Assembly (NCBI GenBank): GCA_015227615.1 | Contig: JAALGZ010000007.1 | Location: 310,001 to 374,000, forward strand | Source: Labyrinthula sp. Ha | Taxonomy: Eukaryota; Sar; Bigyra; Labyrinthulida; Labyrinthulaceae | Length of the DNA stretch: 64,000 nt | Direction of reading: 5' to 3' | In this document: piece by piece, positions 1 through 64,000 of the stretch | Numbering within the stretch: position 1 is the first letter of the stretch | Layout of the letters: each line of letters opens with the position of its first letter | Notes under the pieces: generated by a model | Seen by the model: only the letters and a program-made list of their open reading frames with translations | What the model was told of the DNA's origin: nothing | Database searches by the model: none | Program-made: the position numbers and the translations under genes

Positions 1-1127
1 TACTATATATTCCTTAACAGCGAATCCTTCTGCGATTAGCCACCTCATGCCCGCGCTCAGTTTATTATTTGGCACCCAAATCGCCGCGAGACCCTTTGAC
101 ACTATGGACCCTAATGGTATCTTCAAAATCTGCTCGTCTTTCATTGTTGGAAAATGCAACGTCATCCCCCTAGTTGGGTTATTCGCTACCCCTACATCCC
201 ATGGCAGATCAGCATACACCATATCAAACCCTCTCAGGTTCAACTTCGTCGAGGCGATATCCGTTTCAAACAACAGGCTCTGCGACGGCTGCATCCACAC
301 TTTCATCTCCTCTCCTTCTTTCTCCTTCAAAACATATACATGCTCTTTGTCATCCCTCTTGATAGACCATTCCTTACACGTAACCTGAGCTCCGCTTGCC
401 AAACTCCTACACGTATCCATAACCTCAGGTGTCAACAACTTCCTGATCCTCCCCCGTTCATACGCCCTCTTGTGCCTACGTCCTTTTTGTTCCTCGTAGA
501 TTTTCTTCCATTTCAGATATATATCTTGAAAGACCGAACCTCGGGTATCTTCATTATCATTCTGGGCCATCTTAACTTTCCTTCCTACTATGGCCTTTTC
601 CGGGGTTGCATCCAGTTTTTCCAGCACATCTTTTCCTATAAGAAGATTTGAAAAAGATCCCTCAGTCAATAAAATTCTAGTGTTCGGGGCTTCCACTATT
701 GTACTACTCCCCTGCCTCACTACACGGATCCTAATATCCTTGTAGATTTCTCCTTTCAATGTTACTTCGGATTTAGTCGCAGTCTCCATTCTCACCCTTG
801 TTTTCCGAACATCTGCTGGTTCAATAACTCCGTTATCCAAGAAATATTTATAACTTCCGCACGTCCTTGTTGCCCCACTGTCCATTATGGCGTTAACTTC
901 CTTCCAGGACCCATCGGCTCCTATCCAGTAAGTCGTCCCATCCTCTTCATCAACCTTCTTCTCCCCTTTCTCCGACAACATCTTCATCTGGAACACTAAC
1001 TCTACATAATGCTTCAAATCATATAGTGACCATGTTCTAGAGGAACATTCCTCTGGAGATAGAATATGCAAATCTCTTTCCATCATTGGGCGTTGTCTTT
1101 CTTTTAATTCATCGAAGTTTTCCAGCA
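1..1127 (-). CDS. retropepsin-like plus MT-A70 adenine methyltransferase frame (partial, edge)
   Basis: A frame beginning with ATG near 1,127, just downstream of the integrase, stays open to the window edge (about 375 residues visible). Domain 1 is retropepsin-like: AIMDSGATRTCG at about 860-890, with the later LLIGKDVLEKL block at about 620-655 as in retroviral-type proteases. Domain 2 is MT-A70: FDMVYADLPWDV at about 187-225 (D-x-P-W catalytic motif at 199-210), then FPTMKDEQ, an IPLGSI segment and AAIWVPNN, followed by GMRWLIAEGF. These match the order D-P-P-W, T-M-x-x-E-x-I and W-V-x-N of METTL3/METTL4/AMT-type enzymes, which transfer methyl from S-adenosylmethionine to adenine N6. The C-terminus lies outside the window. 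Confidence 0.85.
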
Positions 1128-1141
1128 TTCTCCTCTCCTTC

Positions 1142-3265
1142 TCATGTTGCGGTAACCTTTTCATAGTATTTATTAAAATTCCGTTCCGCCTGGCTCCAGG
1201 TTTTAAGGCTGTATGATAAATGGATGCTTTGCAGCGGGATTCGCAATCCCCTATATTCTCCGATTGCTTGAGTTCCACACAACTTCTGGGTCATAGATAT
1301 TATTTGTGCCTTAGTTTTCCCAGGAAGCCACGGTTTTCTCATCATTCCTTTCCAGTTTCCCATCCCATAGACTCGGATAAGCTGCGTTAACACAAGTTTT
1401 TCCTTCGATGTCCACCCTTTGTTCGTTGACAGACCTTGCACCATTCCTTGATCCAGCGCGGCGCAACTCCTGGGGTATTCCAATATTAACCACGCATCCG
1501 TTTCATACTCCATAGTAGTTTCTGATATCTCCCGGACTATTCTTTTTTTTACCTGCCGGAACACTACTTTAGCCTTTGACTTTAATCCTGGTGGCAACTT
1601 CTTTGTTTGGAGAAACTGTTCGACCATCTCCGGCTGATCCTCGGATATCTGCTCAAAAGGCTCCGTCGTTGGTTCAAAAGTATCGAAGCCTTTCCAACTC
1701 ACCGTGAAATTCAAACTTCCTTGCACCAGGAACAGAGATAGCAATTCCTTTATTTCAAATGCTCCTTCATTATAAATCCACACTGCTTTAACTATCTCAT
1801 CCATCTGGAAGGTCTTATCCGCGTAGAATGAAATTCTCTGACTATGTACTTCGCGCGTCCGCCCTTTCAGATTACGCACTGTATATAGGTTGTGGCCAAC
1901 AATCGAAACAATCTGGTAAGGTTCTACCCAACTCAGTCGTAGTTTATCCCTTCCCAGGGGTAAACCTTTGAGGGCGATGAGAACCCAGTCTCCTGGCTGG
2001 TATTGGATCTGTTCCAGCGGCAGCCTCTTATTTAACCTGTCCCGCGCCTTCTTTCTCTGACTTTCAAGCTTATCATAAACTCCTTCATCCTTCTTTAATA
2101 AAACTGATGTAAACTTATTCATGGTCCCCAAGGTCCGATCGGAAGGTATCACCAATTTCTGGTTCTCATTTGAAAAGATCGGGTCCAACACCTGCTTCCT
2201 TCGTTCCGTTATTATCTTCCTCCAATCCTCATTTAAATATCTCAAATCCTCACTTCTTCCAGTCATTATCTCATTTGGGGTCATATCTAACTTTGTCCTT
2301 GGGCGGTTGTTCAAGAAACTTTCTGTTAAATCCAAGAGTTTAGTCCACTCATCTCCCGGAACCATATATTGCGACACCAAGGTTTTGAGCACCTTGAGAA
2401 GTGCTCTATTTTGTCTTTCGCTTCCTGAGTTTGACCATGGGCTATATACTATGCTGAAGTTATGGCTTCCCCCATAGTAATCAAGAAACTCCTCTACTAT
2501 TGAATTAGCGAAATGAGAACCCTTGTCAGTCGATAAGATGAAGTTGTCTATTAACCCATTCGCACTGCGCCATTTTATCAATCCTTTCACTACTTCCTCG
2601 GCCCTCGCCTTCTTACACTGCTGGATCAGGCATCTCCTTGATAAATCGTCTGTAATTACCAAGATATCCACTCCTCTTATCTTCATAAAGTCTGCATGTA
2701 ACAGTTGATTTGGATGTTCTCCATGTATGGTGCGCCCATAGGCTCTTCTCATTAACTTGGAAGGGCGCTCGCAGTGGAGGAATACTCTTGCTAGTTCGTG
2801 TATCATATCCTTCCGCTCCTTCACCGTCAGCTCCTCCCAGTAAAATTTCTCGGACATCTTCATCACTTCCTGTTTCGACGCATGCCCAGAGGCTATGTGC
2901 AGTTGCACGATCAACCTTTCGTGAAGCTCAACCGGAATAACAATCTTTCCGTCTACTAAATATAAACCGCCTGGTGACAACGCTACTCCTTGCAACTTGT
3001 TTAGCCTTTCCTGTATTGCCCTGCACATTTCTGCCAACTTATCTTCATTAAGACTCCTTTTTCCCTTTAACCCTTTTGTACACAGGATGCAAATAATTGA
3101 TTCTTGAGTTAACAAATTTCTTATATGTTGGGCTACTTTCCAATCTTGGCGAACCCTCCTTCCCAACCGTTTCCTCCTCCACAACTTCATTAACTTCTTC
3201 TTTCTCATCTTGTTCCTCCAATATCTTCTTGAGCTTATTCTTTGATATCCTAAAAACAAAACCAT
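1142..3265 (-). CDS. retroelement integrase with chromodomain and Myb/SANT-like tail
   Basis: Long open frame (about 700 residues). In order: an N-terminal zinc-binding-type region with the LHIASGHASK block (about 2,870-2,900); the DDE catalytic core with acidic positions in HADFM, STDKGSHF and SGSERQN (about 2,380-2,740); a gypsy GPY-like C-terminal segment; a chromodomain-like block around VSWKGFDTFEP (about 1,600-1,770); and a Myb/SANT-like block with WTSKEKLVLTQL, YGMGNWKGM and LPGKTKAQI (about 1,270-1,430). Chromodomains on integrases are known to direct chromoviruses to chromatin. The additional Myb/SANT-type module is less usual. Confidence 0.9.
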   Translation of the reverse strand: MVLFLGYQRISSRRYWRNKMRKKKLMKLWRRKRLGRRVRQDWKVAQHIRNLLTQESIICILCTKGLKGKRSLNEDKLAEMCRAIQERLNKLQGVALSPGGLYLVDGKIVIPVELHERLIVQLHIASGHASKQEVMKMSEKFYWEELTVKERKDMIHELARVFLHCERPSKLMRRAYGRTIHGEHPNQLLHADFMKIRGVDILVITDDLSRRCLIQQCKKARAEEVVKGLIKWRSANGLIDNFILSTDKGSHFANSIVEEFLDYYGGSHNFSIVYSPWSNSGSERQNRALLKVLKTLVSQYMVPGDEWTKLLDLTESFLNNRPRTKLDMTPNEIMTGRSEDLRYLNEDWRKIITERRKQVLDPIFSNENQKLVIPSDRTLGTMNKFTSVLLKKDEGVYDKLESQRKKARDRLNKRLPLEQIQYQPGDWVLIALKGLPLGRDKLRLSWVEPYQIVSIVGHNLYTVRNLKGRTREVHSQRISFYADKTFQMDEIVKAVWIYNEGAFEIKELLSLFLVQGSLNFTVSWKGFDTFEPTTEPFEQISEDQPEMVEQFLQTKKLPPGLKSKAKVVFRQVKKRIVREISETTMEYETDAWLILEYPRSCAALDQGMVQGLSTNKGWTSKEKLVLTQLIRVYGMGNWKGMMRKPWLPGKTKAQIISMTQKLCGTQAIGEYRGLRIPLQSIHLSYSLKTWSQAERNFNKYYEKVTAT

Positions 3266-3905
3266 TCCATTTCAGCTTAACTCTATCTTCTTGTCGCACA
3301 TTTACTCTTTCCCTTACATATTCCGGTACACCCCATCTAGTAAGGCAGTCAGCGAGTATGTTCTTCTCCCCTTCTAGATGATGGAAAGTGAGCGTGAAAC
3401 CCTGTATTACCATTTTCCATCTTTCTAATCTTCCTAACTCGGCTGACTTGACTAGCTTTCCTGGATCCATTAATCCTAGGATATTTCTATGATCAGTAAA
3501 AACGTGAATGTTCGTCGGATGTGCATAGAAGATATACTGATATCTGGTTAGAGCCTTAAGTATGGGGAAGAGTTCCTTTGAGGTTACCGACCAATTTAAT
3601 CCTGTCACCGTAAACGTGCCCGAAATGAAGAACATGGGGTCAAAGGTAAATACATCTTCTTCCTGGGGACTTCCCACCACACATGCGGCCCAGAAAAGAT
3701 AACTCGCGTCGGTATAAATGGACAATTTCTTCTCGGGAGAGTACATAGTAAGGTTCCTTTCCATAGCTTGACATATATATTTCTTGAACTCCTCAAACTT
3801 AACTTGACCCTTTTCTTTCCAAAATCCATTCAAGCTGATTCTTTTCCTTCTCTTCTTGTTCCATCTATATTTATGGGGAACCAAGATATTAATCGCCTTA
3901 TTCAT
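3048..3905 (-). CDS. retroelement RNase H region
   Basis: Follows the reverse transcriptase on the minus strand. It contains the connection segment and a Ty3/gypsy-type RNase H: a SIYTDASYLFWAA block at about 3,680-3,730, an acidic KELFPILKAL block, a FTDHRNILGL block, and the HHLEGEKNILADCLTR block at about 3,340-3,400. These are the standard RNase H_T7-like landmarks of gypsy Pol proteins. A lysine/glutamate-rich tail leads towards the integrase. Confidence 0.88.
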   Translation of the reverse strand: MNKAINILVPHKYRWNKKRRKRISLNGFWKEKGQVKFEEFKKYICQAMERNLTMYSPEKKLSIYTDASYLFWAACVVGSPQEEDVFTFDPMFFISGTFTVTGLNWSVTSKELFPILKALTRYQYIFYAHPTNIHVFTDHRNILGLMDPGKLVKSAELGRLERWKMVIQGFTLTFHHLEGEKNILADCLTRWGVPEYVRERVNVRQEDRVKLKWNGFVFRISKNKLKKILEEQDEKEEVNEVVEEETVGKEGSPRLESSPTYKKFVNSRINYLHPVYKRVKGKKES

Positions 3906-4082
3906 TCTTTGTTCGGGATAATGCTTTGAGGACGTGTAGCATGGTAAGCTGCAGGATATCCAGTTACTTATTTAAACCCTACTTTCTAGGTGACCCAGCT
4001 GAGTGGGATTTGGGATATCCCGGATCTTCTGAGCGTACTTTTCCGCAAACTTCCAACCATCAGATGAAAAAACCCTGCCACA

Positions 4083-4976
4083 TCATGTGGGACTTGTAGT
4101 CAACAACACACATTTGTTTATATTGAGACGTAAATTCTTCTTCTTCGCATTTGTTAGAAACTGCTGAATAGTATCCGCAAGCTCCTTCATGGTGGTCGCG
4201 TAAACTAAGGAATCATCCAACCACTGGACTACGCCTTCTCCTTTGGAACGTCCAAATAGGGACTTTCCTCCTTCCAGGGCCAGAACTTCCGATATTATTC
4301 TATCACTGTAAACCCCCGGAGTTGAGTGATACCCCATTGGTGAGCATTTCAACCTATAACTACCGAAGATGGTACTTATACCAAAGTACTTCGAAGCTTT
4401 CTCCGAGACTTTCAACATATCAAAACCACTAATGGCATCAAAGCACGCGAAATATCGATTCTCCGATCCAATCCAGGCCATTTGGGTCTCCCAATGGGGT
4501 AACCCGAAGCTATTCCTAATAGTGTTGTCATTCAATCTCGTTAAGTCTATTACCATTCTGAACTTCGCTTTCGTGGCTTTGGGAACAACAAGTACTGGGG
4601 AGCTAAAGTAAGGGTTGGGATCCCTTTCGATAGCTCCTATTTTTTCTAAATCTAATAATTTTCCTTCCAAAAAATCCTTTTTTTCTCCAACTACAACATG
4701 AGCCTTCGCAGCAAATGGGCGAGCTCCCGGCTTAAGTTCCACTTCCATCTGGGTCAAATCCGATAGTTGACATTCACTCTGACTTACCGCAAATGCATCC
4801 CAGTTGTCCATATATACCTTCCACAATAGTCCGATATCCTCATTCGGCGCTGGTGTCTTCGAGGCTATTATAGTGAACCTTTCATCTATAATACTCCGAA
4901 TTAATTGCTCCTCCCCCACGCCCGCATCCCGATCCATGGCAGTATTTTCTCCAAATCCTTGCTCCTTTATTCGCAC
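4083..4976 (-). CDS. retroelement reverse transcriptase domain
   Basis: Gypsy-type reverse transcriptase. Visible blocks include the finger motif with KFRMVIDLTRLND, the palm block with FDAISGFDMLKV, the CSPMGYHSTPGVY block, and the catalytic QWLDDSLVYA block, with WLDD in the place of the usual YxDD core. A WLDD core also occurs in gypsy elements of some protists, as I recall. The domain sits between the gag linker and RNase H, in normal gypsy order. Confidence 0.92.
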   Translation of the reverse strand: MRIKEQGFGENTAMDRDAGVGEEQLIRSIIDERFTIIASKTPAPNEDIGLLWKVYMDNWDAFAVSQSECQLSDLTQMEVELKPGARPFAAKAHVVVGEKKDFLEGKLLDLEKIGAIERDPNPYFSSPVLVVPKATKAKFRMVIDLTRLNDNTIRNSFGLPHWETQMAWIGSENRYFACFDAISGFDMLKVSEKASKYFGISTIFGSYRLKCSPMGYHSTPGVYSDRIISEVLALEGGKSLFGRSKGEGVVQWLDDSLVYATTMKELADTIQQFLTNAKKKNLRLNINKCVLLTTSPT

Positions 4977-5298
4977 ATATTGTTCAAAGCTTAATGAAGT
5001 ATCCTTATCTGGGTCGCTTGGTAATCCATCCTTGAGTTCCCTCTGATTCCTTAGTTCCTCAACTGTTTTTATTTTTCCCCCACAGCCTCAAGACCTGAGG
5101 GATCCGAGGGTTCCGGACATTTTAATTCCCTTGTTACTTCATTTAGTGCCCTTACTATAGCTTTTTCTTCTTGCTCTTCCGAATCCGGGTCCTCGAAGAC
5201 GTGGACTCTGTAACACTCCTCATCCGAAAAGATCGACACTCCACTACTTTCTGGTTCTGTATCCTCATAGTGCGTCGTTGCATTAACTGTATCTCCAC

Positions 5299-6546
5299 CT
5301 ACGACTGCAATTCTCCCCGGGAACTTTCTTTTTGGGATAAATCCTCCACTCGACTCACTGATGAGTTATGCTTCTTCAATACTTTGCAGTCGTTGATTCT
5401 GTGTCCTTCTGTGAAGCAAAACAAACATAAATATTTCTGCTTCACATATTCCTTCTTCCTTTCCTTACTCCAAGAATCGGGTAATCTTTGTCTTTGGCCT
5501 TCAGGAGTCTGTTCCATACGCACCCTCTGCTCGACCCCACCAGGGCGTTGCGGATGTCTTCGTGGTTGTTTATAACGCACATTTTCTGTTCGTGGTTCCC
5601 GCTTGACTGGCCCCATAGTATTGTGCGCCATCCTGAGAGCCGGGTCATCAAAATCCTGGGGGGGGGCTAGCAGCCTTGCCAAATCAGATAAGTCCTTCCT
5701 CATAACATAGTAGCTAGTCAATCTTCGTCGTTTAATCGTATGCTTAGGGTTGGGGCCTTTAAAGGCTTTTGCAAGCCGTTTCAGCACTTCCAAACACAAG
5801 AGTTTATCTAAATACGGGTCCTCAGCTAGTTCGATTCCCAGAAGGAGTTTATCAATTTGCTGCAAATAACTTGACATGGATACACTTATATTTCCTTCAT
5901 TGGTCCATTTCACTTTTCGCGACACATCCGTTAGTATGCTCGCCTTCTTGCTCTCGATCCCCTGACTTCTTATCTTTTCCAGATGATGCATCACTGCTGC
6001 TCCAGAGGACGTATCTACCTTCGACATGTGCAACTCCAGTAGAAGTTTTTCCGATAAATAGTTCATTATGGTTGCCTCTGTTAACCCTAGCCCTTCCTGC
6101 ACTACGGCTTTCTCCCATCTACTAAACAGCAGTTGGAACTTATATATCTCATCCGCTTGAAGTCCTTTTAACATTGGTTTGCCCGATATCTGGGTTTCCT
6201 TTAAACGGGCCTTCCCGACATCCAACTCGCTTTCCTTTCTACCGTCTCCTTTTTGGGTTTCTCTTCTTTGTGATCCACCCAACGAGTATTCGCTAGGATC
6301 CGTTGAATTATCGTCATTCTGTTTATCCAGTCCATCTGTAACTTCTTCCTCATCAGTCCCAATAACTTCCTTATTTTTATGCTGTTTTTCTGTTCTTTTT
6401 TTATTTTTATTTTGCTTTTCTAATATTTCGTTCCTTAACTGTGTCACCGCTTCGTGTACTATATCCGTTATTCCAGGTTTAAGGGCCTCCACTAACTGAA
6501 GTATTAATTCCGATGTGACCAAACTGGTGGTTGGTATACTAGCCAT
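5299..6546 (-). CDS. retroelement gag-like protein with zinc knuckle
   Basis: About 415 residues beginning at an ATG. The N-terminal third is charged and low in complexity. The middle is helical and capsid-like. Close to the C-terminus (about 5,360-5,420) lies one CCHC zinc knuckle of the C-x2-C-x4-H-x4-C type, the nucleic-acid-binding signature of retroelement Gag. It is the first coding part of the minus-strand LTR element and is followed by an acidic linker leading to the reverse transcriptase. No aspartic protease motif is seen between gag and the reverse transcriptase, which is the usual gypsy position. Confidence 0.85.
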   Translation of the reverse strand: MASIPTTSLVTSELILQLVEALKPGITDIVHEAVTQLRNEILEKQNKNKKRTEKQHKNKEVIGTDEEEVTDGLDKQNDDNSTDPSEYSLGGSQRRETQKGDGRKESELDVGKARLKETQISGKPMLKGLQADEIYKFQLLFSRWEKAVVQEGLGLTEATIMNYLSEKLLLELHMSKVDTSSGAAVMHHLEKIRSQGIESKKASILTDVSRKVKWTNEGNISVSMSSYLQQIDKLLLGIELAEDPYLDKLLCLEVLKRLAKAFKGPNPKHTIKRRRLTSYYVMRKDLSDLARLLAPPQDFDDPALRMAHNTMGPVKREPRTENVRYKQPRRHPQRPGGVEQRVRMEQTPEGQRQRLPDSWSKERKKEYVKQKYLCLFCFTEGHRINDCKVLKKHNSSVSRVEDLSQKESSRGELQS

Positions 6547-6800
6547 TGGGCCATAAGCATCCTCAACCTCTTTTTCCGTTTCTATTTCCTGTTCACTCCC
6601 CCACGAAGTTCGCGTCTGAGCGTTCCGATTCTTGTCCTGTGGATCCCGTTCCTACTTGTTCATTCTCTCCGACTCGACCAACATGGACTGCAGTTCCCTT
6701 TTCTTGGTCGGTTTCGCCCACCTCTGGGGGCGTCTCTCCTTGTAAACGTTTACTTTTGCGCATTCTCAGTAATATTCTTAAGAATTGAATTCAATTTTAA

Positions 6801-9800
6801 CCTTGTGCTCACTAAGAATGAAAAAACTTATTCGACTTGTTCTTTATCCCTTGTTCCTTTTTTATATCCTAATTCTTCTCTATATATATCCCATTCCCGT
6901 ATTTTTTGTCTCTCCCCCCGCTGTGTCTTATCTTCACTCTCCTACCTATACTGTTCCTTTCCGAACCTTTACTACTATCGTCCTTGTTTCGTTTGTATAC
7001 CGAGAAAGGTCAACTCTTAGGCTTCGGTTTGTATGTTCTAGGAAAGCTGCTCGTTATTCTTTCAGGTTCCTGGATAACACATGCAAAAGCTTTTTTCCCT
7101 AGTCAAAACACAAAAAAGAGAATTCAATGATTCTGTGTTAAGATGCAGTCTAAAAGCTCTTCAAAACGTAGTATACCTCTATTCAAATTATTACGAACCA
7201 AAGTTTGTAAATCAGCATGGATCGGAAAAAAAGTCATTTCAGTCGCAGTTGAGTAATTGCTTGAAATGAGGCGTCCTTATTTTTAAATCCACACTATTTT
7301 TTGTGAAAAAAGCTCAGATTTGGGTCTTTTGTCTACTCGGGATAGACTATCGAACAGTCAGATAAGAAAAAGCGAGGCAAGGATAGTAACAAGAGCGCTA
7401 GGTTTATGAATCAAGCTAGTTGAAGCTTCTCGTGGATGTTTATGCGTTATTCCAAAGTCGGAATTCGTAGGAGATATGAGAAAAATAAAAAAAAAGATTC
7501 TCGGTTACTTCAAGAAGTCGTACAACGAACCTAAATAACAAGTTCTAAGTCTTTACTTGCATCGAGCCTTTGTTATCATTATTATTTAGCTCTCAGTTAG
7601 CCTTCGCTCTCTTGTGATAATCTGTATTTGGATTTTATTCTTTTTGGATTGACATATCTTATTTTCCGATAATGCTAAAAAACTAATTGATACTGTTATA
7701 ATAATCGATAATTGAAAACTGAAAATCGATGAATCTATACAAGACTAATTAAGATACACAGGCTATTACCCTCCAAAATAACTTGTTGTTTGAACAGGTA
7801 GCATTTGCCTTTCAGTTTTCTTAAATAAAACGAGAAACATTCAACTAGAATTTTTTTTGAATGATTCCAGGATGACTGATACTATGATAGTTGACAACCC
7901 TAGGCGTTCTCTGTAGGTGTGCAGTTTACCATTCATTGATGCGTGATTAGATTCTATAGGAGCAATTAACGATAGACTTTTCCTGCAAATTAAAACTAAC
8001 TTTCAAATGTGATTATGCACATACCAATTTAAACACGGTGATTTATTGTTCGCTTTGATACCTACACATATATTTCCTGGATTTGAATTATCTTTAATTT
8101 TTCCTCTATAATTAAGCTGTATGGGTACAGGAGTTTAACAGCTCACATAGAATTAACAAAAGCTAAGTGAATAAAGAAGCCAAGATTTACGGCAATTCAA
8201 ACGAAATGAAGGTTTGATTCCTTTTATAATGTAGAAACTGAGCACATTTAGAGTTCCATCTTGTTTGTATATGCTTTTTAAAATCACTTAGTTCTCTAGA
8301 GATATCGTATGTATAGATTTTAAGCTCGTAGTTTAGTGAATGTGCGTTTTGCCTGTAGACTTATAGCTCTTTTAGTGGATCTAACACTTGAATAAGGTCC
8401 AAAGTATTTAACTTAGCCTAATATAACTTCCGATGCGCTGTATCGCTCTATGGATAGTTTTCCATTTCAGAATCAACTACTTTGTCGTTACGACATTTAC
8501 GTAAGGTAACTTGGCTAACTTGATCAAGATTTCTTATTTCGTTTCCTACTGTGGTCGTTGCGATAACTTAAGATTTAATTATCCAAAATTCTGAAATATA
8601 AACATACACAACCAAAAAGCCACTATATACTCTACCTATAGGCTAACTACTTACCCACTCTAAGTTTTAATTCAAACATGATCTTAAGGGTAGTTCTACA
8701 AGGGGTAATTGGTGTGCTTATCTCATATGCAATCAATTTGGAAGTTAAGCGAGAAGTCAAAATACATTTCAGGAAAAGTTAACGTTATACATAGCTTCCT
8801 TATCAGCTGTTAGGGGTAATCTACACGGGACTTGTCTTCACCAATGACCTAAAATGGAATTCCTGGACCATTTTTGGATACTTATATGATTTTGAACATG
8901 AATTGTGCAAATAAAAACTTTCTAAACAATTAGGCAACCTTTGCCACAATCAGGTGAAACAAAAACAGAATATTTTCAACAGGTCAAGCAAAAAAAACAC
9001 CGCATGGAGGGCATCAAAATCGTCAATTTTTCTTTTGCGACCCATCAAATGGGCTTTATTCTTTAGGTGTATGGTGTTCATGAGTACAATAGCATTTTGT
9101 CCCTTTGAATTTAAGAAAAGTAGAGTAGCTGCTATATGGGTGACTTTTGGTTTATCTATATAGGTAACTTACACACTTGTATCCAATTGTAACTGTAACT
9201 ATAACAGCAGACTAGATAATCTTAAAAAAAATTCTAAGGTCTTAGGAGCCTTTGGGTAATTCAAACAGTCTGAGTGGGTTTGATTACCATGTGCAGTAAA
9301 ATGTGAGGAATTCCTTAATGAAATCTGAGTGAAGAATGCACTGAGTTTTATTAAGTGAAAAATCTGGAACACATTGAGAGGTCAAGTTAGTAACTCTTAG
9401 TTTAATTTTCAAATCCTTTTGAAGAGCTTTTGAAATAGTTTTACGGACATTTAAAAAAGCCGCACTGAAAACCTTAAGTTTATTACTGAATTTTAATGTT
9501 TTTCAAGCTTTCTAAAATCTTCAATGAAGTTTCTTCCATAGTGTGTTAATCTAAGCTAAGTTTTAAGCTGGGAGTATGATACTACGAATATTAAATCATC
9601 TGCATTTAGTATAAGAACCTTGATAGTTCTCTCTCTCTCAATTAAGACTTCTCGCTTTCTGAATCTGCAGTTGCTATAGCCAGTTAGATTTTCTAGAAAA
9701 CTAAAATTCTAAGGTCTCTGATTCTAAAAGAAAGACGAAAGGGAGAAAAAACCTAGGTGAAGATAAGTGAATTGAAAAAGCCCCTTCAACTTAGCCCTAG

Positions 9801-10650
9801 CGCACATGTTATGTTGGGAATAAGTAATAGGATTGGCTGACTGCGCCAGTTGACTTTGACCTTATCTACGGCGTTTAGGAGATGTCTAGTGATATATATT
9901 AGTAACAATTAATACGGGCATTTTTCATTGGATTCGGTATTGTTTGTTATAAACTAGTTCTTGCTTAAAGACTATGGAAATGTTTATTCTTGCGAGTTTT
10001 GTATAAGTCATGGTTGTTACTTGATCATAGTCTGCCATGTAATTGGAAAGGTACTTCAGCTGGTTGTTGATGTTTTCTGGAAGATCTTGGAATGCAGCAA
10101 CTATTACAGAGTGGAACTGTGTGAATGGAGGCACAGTAGGAGGAGTTATTTTCTTTATCTATGTGTTCCTGGACGGTAATTCGGTAGCGGTGAGCAGTTC
10201 TGGAGGTATCTGATTTTACGTGAGTTGTTTGTGTAAATATATGAGCAGTGACTTGTAGGGAGAAAAGTATCTTTAGCCGTTATCTTGTCTTCAACGTAAT
10301 AATAAATGTATTTACATTTTTCAGCGATGTGTTATCCTGTTTTTCTTGTCATGCAAAACAGATTGGTGTGTAGTAGCTTGTATTCTTCAGGTATAGTGTT
10401 CCTTCGCTTCCAACAACCTGCAGTAGAAGGACGTTTATATGGAAGGCAAAGGCATTGTTCTTAATCAGTGCATGTTTGTAGGTTTAAGTGGTCAACGTTC
10501 AATGTTTCAACCTTCATTGAACAGGAGTATTGCGTCTCGATGACTTGGAAGTTCCGACTTAACACTCTATCAAGCGTCTCTTGTCAGAAGGGTTTCTTTG
10601 TTTCCTAGTTTTCGGCGCCCAAGAAAAAACAGTCAGTAACCCCAACCGTA
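6801..10650. other. gene-free AT-rich interval
   Basis: About 3.8 kb in which I see no supported gene. The left part (6.8-7.7 kb) may hold the 5' LTR and leader of the neighbouring retroelement: its minus strand has purine-rich stretches and it lies just upstream of gag. I found no partner repeat that would prove this. The rest is AT-rich with frequent stops in all frames. Confidence 0.5.
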
Positions 10651-10656
10651 ATTTTC

Positions 10657-11913
10657 TACCCATATCTAGGTTTCGGTTTCGGTCTTAAGGGAGTTAATTG
10701 GGCCTGCTTGCCTAACCCTACAGCGGGGATCTGACTACCGATAAGAGCTACGAACTATATGTATTAATCTCTCCTAACTGTTCGTTGTTAATTCTACTGT
10801 TAGTTTCCAATATTGTTTGTAATTCTATTGGTTGAGCGTCAGGATCCTTGAATCTGGTTGCATGAATTTGGCCGTTGCTAAATTGTCCAAAATACAGAAA
10901 CAAAAATTGAGAAAATTGTGCAAATCGAGGGTAAAAAGCTTGATCTGGCTGTTCTGCATCACCGGTCTTTTCTACTGTGTATTCCTTGGTTTTTCGTGGT
11001 CGTACTCTCTCCTGCAGTGATATTGTTCTGTTTTTTGAGCGAAATCTGACGTTTTCAGGAGGTGTGCTGAAGGTAGGAAATTGTTGTTCAATCTTGCCTT
11101 TGTTGGAGAGACGCTTGGAAGAAGCTGTGTTAAATTCTGCTGCTGTCTTTTGGGTTCTGTGAGAAGTTTGAGCCTGTAATTTTGATGATGATTCTAAGGA
11201 TTTGAAGGGGTGTTTCATTTTCTTTTCAGTGTTCCAGCTGTGGCATCTTTCCTTGACCTTTTCTCTGGAGCTTTTCTTGGACCATGTGGTCTGCTGGTAT
11301 CATGGCTTTATTTTCTGGTAGTTTGGGTATATTTTCCTGTCCTGTTTGGATTTTGCTTACTCCCTTGGTGTCTTGCTGGTATTTCTGGGTTCGTTGTTGA
11401 ATGAGCTGTATCCTCTGGCGACTCTTGATTTCTTGTACAAGCGGCATTTTTCTGTATTTTCTGTCGTTACCTTGTTTATTGTCGTTTCTTTCCTAAACAA
11501 CAATAGTTTTCTGTATTTTCATCCCGGGCAATTTGTATACAACACCATTTTCCAGACAACCAGTTTCAGGATCCTGTCGCTTCTTCCATCCGTGTCCGTT
11601 ACTTAACTAGCAAGTGCATCACACAGGGAAGTCGCTACGCCCGCCGCTTCTTGAGGCAGCTTTGAAAAAACCACCTTCCTGAAGCCGGACTGACGTTCAC
11701 GATTCGCTGTAAGTTTAAGTTTTTGTACGTAGCTGCACTTAAAGGCAGTTAGACCACCAACATTCACACTCACCAACTTGGGTAAGTGCTTTCAGTCGGC
11801 TCGCTGTCCCTGGGACTTCTTTCGAAGAAGTAGTTAGGTCTACTCTGAAAACTTTGCTTTTCGCTTCGTCCTTGACGTTGTTTTCACAAGCCCAAAATTT
11901 ACCCATATCTAGG
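10657..11913. repeat. 1.2-kb block bracketed by a 15-bp direct repeat
   Basis: The 15-mer tacccatatctaggt occurs at about 10,657-10,671 and again at about 11,899-11,913. The DNA between is visibly richer in G+C than its flanks and carries open minus-strand frames rich in Gln, Lys and Ser (about 10,748-11,218 and 11,226-11,447). A target-site duplication around an inserted element would give this picture, but neither a poly(A) tail nor terminal inverted repeats are evident. The minus-strand product resembles a Gag/ORF1-like nucleic-acid-binding protein only loosely. Identity is unresolved; if it is an element it is an old, broken one. Confidence 0.4.
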
Positions 11914-11946
11914 TACAATTAAATATGAGCAGATACGACAGTGAAA

Positions 11947-12887
11947 ATGTACTCTGGAAAAGACAATATGGCATTACCGATTGAAGTCTCGAAGTTGATG
12001 ACGGGCGAAGTAGTAGATGATCAAAGTGAAACATCATCAGAGACACATGAATATGAGGCAACTGTAACTTTATTGTCTGCACAAAGTAAATTTCTACAAA
12101 TTTCACTGGATACACTTTTAAGGGTCCTGCTATTTGTTGGAGAAAATCATTGGCCTGAGGTTGCCTTGGTCTGCAAGTTCCTCAGAACTTTATTCGTCGA
12201 AGACACTGCCTGGAAGGCCCTTGCCCAGGAGAGCTTTCCAACGCCTGCTCTTGTTCCAATCAATCCTTTGCGATCGGAAAGACTTAGGATCAGTACCCGT
12301 ATAGTTTTATTCGTTTTCATTGCACAGACACTCCTTACAAGGCCCTGTTGTCAAGGAAACCAAGAGTCAAATTTTCAGGTGTTTATATACACGAGTATAA
12401 ATATATACGAAAAGTTGGTCCTAGAACACTTTGGTCACCTGAAGATCATAAAGGATATCTCGAGATATCACACTTTAGATACGTACTATTCAAAGAGAAT
12501 GGTACTCTATTCTATGCGTCTACTCCATTGGCACCCGATATAATGCTCCCGGCATTTTTATTCAAAGTGAAGCGTAAGTTTCGACCCATTGAGTTTACTG
12601 TAAAAGAAGAGAGACTCCAGGATAGAATATTTACTGGTGACTACAGAGTTAGAAAGGGGGAGTTGAAGTTTGAAGCAGATTTAGGTGAATACGGAGTTGG
12701 GTTTAGTTTTGACTACAAGAAACTGAAATTTGACTGGGGCCGTCAAGAGAGAATGGACTGGGTTATGAAAAGTCATCACACTGTATTTTATAATTCCATT
12801 GGGTCAAAAAAGCAGGAGAGAATACATCACTCAGTTGATCAGCTATATGATTTTGAACTGTCTTGGAAATATTCACCTCTTTTCTAA
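11947..12887 (+). CDS. FBXO9: F-box protein, FBXO9/Hrt3-like
   Basis: Two exons, 11,947-12,298 and 12,328-12,887, joined over a 29-nt GTA...CAG intron (12,299-12,327); product 303 aa. An F-box-like helical segment (LQISLDTLLRVLLFV...WPEVALVCKFLRTLF) is followed by the FBXO9-specific domain: KPRVKFSGVYIHEYKYIRK, a FRYVLFKENGTLFYASTP block with LAPDIMLP after it, and a C-terminal DFELSWKYSPLF resembling the end of animal FBXO9. The family is the substrate-recognition subunit of SCF ubiquitin ligases (with Skp1 and cullin) in cytosol and nucleus. The TPR/MIT-like N-terminus of animal FBXO9 is not visible, so this is shorter than the human protein. I chose the ATG at 11,947. The gene converges on the glycosyltransferase with 43 bp between stop codons. 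Orthology to FBXO9 rather than a close relative is inferred. Confidence 0.88.
12299..12327 (+). other. 29-nt spliceosomal intron
   Basis: Starts GTATAG and ends TTGCACAG. Removing it shifts from the F-box frame into the frame encoding PYKALLSRKPRVKF, matching the RPRVRF block of FBXO9 proteins. Phase 1. Confidence 0.88.
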
Positions 12888-12930
12888 GATATGTATTTAG
12901 TCACTTTCTAATAGCTAAGTTAGATTATCT

Positions 12931-14672
12931 TCACCTTTCAGAAATATCACTTGTTCTGAAAGGACTATATATGGGGTAGTTCATTTGCTCAAGCCACCCA
13001 AGGGCAAAGAGCGCATCCATCAACACGTTTTGAAAATGGTTCCAGTTGACCTGAACTGATGATTCTCTCCTTACACTGCGCTTTTTAAAACCTGTATACT
13101 TCTTATAGTTCTCTCCCGCATGTTCTGCATATGGAATATCGTCATCAGCTATAAAATATTGCATATAGATTAATTTAAGACTTTCTGAGATTAGCACGAA
13201 TCTACTATCCTGCCAGTTTTTAGGGCATATTTCTATTACCACACTTCCAGGTTTCATGAACATGATATTTGTCAAGTCAGCTCCGTGGATAGAGATAAAG
13301 AGTTGGGATTCAGCAGCAATTTGTACTTGCTTCGCAAAACTCATTTTGGACTGAAAGCCTGTAGCAACTTCTACGTCCCCACTGACATGTTCTTTTACTA
13401 GTTTTGAAATTAGCGCTTCGGTTTCTTCAAAGTTTGTAATCTTTCTTTTACTAGTTCGATGAGCAAAGAATATTTTTTTTGGAAGCTGCCCTGGGGGTAT
13501 ATAAGAAATATGGTTGAAAACTGACTGCTGCAGAAATCTTCCTTCTTCAACATCCTGAAAAAGATGGAAAATATAACCAGGAACAAATGCGTTTTCATAA
13601 CATTTTCGTTCTGCTCTCATTTCCCGAGTCTTAATATTTTTCATTCCTGGAATAGACTTTAATAGTTCAGTTTGCCATTCAAACATATTATTACCATGAT
13701 CTAAAAGATGTATCGTCTCGGGCCATTTCAAACCTCTACAATAATACTCAAGGTAAAGAATTTACTCTTTTCCTATATCAACTCTTGACATAGCATGAAA
13801 TATAGGAGTTACATGCTCAGAAAAGTGAGTAACATGTCTTACGTAGGAATGAGTAACAAGCCAAGTAGGCTCAGACACTACATTACCAACTCTCTTGTTC
13901 GATTGCCAGTAACTATCAAGTTCTTTATTTGATGAAAATAGCATAGACTTAACTTTTCGCTTTGAAATCAAACTAGGTGGGAAATCATAATATTCTTTTG
14001 TAATTTCCTTGTCTCTTGCAAAAGGGTACTCCTTTTCCAAGCGAGTATCTTCTTCAGAAGCAAGAACCGAAAAAGATCTGTCTTGAATGCATAGTTTACT
14101 GAAGTAACAAATGGTATCTCCAGATAGCTTCCCTGCATCTTTTCCTAACCTGTATCTCATGTGTGCTGCTGAAGAACTAAAACATTTGATAGAAGAAGAA
14201 TGGGGCATGTCAAAATCAATAACCGGTGTGCTTGCTCGATTGATGGCATACGTCATAGCCTCATCTATGTAATCAACTCGAACAGATCTTCTTACTTCCT
14301 GGGTTAGCAATCGGTATAGATTTATTGTTTCCTCCAAGATATTTAATTTCCCTTCATTTACAGGACTACTTTTGAACCAAGAGCTCTCTGGTGAAACAGA
14401 GTTGGTATATACTTGAGGAGCACTTTCTTTTTCACCATTCAAAGGATTATTCTTACCGCCAAGCCCTAGTCGTTTCTTTTTTTCTTCGTTTTCATCTTCT
14501 GTTTCTTTAACTTGAACGCTGGTTTCTTGTTCCAGAAGTTGTTTCTCAAGTTCTTTTATTGTTTCTAAGTAATGAAAAGTTAAAATGATTTACCTGACTG
14601 AAAGAATAATAAAGTTTGAAATCCAAGGAAGAATATAACCAAGATAATTCCCCCAATTGTATAATATTTCAT
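12931..14672 (-). CDS. GT61-family glycosyltransferase, type II membrane protein
   Basis: Three exons on the minus strand: 14,672-14,594, 14,564-13,766 and 13,735-12,931; product 560 aa. The introns are 29 nt (14,565-14,593) and 30 nt (13,736-13,765). It starts at the only ATG, MKYYTIGGIILVIFFLGF, a short cytosolic tail plus signal anchor typical of Golgi glycosyltransferases, followed by a Glu/Gln/Lys-rich stem. The last exon carries the GT61 (DUF563) core: AAESQLFISIHGADLTN, MFMKPGSVVIEICP, and an upstream PPGQLPKKIFFAHRTSKRK block. The family includes plant xylosyltransferases and animal EOGT, transferring sugars to proteins or polysaccharides in Golgi or ER. Donor and acceptor cannot be told from sequence. 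Convergent with the F-box gene; the membrane-protein gene lies 213 bp upstream on the same strand. Confidence 0.9.
13736..13765 (-). other. 30-nt spliceosomal intron
   Basis: Minus strand, GTAAAT...TTGTAG. Joins ...VDIGKE to GLKWPETIHLLDHG in one frame within the glycosyltransferase. Confidence 0.87.
14565..14593 (-). other. 29-nt spliceosomal intron
   Basis: Minus strand, GTAAAT...ACTTAG. Joins the signal-anchor exon (...LLFFQS) to the stem exon (ETIKELEKQLLEQE) of the glycosyltransferase. Confidence 0.87.
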
Positions 14673-14885
14673 TCTTATCTTCTTTTTGTGAATCTCCTCG
14701 GGATTGCGGAACCTACACGTTAATACACCCGGGAATACTACGTAATGACGTGGCAACCGCGAAGAACCATTAACAAGCAACAGCAAGGAATATTGCAAAA
14801 AAACCGAGCGTTAGACACTTGCAGCAAGTATCTTAGAATAGTATTTTACTTAGGATTTAAAACCAGCACGAAAGTGTTTATTCTA

Positions 14886-15566
14886 TTACTCAGATTCGCA
14901 GACAAAGTCATCATCCAGGGATGAGTAAGCCCCGCGCTGCACAACGGTCCCAAACACGAAACCAGCAAAAAAAACTGTACCCATTAAAACAGCAAGATTG
15001 AAAGGAAAGTCGTTTCTAAAAGCTAACGTGACAACTATCAAAATAAGGAAAATGCCTTCGAAGACCGAGAGAAGGTCATCTTCAGTTTGTTTATAGTATA
15101 CAAATATATAGCCTTCCTCATCTTGGGTATACTCATCTCCAAAGGCCTGGTGACCAAGACGAAGTCGAAGCACAAATAATCCTGAAAGACAGAGCATCCC
15201 GATTGAAAAAATGAACAACCTTTCAACCATGCTCTTTGTTTTTGAGGCTTGAATAGCAAGCATGACAGCCTGATCAAGATCAGTTGGAGGTATCTTTTTT
15301 GGAATATCAGTATCAGATTTTATACGACCACGTTTCTTTTCCTCCTTTTTAGTTTTCTTTGGTTCGCCTATGAAAAAATCATCCTCATCCTTGTCCTCAG
15401 CTTCATCTGTGTCTGCAGCCTGTGGACTCTTCAAAGACATTTCCAATACTAATTTTTCATTTTTCTTCTTTTCTTCAAGCTTTCTCTCCTCAGTTCTAAG
15501 CAAGGATTCGGTCAACTGTTCCTCTCCTTGTTTAACTTCATCTTTTCCTCTTCGAAACAAATTCAT
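14886..15566 (-). CDS. small three-pass membrane protein, unknown function
   Basis: Single exon, 226 aa from the ATG at 15,566 (MNLFRRGKDEVKQ). I do not recognise the family. Residues 1-110 are highly charged: a Lys/Glu coiled-coil-like stretch, an acidic run DTDEAEDKDEDD, then Lys/Arg-rich sequence. Three hydrophobic segments follow: LFIFSIGMLCLSGLFVL (about 130-147), SVFEGIFLILIVVTLAF (about 178-195) and LAVLMGTVFFAGFVFGTVV (about 201-219). The C-terminus is acidic. There is no signal peptide, so the N-terminus is probably cytosolic. It is divergently arranged with the tetraspanin gene, sharing 184 bp of upstream DNA, which suggests a shared promoter region. Confidence 0.75.
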   Translation of the reverse strand: MNLFRRGKDEVKQGEEQLTESLLRTEERKLEEKKKNEKLVLEMSLKSPQAADTDEAEDKDEDDFFIGEPKKTKKEEKKRGRIKSDTDIPKKIPPTDLDQAVMLAIQASKTKSMVERLFIFSIGMLCLSGLFVLRLRLGHQAFGDEYTQDEEGYIFVYYKQTEDDLLSVFEGIFLILIVVTLAFRNDFPFNLAVLMGTVFFAGFVFGTVVQRGAYSSLDDDFVCESE

Positions 15567-15750
15567 GAAGATAATAAAATAATTTTGGGCAATTTTATCC
15601 TGGCTATTTCTGTCACAAAGTGAATTTTCGTTTCGGTACAATTACTTCGTTTTTTGAGACTGCAGTGAAAGTATAATCTTGCAAGCTAAAACTATCGGTT
15701 AAAGAAGTTAGTAAAAGAACATTTTTTGTTGACAAAGGAAGCTACAAATA
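15567..15750. promoter_or_regulatory. probable bidirectional promoter
   Basis: The 184 bp between the start codons of two divergent genes must hold both 5' leaders and core promoters. It is AT-rich; no canonical element can be assigned with confidence. Confidence 0.45.
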
Positions 15751-16527
15751 ATGGCACCTCCGCAAATAATTAGAGATCATATGGAGGGAATTTTAAACAC
15801 AATAAGTGGACTCTTTCTGGTTGTTGGATTGATTATAATTGGTTTCGGCTTGTTTCTAACAATAGTTTTGAACTCATCACTCTATGAATCTTCCCTAGGA
15901 ACTCCAATCATAATTAGTTTAGCGTTCGGTTTTGTTCTCTTTTTATCTTCAGTATTTGGAATATTGGGCACTGCAAGGGATAATAATATATTTATTGGCC
16001 TATACGTTGCTGGAGCTGCCGTGTCTGCTCTTGCTCTCCTCGTTTGTGGGATTACTTTGTTCAAATACATGGAATACTTTGCTGGTGTTGCAGATTCAAA
16101 AGTTGATATTGATATTGAAGCTGAGATTATGAATTTTGAACTTGCCATTTACACAGACTGTTGTGAAGGTCTTAGTGACAACGTACTTCCCGCGATAACT
16201 TGCTTCGAGGCTGATAATGTGTTTCCTTGCATTGAAGATGAGGAAGAGTATGCCAAGTATTTGCGTGCAATAAATAACAAAACTTGCAATGCTTTTGCAT
16301 CTATTGGATTTGTTGCACAACCAGAAGATCAAGGATGTGGGTTCGGCAATCCAGAAATTTTCGTAGTACAACTTGCTGGTTTCTTTAGAGGAAATCTATA
16401 TTTCTTAGCTATTACAAACGTTATTTTATCGGTGATAATGGTGCTTTCATTAATTCCTGCGATTTATTTGTTAGCAACCAAAGAAGAGGAAAAGCGCAAA
16501 GGGGTGTTGAAACCAAGAGCTCACTAA
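15751..16527 (+). CDS. tetraspanin-like four-pass membrane protein
   Basis: Single exon, 258 aa, ATG start. Four hydrophobic segments at about residues 17-40, 50-74, 80-103 and 214-244, with a large cysteine-rich loop between the third and fourth. The loop carries a CC motif near residue 137 (TDCCEGLS) and further cysteines (AITCFEADNVFPC, NKTCNAF, DQGCGFG). This topology, with a small first loop and a large second loop with CC plus paired cysteines, is that of tetraspanins, although the signature is CCEG rather than strict CCG. Tetraspanins organise partner proteins in plasma-membrane and endosomal microdomains. One N-glycosylation site (NKT) lies in the large loop. The tail is short and lysine-rich. 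Confidence 0.82.
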   Translation: MAPPQIIRDHMEGILNTISGLFLVVGLIIIGFGLFLTIVLNSSLYESSLGTPIIISLAFGFVLFLSSVFGILGTARDNNIFIGLYVAGAAVSALALLVCGITLFKYMEYFAGVADSKVDIDIEAEIMNFELAIYTDCCEGLSDNVLPAITCFEADNVFPCIEDEEEYAKYLRAINNKTCNAFASIGFVAQPEDQGCGFGNPEIFVVQLAGFFRGNLYFLAITNVILSVIMVLSLIPAIYLLATKEEEKRKGVLKPRAH

Positions 16528-17084
16528 TAATATTTCTTGACCTGGTTAATGTTTCCAGTGAGAAGATTGAATATGTTTTAATTTGTTAAAACAAACCCAA
16601 AAACCTATGTTTGTCTTAAGTGTCACTCAAGTCCCTTTCTAAGCCAACACCTTCATCTTTCTCCGCACAAGTGCCCCAACTTCTTTAATCCGTCGGCAGC
16701 ACATTTCAAATAGAATTTTCAATGAACCCAGGAAAAGACATTCTATTCCAGCTTATATTCATAAGAATTATGAGAAGTTGAGAAATTATGTATCAATTCT
16801 TGTTATAACCGAAGCTGAACCATAAGGAAGGAGCATGTCAAAGTGTTTTGAGGTAAATTAAGGAAACTTGAGCAATTTAAAGGTTATAAAATGGCATATA
16901 CCAATTCAGGAGATGAAAGAAGCATAATAAAATTCTCCACTCAACTAGAATATTAGTCAAAATATTTCCTTTAGCCAACAAACAAGTTACATTGTCTTTA
17001 CTTTTTTTGTTCTTAATCATTAAAAAAAAATTATTATATAGCAATTTGGGGAAAAAAATACGATAAATAACAACTAGATGAATT
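16528..17084. other. intergenic interval with a short coding-like segment
   Basis: No supported gene. On the minus strand at about 16,640-16,730 a frame reads EMCCRRIKEVGALVRRKMK before a stop, and the local G+C content is higher than around it. This could be an exon remnant or chance. Confidence 0.3.
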
Positions 17085-18116
17085 TCATTCAACAAATTCA
17101 TGTTTCAACAGCTTTAACTTTCTTCCTTTGTTACAGACGAGAAAACTGTTGCTTACCTTCATCTTTTGACTATATCGACAGTTGAAACTAAAGTTTATCA
17201 TTTCTCTTTTCTTTATTTCAGGTATTTGTTCAAGGGAAGAAAAGAGATATATCAATTCATTATTTATTTTGTAAGGGGATAAATCGAGTTTGCAATTGAC
17301 TTTGGTGTTCCCAAAATATGTTGCAAAGTATTTTTCTAAGCAATATAAGCGCCATAACTCAGCTTCATCGTCATCATATTCTGTATTAAAGTTTATATTT
17401 AACTGTTTTAGTTCATGAAACAAGTCTTTGTTTAGACAGTTTAGAAAGAAACAACAGCTTTCCTTTCCCTTATTTTCTGGTATGTGCAAGTCCAAAATAC
17501 TCAAGTTTTGAAGGAAGCCAGAAAACCTTATATTTCGGGAAAGATGGAGCAACGAATTTTGTGTAATTATCGATATTTCTTTCAACTTTTTCGTTTTGTT
17601 TGTAAAAAAATATTTTTCCTTTGACGATGTGTTGAACTTGTACTTGAACCTTAAAGTAAGCTTTCTCAAAGATAAAAGGCAGTTCAGATACTGAAAGAGC
17701 ATTTTTGAGTCTAAAGGAAGATTTTCCCTGGAAGAATTGAATTTAATTGAAAATTCTTTCAAATATGATTGAGAATCTGCAACAGCTTTAACTAGGCCTA
17801 CCCATTGACTTTTCTCAAAGAAACAATCCTCAAACTCGATTACATCAAAGCGTTTGGACTTAATAAGCTTTGTTAACTGGTCAAAACCTTTCTTCCCAAC
17901 CCAGTCTAAAAGGTTAAGTAACTTTAGTCTTTTTATTCGTTCCGTGTAAAAATGTCCCTTTAAAAGTGACGAAACACTCATTCCTCTATCACCAAATAGA
18001 AAGTGTGGCTGGGTCATTGTAACCACTATGTCATCCCTTCCAATGCTGGCGTGCAGATAACCATCCCTATTTTCATTCCCTGAATGTATAGGTTGGCAAA
18101 TAAACGGGGAAAACAT
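17085..18116 (-). CDS. hypothetical leucine-rich protein
   Basis: 343 aa from the ATG at 18,116. Not recognised. Leucines recur at LRR-like spacing (LKRLKLLNLLDWV near the start; later LSLRKLTLRF, LQNLSILDLHIPEN and LKQLNINFN), so a degenerate leucine-rich-repeat solenoid is the best structural guess. Rich in Lys, Phe and Asn, with no signal peptide or membrane segment. An overlapping upstream frame (18,288 to 18,073; SPYNDDYGTNQKMSC...) also looks coding and may be a 5' exon, but I found no GT-AG pair of suitable phase linking the two. The start is therefore uncertain. Confidence 0.55.
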   Translation of the reverse strand: MFSPFICQPIHSGNENRDGYLHASIGRDDIVVTMTQPHFLFGDRGMSVSSLLKGHFYTERIKRLKLLNLLDWVGKKGFDQLTKLIKSKRFDVIEFEDCFFEKSQWVGLVKAVADSQSYLKEFSIKFNSSRENLPLDSKMLFQYLNCLLSLRKLTLRFKYKFNTSSKEKYFFTNKTKKLKEISIITQNSLLHLSRNIRFSGFLQNLSILDLHIPENKGKESCCFFLNCLNKDLFHELKQLNINFNTEYDDDEAELWRLYCLEKYFATYFGNTKVNCKLDLSPYKINNELIYLFSSLEQIPEIKKREMINFSFNCRYSQKMKVSNSFLVCNKGRKLKLLKHEFVE

Positions 18117-20616
18117 ATTTGTTTATGTTTCTTGAAACTGGAATAGTTATTTTTTTCTGAGGTGTTCCGCTTTGCAGTTTACCAAAAGCAGGGAACATTT
18201 CTGGTATTAGTTTTTGTGAAGGAGAAATGTCTAAACAGGACATCTTTTGGTTTGTTCCGTAATCATCATTATATGGGCTGTTTCTCAAACCTCAACAACT
18301 GATGTGTCTACATTAGATTGAGAATATGGGTGTAGACTAAGGAAAATTTCATATTAAGGGATTAAGGATCCTCAAACTCAGTGAAACCATATTTTTAGAA
18401 TTTTCAGGATTCTTAAAACTCATTCATAAAAATTAAATTGTTCAATGAGGCTCTCCTTGAGGATCTGTAAGAATGTTCCAAGAGTTCTTCAAATGTTATC
18501 GAAGAATCTAGTATGAGTTACTAACTTAATATTTCGAGGTTTTTTACACTCCAAACTCACAAATATTCAATAAGTTTTTAATTAGTCACTTAATTAGGTA
18601 TCCAGACTCACTGAAACTCAACAAGTCACTTGTAGAATTCCTCATAAATCCGAATGACACGTTAATGGGGACTTACTGTGCACTCCTAGTTGCAAAATAT
18701 AATCAAGGTTTCAAGAATATGTTTCTCCAAAAATCCATATTGGAATCTTCAAAAAAGGTCAACAAGGATGTTGTTGTCTTTGGGTAAAAGAAACTTTATA
18801 ACCAAATTTACCGTTTCGAGAAGAGAGTCCTATCAAAGTGTCAGACGATGCTTCCCATTAGCGAACAAAGAATATTCCTAGGAAATAATACTTGTGTCAG
18901 TGAATAATGACCAAATTAAAACTTTTAATCTTAGAATGTTTACTAGCTTCACCCTATCTCCCCATGAATACATCGGGTCACTGCTGAGAATTAGAAGTAC
19001 AGAAGCCTAATGCTTCAGCTAACAGAACTACTTTAATTTTCATTAAGCTGCTCGAAATTCATTGTATGATAATGTGCCATAGAAGAAGCAAGCAAAAAAA
19101 TTATCATTTTTTTAGACAAGAACACTGATAAACATACTCTGGAGTGATCGACATCTATGTACTTTTATGTCTAAAGACCATGTTAAACGATAGCAATTAC
19201 TACTTTGGCAGTATTTGTACAATGTACTCTCCAAAAAAATGGAAATTTTGCATAAGCAATTTTATGATATATAAAAGCTCATTTTCTCAAAGGAAGAAAC
19301 ACTTCCTCTCAATCTACATAGACTTTAATGCTAAGATAAAGATGAACGAGATCGTAATAAATGAGAAGTTTTGAGTTTGTATAAGAATAAGAAAGTAGTG
19401 CAAATGATAAAATTAATTAAGCAAATTTAGCTTAGCTATTCTAACCCATACTTCAAAACGGGGGTTAAAAAATGCTGAACCTACAACTTACTACGTAAAT
19501 AAACCGAACTTAGATTGGCGCGGAGAGATTTACACCATTAGCAATGTACAGAAGGCCCGTTTTCCCAATATAGTTACTTAAGCTAAGATATTAATGACTT
19601 TTCCCAAAACAACAAACCAAAAAAACTAAGATTACCAATATGTTTAACTACATATGTCACATAAAGTTAACATAGTTATATTTCCTAACTACACTTAAAA
19701 AAAGGATTTCTCAAATGTCATGGATACTTCAAAGTACCACTGAACTGTAAACACTTAAGCGGTTAAATTTTACTGGAACAGAAAAATGATGCCCCCAAAT
19801 TCAATTTCCCTGGTTTAAGCACTCATAGAGATATATTAATACCAAAGGTTAGATATACCGGCTAGGTATACGATCAAAAATGACATCTCGCCAGTGAGAC
19901 ATATCGGACTGTGGGGCATTTATACCGTTCACAACAGAAAGTTTTTTTAACCTACCTGAGCAGTTTTGGAAACAGGAAAACGTGGGAAAAATGAATCTGT
20001 TCAAAAATTTTATAGAAACATCGTCATGAAGAACTACAAAAACTAACTTGCCCCTCTGGTATACAAAAAAATTAATTCGAGTAAAGATTATATCTACATT
20101 GCTTATAGATCCACCAGTTTAACTATTGTAACAACAAACTTCGCTCCAATATCAAAAGATTTCCCAGCGTTGAAATAGACAATTTAATATAAGTAAAGGT
20201 CAAGAAAAAAATATGGGACAAATATACAAGAGCACCCTCATCAATCTATTGGACACTGAACCAGAATAATTATACTTCTCAAAGAGCTTCTTAGCATAAC
20301 AGATTCCAAAGAGAGAAAGAGACATATATCACCATTAAACAGCTGAAAACTTCAAAAAAACCTAAGGCTGCCTTAATTCCCTATCAAGTTTTGAAAAAGC
20401 ATTTTCCCTAAAGGAATATACTAATCAAATGGGAAAAGGGCTACTTTTAAACCTCGTGACCAGTAATACATTATATTTACTTAGCTTTTCACAATGAATA
20501 CGTTGTCTGTCTATAAAAGGGTAATCAACGATTCACTATCAACTTCATTTGTATCCGCTTCGATAAACATCGTATATATTAATGACAAAAGCAAGTTAGC
20601 AACAGTATTAAGCTCA
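18117..20616. other. gene-poor AT-rich interval
   Basis: Apart from the possible 5' exon at 18,073-18,288, I see no supported gene. The stretch 18,360-18,620 repeats short CTCA/TGAG-type motifs (ctcaaactca, aactcac, gaaactcaac), also noticeable near 39.1 and 43.0 kb. They may be remnants of a dispersed repeat. Confidence 0.4.
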
Positions 20617-21010
20617 TCAGAGAAAATTATCTCTTATTATCATTTTTTTAGATAGTAAACGTAAATATGCCATAGAGCGCATATCTTTGTTTGCAACTGC
20701 AAGATGCCCCAATCTTGGTAACATCAAACTCAATTCTTGTTCATGGGTCTCAAAAAGCACCTTCTTTAATGGAATGATGGTCTCCAAAATATGTCTCAAA
20801 GACATAATAACTCTGCCGATCTTTAGACAAGCGGTTTTATTTATATTTCAATGTTTTTCACCTAAAGACAAAACTACAAAATAAAACAAGTAAGAAAATT
20901 AGTATTCAAATAGGTGCCTTCTTGCGACTGAATCACTTCATCTTCCTTCGTATGTTCTTGTTTGTATTTTTCTATGAGGATTTGTAATATGGCTGAGAAG
21001 ATCTTCCACA
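20617..21010 (-). CDS. possible small gene or gene fragment
   Basis: Two neighbouring minus-strand frames look coding. One (about 21,010-20,900) reads MWKIFSAILQILIEKYKQ then EHTKEDEVIQSQEG. The other (about 20,850-20,617) reads IGRVIMSLRHILETIIPLKK, then LPRLGHLAVANKDMRSMAYL before TGA. Both have low stop density and balanced amphipathic composition, unlike the surrounding AT-rich DNA. I could not find a convincing short intron joining them. Family not recognised; a helical cytosolic protein or a decayed gene. Confidence 0.35.
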
Positions 21011-24000
21011 TTTCTGTTTTAAAATTATTTATATCCTGACTTTCCTAGATGATATTTCCGTTGCTTAAGAAAGCTGAAATATATTAATAGGTTTTGTTAA
21101 ACAACTGGCAATACTTTGTAAATATTTAGTTATAAAATGTTGCAGATAAAACAAGTTTAATATTTTTTGAAATAATTAAATAAATCGAATAACGGATACA
21201 ACACAGATCCAAGCTTAGTATATACATTTTCTGTTATGAAAATCCAGGGACTAAAGATACCTTAAGTAAGCATGGTCATTGGTGTGCTCAAGTGGGTACA
21301 GCTTTAAAAAAGAGAGAAATAGTATAACTTGTTCTTAGTTTTGCAAGCAAAACTTTGGCTTTGGACTCCAAGGAATAAACATGTAGTCCAACAATGTCTT
21401 TGAAGAGCATCCATTATGTAAGAATACATAGACTTTTTGTTTTTGGTGTTTCTGACATATAATATTTCAACCCTAAAATTTCCACCGCCTATAACAAGTA
21501 CATAAAATTTATAGATATCTCATACCGATCCTAAGAAATAAAAGTAACTCTAAAAGGAAAAATTATTATTCAAACTCTGTTTTCTCTAAATTTATAATTG
21601 ATTACAAATTCTAATTCGTAAGCATTAAAGATGCTATAAAATATATGAATCTGGTACTTAGAAGTGTCGATCATTCTTTCTTAATTTCGAATATTTCTGA
21701 TCCTACCACCGCAGCAAGAGAGGACAGCAACATTACTAGAAACAACTCATTTTTTTAAATGATAATGGGTCCTTAACATGAAGGATTAAAAAATTCCGTC
21801 TGAAAAGATATAGAATAAGAGCTTTTACTACTCTCTCGGAAGATAAACTAATATCTTATGCTCTTAAGTTGTACACCTGAAGAGACAGTATCAGCAGTTT
21901 GAACAAGCTCAATTTTATTCTAAGACCCTATTTTGTCCGCTAACTTTGTTCTATCATCAATTACGTACCAAACATAAATTAAGAAGATAGTTACTCACCA
22001 AACCATCTCATATTTCTTCCATCACATACCATATTTGAACCATAGTATAAATTACACAGACCGAATACATAACAACAGTCGTACTTTCCCTCGTAGTAAT
22101 AGATGGCCAATAATATTACCAGTGCTGTTTCAGATTTCTCTCAATAGTTATACATATCTATCTTACCTGCAAACTCCAATGTATAAAACCTAAAATAGAT
22201 ACTCACATAATGCAACGTTATTTTAGATTCAAACTTTCACATCTAAGTATGGAACCAAAGAGGTCTATGCATCAGACACCTCGATATTGACACCTAACAT
22301 CGCTTCCATTAGTTTTTTTAGTAATTAACAGGGGAAAATCAGTTGGACTAACGTCAGGGTACCCGCTCAATCTAGCTCTTCCTGTTAATATTTCTCCAAG
22401 TAAATTCGCCGCTTAGATATTTGGATTGGTAGGGTTGAACAGTGGAGAGATTTCCTTTGGGGCTAGGTTATTTATAGAATTCATACCAAACAAGTATACT
22501 GGTAAATCAGATGCAATATAATGACTATAGATTAAGAAGTTGAAAAATATAATCATGAAAAATAAAGACGTTGTAAATTCTTTGTCAAACTATGGTGGTG
22601 TAATGGTCATCGCATTACATTCCCAGCTTAGAGCTTAACACTTAAGTAAGAACTCCTTCTTTGTATTTTGCTAGGGTTTTAATGCTGTAAATACCAACCT
22701 GACGATGATTTGCTTTCTCTAACTGAAGTATTAAAGTCATGAAATTTGAAAAATGGTATATATTACACCCAAGGTTACTTAAGAGAGTGTAACTCAGTAG
22801 TAAGAGTTTATAATGCGCCAGATAACCGAAATCAAAATTAAACAATAAAAATTGAGGTTTTACTGAATGAATGTAATCAACTTCAAAATACTGTAATATG
22901 AAGAAAAATATTCTACAATTTTGAGATTGCGTTGATAGCTTGCTACGAACGTAGTATATGATTGATATATAGCAATATTAACATTGAAATTTGGGGTTAG
23001 TCTGACCCAATTCAGTGTAATTTCATGCTTTCTAATAAATTGAATACCCAAATATAATATCATGCTTCATCTGTCTATTAGTTTTATATATGTTTCCTGT
23101 GATTGAATACATCTAATGGGGACAAATATTCTTATTTCCTTGAAATTAACCCATAGTTCTGCAGACTATCTTTAGGTAATAACAGGGAAAATATTTGGAA
23201 CTCAATTTCCGGACCATAATATCACAAAAATCATCAAAGAATAAAAAACAACTCTATATTTCAAAGATGTGGTCTTGTTCTTCTTGTAGTAATATCATAA
23301 TTATTCCTTTCTGGTAAATATCAATCTGGGGTTTCAAAAGAGTCAAACTGTAGCAAATAATATAGTTTCTAGTTTTTCTTACAGATAGGCATAAAATAAA
23401 TTTGCACCAACTAATAAGTTAAGTTCAATCCAGAATTTTCACCTAATTACACGCTATGAATATTTTAATGAATAATAATAATAGCTAAAAAATCTGCAGT
23501 AAACCAACTTGGAATATTCATGTTGGAAAATGACCAAATATCAAACCAAAAATACAAAATATATTTCTAATCAACAACAAAATCTTATATTTGCCATTTT
23601 ACCAATCCTCCTTCAATCGGCTCTGTAAAAACAAATAACAAAGTTTCTCTCCACTATTTCTTTAATTGAGACCGGAGCCAGATATTGTCCCATCTATCTC
23701 TTCGTAGTAATAATAATTCTTGCTAGCATATTTCTTCTACGATGTATATTTTTTTCAACTTGATAGAATTTGTAATCTTCTATGTTATTACTGACGAAAC
23801 CATTTATATCAAGATTAATCTTAATTGCTTAACTACATTTGTGTTGTCTTATCTTAGCACCCTATATAGGTGAACTGTCGAATATATTGTATCAATATTC
23901 CATACTAGGGCATCCTACGTAGTAGAATAAGATCTATGAAAAAACTCATTTATAACAACCCGATTAATGCAATTACCATAATATCTTTTGAACATTACAC

Positions 24001-27000
24001 CTAGAATTTTTACATATCTTAATGGAAAGCCTTATTCACCAAAGCTTGGTACTCTTATTTTCAATGATAATATAGCCCTAAGCTTAAAATGAGCAAAAGA
24101 TGCAGGGGGTATGTTAGCTCTGAACGAGAGTCTTACCATTGCAGATAGGAGTAATTATAAACAAACAAACCACTCACCAAGAAACGAGATAGTATGTGTA
24201 TGCTGTTATTTTGAGGTAATAATTCTCCACCTTGTGCCATATAGTAGTCATGTATAATGATAACATTGCGTTTCTCGAAAACAATTTTGCAAAATTGTTA
24301 CCTCATTAGATAACAAGAAGAATCTTCTCAAATATTTTTTTGCTGAATATCCCTCTTCTTAATTATACTTGCCACAGAGTACACTTTGCCTGAAAAGTAT
24401 TTTAAGCTAATGTGTAGAAAACAGTATATGTTAATAGTTAGTTGGGGTAAATCAGTCATAAATCAAGTATATAAGAAGCTCTAAATTATACTTTGTTGCA
24501 TACATGTGCTTCAGATAACGAATTCTGATGATAATATAGCTTTATATATATATACTGACGTTTCTGGAAGCTAAATAAAGAAACTAGTAATTCTAATAAG
24601 TCTTAGCTGTTTCTTTAAGTTTCAATCATTTCTTGCTCCATGAACTTTGTTCGTATGTCATTTCCCAAGTTGTAGATATCATTAAGCCTTCAATAAGTAC
24701 CAAAGATGAAGGATTAGTACTGCAACCTGTTAAACTAACAAGAATCCCCTTAGAAAATTAATTCATTACTGCATGACGTATTTTCATAGGATTGTTGATT
24801 AATGTGGAGTTTCTATTAGCAAGAATATATTCTTAATGACTTACTCTACCGGGATGGGTATACCTAAATGTTTATACCTACGAATTGTATTCTGTAAGAA
24901 TGTGGTGGTATGATGGAGGAGATGCTATAGACCTAAAAGTCTTACAGTCATTTGTTAAACTATTTACCCCAAAATTACTACATAAAGTGCCTGGCACCTA
25001 AGACATTCAATTTTCTTGTACTTATTGCATTTTCAAAAAACACGTTGATTCGATGGTTCTGTATTTGCCCTAGCACCTAACAGCATCTCAAACACGGAAA
25101 TCTCACTTGAAGAAGAATTATCTTCACTGCTTAAGCTATCTGAAGTGACACCCAATAATTAAAATCAGACGTAAAAATTTTTTTCATTTTTTTGAAATCT
25201 AGCTACTTTCTGCTGAATGTCTTCTAACCAGAAATACAGTAAGGTAGTATAAACCAAGTATATGAAAACATATATAGAGAGAGAAAGAAAGATGGTATGA
25301 ACTATATGATAAAGTTCATGACTAAAACTTAAGATTGGTTCTTAGAATGGGGTCATTATTTGTTCTTTATAAAACACATTGGTAATTTTTTTTCATAGCA
25401 ATTAGAATTGTCTTCTACAAGGAAAAAACAAAGAGAAAACCATAGTTGTTATCAAGGTTTGATTAATACAATGGTTATTGATTCTCTGAGTTCATCTATG
25501 CCCTGTCAAGACCTATGTCCCATAAATGTTTCTTTGAATTAAAAAATCAACACACATGGCATCAACAAGGGTGGAATTGTGGCAAATATTAAAAGACATA
25601 TTGAATTGTCTAAGTAAAGTGGCATGAGCAACATAATTGAACAATGCAATAGGATTTTGCCTTTTCTAGGAGGTTTAAACTTAGAAATCATTGTTAAATG
25701 TTTATTATATATATTTTGAGACTTTTGTTAATAAAGATACATGTACGCTTGATTAGAATTGTGTAGAAAGAGCTAAATAGTAATAGCAGTTGCTTCTCAT
25801 TTGTAAAGATTTTCACTGCGTAGTTGAGCTAATGGTTGGCAATTAGTTGGGGTTATATCTGGTACGCATTCAATCTATAACCCCACATTTAACTAGCAAA
25901 AATATACAACGCTGTTCAACTTTTCCCGTACCTGCCACCCAGTAAATCCTGTTACTTGGCATGTAGATACGCTGTTGTAAATTTCAATAGAGAAAGTCTC
26001 TTACCCGGAAAGATATGCTGAAAAATTTTGGTGGCTTCAATATCCAGGATTAGATAAATATGAAACTATATCAAAATTTTGTTCTTAATTTTATTAGCCT
26101 TGCACAACTGGTTAGCGCTAAAACTTTAATCTATGGATTGATGGTAGTAGTTCAGTTTTATTTCTTCTTTGACGTAGCATGGATTTGTACTAATCTATTC
26201 AAATTTCATTGAGTTGGAAATGCACAATTGCCAACAAGCCAAAAGTTTGGGCTGCAAAACCAGCATCGCTACATATAAAATGTCTTGCCAACAACAGGTT
26301 TAGACGAATACACGAATTTTCCGCACTTTTTGGCTTTGAGGAAGCAATATTCCAATTTGAAATTAAGACTGAACATCCAATCTAATCTTAGTCTCTATTA
26401 TGTAAAAACTTGAAGGAATAACCCCTTGAAATGATCACACTCTTGCACAAGCTACAATTTCGGGGTTTCTACATAGATTAACTAAAGGTTGATTCAAGTA
26501 CATATCTCATCTCATAATCGAGTTCATAAACCACAACACATGGTCATATGTTCATAGCTTACTGTCAAATACTGTTTGATATGTTTTATAGTTTGGATCT
26601 ATAATAAATCGGAAGTTCTTCCCTCAAAAGTTTTTTTTTGTTGTCTACAAATAGGCATCTGTTGCTCTCTCTGGTATCTTTGCCATCCAATCTAGAATCT
26701 TTGCAAAGCAGACTATTTATTTCGAGTTTGTTGGAATGATTACTCAATAAAACTCTCATCTAAAACAAACAGTCGACTAAATCGAAGGATTACAAATCTA
26801 AGTACGCGACTTCTTTGGTTTGAAAGCTAGAAGATGCTACTATTTCACAGAGCGCCCATAATTGCTAGGGCGAAGGTTTATGACTACACAACGATATTAT
26901 TTCAAAATTGGCCCATGACGAAACTTCAAAGAGTCTATACTGCTCCTGGTTAAATTCTACTCTAGCTAAATTCTTCGAAGAAAACAGACATGGAACAGGC

Positions 27001-27195
27001 TATTTTTTATTATATTCCTCATTTGACACTTCTGTGGGTTGCTCGTAGTTAATCTTTATAGCTTGCATACATGTAACACGTACACGTAGAACAAGGAAAG
27101 TGGAAATCTGCATAGTGTCTTTTTAACTTATTTTTGTCTTAATGGCACATAGAAAAGAATAATATAAACATGTTCTCGAACTGATTACCCAAAAT
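21011..27195. other. 6-kb gene-free AT-rich interval
   Basis: No gene, RNA gene or element could be supported on either strand. Stops are dense in all frames. A short tRNA-5'-half-like stretch occurs at about 22,590-22,625 without a matching 3' half. Confidence 0.55.
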
Positions 27196-27296
27196 ATGAA
27201 TTTTTTTGGAAATATCTCTAGAGTGAAATGGGATTATCGGTGAAATAGAGGCATTTCGCAAAACTCCGAATATCCAAAGAAAACATTTCGAGGAGA

Positions 27297-28107
27297 ATGA
27301 AGGTTGCTGTAGTAGGTGCAATTTTTCTCATTTTAAGACCTAGAAACTCCAACAGCTGTTGCAAGCAAAAAATTTGATGTTTACGTATCAAAATTGGAAT
27401 CATGTAGTGTCTCGTTTTCTTTCATTGCCCAGGTTTAAGCTTCAAGGAAAACACTGTTAGTGTTCTAGAAATAAAGAAGAGTATATCAGAATCTACAAAT
27501 TGGAATGAGCTGTTGAAGGTATTAACGAGCGATGGGACTGTAATATATGATGTAGATATTTCCCGTTCTTTATTTTAAGTCTATTGCTGAAGAAGCCAAG
27601 AACAAGTTGATTCTTGCTGGACTTTTTCAGGACCAAGTAGACACGAATAAATTTGTTAGGTCAAAACCAACTGCTCCTCAGAAACTGAATTTTGGCAAAA
27701 AAAAGGCCACTTGGAATGTTCTGATAAATGATGATGACGATCCTTTTCAGAATGAGTTGATGAGCGAAGATGATTTGTTAAATGATGACCTTGAAGAGAA
27801 AATTCAAGCTCCAAAAGAGACTGTTGTTGTTAAAAAGAGAGCTTGTAAGAATTGTTCCTGTGGATTAAAAGAACAACTAGAGGAGGCTGAGCAGAAATTA
27901 AATCAAGGCGAGGAAGCTATTTTGAAACCGAAGAAAGGTGCCGCAAACGAAGGTTGTGGTGGATGTGCGAAAGGAGATGCATTCCGATGTGGAAGTTGCC
28001 CTTATCTAGGACTTCCTAAATTTGAGCCTGGAACTAAACCTGAGATAAAGCTTAAACCAGATGGCACCAAGATTCTTGTTGATACTGCTGATGATCCAGT
28101 ATTCTAA
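27297..28107 (+). CDS. CIAPIN1: anamorsin / Dre2, cytosolic Fe-S cluster assembly protein
   Basis: Proposed exons 27,297-27,315, 27,338-27,403, 27,433-27,551 and 27,580-28,107 (243 aa). The C-terminal exon has the family signature RACKNCSCGLKEQLEEAE, then CGGCAKGDAFRCGSCPYLGL and a PKFEPGTK tail, as in human CIAPIN1 and yeast Dre2. Dre2 with Tah18/NDOR1 passes electrons to the cytosolic Fe-S assembly machinery. The N-terminal half resembles the methyltransferase-like domain (LLKVLTSDGTVIY for LLKPGGTV). Motif A usually has four cysteines (C-x~9-C-x2-C-x-C); only the last three are present, with no cysteine in the preceding ~40 residues. Motif B has both C-x2-C pairs. The first intron is uncertain: a 22-nt GTG form gives MKVAVVDLETPT, while a 29-nt GTA form (27,309-27,337) would need a further upstream exon, possibly starting at 27,196. 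Confidence 0.9.
27404..27432 (+). other. 29-nt spliceosomal intron
   Basis: GTAGTG...TTGCCCAG inside the anamorsin gene. It joins ...VSKLESC to LSFKENTVSVLEIKK in frame. Confidence 0.8.
27552..27579 (+). other. 28-nt spliceosomal intron
   Basis: GTAGAT...TTTTAAG inside the anamorsin gene. It removes an in-frame TAA and joins SDGTVIYD to SIAEEAKNKLILAGLF, as expected for the Rossmann-like domain. Confidence 0.83.
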
Positions 28108-28980
28108 ATCTTAAGGTTTTGTTGTAAGTAGTAGTTTCTTGAAAAACTTAGTTTAAAGCAAAAAATATAGCTTCACTACTCATAGAGGTACCAAAACCTG
28201 TGTTTTGGTATGTGCAGAAAAGAAAAGCTGAGCTTACTTAGATAATTAAAATCCTATTGCGACTCAGTTAAAAGAATTTTGTGAAATTAGATCCATAAAA
28301 GGCCTTCAAAATGAAACATGCTAATATCAGCTAGTTAATTTAAATTGAAAGAGCTATTTTCAATGCAGAATTTATTCTTGTAGTTCTTACAAAGATCGCG
28401 GTTTTTTATACACTATTCTAATTTTAATGAAAGCCATTTACTAATTCCTACTATTAAAAACTGCCTCTTTTATTTGTGTTGGTAACAAAAACTGCTGAAA
28501 AAGCGTTATTCTCCTGGTAGCAGATCTAGAATGTCGTAGTACGGCCTCCAATTTCTGGAAATTAATTTATTTATTTTAGTAACTTGACAGATGGCCTGCA
28601 GAGTGCAGTTCCGTTATAGACTTTTTGTATCCACAAATAAGTTACATAGTCCTTTTAATGAAATTCTTAAAGTACTTTTTCCTTTATTTCCTAGTAGCTG
28701 TTGATTAGTGAGGTAAAGTTTAATGAGATGCGGATAGACCTGCACAGAAATGTAGATCTCAAAGCCTTGCGCAACTATTAATTAAGGAGAGAACCATGAA
28801 AAGCAAACCCATAAGCTGAAAGTTCGTTGGATTAGAGTATCATAATTACGTTATTTATACTAGAACTATCCCTAAACTAGCTCTGTGTTGTATCTAGAGA
28901 ACAACTTATTCATTCGCTGTGTCCAAAAAGCACACTGTGTTCAACCTGCAGAAACTCAGTGGTACATTACTGTTTGCAAA
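28108..28980. other. intergenic interval
   Basis: 873 bp between anamorsin and the next gene, AT-rich. No supported feature. Confidence 0.5.
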
Positions 28981-29805
28981 ATGAAAAATATTTATAAGTT
29001 GGTGAAACTCAACAATCTACTCTGGCACCGCTCAAGCAGAGCACTGAGTATTCTTCCAGGCAGTGGGACTCTATCCTATTCCCATCCACCTATGAGTCTT
29101 CCAATTGCAGTTGGAGTTGCTGAAACAACTCTTCTGTATCTTAAGCACGGACAAGCTAACTCTGAACTTCAGCAAATTAAAAGTGACAATGGAACAGTTG
29201 GGTCGAGATATCGAGCCATGATGGATATTTATCTTAGAACGCAGCTACATGTAATTCTTCCCTTTGGATTTCATAAAAATGGAGTTGCTTCGCCAGAGTC
29301 ACTTCAAGAATTTTCTCAATCGCTAATTCAAATGGTCACTGAAATGCAGCGCTCCGGAAATGTTGACGCTATTGATGATTTGACAGATCTGCAAAACATT
29401 AGTCAAGAGATTACACGAACCTTAACTTCCAGGGCTTTTGGAATCTCAGAAATGCCAATAGTTGATCTTGAAACTCTACGAGGCTTGTCGGCAAAGTTAT
29501 CAGCTAATCTTCAGGACAAAGACTTTTTAGAGCAAGCAGATTCGTTTGGTAAAACAATCCCAAAACCAGTTACTGAAAGTAATAGACAAGATGTTGCTGA
29601 TAAGGTTGGAGAGTTTCAGGATAATTATATTGTTCCTTGTTACCTAAGCGTTATTTCCCCTGGTGAGGTTAAGGGGTTAAACAAAGATGACGAAGGATAT
29701 GTAATTTTGCAAACGCTTTTTACAGAAAATATTGGAGATCCGGTTATTTCGCAGAATATAACTGCTGGGTTGATGGCTCTAAGCACACGCGTTCCCATTA
29801 TGTAA
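28981..29805 (+). CDS. hypothetical protein, possible mitochondrial presequence
   Basis: 274 aa from the first ATG (28,981). The frame is open about 100 nt further upstream but has no ATG there. Family not recognised. The first ~24 residues (MKNIYKLVKLNNLLWHRSSR) are basic, without acidic residues and with amphipathic spacing, as in mitochondrial targeting peptides. The mature part is largely alpha-helical by composition (AETTLLYLKHGQANSELQQI, then EFSQSLIQMVTEMQRSGN), acidic towards the C-terminus, with no membrane segment. Low stop density and balanced codon use support a real gene. Same strand as anamorsin. Confidence 0.7.
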   Translation: MKNIYKLVKLNNLLWHRSSRALSILPGSGTLSYSHPPMSLPIAVGVAETTLLYLKHGQANSELQQIKSDNGTVGSRYRAMMDIYLRTQLHVILPFGFHKNGVASPESLQEFSQSLIQMVTEMQRSGNVDAIDDLTDLQNISQEITRTLTSRAFGISEMPIVDLETLRGLSAKLSANLQDKDFLEQADSFGKTIPKPVTESNRQDVADKVGEFQDNYIVPCYLSVISPGEVKGLNKDDEGYVILQTLFTENIGDPVISQNITAGLMALSTRVPIM

Positions 29806-32451
29806 GAATTAGAACTGTCTACCAAGAGACATCGGCAAGTTAATGGAACATTGAACAGTTCACAAATTATACTTAGTTTTAATTAAAATAAATATTTGAG
29901 CTCTTTGTTTTGTATCACCATGTATTTATCCCAAGTAATATAACGAAGAACATTCATTATCATGAAGATTCGAAACTAACCAAAAGCTGTTAATAGAGAA
30001 CAACATTCTCATAATTCGGACTTGAATGTTATACTAGCCTTATCCTTCATTGAATGACTATTTTTCGGCTTGCACTTAAGCTTACTTTTTTAAAAAGGGC
30101 ACAAAGAAGTAAAGTTTTCTTCTACTCATTTACTTGTTGATAAGCAATGTTTTGAAATAGATCGAAACCGTTTATGCTTGAAATATATCAAACGATAGCC
30201 TATACTGCTTGAATTTTCCTTCCGCACATAGTTTCATCATGCAAAACGTGGAAATTATACTGGCTGTTGCATGGAAACACTCAGTTCTCCTAAATAGGAA
30301 CTTTAACATTATATTAATTGGGAAAAATATGGCTTAGCTCAGGTCTATAACCTTTAGATTAAGACTTAAGTATCTACAATGGTTATTCTGTCGCGAAGTA
30401 AGTTACTTTTTCCCACTGCACTCAGGTTAGTAATTTTCAAGAAGCAAGTGATTGATTATTCTCTTGGTACTGCCTATTTTTTTGGGTAAGCTTAATTTGC
30501 AAGAAAGAACTTTGAAACTCCTGATGCTTTGGGCAAATCCGTTTCTTTTCTAGTCATTATTTACTTTTTTTATTTTGTGGAACTATGTTATGAGCAAGAA
30601 TTAGAAGATAAAATCCTCTCAAAATAACATGCAATATATTTGTTCTAACATTCCTGAAATCTGGCTCTGTGTTGAAGTTATATAGCTGATTAGTATTCCG
30701 ACGTATCTAAGAAAACATGAGCGAAAATGTCTTTCAAGGTAACTGGAACTAGGGCTAGATTTGTAAAAAAAACTTTTCCCGTTAGCCTAAGAATTGAGGT
30801 TTTGATGTTGTTGGTCAAGAATATTTTAGCCTATTAACTGGAAGCTAACTTCGCAACTTTTCAGAAGTAGACAGCGATGGATGTGCTAATTGTTAATTGG
30901 CCTAATTTTAAAAACTACCTGGTACAAATAAGTTAGGAAACTAGTTTTCGTTCAAGATTAGCCTTTATTTTTCCCCCTAAGCAATGATTTGTATAAAGGT
31001 AATGGTTGAGTGGCCAAAGACATGTTCTACAATAGAACCCAAATTTGCTCTTCAAGAATAAGAACGAACTTCCTCGTCTAGAGATAAGCTTTTATGTTGA
31101 GTTTTATCTAGTTTAAGCAAATCAAGTGAACTGGAGGGATGATGCTGAATGACTAGACTCTTTCAATTATGCTGATATTAGGAATTGGAAACTCTGATAG
31201 TGTAGAGTAGGCTGTCCTATAGCCTCAGGTACGTGGATTTAACAATGTGCTCGTACGAGCTAATTACCGAAGCTATAGTAAGTTGGCATTAGCAACTGGA
31301 GCAAGCGTACTTCCTGTCGCAGGCATGATGGTTCATTGAATATTGGTATATGACTTTGTTAACTTTGTATACCATAGTTTTAGGTGTGTGATGACTGAAA
31401 AGAGATTTGAAGATAGCCTTGAAGAGCAAGATTAACGTCAAGCCCTTGAGGAACTTGTCACACGGGATCGGATTTGATTTATTGATAGCTTACCACAAAC
31501 CTTTTACCTACCTTTTTTTCATTGACGTTCACTAATAATTATATCTCTCTTTTGATTTATTATAAATGATCTCTCCTTGTCAATAATAATATCAGAATTA
31601 CTCGATTTGAAGCAAGCTTTCAAATTTGTTGTTCAAAATCAGAAGCAAACTAGAATTCTCTTAATAAAAGGTAATTTTTATACATATGCCCGCCCGGGGA
31701 AAATTGAAAAACTTCCTGCCGCTTTGCTTTAACGATGTGAACCTTCTCACTTAGCGCTAGAAATCACATGCAACCACAAGTTAACAAAAGGTCTTTTTTA
31801 TATAGTCGGAGAAGAGAAATAACTTTAGCCTGGTATATAAGTTAAAGAGAAATTATTCAAAAAAAGCATTAATTTTGCTGTCTCTTAGTCTTTATTTACT
31901 GAATTAACCCTGCTTCCAGGTTCTTTGCCGTGTACTAAACCATAAGAGTTTCAGAAAATGTGGTTCTACTCTTAAACATGATGACGCTTCAAAATGTACT
32001 TTGAAATCAACCTCATTTTTCCGATTAAAAAAAGTATAGTAAGCGATGTACATTGTTGTATAAGATATCACCTCATGAACAAGTTTTTTTTTAATTTGTT
32101 GGTCTAAGAGTAGCTTTTTTATTCGAGGGTGCTCATTTCTGACAAACCGAAAGGAATAGATTAATTAAAATTAGAAGTGTTGCAGCCTAATTTGGCAGGA
32201 ACCATTTTATTCTTTATCTAATCATTGAGTAGTTGTTTCCTGAAGTATTGCTAAGGTGTTATTATAGTTTCATTGTAATCTTTTGTTTGAATTCTATTTT
32301 TTCATCTTATATGCCCAAAATGGGTCAGTATTAAATCAAAAGTTGCCTATTTTGGACATCATGTGAAATACTGATTCTCCAAATCGGGCAAAGAAGATCA
32401 ACACGGGAGAATTCTTACACACAAATCAAATTAGGAATAAAGAAACCCAAG
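29806..32451. other. 2.6-kb gene-free AT-rich interval
   Basis: Upstream of the ROCO gene. No coding frame, RNA gene or repeat that I can support. Confidence 0.5.
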
Positions 32452-35400
32452 ATGAACATGGATCCGTTAACTACAAGAAGATATGATCGATTTATGAATA
32501 AGTTAAAAGAAGGAAGCAACTATGGGTTCCTCTCTTTATATTTCTACACGGTTTCTGAAGCTGAAGAAATTGCAGAGGAAATGAAAAGTAATTCTACACT
32601 AAAATACCTTTCTATGCCAAGTTGTTATGCTGGAAGTAGAAAAATTTTGCCTATCATTAATGCCATGAAAGAAAATCCTAGGCTTAGGATTAGTTATTTG
32701 GATTTGAGTGATAACCGCTTGGAAGACAACGGATGTTATGTTGTTTGTAACTTTTTGAAATTTAGTACAACTGTTGAAGTTGCGATTTTGAAAGCGAATA
32801 GAATTACATCTCAAGCTGCATCTTATATCAAAGGTGTATTAGTGAAGAGTAAAACTTTAAAATGGCTCGACATCGGGAACAACCAGCTTGGACCAGAAGG
32901 TGTGAAAATATTGGATCAAGCTTTTGATCCTAAGGGAGGCAAACCGTTACCAATTCTCGAGCTCCTTGATATTTCAGATAATAAGTTGGGCTCTGAGGGA
33001 GTTAAAAATTTGACGAATATTTTCAGTAATAGTAAAACTATGAAGAACTTAAATATGCAATATAACAATATCGGATCAGAAGGAGCAGATACGATTTCAC
33101 ACTTGATTTCTACCCTTCCAGAATATTCTCTATTAGAAAGGATTACTTTATTAGATAAATACACAAGAATTTTAGTATTAAGAGGCTTACTTGAAAAATC
33201 TCTTAATGAGGAGGAATATAAATCAGCCTACTCTAAGGTATTGTTTGAGGCAGACAAGTTTGACAAAAAGATGAGTATACTAAAGAGTGAATGGGAAAAA
33301 GCTAAGGAGAATGGGGATGAGTTGGTTAAAATTCCACAGGAAGTATTTGAATACCAAGATGCTGACAGTATTAGAGCTTTTGTGAAACAAGCGATCAGCG
33401 AAGGATTGTCCTCTAATAAAGCGGTGAAGATGTTAATGGTTGGCAGGGCAAGAGCAGGGAAAACAAGTTTAACCAATGCGCTTGTTGGAACAAGAGATGG
33501 CCCTGTTGATGGCGAAGAAATTACAGCGCTAACAAAAGATGATGATAATCGTGCAACTGTTTCTGTGGAGATAAGACCTTGGGTTGTAGATGATGTTCGT
33601 GTTTCAGTTTGGGATTTTGCAGGTCAAGAAGAGTATTGTTTTTGTTATCATTACGCTTTAGGTACTATATGACACATACTTTTTTCCTAAGTAGAAGGTG
33701 CGTGGTTGTCCTGATTTTGGATCTCTCTAGGTATAAAGACTTTTCGGAGGATGTCTACTATTGGGTAAAAGCAATTCAGGCCCACATTCCAGGTGTTTCT
33801 TTTTTCCTTGTGGGAACACATATTGACGAAATGACAGCAGAAGAAGTAAAAGAAAAACAAAGTGAGATATTACTGAAGTTTGAACAGGAAGAGCAACGAG
33901 TAGTAGCTGCATTGGACAAACAACTGGAACTTCTCCAAGAAACCAATGATGAGCAGGACTTTGAAGAAAACAAAATGGAAAGAATTAAGACGAAAAATGA
34001 AGACATCAATCGAGATTTAGATGACAAGGCAACTGGTGAAGGGGCAGATTCCCTTCAAGTTGCGCGGGAGAACGCAAACATTGTGGTTGAAGATACTGCT
34101 CAAATGAAGCAAATTCGAGAACAGAGAGATAATAGGCCTAAAATACTACACAACAAGATGTATGTGGTGAGTTCTAAAGATCTCAAGGGTGTTACTGATC
34201 TAAGAAAAGTTTTAATCAAGCACGCAACCGCCGAAGAAGTTGCTATTAGGTTGCCAAACACGTATGTTCGTTTACTAGAGAGCCTTAAAGAGTTTGCAGA
34301 TGCTAACCCAGCCTCACCAATCTTGTTGAAAGAAAAGCTAGAAAGCATTGTACCCCAGGACTTGTTAACAAAGTTTGATACAAAGGAAGAAATTGAATCA
34401 GCTCTTGATTTGTTACACATCGTTGGTCAAATTTTATGGTATAAGCACAATGAAAAACTGGTTGATAGAATATTCACTTCGCCCAGGTGGGTTGTAGATG
34501 TTACTAAAGCTCTGATTCGACATGATATGTTTTTGACAGAGCATGGAAATCCAGGAATAATTCCTAGCTTGGAGTGTCCAAACGGAATGAAATCAAAAGA
34601 GTTTGAGCTTTTAAGAAAGAATTTTCAGGAACAAGCAGTTTTGGACTCAAGGCTACTTCCTTTACTTGAAACTTGGAATAAACTTTCCGTGGAAAACCAG
34701 CATAAACTAGCTGAACTACTTCAGCAGTTTGATCTTTTGATTCAACTTCCCAGGGTAAAGAACCAGATTAGTTTAAAATGTCTCATCCCATTGTATCTAA
34801 ATCCTAAGTTCAAGGAATTGATGAAGGGAAATCCCGATCATGAGAAGGCTGTGGTTAAGCTAAAGCCTATGGGAAAACAAAGAGTATCATGGAGATATGA
34901 CTTAACTGAATATTTTCCAGAGGGACTTTTTCTTAGAGCTCTTGTTCGTTGCTTTTCGTTTGGAGAAGTCGAAACAATAAGTGACAAAGTACTATTGATG
35001 CGTGTAGGAAACTCTAGAATCCGGTTAATGGAAGATAGATCCAGTGGTTTTATGACCTTAACTGGAAGCTATGAGCCAGAAGAAGGAAAAAAGAAAGTAA
35101 AGGTGTTTTCTTCTGTGGTGGAGGCTCTTAAACAAGTCTGGCCAGCTTTAGTTTTGTTTGCTACTGAAATCGAAGCTCTGCTTAGAACTGCCTACAAGGG
35201 TTTGAACTATCAAGTTGTATGTGTTGCTTCTGATTCTAGGCTAAGAGAACGGGCGCTTTGTGCCAATGAAACTCATCCTGATATGGTACCTAGTCGAGAA
35301 TATATGCATGTCATTTGGGGCACCTTAAGTGCTACACAGCTAGCTATCCTTTTAAGGTTGGAAAATTTGTTGAAAAAAGAACCAGGAAAAAAACAAGTGA

Positions 35401-35864
35401 AAATGGGATGGCAGTTGATGGACAAACTTCTCAATAATCTTCGAGAAGAGCAAAACTTGGCTTTATATGGTAAAGGGACCATTGCTCACATCGAGTCGCT
35501 TCTCTCCAAGGCGACTGAAGGTTCGGAGGAATACAAAGCCCTTTTAGAGTTAAAAGATGTTGCTCAAGATAAAAAGGATAAGACCATTAAACTGGATAAT
35601 ACAGAGCTTCTGACACTACTGTTAGATATCTGCAAAAGACTCCTGCCTGACTTGAACAAAGCAGATGAAGAACGTCGTAAACGTGAGCTGAAACAAGCCA
35701 ACCGTATGATTGAAGTTGAACCTACACAAGAACAAAAGAAAGATAAGAATGTAATGCGCTTGCAGTTGGAAAAGCTTGCTGTTGAACAGAATAAGTTCAT
35801 TAAACCAAAACATGAAGGTATTGGGGAAAATGAAGATGTCAAAGAATTAGAACTTGACTTGTAG
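32452..35864 (+). CDS. LRR-Roc-COR (ROCO) family GTPase
   Basis: Two exons, 32,452-33,632 and 33,662-35,864, around a 29-nt intron; product 1,127 aa. Residues ~25-215 form RNI-type leucine-rich repeats (YLDLSDNRLEDNG, WLDIGNNQLGPEG, LLDISDNKLGSEG, NLNMQYNNIGSEG). A Roc GTPase follows: P-loop GRARAGKTSL (about 331-340), switch/G3 WDFAGQEEYY (about 387; the intron splits this motif), hydrophobic VVVLILDLSRYKDF, and G4 GTHIDEM (about 444). A long charged, probably coiled-coil segment interrupts Roc (about 455-545) before MYVVSSKDLKG (G5 region). The COR domain follows (for example ILWYKHNEKLVDRIF, then SPRWVVDV), and the tail is Lys/Glu-rich. ROCO proteins such as LRRK2 and Dictyostelium GbpC/Pats1 are dimerisation-regulated GTPases; no kinase domain is present here. 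Role in this organism unknown. Confidence 0.92.
33633..33661 (+). other. 29-nt spliceosomal intron in the Roc domain
   Basis: GTATTG...CTTTAG. Splicing produces the invariant-type WDFAGQEEYYMTHTFF of Roc GTPases; unspliced RNA hits a TGA a few codons on. Confidence 0.92.
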
Positions 35865-36589
35865 CATTGTAGATCTTATTTTTTTTGAAGATATGAAACT
35901 TAGAACTGTTCTTTCTGTTTCATAGCTTTTTTGTTTTTTATCAGAGTTGGTTAACCAAATATCTAAGAAATTATTTAAGCAACTTAGATGAAAAACATAG
36001 AAAATGTAAAAGAAACACTATCCTCAAGCTTATAAAACTAAATCAACCAGCAAAAGACATGCAACGTATTTTCTGAAGTTTTTGTGTATGAACCGCGATC
36101 AACGAAAAGGCGCAGAAGAAGGTCATAATATCTTTTGTTCTTTGCCTTTAATCATCCAAAGAAGGAGTCTATCAAGGAAATGAACAGGAAACTATTATCC
36201 TTTCACATCAATATTGCAACATTCAAGTTAATTATCCACAATCAAATAATATAAATACAAAAACTTTTTACCACCCCAGGATCTATTAAATATATTTCGA
36301 AACTTCACAAATATATGTATATTATCTCTCTGCCGCGCTGATTTTGTTGTCTGCAAGTTAGGTGACATAGCCTATAAGATATATTTACATTGTTAAGTTG
36401 ATGAGCATGAAACTTTGCAGAATATTTTAAGAAAAAAACACTGACACTTCGAAATGAAAACATATAGTTCACAATAGGAATTATTATCGCCACTTTACAC
36501 CTTAGCCGCATCCATTCCATTTATAAATAATAGTTAAGGGTTCTTGATTTAACAAAGGAACAGTCTAGTTGAAATACACGAACTAGATA
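35865..36589. other. intergenic interval
   Basis: 725 bp between the convergent ROCO and seven-pass genes, AT-rich. Nothing else seen. Confidence 0.5.
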
Positions 36590-36736
36590 TTATAACTCCC
36601 CTTGTTGAGGACTACCTAATTCAGACTCATATTTATTCAACTGTGGAGCTTGTGTAAAAGGAGTAAAACTCGCACCATGCCTGTTTGCCAGGAGTGTACC
36701 TGAACTTTTTTTCTTTCTTAATTTAACTCCTTGGTA
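36590..36736 (-). other. conserved tail of the seven-pass protein beyond the TAA
   Basis: 48 codons plus stop in the same frame as the copy-1 gene. YQ...K.RKKKSS and APQLN.YESE align with YQKGRKRKQKKSS and APQLMNNESE of copy 2, so the tail was coding until recently or still is. Confidence 0.7.
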
Positions 36737-37654
36737 TTAAAGAAGCACTACGAAAGCAGTTAATCCACCAATAATTACATTTATTGGCCAGAAATACTTC
36801 CACCTATTCAAAGCAACAAAAGAGAAAAGAGCGCTTCCAGCACATGAAACCCAAATTGAGTCAAGAGCTAGAACAGCTAGACGTACTTGTTTTAACCTTC
36901 TAAAAATCTTCTTCAATTTCTCATTAAGCTCATTTCCAATTTCTAATGTTTTTGCGTCCTTAATCATCAACTCTACCAAGTAATAAGCTGCAAAGAGAAA
37001 ATAAATTCCACGAATAGAAAAGATTCCAAATGAACTTCTAAGAACTAGGAGAGAAGTGCGTTGATTTTCAATGAATATAACACTGAACATTAAAGTAAAA
37101 CTAATCAAGTCCAGAAAGGAGACAATATATTTAACTGCTACGAACCTTCGTAAAATAACTTTAGTTCTTTGAGAAAATAAAATCATTTTTCTTTGAAAAT
37201 AGATGTACTTATATAGAAAAATTATCGTGGCAATACAGGCGAGGTGAAGGTTTGTAGCAAAGATAAAGGTAATGAGCACATCCTCACCATAGTTTGTATT
37301 TTCAATATCCTTAACTTTAAGACCTGCACCAATGATATTAACCAATAAACACGACAACAAAGGAAGAAGTCTTATAAACTGTCGAAGTCTGCGAATAAAA
37401 GCAGCATGTACTACGAAAATTATAGAATAAGAGATTAAGATAAACCAATAAAGTCCTGTGAGAATGCTAAAATTTGCATCGCAAGGAAGGGTCTGTAACA
37501 AAGTTTCATTGAAATCCTGTGGTTTTTCTTTTAAGAACAACGAAAATTCTGTTGATTGCGCCCAGCCTGTATCACAGCTACACTGATCCTCAACGCATTT
37601 ACCGAAAGCTCCACAACCTCCTTCAAATCCAAATTCTTCACCAATGCATCTCAT
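36737..37654 (-). CDS. EGF-like, seven-pass membrane protein, copy 1
   Basis: 305 aa from the ATG at 37,654. The cysteine-rich N-terminus (MRCIGEEFGFEGGCGAFGKC, then VEDQCSCDTGW) resembles an EGF-like module; NETLLQTLPC supplies a glycosylation site. About seven hydrophobic segments follow, starting near residue 65 with LTGLYWFILISYSIIFVVHA and ending with NVIIGGLTAFVVLL. A receptor-like 7TM topology is plausible, but no known GPCR family is recognised and there is no cleavable signal peptide. Homologous along its length to the gene at 47,670-48,731. The frame closes with TAA right after the last membrane segment, yet the same frame continues for 48 codons to 36,590 (YQGVKLRKKKSS..., ...APQLNKYESELG) and matches the cytosolic tail of the paralogue. 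The gene is therefore tail-truncated, read through, or becoming a pseudogene. Confidence 0.75.
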   Translation of the reverse strand: MRCIGEEFGFEGGCGAFGKCVEDQCSCDTGWAQSTEFSLFLKEKPQDFNETLLQTLPCDANFSILTGLYWFILISYSIIFVVHAAFIRRLRQFIRLLPLLSCLLVNIIGAGLKVKDIENTNYGEDVLITFIFATNLHLACIATIIFLYKYIYFQRKMILFSQRTKVILRRFVAVKYIVSFLDLISFTLMFSVIFIENQRTSLLVLRSSFGIFSIRGIYFLFAAYYLVELMIKDAKTLEIGNELNEKLKKIFRRLKQVRLAVLALDSIWVSCAGSALFSFVALNRWKYFWPINVIIGGLTAFVVLL

Positions 37655-40600
37655 TTTGGTTTGTTCGGGTACTCACTGAAGTCAGTGTTACTTCTGAAAG
37701 TATTGTACTAGTCATAGCTAGAGGTTGCGCGGAGAATGTTATTATCTATCGGAGTAGAATTTCTTATCCACTTAAACGGTAACAAACGGTAATAAATTGT
37801 ACCAATAAATCGTTTTGGTATATTACCGGTAAAGTTACCGTTAATGTTATTTTGCCTTGAATTTTCAAAACCAACAGAGTTGTCTTCTTTAGACCCGAGC
37901 TAGTTTCGCTTCTATATTTCTAGAGTTAAAGGAAGTTGATTCAAGTTGAAGTTTAAAAAGACTTTACACATATGAAACACACCATTCAAAATCTTTCCCA
38001 TTTTTTTCAATTACCTCGAGGATAATTTTCATTTGTTAGTCATCAGACAAAAAAAGAGGAAAATCTCTCAAGCTGCCAAGGATACATGATCCTTACCAAG
38101 AAAGGTTTATATCTAGACAAAAAGTAACTTTCATGCCATAGCGGTCGCAAAGGACTGAACACGGTTTCCCTTTAGGAAGAGTATCAACGGGAAAATGGTT
38201 GCAATGATCAGAATTATAGTCCTCAATGCCGAAAAAAGGTGAAAAGTCTGAAATTGCAAGTTCTTGTCGGTAATGACAAGTTATCGTCTGTAATAGAGAA
38301 AATCGAGTCCGCGAAGGATCTCTTTACAGCGTTGAATTTACAGACCAAGGTTTTAAACTTCTTTTTAAAGGTGGGTGTTAAAAGGGTGTCTACTTGCCCT
38401 GGAAATGGGGCAAAGGGGAATTCCATAAATCAGCAAAGAACTGTACATAACATGAAAATAGAATTCATGCTAAAGCTGAAGTGAGGCAAGGGTACAAAAC
38501 AATGTACGTGCCTCGTGCCCGAAAGTTCCCATCCTTGGTCTTATTAGTTGCCTCGGCTCCACCTGTGCTTCAAAACTAACCCTCGACTAGAAACCCCACC
38601 TTAAGGCCTCTGTTTTTTAAATATCTATTCCAAAGATGCAGAATTCCTCATTTGGAAGCTCCCATATTCTTTATTTCACCCTATATTGTCGCTCACACAA
38701 GCGTTAGGTATCACTTTCGATAACCTTTGTATGATTTTTAGTTCAAGTATGAATAACGTGGAATTTGGCACCTTTTCAAAAAACCTGAAATATCTGCTTA
38801 AACTCAGCATTCTAACGTTTTTGTGGCATCTAAAATTTATTGAAGTCTCTTACCATTTATAATTGTTGAACATTTCGGAAGTTAACAAACGGTACTTATT
38901 AGTAACTTTTTACCAATAAGAAACCCTAACCGGGAATACAGATGATGGAATATTCTTTTCGACTTTATGTAATACATTGTCCACCATCGAACTTTTCACT
39001 CTCACAAACAGGGTAATAATATATGGAATCCGCTTCTTAGACGGACCTAGGGCTTCCTTTTTGATATCCTTATGATATATCATTTGAGTTTTAAAGATTT
39101 TGATATTGTTTTGAGCGAGTATAAGTTTTTTGCCAGCAAGTTTGAGTGACTTTTGAGAAACTCATGAATATCATTTGAATTTTGGACATATAACCCATTT
39201 TCCTTGAGTTATTGATATTCTTTTACATTCTCACTATCAACTGTATAGTAGTACTATCTTAATCCCTTTACTGGTCATTTGACTTGAACGTATGACCAAT
39301 GCTTCATCCGTCGTATTGTCCCCAATTAAGCTATTAATATTATATGGTATATGTACATACTGTTACTAGTATGATTATTATAAACTGGCCCGTTAAATTA
39401 GAAGAAGCATACTACAAGGGCAGACAAGATATTAAACACAATTAAACAAGGACTAGGAGTTACAAGACTTACTTTGCATCATTTGAAAGCCCCTTTTTTG
39501 CAGAATACACTTATTTAATATTTAATTGAGTTTGAAAACGTTAAGAACAATGAACAGTGGTGCTTTAACAACAGCGAAACGGATGATGACTCCAACCAAC
39601 GAAATCCCTCGAACTCGAATCCAAATACGTTTCATTGAAAGTTAGATACATATTCGGAAAGCTCTTTTGAATATCTCCCTAGCTGTATAAGCTAGGATAG
39701 AATGTAAAATAGTTAATTTCAGATACAGCATCAAATCCCGCCAAAATATAGCTCATTCATTTTGTATCGATCAGAGGACAATGAAGAAAAAGGTTACATC
39801 ACCACTGTGAACTGTCGATATTAGCTATTATATTCAAGTTATGCTTAGTAGAAAGCAATAATACCTTATCCTTTTTGTTATTACCGGGTGTTGAAAACTT
39901 TATCAATGATTTTTTCCAAAAATACAGTATAATGGCCATATAATCTACAATACCTTTTCAACTCTTCTACAAAGTTCAAAACATATTGAAAACTGAACTT
40001 AGTACTTATTCACATAAAAATTTAGAGGATTAAAATAATATAAAGTATAAAAAAATCACGATTACTAAAAATAATGCATATAGTATTTGCTAGTTTTTTT
40101 CACAAAATCTTCCTCAAATACAATAGTATAACCCACGATGTGTTTCGCATTAAAAAACCTTTCCAGCCATGTATTTTGTCAAGGTATTTGATAAGGATGA
40201 GTACTTTAAACCCTAAGAAAAGCTAATTTTAGGGGGTTCTTTTCACTAAGTTTACAGATCTCTAAAAAAACATACTTTCAAACGTAACATCATGAAGAAC
40301 AACTCTATTGGTGATTTGATTGCTCTAAAGCCCTAGAAATTTACTATACCTGACTTGTCAAAATGTTTTTCAGGATGTTTCTTCTCTAGTTAATTGTAAC
40401 TGAGCTAAACTTCACTCAAAAAAGTCAAATGCTGAAAATTTGCACATCTGAGAATACGAAATCACTCAGTTTTGCTATGATCCCCTAAATTTTTATACTA
40501 GGTAGCTCCAAGCAACTAAAAAACATGACATGTAACCTTTATTTCTTTGTTTTAGGGTATTTTTGATGTTTTTTTAAAAGAAAAGTCGATATTGGGCTAG

Positions 40601-41580
40601 AATGCTGTTTTTGTCAATTTCAATCCGTGTAATAACTCGGGAAATACTCGTCTAGAACCTGAATAGACCTCACCAGTCAAAATAACGGGTGAATTTAGGT
40701 CTAGAAACAACTTTATTTGAGAATAGAAGGAATCTGTGTAGACTTCATAACAATGTATCCTACTTCCAAGATCTCAGAAACTCTGAAAAAAGATACTCTT
40801 AAATGTCCAATATTCCTGAATGGGTGATACCAAGTAATAAAACATCCTGGGAAATGTTAGTCATCCAGAGGTATTTATGACATAGGGTACCTTCGAGTTT
40901 TCCTTGAGAAAACTTCAAGAAGTTCCCTCTTAATCTCAGCAATAGTTATTTGGCTTCATTTAGCTTTACTCAAAACTCAACTATAAAATAGCCAAAACTA
41001 AGCTTCTAATAGGTCAAAAATAAATAACTTGGACTCTAACCCCATCTAGGACCAAGTTTCAGTAACTTAGAAAAGACAAAAATAAGCTTTGAAGTTTTTA
41101 TTGGTTTTACTTTTACAAATCTCTGTCATGATGTTGCAAATTCCTACAAAAAAATATATATTTTTTTTAACTTTTACTTATGATATAATTCTTAAGAACA
41201 CATATAAATTGGCATAGAGAAGACAAGTACAAGTTAAAGAAGTTCCAAGTTTTTGGTTTTTGAAAACAGTCATATTGCGGTCGTTTTTCTGACGTATTTA
41301 TGGCAAAAAGTGATTATTTTGTTTGTTAAGTTAAGTAGCTTCCTCTTATTTTTATAAAACGTGCTTGAAATCACTTAATGGAGAGAAAGGTATACTATAC
41401 TACGATGATATTTATATATTTTAACTCTAAGTTTGACTTACTTAAAAACTTTCCTACTTTTTGATATTTTCATATTTTTCCTATACTCAAATAAACTTAA
41501 CATTACATTACCCTAAACGTAATAAAACCAACAGAAATCAAGAAATGGTTAAGAGATTTCCGTATTTACAGATAATTCAG
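37655..41580. other. 3.9-kb gene-free interval with TAACGGT-type repeats
   Basis: No supported gene. Contains the inverted repeat at 37,775-37,842 and a related sequence at 38,881-38,920. A frame at 38,239-38,484 (from GTG; VLVGNDKLSSVIEKIESAKD) looks mildly coding but is short and isolated. Confidence 0.45.
37775..37842. repeat. imperfect inverted repeat, AACGGTAA-rich
   Basis: Left arm aacggtaacaaacggtaat and right arm attaccggtaaagttaccgtt are near reverse complements around a short loop. It lies about 120-190 bp upstream of the copy-1 seven-pass gene start. It could be a transcription-factor palindrome (Myb-type TAACGG cores) or the remains of a small hairpin transposon. Confidence 0.55.
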
Positions 41581-42435
41581 CGATGATTGAGCGAGTGGAT
41601 GCCAAAAGTGACGGAAATATTGAAGATATGCATAGAATCAAAATGATGAATGATGCTACAATGTTGTAAAACCTTCGTCAACAATATTCTCGTGCACATG
41701 GAAAGATGCAAATTAACACAAACATAGTAAGTATTTAAGTGAGCATAAGTCCATATTAAGATCTTGTTTTATATGTAGCTGAAAAAGAAGAAATGTATTT
41801 GAATACAGGGGGAGAGTTATCAAAACAGCCACCTTATGTGTTCAAGGTTGCAGAAACTGATATCAAGATGATTAAACAGCAAGATTAAAAACAATCAAGT
41901 GTTGTTAATTGAGTATCAGGTGTAGCAGAAACTGAAGCAACCAAGCAGCTCTTACAATATACCAGTGAAAGATATAGAAGAAAAGCTTTAGATTCTCGTT
42001 CTTAAAATAAAAATGAATACTTTGAAGCTGAGAAAGAAAATCTTGGCAGTGCAATCCTTTTATAGAAGCCTTTGGAGATATTGAAGTAATTGAGGAAAAC
42101 ATTAAACTATATATTCTTTTATTACTCACATGAAGGAGCTCAAAATGCGAAATTGAAACTGTCTATTTTTTTTTCGGGGGTTGATCTCAGTAAATTTATC
42201 CTCAAACAAGAATTAAGCACATCCAGGAAGGGAAAAAGAGGTATTTAGAAAACTGAATAATAATATATTTTTTTTAAATTAAAACTTAAATTAACTAAGT
42301 ATTTGTAAAATGTTTTTGCTTCAAGTTCTAGAACTTAAACTAAGGGAGTATTACTTTTGTTTGGATCCTGAGTAATGTCAGAATCTGAAGCAGATTGGGC
42401 AGAAAGATGATTTGGATGAAGTCTAAAATTTAAAA
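41581..42435 (+). pseudogene. decayed myosin motor-domain gene
   Basis: Three frames in order show an unconventional-myosin head. (1) At 41,620-41,725, GNIEDMHRIKMMNDATML, then a stop, then NLRQQYSRAHG, matching ED-L-NE-x-IL-NL-RY near the start of the motor. (2) At 41,795-41,990, LSKQPPYVFKVAETDIKMIK, and after stops VSGVAETEATKQLLQYTSERY, matching PPHIFAIAD and the P-loop region GESGAGKTEATK-LL-YL. The P-loop has lost its glycines and lysine. (3) At about 42,045-42,090, IEAFGDIEVIEEN, matching ILEAFGNAKT. A possible later piece is REYYFCLDPE at about 42,345. Several in-frame stops and at least one frameshift show it cannot encode a functional motor. Confidence 0.75.
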
Positions 42436-43925
42436 AATGTATCTTTATTAAAGTCAAGTAAGGTTCTTTTCCAACATGTTTACATCCCTCCTTCAAGTAC
42501 TCTAACTTTAAAACTTACAGTGAAGTTGGGATTTTTATGTGAAAATTCTTGTGGCTTCACGTTAAAAATTCAAAAATACCAATTCAATTAACACAGTAAC
42601 TTCAAGTTCAGACCTTTAAAGCTTAGTTTGCCTCAAATAGAGGTTAGAAAGTATACTAAAGAGTAAGAAACAAACGTTAAAATTCCTGTACAAGGGGTTC
42701 TTGTTGATCATACTCACATTTACGTCTCTTCCTCTCCTCATCGAGTAACAGCAATGGTCAATTTATTGGGGCAAAGATCGTCGAGACTACGAATAACGCG
42801 GTAACAATGTCTTTCATTAGTTTTGCTCAGTTATTTATTTCTTCGAACACATAAAAGTTAAGGCTCTGTTCAATTATAGTTGGGTTTTGCATGAAAATGG
42901 AGCTTTTGGGTCCTGGGCCATATGGCCAAAATTCAAGTGATACTCATGATATTATCAAAAAAAACTCAAATATCATTTGAGAAAACTCAAAATTCCGAAA
43001 AAAGTATTAAAACTCAACACTTTTGAGGAACTCATTTGAGTATCGATATTCTTTCCTCAAATGGCAGCCCTAGACGGACTCATCCATGTCATTCATAAGA
43101 ATCCTAAGAAAAGAAGGTAGTAGAAAACCCTATAAAGTAAAATTACTACAGTGAAAGACTGGTATGACGATACTGAAGAAGCAAACAAACCTATTTTAAT
43201 ATAGAAAGACAAACTGGGGGCAGGTTAAGTGACTTGATTAAGAATAGGTAGAGGGTCGATGTTGAGAGCGGGGTTCTGAGGGAAACTTCACAACAGGCAG
43301 GGATCGGGACTTGATTCTTGTGAATAAATCCTTTCTTTTTGTGACCTCATTCCTTAGCTCATTCAATGGAGATGCTTTGAATGTAGTCGTCACCATGGCT
43401 GCTTATTTTTCATTGCTTCTTTTGAGCGATGACCTTAGTTTCCTATAGTTACAAAGGTGGAACTACTGTCTAACCAGAACAAGCAGTCTTATTCTGGTTG
43501 GCTATTGATATAATCTTGAAAGTGGACCAATTTTCAAAAAGAGTCCCGCTATACATTTTTTGATCTTTCCGTCTTCCACTAGACATGCTGCAGATTTCAT
43601 TATCGTTGCCTTCAATAGTGGAATAACACCGATGCAGTTCCTTATGATTTAATGACTCTTTCTAAATGATGCCTTGAATTAAAGAGCACATTGTGGGGCT
43701 TAATAACCCTAATTTCAAGTCCAGATTATAGATATGTGTGAATACTTCTTTTGTCTCTCGCCTTAGGGAACATTAGTAAGTCAAATGGCAAAGGGTGTTG
43801 CATATCCGAACTGGTAGTCCTGTAATAACTAAAGTTAAAAGAGAGTGTAAGTTGAGCCTTTTGTTTGAGAAAACTCATCTTGGTAAGTGTGAGATTCCTA
43901 AATGAAAGAATCTCAAAGAACCAAG
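42436..43925. other. gene-free interval
   Basis: No supported gene. May contain further decayed exons of the adjacent myosin fossil, which I could not identify. Confidence 0.4.
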
Positions 43926-44164
43926 AGAAGCTTCCTCAGATCCGTGTGATTTAGTCCTGCAGCTGGATTTACAAATGAAACTACACATGCAAAAAAAATT
44001 CTCACGTAGATAATCCATACAGTGTTTCTTACAGGCTGCACAGCTGGGTGACCAAGTGTTCGACAAAACAGTTATTGTTGAAATTACGTCCAACTTGTGT
44101 GCTGTGGAGGGCCAAGAAGGGAATCAGGATAGCATTGAAATGCTAGTAACGCTTCGTGAATAAG
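43926..44164 (+). pseudogene. possible two-exon coding remnant of unknown family
   Basis: A frame ending SPAAGFTNETTHAKKNSH is followed by a 29-nt GTAGAT...CTTACAG segment (about 44,006-44,034). The same frame then continues as AAQLGDQVFDKTVIVEITSN, with QEGNQDSIEMLVTLRE before TAA. The intron-like spacer matches the size and ends of the supported introns. Upstream in-frame TGA and lack of a recognised family suggest a fragment; it could be part of the nearby myosin relic or an unrelated gene. Confidence 0.4.
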
Positions 44165-47100
44165 GCAATCGATGATCCGGAAATGGACTTCATTATTCAG
44201 GTAAAATATCAACACACCTTAAGCCCAACATGTTGTGTATGTCTCCTCCTATGACACATAAAAATTTAAATAGAGTTCTTAACACTAGGTTTCAGTTCTT
44301 CTATGGACCTTATGACCTTATGCTGGTTTGTATTCATGCCATCGACGGAGGCGAATAATGATTAATAGCTTTATTAAGTAAGTGATTCATGTGTTTTTAT
44401 CAATTATTGATCAACTTTCGCAGAGTTTAATTTCATAACAAACCTGGCTTTTTATTAAGTCATCGTCAATAATCTAGTTAAGAGCATAATGTTGGGGGAA
44501 ACCAAAGATTACTAATGAGATAGGAGTAATTCAAGATTGTTTGAATCTAACATGGTTTAGCTAATATGTACCTTGGTTGCCATTGCAATATACAAACAAA
44601 ACTGATTTTGTAGTAAAGGCTACAGGAACTTAACATTAAATCTCTGCTCCTTAAAATTTTAACTGATACGCATCAATCTATTCTCCGTTTTTATGCTGTT
44701 ATAGCTAACCAGAATCAAACCGGATAATGTAGTATAGGATCATATTTTTCGTAAGGGGGTGCTTATAGCTACAGCTACAGACTAGGTAGACCCTCACTTT
44801 CAGAATCTAAGAAAGCTATTCACTTAAGAATGATTCCTGATAATGATTGCTTTGCCGGGTTAAGGTTTCAGCAGATATCATTCAGAACTTTTCCCTATAC
44901 TTTTGTCTACTGTCATAATACAACTTTATTAGAGAATAACATTTTTCATGGTAAATAAATATAAGTTTGGCCCAGATTAGTAAGATTTTCAATAGGATAA
45001 ATTAATTTTTAGATTTAAAAAAAAACCAATCGTAAAGCAAACATATTCCTGTTGTTGTCTCAGCATATGAAGACACTCTTCTCAAGGAGGCACACCTCGA
45101 AATTTTCTTGATGATCCAGATATATTTGTATGTATATATATAAAAAAAATGATTGGAGGTATGCTTTGGAAATTTAGTTTCAATGATAGTATTATACATT
45201 TAGTCTAGACTTAGCAACACTGTTATAATGACAAAGGCAACGTATTGTTGCTGTGCTTGGCAAGTTTTTATTTAGCGCCAGTTTTTGTTATCCTGGTCCT
45301 TGGTCAGTGTGTTGGACCTAAAAGATGAAAATATGAGTCATATGGGTTAGATTAAGCAGAGAAATCGAGTTTAAACTAAGAAAATTTGCACCACTGAAGC
45401 TAAGATACTCTTACCTTGGGAGAGAAAGATTAATCGAGCTAAACATTTATTAAGTTGGTTTGCTGAGGCAATTATTCTCGTTTCTACACATTCGCATTTT
45501 AGGCTATGTCGTAGTAGATTTTAAGCGACAGCGTACCTGCTGGGGTTCATCAGTCGGCTCTAAACATATTCTTTCTTAAAATGGCTATCCTAGCATTCTT
45601 GAATATATACACGAAATAAAAAAAAGAAATTAGTTACCTGCACTATTGGAGTGAGATTTTTAGGCAGTACACTAAAATAATGGTGAAATTCAAGCACGGT
45701 TTATTCCATTATACCTAGTTGAGTTAAAAATAGAAAAGATCAGGCAACACGGTAAAAAGAAAATCTAGCATCAGAAGATAGGAAGTGTCATCATTGTATT
45801 TACTTAACTTTGTTTTAAAAACAATTTCAAGGTTTAGTATTAGATAACTTTTCTGGTTTTTCTTTGAAGAATATTACATTAGAATAAAAAATTATTACAT
45901 GAGCCGTGCAAGTACCATTTTATCTAGATAGTACTCGTTAGAGATATGATTTAATTAAGTGGAACTGAAAAGGCATGTGGATCATTTTTATGGTTGCGAC
46001 ACTTTTCATTTCCACCTGGTTTCCTTCTATATTTTTCCAGAACTTGACATCTGCTAAATTAACCTACTAATTCTGTTTTGGATCTAGGAAAGTGAATCTG
46101 TTTTGCAATGATAACTTTCTAAAACTCCTTTTTCGTTTTAATGGAACTCTAATTTTTCGTTTTTGCTTTTCTATTACCTTCTTTTCAGTGAATTTTATGC
46201 AATAAATAGTGTAAATTGTAAGGCCTACAGTCTACCACAAGGATGCTAAATTACATTGTTCTAATAGACTGCAACAGTAATTTTGCCCAATTCTTTGATT
46301 TTTTTACTCTGATGAATGTTTCACTACTATTCTCTCATGAACCCATTGTCTATTTGGCCAAGCTATGAATCTTGAACTAAATAGGTATTAACCACCTCGT
46401 ATTAAGATTTTTCTTCCACAACTTTTCTCAAAACCTGTGCCGTACAATTGTAAAGCGAGGTTAGCGCAATTACTATTACTTAACTAAGAACTTAAACTGG
46501 TATCAACTTAGTGATAGTAAGCTAATTCAAATCCAAAGGTTAAGACTCCAATAATACAAATTTCGTTCACTCACTGTCTAAGTTTTAAGGGATAAGTGCT
46601 CTCATTTTCTGCACCATCTTATCGAGAATTGATAATAACGTTATTAAAATATTCATACAAGTTAATAAACAGCTTTGACCATAATACTCTTGGCAAATAA
46701 TTCAATAATATATATTATGCAAAACATAAATGATTGAGATATAGTATGTCATAAAGTAGCTTGAGCTCAAAAAAGCAATCTGACGAAAAGAACAAAGACT
46801 CTTGAAAATACAATAATATGAATAATAGACCTTTAAATCAACTATAATAAACAGTATTCAAGTTGCTGAACATTTCTGTACATGTTGTATACATTACTAC
46901 ACCTGCTTTTTTTATTATGGGATTTGGATAAATATACGGAAGAGCACCTATTCTAAAATCATGAGATAGTTATGGAGAAGGAATAGAACAGGAAAACAAA
47001 AAGAAAAGACTTGTTTATACTTACCAAGCATTTCAATATATATTCAGTGCAGCATTTGAGTTCTTGCTATATTTGAGCTATCCATTTTAGCTTCATGGTC

Positions 47101-47669
47101 AGCAGAACATCTTCCTAAGCAGCACAGAATATTATCTGAGAGTGATAATTTTCAATAAGATGTATTCTCAGACAACAGCCATACGTCAAGTCATCTTAAT
47201 GAAAATTGCAGAACTGTAGGTTGTATTAGCTAGAGCACTTTCTCCTAGAAAGCACAAATATATTACATTAGTTCGTGAGAGCAAATAAGTTCTTACTTAC
47301 TACATTAGGCAACTTCATCTATACTTTGCTCATTTTCTGATCTGACTATTTCAAAACTTAAGGTCAAAGAAAGAAATACAAATATGCAAGAAGAATATTT
47401 TAATTGCACTGAATTGAAGAAAAAAGATTATTTACTTATTCTTCTTTCTAGAAACTAGAATTTGCTTCCCATATGCTGGAACAATGTATCCACCTTATGC
47501 TAAATTTTATTCGAAAATTATACCTGCGAGTAAAAATCTAAACAGTTTCTTGAAAGAAGTCTGCTTGAGCTAAGAAACAAGATATACTTTTCTAGTAAAA
47601 AAAACACTCAATACACAAAATTGACTACCATTAAATTAAAACAAACACTATCTTTTTTATCCTCCATAA
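44165..47669. other. 3.5-kb gene-free AT-rich interval
   Basis: No gene, RNA or element supported. Confidence 0.5.
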
Positions 47670-48731
47670 CTAAAAGTCTATTACCAGGATACCTTGTTCT
47701 GATTCGTTGTTCATCAGTTGTGGAGCTGAACGAAATTCCTTATACCTACCTGATACTATTTTACTTGAAGTTTCACTACTTTTTTTCTGCTTCCTCTTCC
47801 TTCCTTTTTGATACTTATACACAACTGCTATTGACACAATCTGTCCAATAGTATTATTTAATGGCATCAAGTATTTCCATAGAGTTAAAACTACAGTTGA
47901 AAACAAGGCACTAGCATAACATGAACCCCAATATACACAAAAAACTAGAATTACTACACGTACCTCTTTCAAAACCTTATGATGACTTTTTACCTTAGCG
48001 TCCAATATATTATTCTCATCTAGAATATTTGCATCTCTAATCATGAATTCAACCAGAAGAAAACAGGCCATTGCTGCGTAAACTGTGCGCAATAATTGAA
48101 TGGAGAAAGCTATTCGGATTTTTAGCAAGCGAGTATTTTTCTCAGTTTCAAATGGTAGAGAACATAATAATACTAAACCAACAACATCTAAGATTGTAAT
48201 AAAATATTGAAAATAAGTAAATACACATAAGATGCACCTTGTTTTTGAGGAAAAGCTTATCATTTTTTGTTGAAAATATATATACTTGTTTAAAAATATA
48301 CAACTTGAAATATTTGCTAAAAATAAACCAAGAGAGAAAAATAATGTAAAGCAAAAATCTTCTCCAAAGTTTATATTTTCCACGTCATTTAACTTATACG
48401 TAACTCCTACGATGTATGATATTAAACATAAAAGCCAAGGCAAAAGTCTCTTCAGTTGACGAATTTTTCGAATGAAGGCTACATGAACTAAAAAATTTAT
48501 CACCACAGATATTTCGTATATTAAGTATAAAGTAGATATGATTCCAAAGTGCGCATCACACGGAAGTTTTTCAAGTAGGGTTTCATTAGAACCAAGAGAA
48601 TCTTCTTCTAACATAAAGGAAAACTCAGTAGATTGCTCCCAATCAAACCTACATTCACAATAACTTTCAATACATTCACCAAATACTCCACATGAATTTT
48701 TATAACCAAATTCTTCTCCGACACAAGTCAT
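47670..48731 (-). CDS. EGF-like, seven-pass membrane protein, copy 2
   Basis: 353 aa, ATG at 48,731, single exon. N-terminal cysteine-rich module MTCVGEEFGYKNSCGVFGEC, then IESYCECRFDW, and NETLLEKLPC. About seven hydrophobic segments follow (YLIYEISVVINFLVHVAF, PWLLCLISYIVGV, FFSLGLFLANISSCIFLN and others). A basic cytosolic tail, KYQKGRKRKQKKSSETSS, ends in LVIDF. Alignable with the 36,737-37,654 gene over the whole length, including the motifs GEEFG, QSTEFS, NETLL..LPCDA.F, AFIR..RQ, KYIYFQ.KMI.FS, SALFS...L..WKY. A tandem-type duplication on the same strand about 10 kb apart. Probably a surface receptor or sensor; ligand and signalling partner unknown. The intact tail shows that copy 1 is the altered one. 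Confidence 0.8.
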   Translation of the reverse strand: MTCVGEEFGYKNSCGVFGECIESYCECRFDWEQSTEFSFMLEEDSLGSNETLLEKLPCDAHFGIISTLYLIYEISVVINFLVHVAFIRKIRQLKRLLPWLLCLISYIVGVTYKLNDVENINFGEDFCFTLFFSLGLFLANISSCIFLNKYIYFQQKMISFSSKTRCILCVFTYFQYFITILDVVGLVLLCSLPFETEKNTRLLKIRIAFSIQLLRTVYAAMACFLLVEFMIRDANILDENNILDAKVKSHHKVLKEVRVVILVFCVYWGSCYASALFSTVVLTLWKYLMPLNNTIGQIVSIAVVYKYQKGRKRKQKKSSETSSKIVSGRYKEFRSAPQLMNNESEQGILVIDF

Positions 48732-49257
48732 TTATATTGGTAAAGTTATCTTTGGGAACGCGTTTGAGTCGGGAACAACTCATAAAGAAGCTACCAGGTA
48801 ACTTATCTGTATTTTGGTGGGAATTTTAGCGGAGAAAAAACTTTCCAGCTTTTCTATTTCTTGACTAGGAAAATAATGTGGAAAAAGGAACGTGGAATTT
48901 GTGTTGACCAGGTTTTCTCAAAACTAGTAGCTCCAACTAAATTAGTGGATTATATACCTTATACTTGGGAAAACTCATACTTCTGAAAGGTGGTCATATT
49001 TGAGTAGATGTTTTAAAACCTTTTGTATTATGAACTTCATCTGGCTGTAAGAAAACTTCCCTATGGTTTCTTTTCCTAGTTAAAAGCAAAAGAAAGAATG
49101 CGAAAATAAGTGAAGATTTCGGTTTTGTAGGTGTAGGCAGCTTTATTTAAGCAAAGCGAAACAACACTTGACTAAAACTAAATAACTTTCTCAAATAATA
49201 TAGTTCAACTGACAGAAGCTGTGCACTGAAGTTAATTAGGGTAAATGCAAATTTCAT
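48732..49257. other. intergenic interval
   Basis: 526 bp upstream of copy 2 and downstream of the next minus-strand gene. Contains ggtaaagtta, also found in the inverted repeat upstream of copy 1. No gene seen. Confidence 0.45.
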
Positions 49258-51828
49258 TTATTCACTTAGGATTTCATCCAACGCATCTAAAGTTTCATGA
49301 ACCCTGAAAGTACCATTCTCTTTCACAATCTGACGAATAGACTCTTTTCCTTCCTCTCCTATCTTTTTGTTCACACTCGCTTTCAAACCAGTCTTTTCTT
49401 CAAGGGTTAGACTGGATAATGCTGCTGTAATAAATCCATTTGCTCCACTCCGTGCAGCATCGTATAAGAACTCTGAAAAGTCACATACATTACCCTCTGT
49501 AAATAAGAAACACTTCTCTTTATCTGTAGCCTCTTCTGGTACAGTGTATCTTCCAAACTCACCCTGAATGTACAGGTTTTGAAAATCGAGGCTCTTATTC
49601 TTGGACAGTGCAGTTGCAGTTTCATTTATATGAAACAAGTTCTGTTTAACCGGATCCCAGTTTTTTTGACTGTGCAGATAAACAAAAAGCTTATTCTCTA
49701 TGTCTAATTCAGATACTGCATCATATAATGTGGTCAAAGCTTCTTTATCCAAGATATTATCCTGCACACTAAAATATTCTAACGTGATAGCGTCCTGCAA
49801 AAACTGTATTAATGTCGAAACGTTTGCCCCTTCTAATCCTATGTTCATAAGATTAAGATATTGAATGTGTGAGGCCTGAAGTGAAGAAACTACTAAATTG
49901 TTCATCTGTGGGGTTATACTTGGATTATCCCAAAGAGTTAGTGAACTGAGAGTCTCATTAGTAGAGAAATACTCTGCAAACAGATCGAAGTTCTCCCCAG
50001 TGAAACAGCAACTGAAGAAGGACATTTCACGTGACTGCACATTTGCTTTCAATAAAGCAAGAAACAACTTCTTAGCCCCTCCTGCTGTGAGTGCAGCATC
50101 TATGCTGAAGTTTTCCAATAGATCAAGTTTTTCAAAGACTTTACTTTCCAATATATATGAAACTCCCTGATCAGTTATTCCAACATAGCTTAAGTGAAAC
50201 TCTGTAACTTTCATATCTGCAGAAAGTCCAGTTCGCAATAACCTATGAAAATACTTACTACTTTGCAACTGTCCAACATCTATTTCCACATTCTCTGTTG
50301 CTTCTAAATCATTTTCTATATAATCTGTGTCCTCACGTTGAACACATAGAACAAGTATTTTTTGATCCCCAGTGAAGTTAAACCACTCACGTTCATCTAC
50401 AGCTTTATCTTCACGACAATCAAGAAGTTCTTTAGCTTCATTCATACTTTTTATTTTCCCCCATTTTCGCCTGATGACATAATCTTTTCTTAATGACCAT
50501 AAAAAACGTGGAATTGAAAACAAGGGAAAATACTCTAACCACCCTTTTATAGAAAAAATTATATACTTGAAAATGTAGACCCAGTATAACAGAGTCGCAG
50601 CACTGATTACCAGCATGATAATGTTTGCTAAGTCTTCAGAAAAAGAGCTTATTTGAGAAAATAAGAGAGCAGTACACAAGAGCAGAACATTACTGAATCT
50701 TGTTATATTATCGATCCGGTTTAGTTCAGTAGCTATATAGGGTAGACAGAAATTCAGGACCAAAAATACAAAAAGAATTATACCAAAGGAAATGATTCCC
50801 CCAGTTATATCAACTTCGTTCTCCTTGGTCTTGAATACATTGTTTGATACAGTTAGAGCCATTTTTTCAGCTAGAAATAAAATTTGCATCCATTTGAAAC
50901 CATCCCTATAAGTTTCCAGACTGGTTTGAAAAGCCTCTATAGGCGGATCATCACCTTGTATTCCTACATAATTCATCAACTCATCTTCAAAATGAAGTGA
51001 GCTACGATATACCATAATATAAAAAAATAGTAAGTATATAGTTATTGATATACCTATGAAAGAGAATAGTATTCTAATTATTATATCTTCACTCTCGACC
51101 AATATGTTAATTGTAATTGCTACAACGGGGGTAAGAGATCCAAGAGATAGAATAATGTAAACCTGTTGCTCAACATAATAGTACTCTTCTCGGGCATTAG
51201 AAAGAAGCGCTCCTTTTAGTAATTTTTCAGGAATAAATATTTTTTCCTTATATAAATTTCGAACCCTTTGCAATAGATCAGAAAGAAGCATATAACAAAA
51301 CAAGACTGCAAATACTTTCCAAAAGTCACTCTGAACAAGGTATAACACCAAGGATATGGTACCAAATACTCCGGCAAGTAAATAAACTATCTTTGAAAAA
51401 AATATTCTCGGTGTTTCGTTGGCTTCATTATCTCTAAGTAAGTTCGCTTCCTTAGAAACTATTATGACGAAGAAATGAATGAAAACTGGTATCAAGAATA
51501 TAGCACTTGTCACAGCAATGGAATCCTCTATTGTAAAATCAAAATTAATATTTGGCAAAAATATATCTTTCAGCCATGCAGCTGCTTTTTCCCATTGCTG
51601 CGGATATTTCACACCATCAACAACAATCAAAGCAACTTGTTGAAGGTAGAAAACAAACATCAAGAATACAACATAAGTGTTTTCAATAACGGCAGATTTC
51701 TGCTGCTCCGGTTCATCATATTTGTTAGAGCTATACTGCGGATCAACACAACAAAATATTCTCCTAGCTAACTCGGCAGGTGTTAAAGCCCTTAGGTCAC
51801 TCAACACGAAGCCACAACAGCTGCCCAT
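49258..51828 (-). CDS. multi-pass membrane protein with C-terminal leucine-rich-repeat region
   Basis: 856 aa from the ATG at 51,828; an open stretch upstream has no ATG. The N-terminus MGSCCGF would suit N-myristoylation at Gly2 with palmitoylation of Cys4 and Cys5, and more cysteines follow (RRIFCCVDP). About nine or ten hydrophobic segments between residues ~50 and ~450 (for example VVFLMFVFYLQQVALIVV, IIIRILFSFIGISITIYLLF and GIILFVFLVLNFCLPYIA). The cytosolic-looking C-terminal 400 residues contain RNI-like leucine repeats (VTEFHLSYVGITDQGVSYIL, LSSLTLWDNPSITPQ, IQYLNLMNIGLEGANVSTL and LEYFSVQDNILDKEALTTL) and end in a charged helix. I know no named family with this layout; a membrane sensor or channel-like protein with an LRR partner-binding tail is an inference. 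Same strand as and downstream neighbour of the two seven-pass paralogues. Confidence 0.8.
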   Translation of the reverse strand: MGSCCGFVLSDLRALTPAELARRIFCCVDPQYSSNKYDEPEQQKSAVIENTYVVFLMFVFYLQQVALIVVDGVKYPQQWEKAAAWLKDIFLPNINFDFTIEDSIAVTSAIFLIPVFIHFFVIIVSKEANLLRDNEANETPRIFFSKIVYLLAGVFGTISLVLYLVQSDFWKVFAVLFCYMLLSDLLQRVRNLYKEKIFIPEKLLKGALLSNAREEYYYVEQQVYIILSLGSLTPVVAITINILVESEDIIIRILFSFIGISITIYLLFFYIMVYRSSLHFEDELMNYVGIQGDDPPIEAFQTSLETYRDGFKWMQILFLAEKMALTVSNNVFKTKENEVDITGGIISFGIILFVFLVLNFCLPYIATELNRIDNITRFSNVLLLCTALLFSQISSFSEDLANIIMLVISAATLLYWVYIFKYIIFSIKGWLEYFPLFSIPRFLWSLRKDYVIRRKWGKIKSMNEAKELLDCREDKAVDEREWFNFTGDQKILVLCVQREDTDYIENDLEATENVEIDVGQLQSSKYFHRLLRTGLSADMKVTEFHLSYVGITDQGVSYILESKVFEKLDLLENFSIDAALTAGGAKKLFLALLKANVQSREMSFFSCCFTGENFDLFAEYFSTNETLSSLTLWDNPSITPQMNNLVVSSLQASHIQYLNLMNIGLEGANVSTLIQFLQDAITLEYFSVQDNILDKEALTTLYDAVSELDIENKLFVYLHSQKNWDPVKQNLFHINETATALSKNKSLDFQNLYIQGEFGRYTVPEEATDKEKCFLFTEGNVCDFSEFLYDAARSGANGFITAALSSLTLEEKTGLKASVNKKIGEEGKESIRQIVKENGTFRVHETLDALDEILSE

Positions 51829-52565
51829 TCCTTTCAAGTCAGAAAGTACTAAATATGTCAATAGGATGTCTATTTTACCGTTGTTACTAAGTAGTAATTA
51901 ATATGAATGTGTTATTTATATTGGATTTATTGTGATGAATATATATGTTTCTGTTCAATCTTTGTTTATACACTTCCTAGATTATGTTTCTGTTTGGATA
52001 AAACAGAACATTTCATAAACACTTTTAGAATTCGCTATCAGAATGTGCTTAACGGAAATCCTGCTCCATATCTCTATGAAAAGTTCTTACTGTTACTCAC
52101 GCTAATCAAAATTCACAAGCTGTCAATTAACGGAATTAATGGAAAATCAACGAGAAAGTGACAATGTACCGTTAAGTTCCGGTATCGGTGAAGATTCATA
52201 ACATTGTACATTCTCTCTTCCTTCTAGGAATGAAAACCATACAAGTCCAGCGAAAAATAAACAAAAATTGTTAGAGTACAAAAAACCTTCCCATTAATAA
52301 AAATACAGACGGGTTTCAGATACCAACAAAGATAGCTTTATGTGAAAGAATTTCAATAGTGATTGTCTGCTACTTTTAGGAACCTTTGCATACCTCTGTA
52401 TCATGAAAAATATATTTGTTTGTGACCAAATGGATAGTTTTGTTCTCTGGTTTAGAAAAAATGATTTAGAATGAAGAGAAAATGTGTTATCCATATACAA
52501 TTCTTGTTTCAGTAAGACATCGGGTCAAGATTTTTAAACAGCAAAAAAATCACAAAATTATCATC

Positions 52566-52626
52566 ATTACCGTTTTAACCGTTAATTGTTGCTCCGTTTG
52601 GGTTTTCTTAACGGTAATAGCGGTTA
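52566..52626. repeat. imperfect inverted repeat with ACCGTTA/TAACGGT arms
   Basis: attaccgttttaaccgttaa is followed about 20 bp later by ttaacggtaatagcggtta, its approximate reverse complement. A related aattaacgg...gtaccgttaa pair lies at about 52,127-52,175. It is roughly 300-800 bp upstream of the LRR membrane-protein gene. The core is the same as in the repeat at 37.8 kb. Confidence 0.5.
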
Positions 52627-52713
52627 CTAATTTAGATAGAGTGAACATCTGGCAATTAACGTTAGGATTGATAGCGATCTGTTAATACTCTCATCTGATT
52701 GGTTGAACAGGGA

Positions 52714-52716
<3 letters not shown>

Positions 52717-52758
<42 letters not shown>
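52717..52758. repeat. (AT)21 microsatellite
   Basis: Uninterrupted alternating AT for 42 nt. Confidence 0.98.
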
Positions 52759-52760
<2 letters not shown>

Positions 52761-54887
52761 ATCCTCCCTTGCCACGTCAGTCACTCGAAACATTGTACTT
52801 TTCATGCAAGCCTTTTAAAATTCTGTGCAAAGACTACCTTTTCCAAAAGTTATGGAACTTAGCAAAAAAATTTGGTTTTTCGAAATTCCTTTTACTGCAC
52901 AAACTGAAGAACAGAATATATCAGTTGTACAGAGCTTTAGTTTGGTTGGCATAGGATAGGTTGACTTTCGATGTCAATCTAAAAATTTAATTTTAGTATT
53001 AAACATCTTCACTTCGGGTAAAACCTATCATACTGAATATAGCATCAACCTTTGCCCCTGCTGGAAACTCCCTTGTAAGAGTGGTGTTGATTACCTTTTC
53101 ATGTTTTCATGTCCTTTTCACCGAATTCCTGAACGGTAGAGCAGGTTATTAACTTCATGCATCGCTTCTTTTATCAAAATATTGAGGGAAAATATACAGT
53201 TTCAATAAAAACTTCGTGGGTATTCCTTTATTGCTTTGCAAGCCTTGATTTTTTCATCAAAACAAGGGATTATATCTAAAGTTTTACCTGTAGTATCTAC
53301 CGCAAGTAAGAAAAACCTTTACCCAATATGTAAACTCATAGAATCAAATGTACCTGCACCTTTTGTCATTCCATAAATATAACCTCTTATTTAAAATTTG
53401 CTAGTTTCCTCGTTTTAGTAATAATGACAGAGTAAAAAATATTGAACCAGGGAAAGTCTAACGCTTTATTTCTGCAATGGCACAATAGTGGAAATTTGAA
53501 TGCGAGAATTGTTAATGTCAAGAAATTTAGTTATCGAAGCCTGAAGCCACTTATGAAGCGAAAACTATCACATATGCTAGCTACAACCCGTTTGCCGTAG
53601 CTAGTAGCTGAGAGATCATCTCTACGAGCATGCAACGTGATAGGATACTGAAAACAAGTTAAAAAAGGCAAATCCAGTTAAGCTTAGGGCAACTTTAAGT
53701 GGATTGCTAACTATATTTAGGGAGCCCAAACGTATGGAGCATATCCTTTTGAGCATAGATGCCTTTATCTCCCTGATTACTCTAGCCTGCTACTTCATTA
53801 GTATAGGCTTTGTGACGTGGTTTGGCATGTTGTTATAATAGTTTAGTTGGCTTCACGCATATCGGTATTAATTTTACTTACCTTCTTACTTCATTAATCC
53901 CTCTTACTGCTCAGGATTGATCTTACCCACCTATGTAGTTAAAAATGATGTTAAATTTGGATACAACCGTTCTTGAGTTTTAAAACAGCTGAGTAATTAA
54001 TTAATCTTACCAATAGTCACCTTTTGAAATGTTTTTTATAAGTTTGAGACCAATGCAACTGCATTCATAGTGTAGAAATTGTCAATATTTACTTGATAAT
54101 TGTTTTGCTCCTGAATATATATATGAATTTCGGTGTTCTGTTTTCTTAAAAGCATTAAGATTTCTAGATGAATGTTAATGAACATTATGAATAAATCGAG
54201 CCGTATGGCCCAGTTGCAGCACGGTCAAAAAAATCTATCGTTTGCGTAGCGCATAAAAAATTTCATTGATTACATCATATACACGCCTTGGATTTGATGA
54301 AAATCATCAACAATCAAATGATTCTTATTTGATTCTAGTTTTCAACAAGAACTATGGTATTCGGTTTTGTACAAACTGATTTTAAATAGAGTTTAATCAC
54401 TTTTTGATTATCAATGCAAACCTGCGCCACATGGCCCTCAGTCAAATGACCCAATTTTTTATTTCATTATTGCGTCTCATCCAAACCTCCACGGAACGAA
54501 CCATTTTCCATGGACACAACGCGCCATTAAGATACAGAGGGATCAAACGGCCCTTTGATGGGAGTTATTCACATGGTTCCAAAAAACATTTTCCCCTCTC
54601 GCTCTTTGGCCATTAGGCAAAATTTTGCATACACAACCTATGATTATCAATCATCAACTAATGTTGGTGGGGGTCATCAGAATCAATCATATAGAAACGC
54701 CTATGTATTATATTTATTGATAAATTATCAATACTCAAATCCGTCCCTAGTAACAATAGTGCGCTACAGATCCCCAACTTTCTTGTAGGGATATCAAGCA
54801 GCATATTACTACTTATTGTTGTTCCAAAATATGCATTGTTGCATGCATTTTTCTCTAGCATAAGAAAAGAGAATTATAACCTCAAGC

Positions 54888-54965
54888 TTGCGTTGTGGTC
54901 ATCGAGTGGTTTTAATCCCCCTGTATCATGACCTTGAAAGACGCAAGGTTTGAAAGAATCAAGTA
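54888..54965 (+). other. possible tRNA-derived (SINE-like) fragment
   Basis: tggtcatcgagtggttttaa resembles a tRNA A-box/D-arm of the Leu/Ser type, and about 50 nt later aggtttgaaagaatc resembles a degraded B-box/T-arm. No clean acceptor stem or anticodon loop can be drawn. A tRNA pseudogene or SINE head is possible. Confidence 0.25.
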
Positions 54966-57045
54966 CAGGCAATGGTAAGTGCTTGCACCTTATCTGTAAA
55001 TGCCTATTTAGGCTTTAAGCAAAAAATATGGATATCTTGTTGGTTACTGCTGAAAATTATCTAGTCTAAATTGTCTCAACAATTGCAAAGTCGTGGTTTT
55101 CGCCGTTTAATACCGAATAGTTAGTGTGTCGGATTCAAAATCTTTAACCAATCTATGGTGTACAAAGGAAAACATTATTCTTTTTATGAGATTTAGAGTG
55201 CACCTTTTTACTTTTAAATGCCAAAGGTTTTTCAACATGCTATCTTATATTATATTGGAAAATATGTGCCTCTAACGCTTACAAATGACATTAGATACTC
55301 TTTTAACTCTTAATTAAATACCTACCTGGTTTATAGTGTAAGCCAGGACATTCATAACCCACAACCTCAAAGTAAATTTAGGAAAACATATTCAAGAAAA
55401 TGGCTTGTCACGTTTTTAAATGGAGAATTGTTCAATATCGTATTATTTAGGTCTCTATTTTGAAGAGAATGTCTTCGTTTTTCCCCTTTGGCTTCGACTA
55501 CCCATTCTGAACAAGGTTCAAGATTTGTGGGCTATGTAAAAAGAAGGTGGGCAGGGTCGATAGCTCTAATTATTAGTTAGTGATATCAATAGCGGTCGTA
55601 CAAAAACCATAAAAAAGATTATGATCCTGGTTTTCACTTGCTAACTGTTATTTGCTTTGTCCACTTGCGTCCTTGCACTTGCACATGTGCAACTACACCG
55701 TCAGGCCTTTCTAATACGTGAGCACTGGTAATTTCTTCCTTGGAACTGTACTTCTAGACTTTCTTGGTATATTCTCACGACTAGGAATAAAAAAAGCCGA
55801 GAAATTCATCGTTAAATGTTAAATTTTCTATTTATACTTGGGCTTTCTTGTAAATTCGCGAGTCTTAACTAAGAGTCTATATGTTGCTATAAACTAGGGA
55901 AAATTCTTTTAGTTTTAACTGTTAACATTTTCATGTAAGGAGAGAAGAAATTTAAGGTAGTTCAAATTTCCGGAATGATTTCTAATTTTTCAGTTTTGGG
56001 AATCCTCCCTCGAATTAATTTTCGAAAGGGAGGGAAGCCTATCAGGATATAATTTCCTGAAACGTTAAATAAGTCTCTTTCGAAACGCTGCTCATTGAGT
56101 TCTGCTCGCTTATGAATAGAAACTCGGTATTTTAAATTGAAATTTGAGAGCAGTTTAAACTATTAGTGCATACTCAATGATATCGCTCAAACGGTTTTGC
56201 TTTGAGTCATGCCGGTTACTTGGAGGTCTCTTGTCGAGATGAAACTCAAAATGGCACGATCTAAAGCCTTTAAGGCTTTTTGCCAAGGAAAAGACCATGA
56301 TGAGGATGTGCAGTTGGATTAAACAAGCAGCATGTGATGTTTATGGCAACCTACAGCTGGTTCTGTAGGGTTTTGGCCTCATTCATCTTTAGATAAGAAA
56401 TAGATGTCCTAACGTTAGAAACCACTTGCAAAACGCTAAAACTGTTAATAAAACCACTATTTATAAGCAGCTGATGTGACTACTAGGCTTCTTGCTCTAA
56501 TTGCAGTTTGAAGCACTTTTTGCTGCTGGAAGTGTGTTCATGAAGTTTCTAATAAGTTTGACTTCTAGACCAAAACTTGAATGAAAGATGTCTTCTCTAT
56601 CAGAACAACCGTGTAACATATCTCACTTAATTCTCTGATAGCTCTTTGAAGAATATAGACTTCTCACAGAAAGAACATTGGTATTCAGAGTTCCAATGTA
56701 AGTACTAGATCCATAATATATTCAAAAATGTTAGTAACCCTGTTTCGTGATGAAACAAACGAGGTTGGCAACTATCAGCTCCAAGTCAAAACTTGTTAGT
56801 AGAGATCAGCAAGAAGGATAGAAAAATATCTTAAAAGATAGCCAAAATCCCCTAACGCGGATTGAATAAAATGAACACTCTTTTGTCTTATATTTGCTCA
56901 TTTTAGTTAATAGTTAATAGTTAAGGTGGGAGTAAGGTACTACATCTGCAAATCCGCCTATGCGTTTATCTTAGGGTCCGATGCCGGTCCGCCGCTCACT
57001 AGGGAAGCTTCCCGTCCCGTGCTCCTACTGTCACTAGACTAAACT

Positions 57046-57300
57046 GGTTTGTGGGATTTCGAGACACTATTGGCATGATCACGATAGCTTTCCCGTTGTA
57101 CTCGTTTATCGCATTTGATCTCCCAGGATAGTGTTTTCCCAGTACTTGTGTAGGTCTGAATCATTATCATCTGGTTTTCGGGACTTCGGGACACTATTGG
57201 TATGATCACGATAGTTTTCCCGTTGTACTCATTTATCGTATTTCATCTTCCTAGATAGTGATTTCCCAAAATTTGTGGATAATCCAAATCGAAATTAACA
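57046..57300. repeat. two tandem copies of a ~127-bp unit in the LINE 3' region
   Basis: Units starting near 57,051 and 57,178 share acactattgg.atgatcacg, then tttcccgttgtactc.tttat and gatagtg.tttccca, at roughly 80-85% identity and period 127 bp. They lie between the LINE ORF end and its heptamer tail, so are most likely 3'-UTR repeats of the element. Confidence 0.75.
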
Positions 57301-57573
57301 AATCACACAAGAAATCATGAAAAAGATTGAGATATTGTCGTACGTCATATCCAGTGTTCCTGATATCAAATAAATTGTTTCAAGTTCCTTTATTGATCAT
57401 ATCGAGATGTCCTGCACCAGTTTTTTACTTCTGTTGTCGCTCATCGTTCTGTTTTACAAGATAATCGTGGTTTATGAAGAGATCCAGATAAGTATGCTCC
57501 AGTTATCCATCCAAGAAGCAACCGAGGGTCGAAGTTACCTTAAATGCACATGGGAATTTTATCGAGTGATAAG

Positions 57574-59742
57574 CTAAGGTGTTGTTTGTGGTGTCGTTTG
57601 TGATGGGGTTAGCATGTTCTCCCCGGGTGGTGGCGGGTGAAGTGGAGGGGGTGGTTCATGGTGTTCTAGTTCTTCTCTTATATGCTCCAGTGGTACGTTC
57701 AAGTCTTCAGTTGGAGTAGCAGTTTGTGGAAAAAGATATGCTTCAAGTTTCCTTGAGGATTCCGCCAGTTCCATATCCATTTCTGCCGTTGTGCATGTTT
57801 CCAGCCAGCCTTTTTGTTTTTCCTTTAATATTTTTAGGATGTTTATATCGCCGGCTTTGAGGGTATTGGCCTGTTTCGTGTGTTCAAGTGGCTGCGTTGG
57901 ATTAGGTTGGAGGAGGGTGCGTTTTATATCTCTAGAGAGTTTGTTCAAGGCTTTGGATGTATCTTTGTTTTCCAGGTTCCAGAACTCGCTGCCATATTGG
58001 ATTTTTGAGACCACAAGCGCTTTCACTATGTTCTTCTTCCTTCTGGCAGTCAGCATATTGCTCCTCAGTATCGGTTGCAGTTTCCGAAGAGTTTTCTGCG
58101 CAGCGCGTATTCTAGCGAATGTGTTAACATGGGTTTCATCTGTTGCTGTTATATCCATTCCAAGGTATCTAAAGGTTTTTACTCCTTTGATGGTTCCAAG
58201 GTTGGTTTCCAGGTTTTCTTCTATTGGAATGTTGTTGTAGAGGAAGTTTAGTTCAGCTGCAGCAACTGCTGTAGTGCCCTTTCTACTTCGAACTAACGCA
58301 GTCCCCGGTCCAAGACACTGTGCTTTATGTCCTACAAGGGCATCTTTTGACGAGAAGTTTCTGGAACAAGAGATGCAGGTATATTTACCGACCAGCTGTT
58401 GGGTTGCAGTGTCTGAAAGCTTATCTTTGAGCTTCCTTCTTCTGACTATTCCCATGAGTTGAGTTTTCTGTGTATTTATCTTTAGGCCAGACAATTGTGA
58501 GAGTTCTTCTGTATATTGAACAAAGTGTTTCAAGATGTTTCTATCTTTACTCATGATACAAAGGTCGTCAGCAAATCCAAGAATGTTTTGAAAGGAGAAT
58601 TCTGCTTCTGGAAAGTTCAAGTTTATTTTCTTTATTATCCTTCGAAGCAGAGAGTCCAGAGCAAGTACAAATAACGTGGGACTTAGCGAATCACCTTGTA
58701 GCACGCCTTTGTTTATATCTACTCTGTCGCTTATATGTTTTCCTATCTTTACTTGGACTGCAGCATATTTATATAGGTAAAGGATTATATTGATAAAGTT
58801 AGCAGGAACTTTTCTCTCTTTTAAGCTAAGCTCAAGGAAAGGATGTTTACAAGAGTCAAAAGCTTTTTTGAAATCTATAAAGAGACATAGTATCTTCGAG
58901 TTCTCGATTTGGTTGAGTTTATAGCGGTTCAAGAGAAGTTGAATTTTTTGTCTAGTTCCCGTGTTTTCACGAAATCCAGACTGGTAGTTTCCTACTGTTC
59001 TTTCCAGGGTATTCTTTAGTCTATTATTTATTATTTTAGTGATTAATTTGTAAGAAGTGCTAAGCAAGGATATTGGCCTATAGTTGGAAGGAAGTTGATG
59101 GTTTCCTTTTTTGTATAAGAATATTATGTTTCCAGTTCAGAGGGAAATAAACTCACTTTTGTTTAAGCCACTTGGATCCAGAAATAGTTCTTCTGCAAGT
59201 TGCTGCAAGTATTTCAATACTATTTTGTTATTCTTTAGGATTTCGTTTGTGATTCCATCTGGTCCGGGTACTTTATAGTTCTTTAGTGTTTTCGCCGTTT
59301 CTTCAAGTTCTTCTAAAGTCGGAGGAGACATATTTATATCTTCAGCTTTGGCTTCAAGAATATCCAGTTCGGTGTCCATGAAGTTTCCTTCTCTGTTCCT
59401 TTGAGTGAGTTCAAGGTATTCTTGGAATACTTTTACTCGTTTTTTATCGTTTAGGTATTTTCCATCTTCCATGGTAATGGTGCGTTGAGGTTTCCGCTTT
59501 TTCCCTACTATCCTTTCCGTTTGTTTGAAAGCTTCATGGATATCATTCTTTGCCATAGCTGTATCTATTCTTCTTACTTGAAGGTCCAACCAGGCTTTGT
59601 AGTCATTCAAGGTACTTTTTCTTATCATCTTTTTTAGTATTATAGATTCATTTTCAGTTAGAGATTTCCACAGTCTTCTTCTTATTTCAAATAAAGTCTC
59701 TGTTCTATCTGAAGATGTTCTGTAGAGTCGCTCATGTCCCAC
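57574..59742 (-). pseudogene. LINE reverse transcriptase with internal zinc finger
   Basis: One frame with a single internal TGA (59,137-59,139). RT landmarks: KVPGPDGITNEILK, then SNYRPISLLSTSYK just past the TGA, CLFIDFKKAFDS, GVLQGDSLSPTLFVLALD, and the catalytic FADDLCIMSKD. After the palm comes an insert with a C-x2-C...H-x3-C finger (YTCISCSRNFSSKDALVGHK, then AQC) before VKTFRYLGMDI. The C-terminus is proline-rich (PPPPLHPPPPGE). Similar fingers after the FADD block occur in some RTE- or CR1-like LINEs; the clade is undetermined. Confidence 0.9.
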
Positions 59743-59990
59743 CAGTGGGATACAGTTTTCAATGGCTTGTTTTACTGTTGACTTGAATGTTTGGAAGTTT
59801 AGTCTTGGCTGTTTTCCAGACTATTGGATGGTGGGAGTTTGGCTATTTCTTCTTCGAAACCTTGCCGTATTTCTTGGTTTAGTTTCCAACGGTTTGCGTC
59901 AATTTTGAAGAACTACTTGTAGTTTCGGTGCATCTTTGGGTTTTGGTTGCAGTATTTCCTGAACTTTTGTGAGACTAGTGTTTCAACTGG

Positions 59991-60821
59991 TTAATGATCG
60001 AATTCAGTTCTATTGTGGATCTTCTCTCCTGGTTTTCTTTTTATCCGAATTTTTCGGAATAGAGGGGTGCTGCTCTTACACGCTATGATGAAGTCTATTT
60101 CTGAGCGTTTCTGATTATTCTTGTGTTTTGAATAGTACGTTACGTGACTATTTGTATTCTTTGCACCATTAGCGAAGTATGAGTTGACGATGGCCAGATT
60201 GTACTTGTTCAAAAAGTCCCTAAGTATTTTGCCGTTCCTGTTCGTTCTTGTCGTGTATCCGTAGTTTCCATTGCTTGTCACTTCGTTGTGCCGTATTTGA
60301 GCGTTCCAATCGCCTAGGATTATCATGAGGTCTTTTTTCCTTTTCAGTGAGAACGCTTTCTGGAGTCTTGTTAGAAACTGGCTGTATTCTTTTGCTGTTT
60401 TTCCTGCGTGTGGTGCATAGATATTGATGATGTAGTAGCTTCTAGAGTTAAGTTTAGTTTTAACACCTAAAATCCTAGCTTCATCAAATACTTTTTCTGC
60501 TTCTTTGTCCATATTCCTGTTGAAGTATGTTGCTAAAATATTGATTTTGTTTTTTTCTGTGTCTTTATTTTTAGAGATATCTGTTGTAAACCAGTTTAGT
60601 CTAGAGAAGCTCGCTCTTTCGAGGTATTCCGCTCCTTTACTACCAACTTCCTGTATTGCAAGGACGTTTGTATCGGCAGTTAGGGCATATTCCTCGATAG
60701 ACCTGAGCTTGTAAGAGGTGAGACGGTCAACATTCACAGAGACAATTGAAATTGTTCTTGAATCTTGCGCTTCATTGACTGGTGACTGTCTTTTGACTGC
60801 CTGAGTGTTGCCTGTACTCAT
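59991..60821 (-). pseudogene. LINE APE-type endonuclease
   Basis: Starts at the ATG at 60,821 (MSTGNTQAVKRQSPVNEAQ). Endonuclease/exonuclease/phosphatase fold: SIVSVNVDRLTSYKL (like I-x-x-x-N-x-x-x-L), VLAIQEVG (catalytic Glu), YIINIYAPHAG, MIILGDWNAQI (GDFNA motif), SEIDFI, and RTEFDH in place of the usual SDH. The frame stops with TAA just after this histidine, and homologous-looking codons (PVETLVSQKF...) continue in frame. Nicks target DNA to prime reverse transcription. Confidence 0.9.
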
Positions 60822-60874
60822 AACGGTTTCTTTGTTTCCAAATTTTCCGTTTCTCAAAAACTTTGCTCATTTTA

Positions 60875-61189
60875 TGGGTCAAATATTTAGGATCAAGTTT
60901 GGGCTATATTAAAAGAGTATGGTTATCTTGTCGATCCGGATATATTTGGGCATTTAACAGAATTTCCTGGGCCAAAATAATTCACCGTTAGACAGCTTAC
61001 GGCAAAATAAGAAAAAAGCACCTGCATATTCACAACAATTCATAGTTCCAGGATAACTCCCAAGTAATAGTATATCAGAAGCCAGTACACAGTTGTATCA
61101 AGATTTAAAAGGGTTCCAGGGTGAACACATTTGGTTATAACACCGTAAGAAGTTAAGAACGTAAGTTTGATACGAGAATAATATATAAG
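60875..61189. other. intergenic interval with promoter of the next gene
   Basis: 315 bp between the LINE target-site duplication and the orphan-gene start. The LINE inserted close upstream of this gene. No specific element seen. Confidence 0.4.
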
Positions 61190-63229
61190 ATGTCTGAAGA
61201 GGATGTAAGACAACAACTTGGGTTTCAACATCCCTCAGTGAGCTTCTCGGATCTTAATACTGATATGTTGGATACTGCAGTCAATAGCACAGGTATTGTG
61301 AAATTTATCAAGGGAATCTTACATGACGACGGGGGAGAAGACAAAGTACAGAAAAGTTTATTGTTCACTCTTAGCTTAAGGTCATGGAAATGAATACCAG
61401 AAATGTGTTTAACTCTAGAACTATGGAAGTTTTCTTGAGAGAAACCGAAGTATTTCAGAAGCGGCTTCCAGAGAACGTGGCGGTTGACCAATACTTAGAC
61501 CTGTTGCTGTTTGCGCGTATAAGTGAATTCTGTTTTTAGTTTCTAGTCAAGGGAGATGAAGAGGAAAAATTTTCTCTTACAGAAGAAATGTGTCTAATTC
61601 TTTATCTGCGGGAACAATATCCAAGAATTCTTAATGAAAACCCTTGTGTTTCGCCTGAGAAGTTGCTTCTTCTTCGCAATGTTGATGCGTACCATGAAAA
61701 GAAGTTTCTTTTTTCTAATGAACATGATGATAACCATAACACAGTTTCTTCGTATTACATATTTGTCAAGTATGCAAGTCCGGTCAAATTAAGGGAACCT
61801 TCTCGAATTTTGTCCAAGATCTGTTTTGACACTTGGGTCAGGACAAGGAAAAATGGGGTTAGACAACCGGAGAGATCATACAAGAAAGGGTTGGTCGCGC
61901 ACTGTATTTTGTTTTATCTAATATATGTTTAGTAAGAGGAAAAGATGGGAGAAAACCTTTTCCCCCAGTTCTAGAACAGTTGATTTTAGATGAGCTTCGA
62001 AAAAAACAACTTTGGCCTTGTTTTCAATCAGGTTCTAAGGTGTCTAAAATTGGGATGAAGACATTTAGACACCTTGGATATCATGAAGGACTTGGACTTG
62101 CGAAAAAAACAAAAGTGAATGAAGCCCCAGTTGAGAAAAAGACAAGAAAAAGAGCTTTGGAGACAAGTATTATCGAAACTCCAAAAAAGTCAGCCTTTGA
62201 TGAAGACTTGTTTTCTATAGCTTCATTCAGCGATGTCTCAAGCAACGAGGTTCTCCTTGTAGCAGCATTAAAAATAGAAGTTAAGCCTTTCCAAAAAAGT
62301 TATGTAGACCTCGTTCAAGTACAGTTCAAGGCCAGTGAGCTATATCTTGATCACCTCTTTGGAGAATTGATTCTGTTGCGGTTCTTGAGACAGGCTAATC
62401 ATGACATACCAAAAGCTTCGGTAAATTACAAACAGTTCTTGGCATGGCGAGTAGCAAATCGCGTCTTTTTGGTAAGAAATACTCTAGTGGCTAGTAATCC
62501 TAACCCGCGCGAACTCTGGAATCATGTGACATATATTAGTTACCAGGGAACAATCCCGTTCTTCTCCAAACGCCCAAATGGAGACTATTTAGAAGTTTGG
62601 ACAATGAAACCTGCTGGATCGGACAGGTAGTAACTCTTTTTATTCTTATATGTAGCAAATATAGAGAACTATATATTAGAGATCAAATTATTCTCTCTGA
62701 GTATAGAGCTATGTTGCTTGATAATTTTAGCATGAGAAATAAGAGAGTGATTTCTTACTCCATTGCGTATGATCTTAATTTTATTAGTGACACCTTTGGG
62801 TGGCAATCACTTACAGATTTTGAAGAAGGTGGGTTTCCAGCGGTAAAAGCGGATAACCTATCTCTAGATGATGCTGAAGCGATCAAACAGGGTGGTCAGA
62901 CTATGGACATCCTCAGTCATGCAAAAAGCTGGGCGGGAGATCTGCAAGTTGTTGGGGAGATAATATCCAAACACTATGGAGGCTATTGCTCAAAATTTGT
63001 TTTACTTGGAACAGGAGCTTTTTATAAACTCTATTGCTGTGGATTTTTTATTGGAATTTTTAAAGACTTTCGACCAGGTTCAAGTGAAAGTTTGGTATGC
63101 GACAAACCAACGCATATGCACATTGCAAAGGAGCTCTTGGGGTTTAATTACAACGAACTTAAAGTTTATAAGGAACATGTTGTGGCAACAAATGCTGTGC
63201 TTTTCGAGGATAGAATGATTCAAATATAG
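61190..63229 (+). CDS. orphan five-exon gene, 640-aa protein of unknown function
   Basis: Exons 61,190-61,345, 61,375-61,516, 61,547-61,903, 61,933-62,626 and 62,656-63,229, separated by introns of 29, 30, 29 and 29 nt. All start GTA and end AG, and every junction keeps one frame, giving 640 aa. The product is soluble by composition, mixed helix and strand. N-terminal blocks: MSEEDVRQQLGFQHPSVSF, then TGIVKFIKGIL. A basic Lys/Arg stretch (EKKTRKRALE) near the middle could be a nuclear localisation signal; later LILLRFLRQANHDIPKASVN and GGQTMDILSHAKSWAGDLQV. I recognise no domain. The gene converges on the ATG6-like gene with 48 bp between stop codons. Confidence 0.8.
61346..61374 (+). other. 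29-nt spliceosomal intron
   Basis: GTACAG...CTCTTAG. Joins GGEDK to LKVMEMNTRN. Confidence 0.83.
61517..61546 (+). other. 30-nt spliceosomal intron
   Basis: GTATAA...TTCTAG. Joins DLLLFA to LKGDEEEKFSL, bypassing an in-frame TAG. Confidence 0.82.
61904..61932 (+). other. 29-nt spliceosomal intron
   Basis: GTATTT...GTTTAG. Joins KKGLVAH to LRGKDGRKPF; without splicing the frame stops at the TAG forming its end. Confidence 0.85.
62627..62655 (+). other. 29-nt spliceosomal intron
   Basis: GTAGTA...ATGTAG. Joins MKPAGSD to SKYRELYIRDQ. Confidence 0.86.
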
Positions 63230-63277
63230 AAGTATTTTTTGTTATTTTATCTGTCGTGAAAGTTTCCGCAAAACTGC

Positions 63278-64000
63278 TTAGAAAGATAATTGCTCATAAT
63301 GTGCAGCCCATAACACAAGCCATTTATAATTGTTTAGTAGACAATACATAGAATCTGTGAACTCTTTAGCATATCTTTTTCTTCTCTTAAGAGGTTTACT
63401 TTCATCTAGAAATTTTAAGTTTATGCCATAGCCGCCTACGCGTATGTTCCTTAGTTTAGTAATCAAGTCTTTAAACTTAACAGCAGTGGAATCTTCAATC
63501 TCATACTCTAAATCGTGAGAAGATGACTGAAAAGATAATATTTGAAATAGTTCAGCCTCGTTCAACATAGGAGAAATCATCTTGTACATATTGTTTCCAA
63601 GTTTAAATTTTTGCATTATTATCCTATTTTTCTCACACGTAGAATCTAAAGCAACATCAATCAGAAGCTTTGAGCAAGTAATAAATGAAAACAGGCCAAT
63701 TAAGAAAGCTTTCTTTTCCTTTTCATTCGCGTTAAACCCATTCTCCAGAAATACAGGATGCCGAGTGTGAAGATTCTTGCTTTCCACAATCGTATCAATT
63801 TGGGAGAAACAACCAGAAGGATTCAAAATAAACTTTACACCTGTTTTTGAAAAACGGGATAAAACTGGATGGAAATTAACCTTTGTGGAAAGGATTTGAA
63901 GAAGCTGTACGCAAAAACCAAAAGCTGCATTAATTTCCTTCCAACTCGGAGACTCCTTTACCAAACTTTGAACTTTTCTAGATCCTGGAACAATGGAACC
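63278..64000 (-). CDS. ATG6: Beclin-1/ATG6 (Vps30) C-terminal domain, partial at window edge
   Basis: 240 residues visible; the frame is open to the right edge, so the N-terminus and coiled coil lie outside. It starts inside the conserved region just before SWKEINAAFGFCVQLLQIL, which matches WNEINAAWGQTVLLL of Beclin 1. Then a variable segment; near the end VGGYGINLKFLDESK and EFTDSMYCLLNNYKWLVLWA match GG-S-I-x-x-F and WTKALKFMLTNLKWGLAW. This beta-alpha autophagy-specific (BARA/ECD) domain binds membranes in the Vps34 PI3-kinase complexes I and II, which act in autophagy and endosomal sorting. Divergent compared with animals and yeast, so ATG6 is favoured but a diverged paralogue cannot be excluded. 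Confidence 0.82.
   Translation of the reverse strand, partial: GSIVPGSRKVQSLVKESPSWKEINAAFGFCVQLLQILSTKVNFHPVLSRFSKTGVKFILNPSGCFSQIDTIVESKNLHTRHPVFLENGFNANEKEKKAFLIGLFSFITCSKLLIDVALDSTCEKNRIIMQKFKLGNNMYKMISPMLNEAELFQILSFQSSSHDLEYEIEDSTAVKFKDLITKLRNIRVGGYGINLKFLDESKPLKRRKRYAKEFTDSMYCLLNNYKWLVLWAAHYEQLSF

Follow-up and report, generated by a model that had tools for sequence, protein, structure and literature searches.

The genome of Labyrinthula sp. Ha hosts a widespread lineage of Ty3/gypsy-like LTR retroelements whose coding region ends in two domains akin to parts of a eukaryotic writer of DNA N6-methyladenine (6mA). Judged from sequence, the Myb-like segment between integrase (IN) and the MT-A70 methyltransferase (MT) domain is homologous to the DNA-binding subunit p1 of Tetrahymena MTA1c, and the MT-A70 domain of the elements is nearest to MTA1/AMT1, ahead of METTL3. 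Tetrahymena MTA1 (AMT1) is the catalytic subunit of that complex and acts as a 6mA enzyme on double-stranded DNA. With a captured enzyme of the eukaryotic 6mA type and the DNA-binding partner of its complex, these would be naturally occurring transposable elements that have the equipment for writing an activating DNA mark.

The element and its lineage in the genome

The window is the whole 64-kb stretch of DNA that was analyzed; C121 denotes the numbering of its contig, and the left flank (C121:303001-312000) was read as locus L009. The window's left edge splits a 7.67-kb LTR retroelement, C121:309407-317080, on the minus strand. Its two 287-bp LTRs, found by blastn, are 96.5% identical: the 5' LTR lies at window positions 6795-7080 and its 3' partner beyond the window, at C121:309407-309693 (L009:6407-6693).

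The region between these LTRs, read on the minus strand throughout, contains a gag-like frame of 415 aa (window 5299-6546) with a zinc knuckle close to its end (zf-CCHC_2, E 0.0011, under the curated cut-off), a reverse transcriptase (RT) frame (4083-4976; RVT_1, E 1.1e-10; found in the genome search as C121:314053-314673), an RNase H frame (3048-3905; RT_RNaseH, E 1.9e-16), and an integrase frame of 707 aa (1142-3265; rve, E 1.2e-10, above the cut-off) whose rve core lies at about 2438-2719 (C121:312438-312719 in the genome search). The integrase frame also contains a chromodomain-like segment (about 1607-1714; Chromo, E 0.02, under the cut-off) and ends in the p1-like Myb domain (about 1220-1423; p1 chain 7f4l_E, E 1.4e-12). 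Behind the integrase follow a retropepsin-like segment recognized by its DSGA motif and weak in this copy (about 628-903; Asp_protease_2, E 0.19, under the cut-off), and the first part of the AMT1-like MT-A70 domain (1-366), which has DLPW at the catalytic motif and continues leftward to C121:309725. The frame that bears the MT-A70 domain starts at window position 1278, overlaps the end of the integrase frame by 137 bp, and exits through the left edge. The copy shows partial decay, with gag, RT, RNase H, and IN in separate frames and an internal TGA in RT.

A preliminary description, made from the window's sequence, had proposed an MT-A70 domain captured by an LTR retroelement, on the strength of FDMVYADLPWDV, FPTMKDEQ, and AAIWVPNN in one frame. 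All three are present in that order on the minus strand. A Pfam scan inside the window returned no MT-A70 match because the domain is split by the window edge; once the left flank was joined, the 602-aa frame (L009:6485-8290) matched PF05063 with E 2.5e-25 and 89.8 bits (cut-off 23.9) over model positions 1-172 of 172. This full-length coverage indicates that the domain is complete, and the leftward extension then runs into the 3' LTR at C121:309407-309693. Two genome searches placed the MT-A70 match of this copy at C121:309725-310228 and C121:309743-310366. The proposed capture therefore holds for this element, whose paired LTRs enclose the domain; it also holds in the six long frames that we scanned elsewhere in the genome (L010, L012, L013, L014, L015, and L016; 1,797-2,652 aa), each of which joins RT, RNase H, integrase, and MT-A70. 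The DSGA segment and the p1-like Myb domain, in or beside the described interval, had been passed over.

We searched the whole genome (50.8 Mb, 153 contigs) for the separate domains. Three MT-A70 searches, in which the best 150 of 354, 457, and 432 candidates were scored, together yielded at least 296 distinct MT-A70 loci, a total that takes in host genes and fragments. In the first of them (best 150 of 354 candidates), all 150 scored loci exceeded the PF05063 cut-off. Further searches scored the best 150 of 498 candidates for RT, of 310 for p1, of 549 for rve, and of 389 for MT-A70.

The preliminary description had also raised the question of whether other copies of the element lack MT-A70. 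Among 147 distinct RT loci related to that of L012 (the best of 498 candidates), 129 have an MT-A70 domain among the matches listed, 3.3-5.2 kb downstream on the same strand. When RT positions were moved by 20-60 kb in 200 control runs, the mean number of linked loci was 3.9 and the maximum 9; an opposite-strand control gave 0. Similarly, 138 p1-like Myb loci out of the 150 that were scored (best 150 of 310) have an MT-A70 domain among the matches listed, 0.5-1.5 kb downstream. Across rve integrases of all kinds, 71 of 150 (best of 549) have a listed MT 1-5 kb downstream, the others lacking one or having an unlisted one, so that MT-A70 seems to belong to one lineage rather than to every LTR element here.

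We then read 28 loci (L009-L036). Most came from the head of the match list, so the sample favors well-kept domains. In 27 of them (L009 being joined with the window) the domains follow the order RT, RNase H, IN, chromodomain, Myb, MT; only L022 departs from it, being an AMT1-like gene that stands alone. A pair of LTRs encloses everything from RT to MT in 20 loci and in the window element; in L013, L019, and L027 the pairs are truncated by contig ends, and none was found within the stretches read as L014, L016, and L036. The two LTRs of an element are 100% identical in L015 and in L034 and 99.8% identical in L011, suggesting recent movement. Between the paired LTRs RT is followed by RNase H and then integrase, the order of Ty3/gypsy elements, and the RT matches MLV-type RT (1.1e-15) and Ty3 RT (6.4e-14) among PDB chains. 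The chromodomain exceeds the Pfam cut-off of 25.1 bits in L013 (29), L015 (29.8), and L016 (25.2), with L012 (24.6), L010 (19.5), and the window copy (15.2) falling short of it; no chromodomain was among the Pfam matches listed for L014. Matches of 4-6 bp that could be target-site duplications occur in 18 of 20 elements at a tolerance of ±6 bp, a count that we take as suggestive; candidates lie exactly at the LTR ends in L010, L029, and L035.

Some loci look compound. L018 (C117:97000-106900) is nested or tandem, with a second integrase before and a second chromodomain-Myb-protease run after a complete element, and its long repeats are 85-92% identical. C132:835172-846747 and C62:559684-570783 each hold two RT-Myb-MT loci, about 7 kb apart, whose scores are the same or nearly so; these look like tandem copies, perhaps with LTRs common to both.

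In most loci the protease is not between gag and RT, its place in Ty3/gypsy elements. By tblastn, 23 of the 28 loci (L010-L012, L014, L017-L021, and L023-L036) have a protease behind the integrase, where it separates the p1-like part from MT, the position of the DSGA segment in the window copy; the same search of L009 found none. L013 has a protease ahead of RT, L015 has a trace in the form of a DTGA motif in an upstream frame only, and no protease was found in L016. A profile that mixes both placements (before RT and after integrase) matched retroviral-like aspartic protease 1 (8.8e-5), DDI1-like protease (0.012), and FIV protease (0.069). The predicted structure of the Myb-protease-MT part (mean pLDDT 54.9) is confident in the MT core and not in most of the remainder, so the identity of the protease rests on this profile search.

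Affinities and conservation of the terminal domains

Searches against PDB chains ranked MTA1 first for the MT domain of L010 (7.6e-39, followed by METTL3 at 1.7e-31 and METTL14 at about 1e-9) and for that of the window copy (5e-26 versus 1.7e-20 for METTL3). A P-x-R-G stretch past the catalytic motif is invariant in 16 aligned rows comprising eight elements, the host gene, and seven AMT1-like proteins from other eukaryotes; it also occurs in Tetrahymena MTA1 and is absent from the letters of METTL3. Fold comparison, which starts from the weak model described above, placed METTL3 (2.4e-18, about 184 columns) slightly above MTA1 (1.7e-17, 258-260 columns). In the same predicted structure a long helix ahead of MT recalls the helical arm of MTA1.

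In a tree of MT domains with a single METTL3 row as outgroup, the elements form long branches beside the AMT1 rows, and L013 falls next to those rows. No element clade was recovered, and a single clade was not rejected (AU p 0.141). Apart from three long rows (L013, L014, and L009) and some unresolved forks, few in number, the MT tree of 15 elements agrees with their RT-RNase H-IN tree, as would fit an old capture and shared descent since then.

The Myb-like domain of L010 matched p1 chains with E values from 7e-13 to 9.5e-13, the next match being at 0.44, and that of the window copy matched p1 at 1.4e-12, the best of 13 matches, with SNAPc4 next at 4.4e-4. In the genome search the window domain was 38% identical to Tetrahymena p1 (E 6.4e-12), and even in the divergent family of L015 the domain matched p1 only (1e-4). 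A profile built from eight sequences of the Myb domain and the linker behind it matched p1 with E 1.7e-25, and the match, which spans residues 22-173, extends far beyond the Myb fold; its next matches were SNAPc4 (3.6e-6) and c-Myb (4e-5).

The genome also contains relatives of these domains outside the elements. The protein of L022, identical to EukProt P0003, has its best named matches in Mucochytrium quahogii and Hondaea fermentalgiana (65% identity to each across 64% of its length), and this one gene suggests a labyrinthulomycete host. When Tetrahymena p1 served as the query, the best-scoring loci were C1:1284458 and C100:136111, each without an MT among the matches listed; they are probably genes of the host's 6mA complex. 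Because it has its own AMT1-like gene in addition to these two p1-like loci, the host likely has a 6mA pathway of its own. Labyrinthulomycetes include Aurantiochytrium limacinum. That species is reported among those with 6mA peaks (PMC12695648).

Protein searches with regions of the long polyproteins returned EukProt proteins only (2 of 2194 and 5 of 320 candidates), two of which, P0001 and P0123, are 100% identical to this genome across the region searched. Short-word and pattern scans of viral contigs and genome contigs found no relatives of the element; since such searches match short words or patterns, they support its absence elsewhere weakly.

The catalytic motif varies within the lineage. 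The 27 element MT domains that we read, many of them near-copies of each other, have DPPW (12), DPAW (14), or DLPW (1, the window copy), and all 27 keep the D and the W. DPPW is present in all seven EukProt copies, a set that overlaps with the 27 (P0001 is L012 and P0123 is L015). It is doubtful that enzymes with DPAW or DLPW are catalytically active. Point values of dN/dS come from three close pairs among 11, eight having been excluded because synonymous change was saturated in nearly all domains. They are 0.052 for MT and 0.043 for RT in L012-L034, 0.173 and 0.129 in L029-L035, and 0.224 and 0.056 in L010-L017; the first two pairs are DPPW families and the third is a DPAW family. In a look for a signature of self-methylation in base composition, the observed/expected ratio of ApT was 0.92-0.96 in six of seven elements and 0.84 in L015, compared to 0.85 in one host stretch of the window, with a different coding share, and it was 0.73-1.08 in five LTRs.

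Possible roles of the p1-like and MT-A70 domains

We regard it as somewhat probable that the p1-type and AMT1-type parts of the polyprotein jointly methylate adenines in double-stranded DNA, likeliest the element's own, and so favor its expression. The end of the polyprotein would supply two parts of a 6mA writer, a p1-type DNA-binding domain and an MT-A70 catalytic domain of AMT1/MTA1 type, which would work together whether cleaved apart or kept as one polyprotein. Because both are made in the same polyprotein as the integrase, their most likely target would be the element's own cDNA or a freshly integrated copy. The mark would help expression of the new copy over its silencing, since 6mA is reported to mark transcriptionally permissive chromatin in AMT1-bearing protists, where AMT1 occurs with p1/p2 and 6mA accompanies active transcription (PMC12695648). 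We infer both the self-marking of element DNA and the escape from silencing. A fuller version, in which the lineage took over the AMT1 and p1 writer parts and writes a transcription-permissive mark on its own new copies, is one that we hold tentatively, as plausible rather than probable.

We identified neither p2 nor AMT7 in the element. SAM binding by MTA1 reportedly requires p2 (PMC9174199), and the Rhizopus complex is described as consisting of Mta1, Mta9, and P1 (PMC13297926). Other 6mA partners (p2, AMT6/7) may be borrowed from the host.

If true, this reading would reverse genome defense by methylation, a parasite licensing itself with its host's 'active' mark, and at least 296 MT-A70 loci (host genes included) in 50.8 Mb could also reshape the host's 6mA landscape. 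It makes testable, by comparing young DPPW and DPAW copies, whether 6mA causes permissive chromatin or merely follows it.

Chromoviral integrases carry targeting modules at the position of the chromodomain, and the main rival explanation gives the p1-AMT1 pair a role of this kind beside the chromodomain: as a reader or tether it would bring the pre-integration complex to 6mA-marked, nucleosome-free promoter DNA, with methylation secondary or absent. We consider this unlikely. Both domains follow the chromodomain, p1 is reported to be a DNA-binding protein (PMC9174199, PMC12695648), and a targeting role would suit the DPAW family too, which retains the domain despite its altered catalytic motif (MT dN/dS of 0.224 in L010-L017). 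However, a tether would need no intact motif, whereas 12 of the 27 copies read and all seven of the overlapping EukProt copies retain DPPW, and the protease that one sub-lineage has between p1 and MT would fit release of MT from the integrase.

The preliminary description had left open whether the element marks its DNA with 6mA or its RNA with m6A. The evidence leans to DNA: MTA1 is the nearest solved relative by sequence, and p1 and MT-A70 in combination argue for the DNA 6mA pathway rather than for RNA, although the fold comparison ranks METTL3 slightly first. A domain that puts m6A on the element's RNA, steering its translation, packaging, or sensing by the host, seems to us quite improbable. 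METTL3 comes second by sequence and first by fold, but sequence searches with L010 and with the window copy both score MTA1 higher, and the partner in the polyprotein is p1, a subunit of a DNA complex. Both p1 and p2 are reported to occur exclusively together with AMT1 (PMC12695648).

The likely host pathway, with the AMT1-like gene L022 and two p1-like loci without a listed MT, makes interference conceivable as well: element domains would enter the host MTA1c as altered subunits and disturb host 6mA, so protecting the element. DPAW and DLPW variants could be poor catalysts, but the DPPW families also combine low MT dN/dS (0.052 and 0.173) with a full motif, for which a poison subunit would have no need; we hold this explanation to be very improbable. 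The notion of a host methyltransferase gene that happens to lie beside a retroelement, or of an assembly artefact, drew on nothing beyond the cut at the window edge and is ruled out by the enclosing LTR pairs, the single frames of 1,797-2,652 aa, and the linkage at 129 of 147 RT loci, leaving it next to no likelihood.

Known systems and other features of the window

Among the closest known systems is the ciliate DNA 6mA methyltransferase complex MTA1c (AMT1-AMT7-p1-p2), which the elements resemble in an MT-A70 domain nearest to MTA1 by sequence and in a p1 homologue that matches residues 22-173. In the elements, unlike in MTA1c, both parts lie in one polyprotein with RT and integrase, and the catalytic motif varies among DPPW, DPAW, and DLPW. 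Since it naturally joins p1 and AMT1 parts in compact form, the element may be useful for structural work.

In their LTRs, RT, RNase H, rve integrase, and chromodomain, and in the order of these parts, the elements are like Ty3/gypsy chromoviruses; they differ in their extra terminal p1-like and MT-A70 domains and, in one sub-lineage, in a protease behind the integrase. Among retroelements that bear adenine methyltransferases, DIRS elements use a tyrosine recombinase, whereas the elements described here have an rve integrase and direct LTRs; and Dam-like enzymes form a group separate from the MT-A70 enzymes found here. PMC5890265 mentions DIRS retrotransposons with Dam-like adenine methyltransferases and describes retrotransposons of dinoflagellates and charophytes that have captured C5 cytosine methyltransferases; the preliminary description had also named elements with these two kinds of enzyme. 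Those with cytosine methyltransferases are likewise selfish retroelements with a host-type DNA methyltransferase, but theirs is a C5-cytosine DNMT, whereas here an MT-A70 enzyme is accompanied by the DNA-binding partner of a 6mA complex. MT-A70 does not occur in the main text of PMC5890265. In full-text searches of a literature collection that excludes preprints and most subscription papers, we recognized no report of an MT-A70-bearing LTR element, with or without p1.

The remainder of the window contains other recognizable features. A LINE-like element occupies 57577-60866 on the minus strand, with an endonuclease (Exo_endo_phos_2, 3.7e-7) and a reverse transcriptase (RVT_1, 4.9e-35) in adjacent frames. 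On the plus strand, a Roco-type gene with leucine-rich repeats, a Roc GTPase, and COR-A extends over two overlapping frames (32335-35861). Two similar putative multi-pass membrane proteins, both with a cysteine-rich start, are encoded on the minus strand about 10 kb apart (36740-37672 and 47673-48731); compared by eye from their translations, they are likely a duplicated family. Ordinary host genes are represented by the end of CIAPIN1/anamorsin (27556-28104, plus strand), a glycosyltransferase 61 (12934-13761, minus strand), and an Apg6 BARA domain (63281-64000, minus strand).
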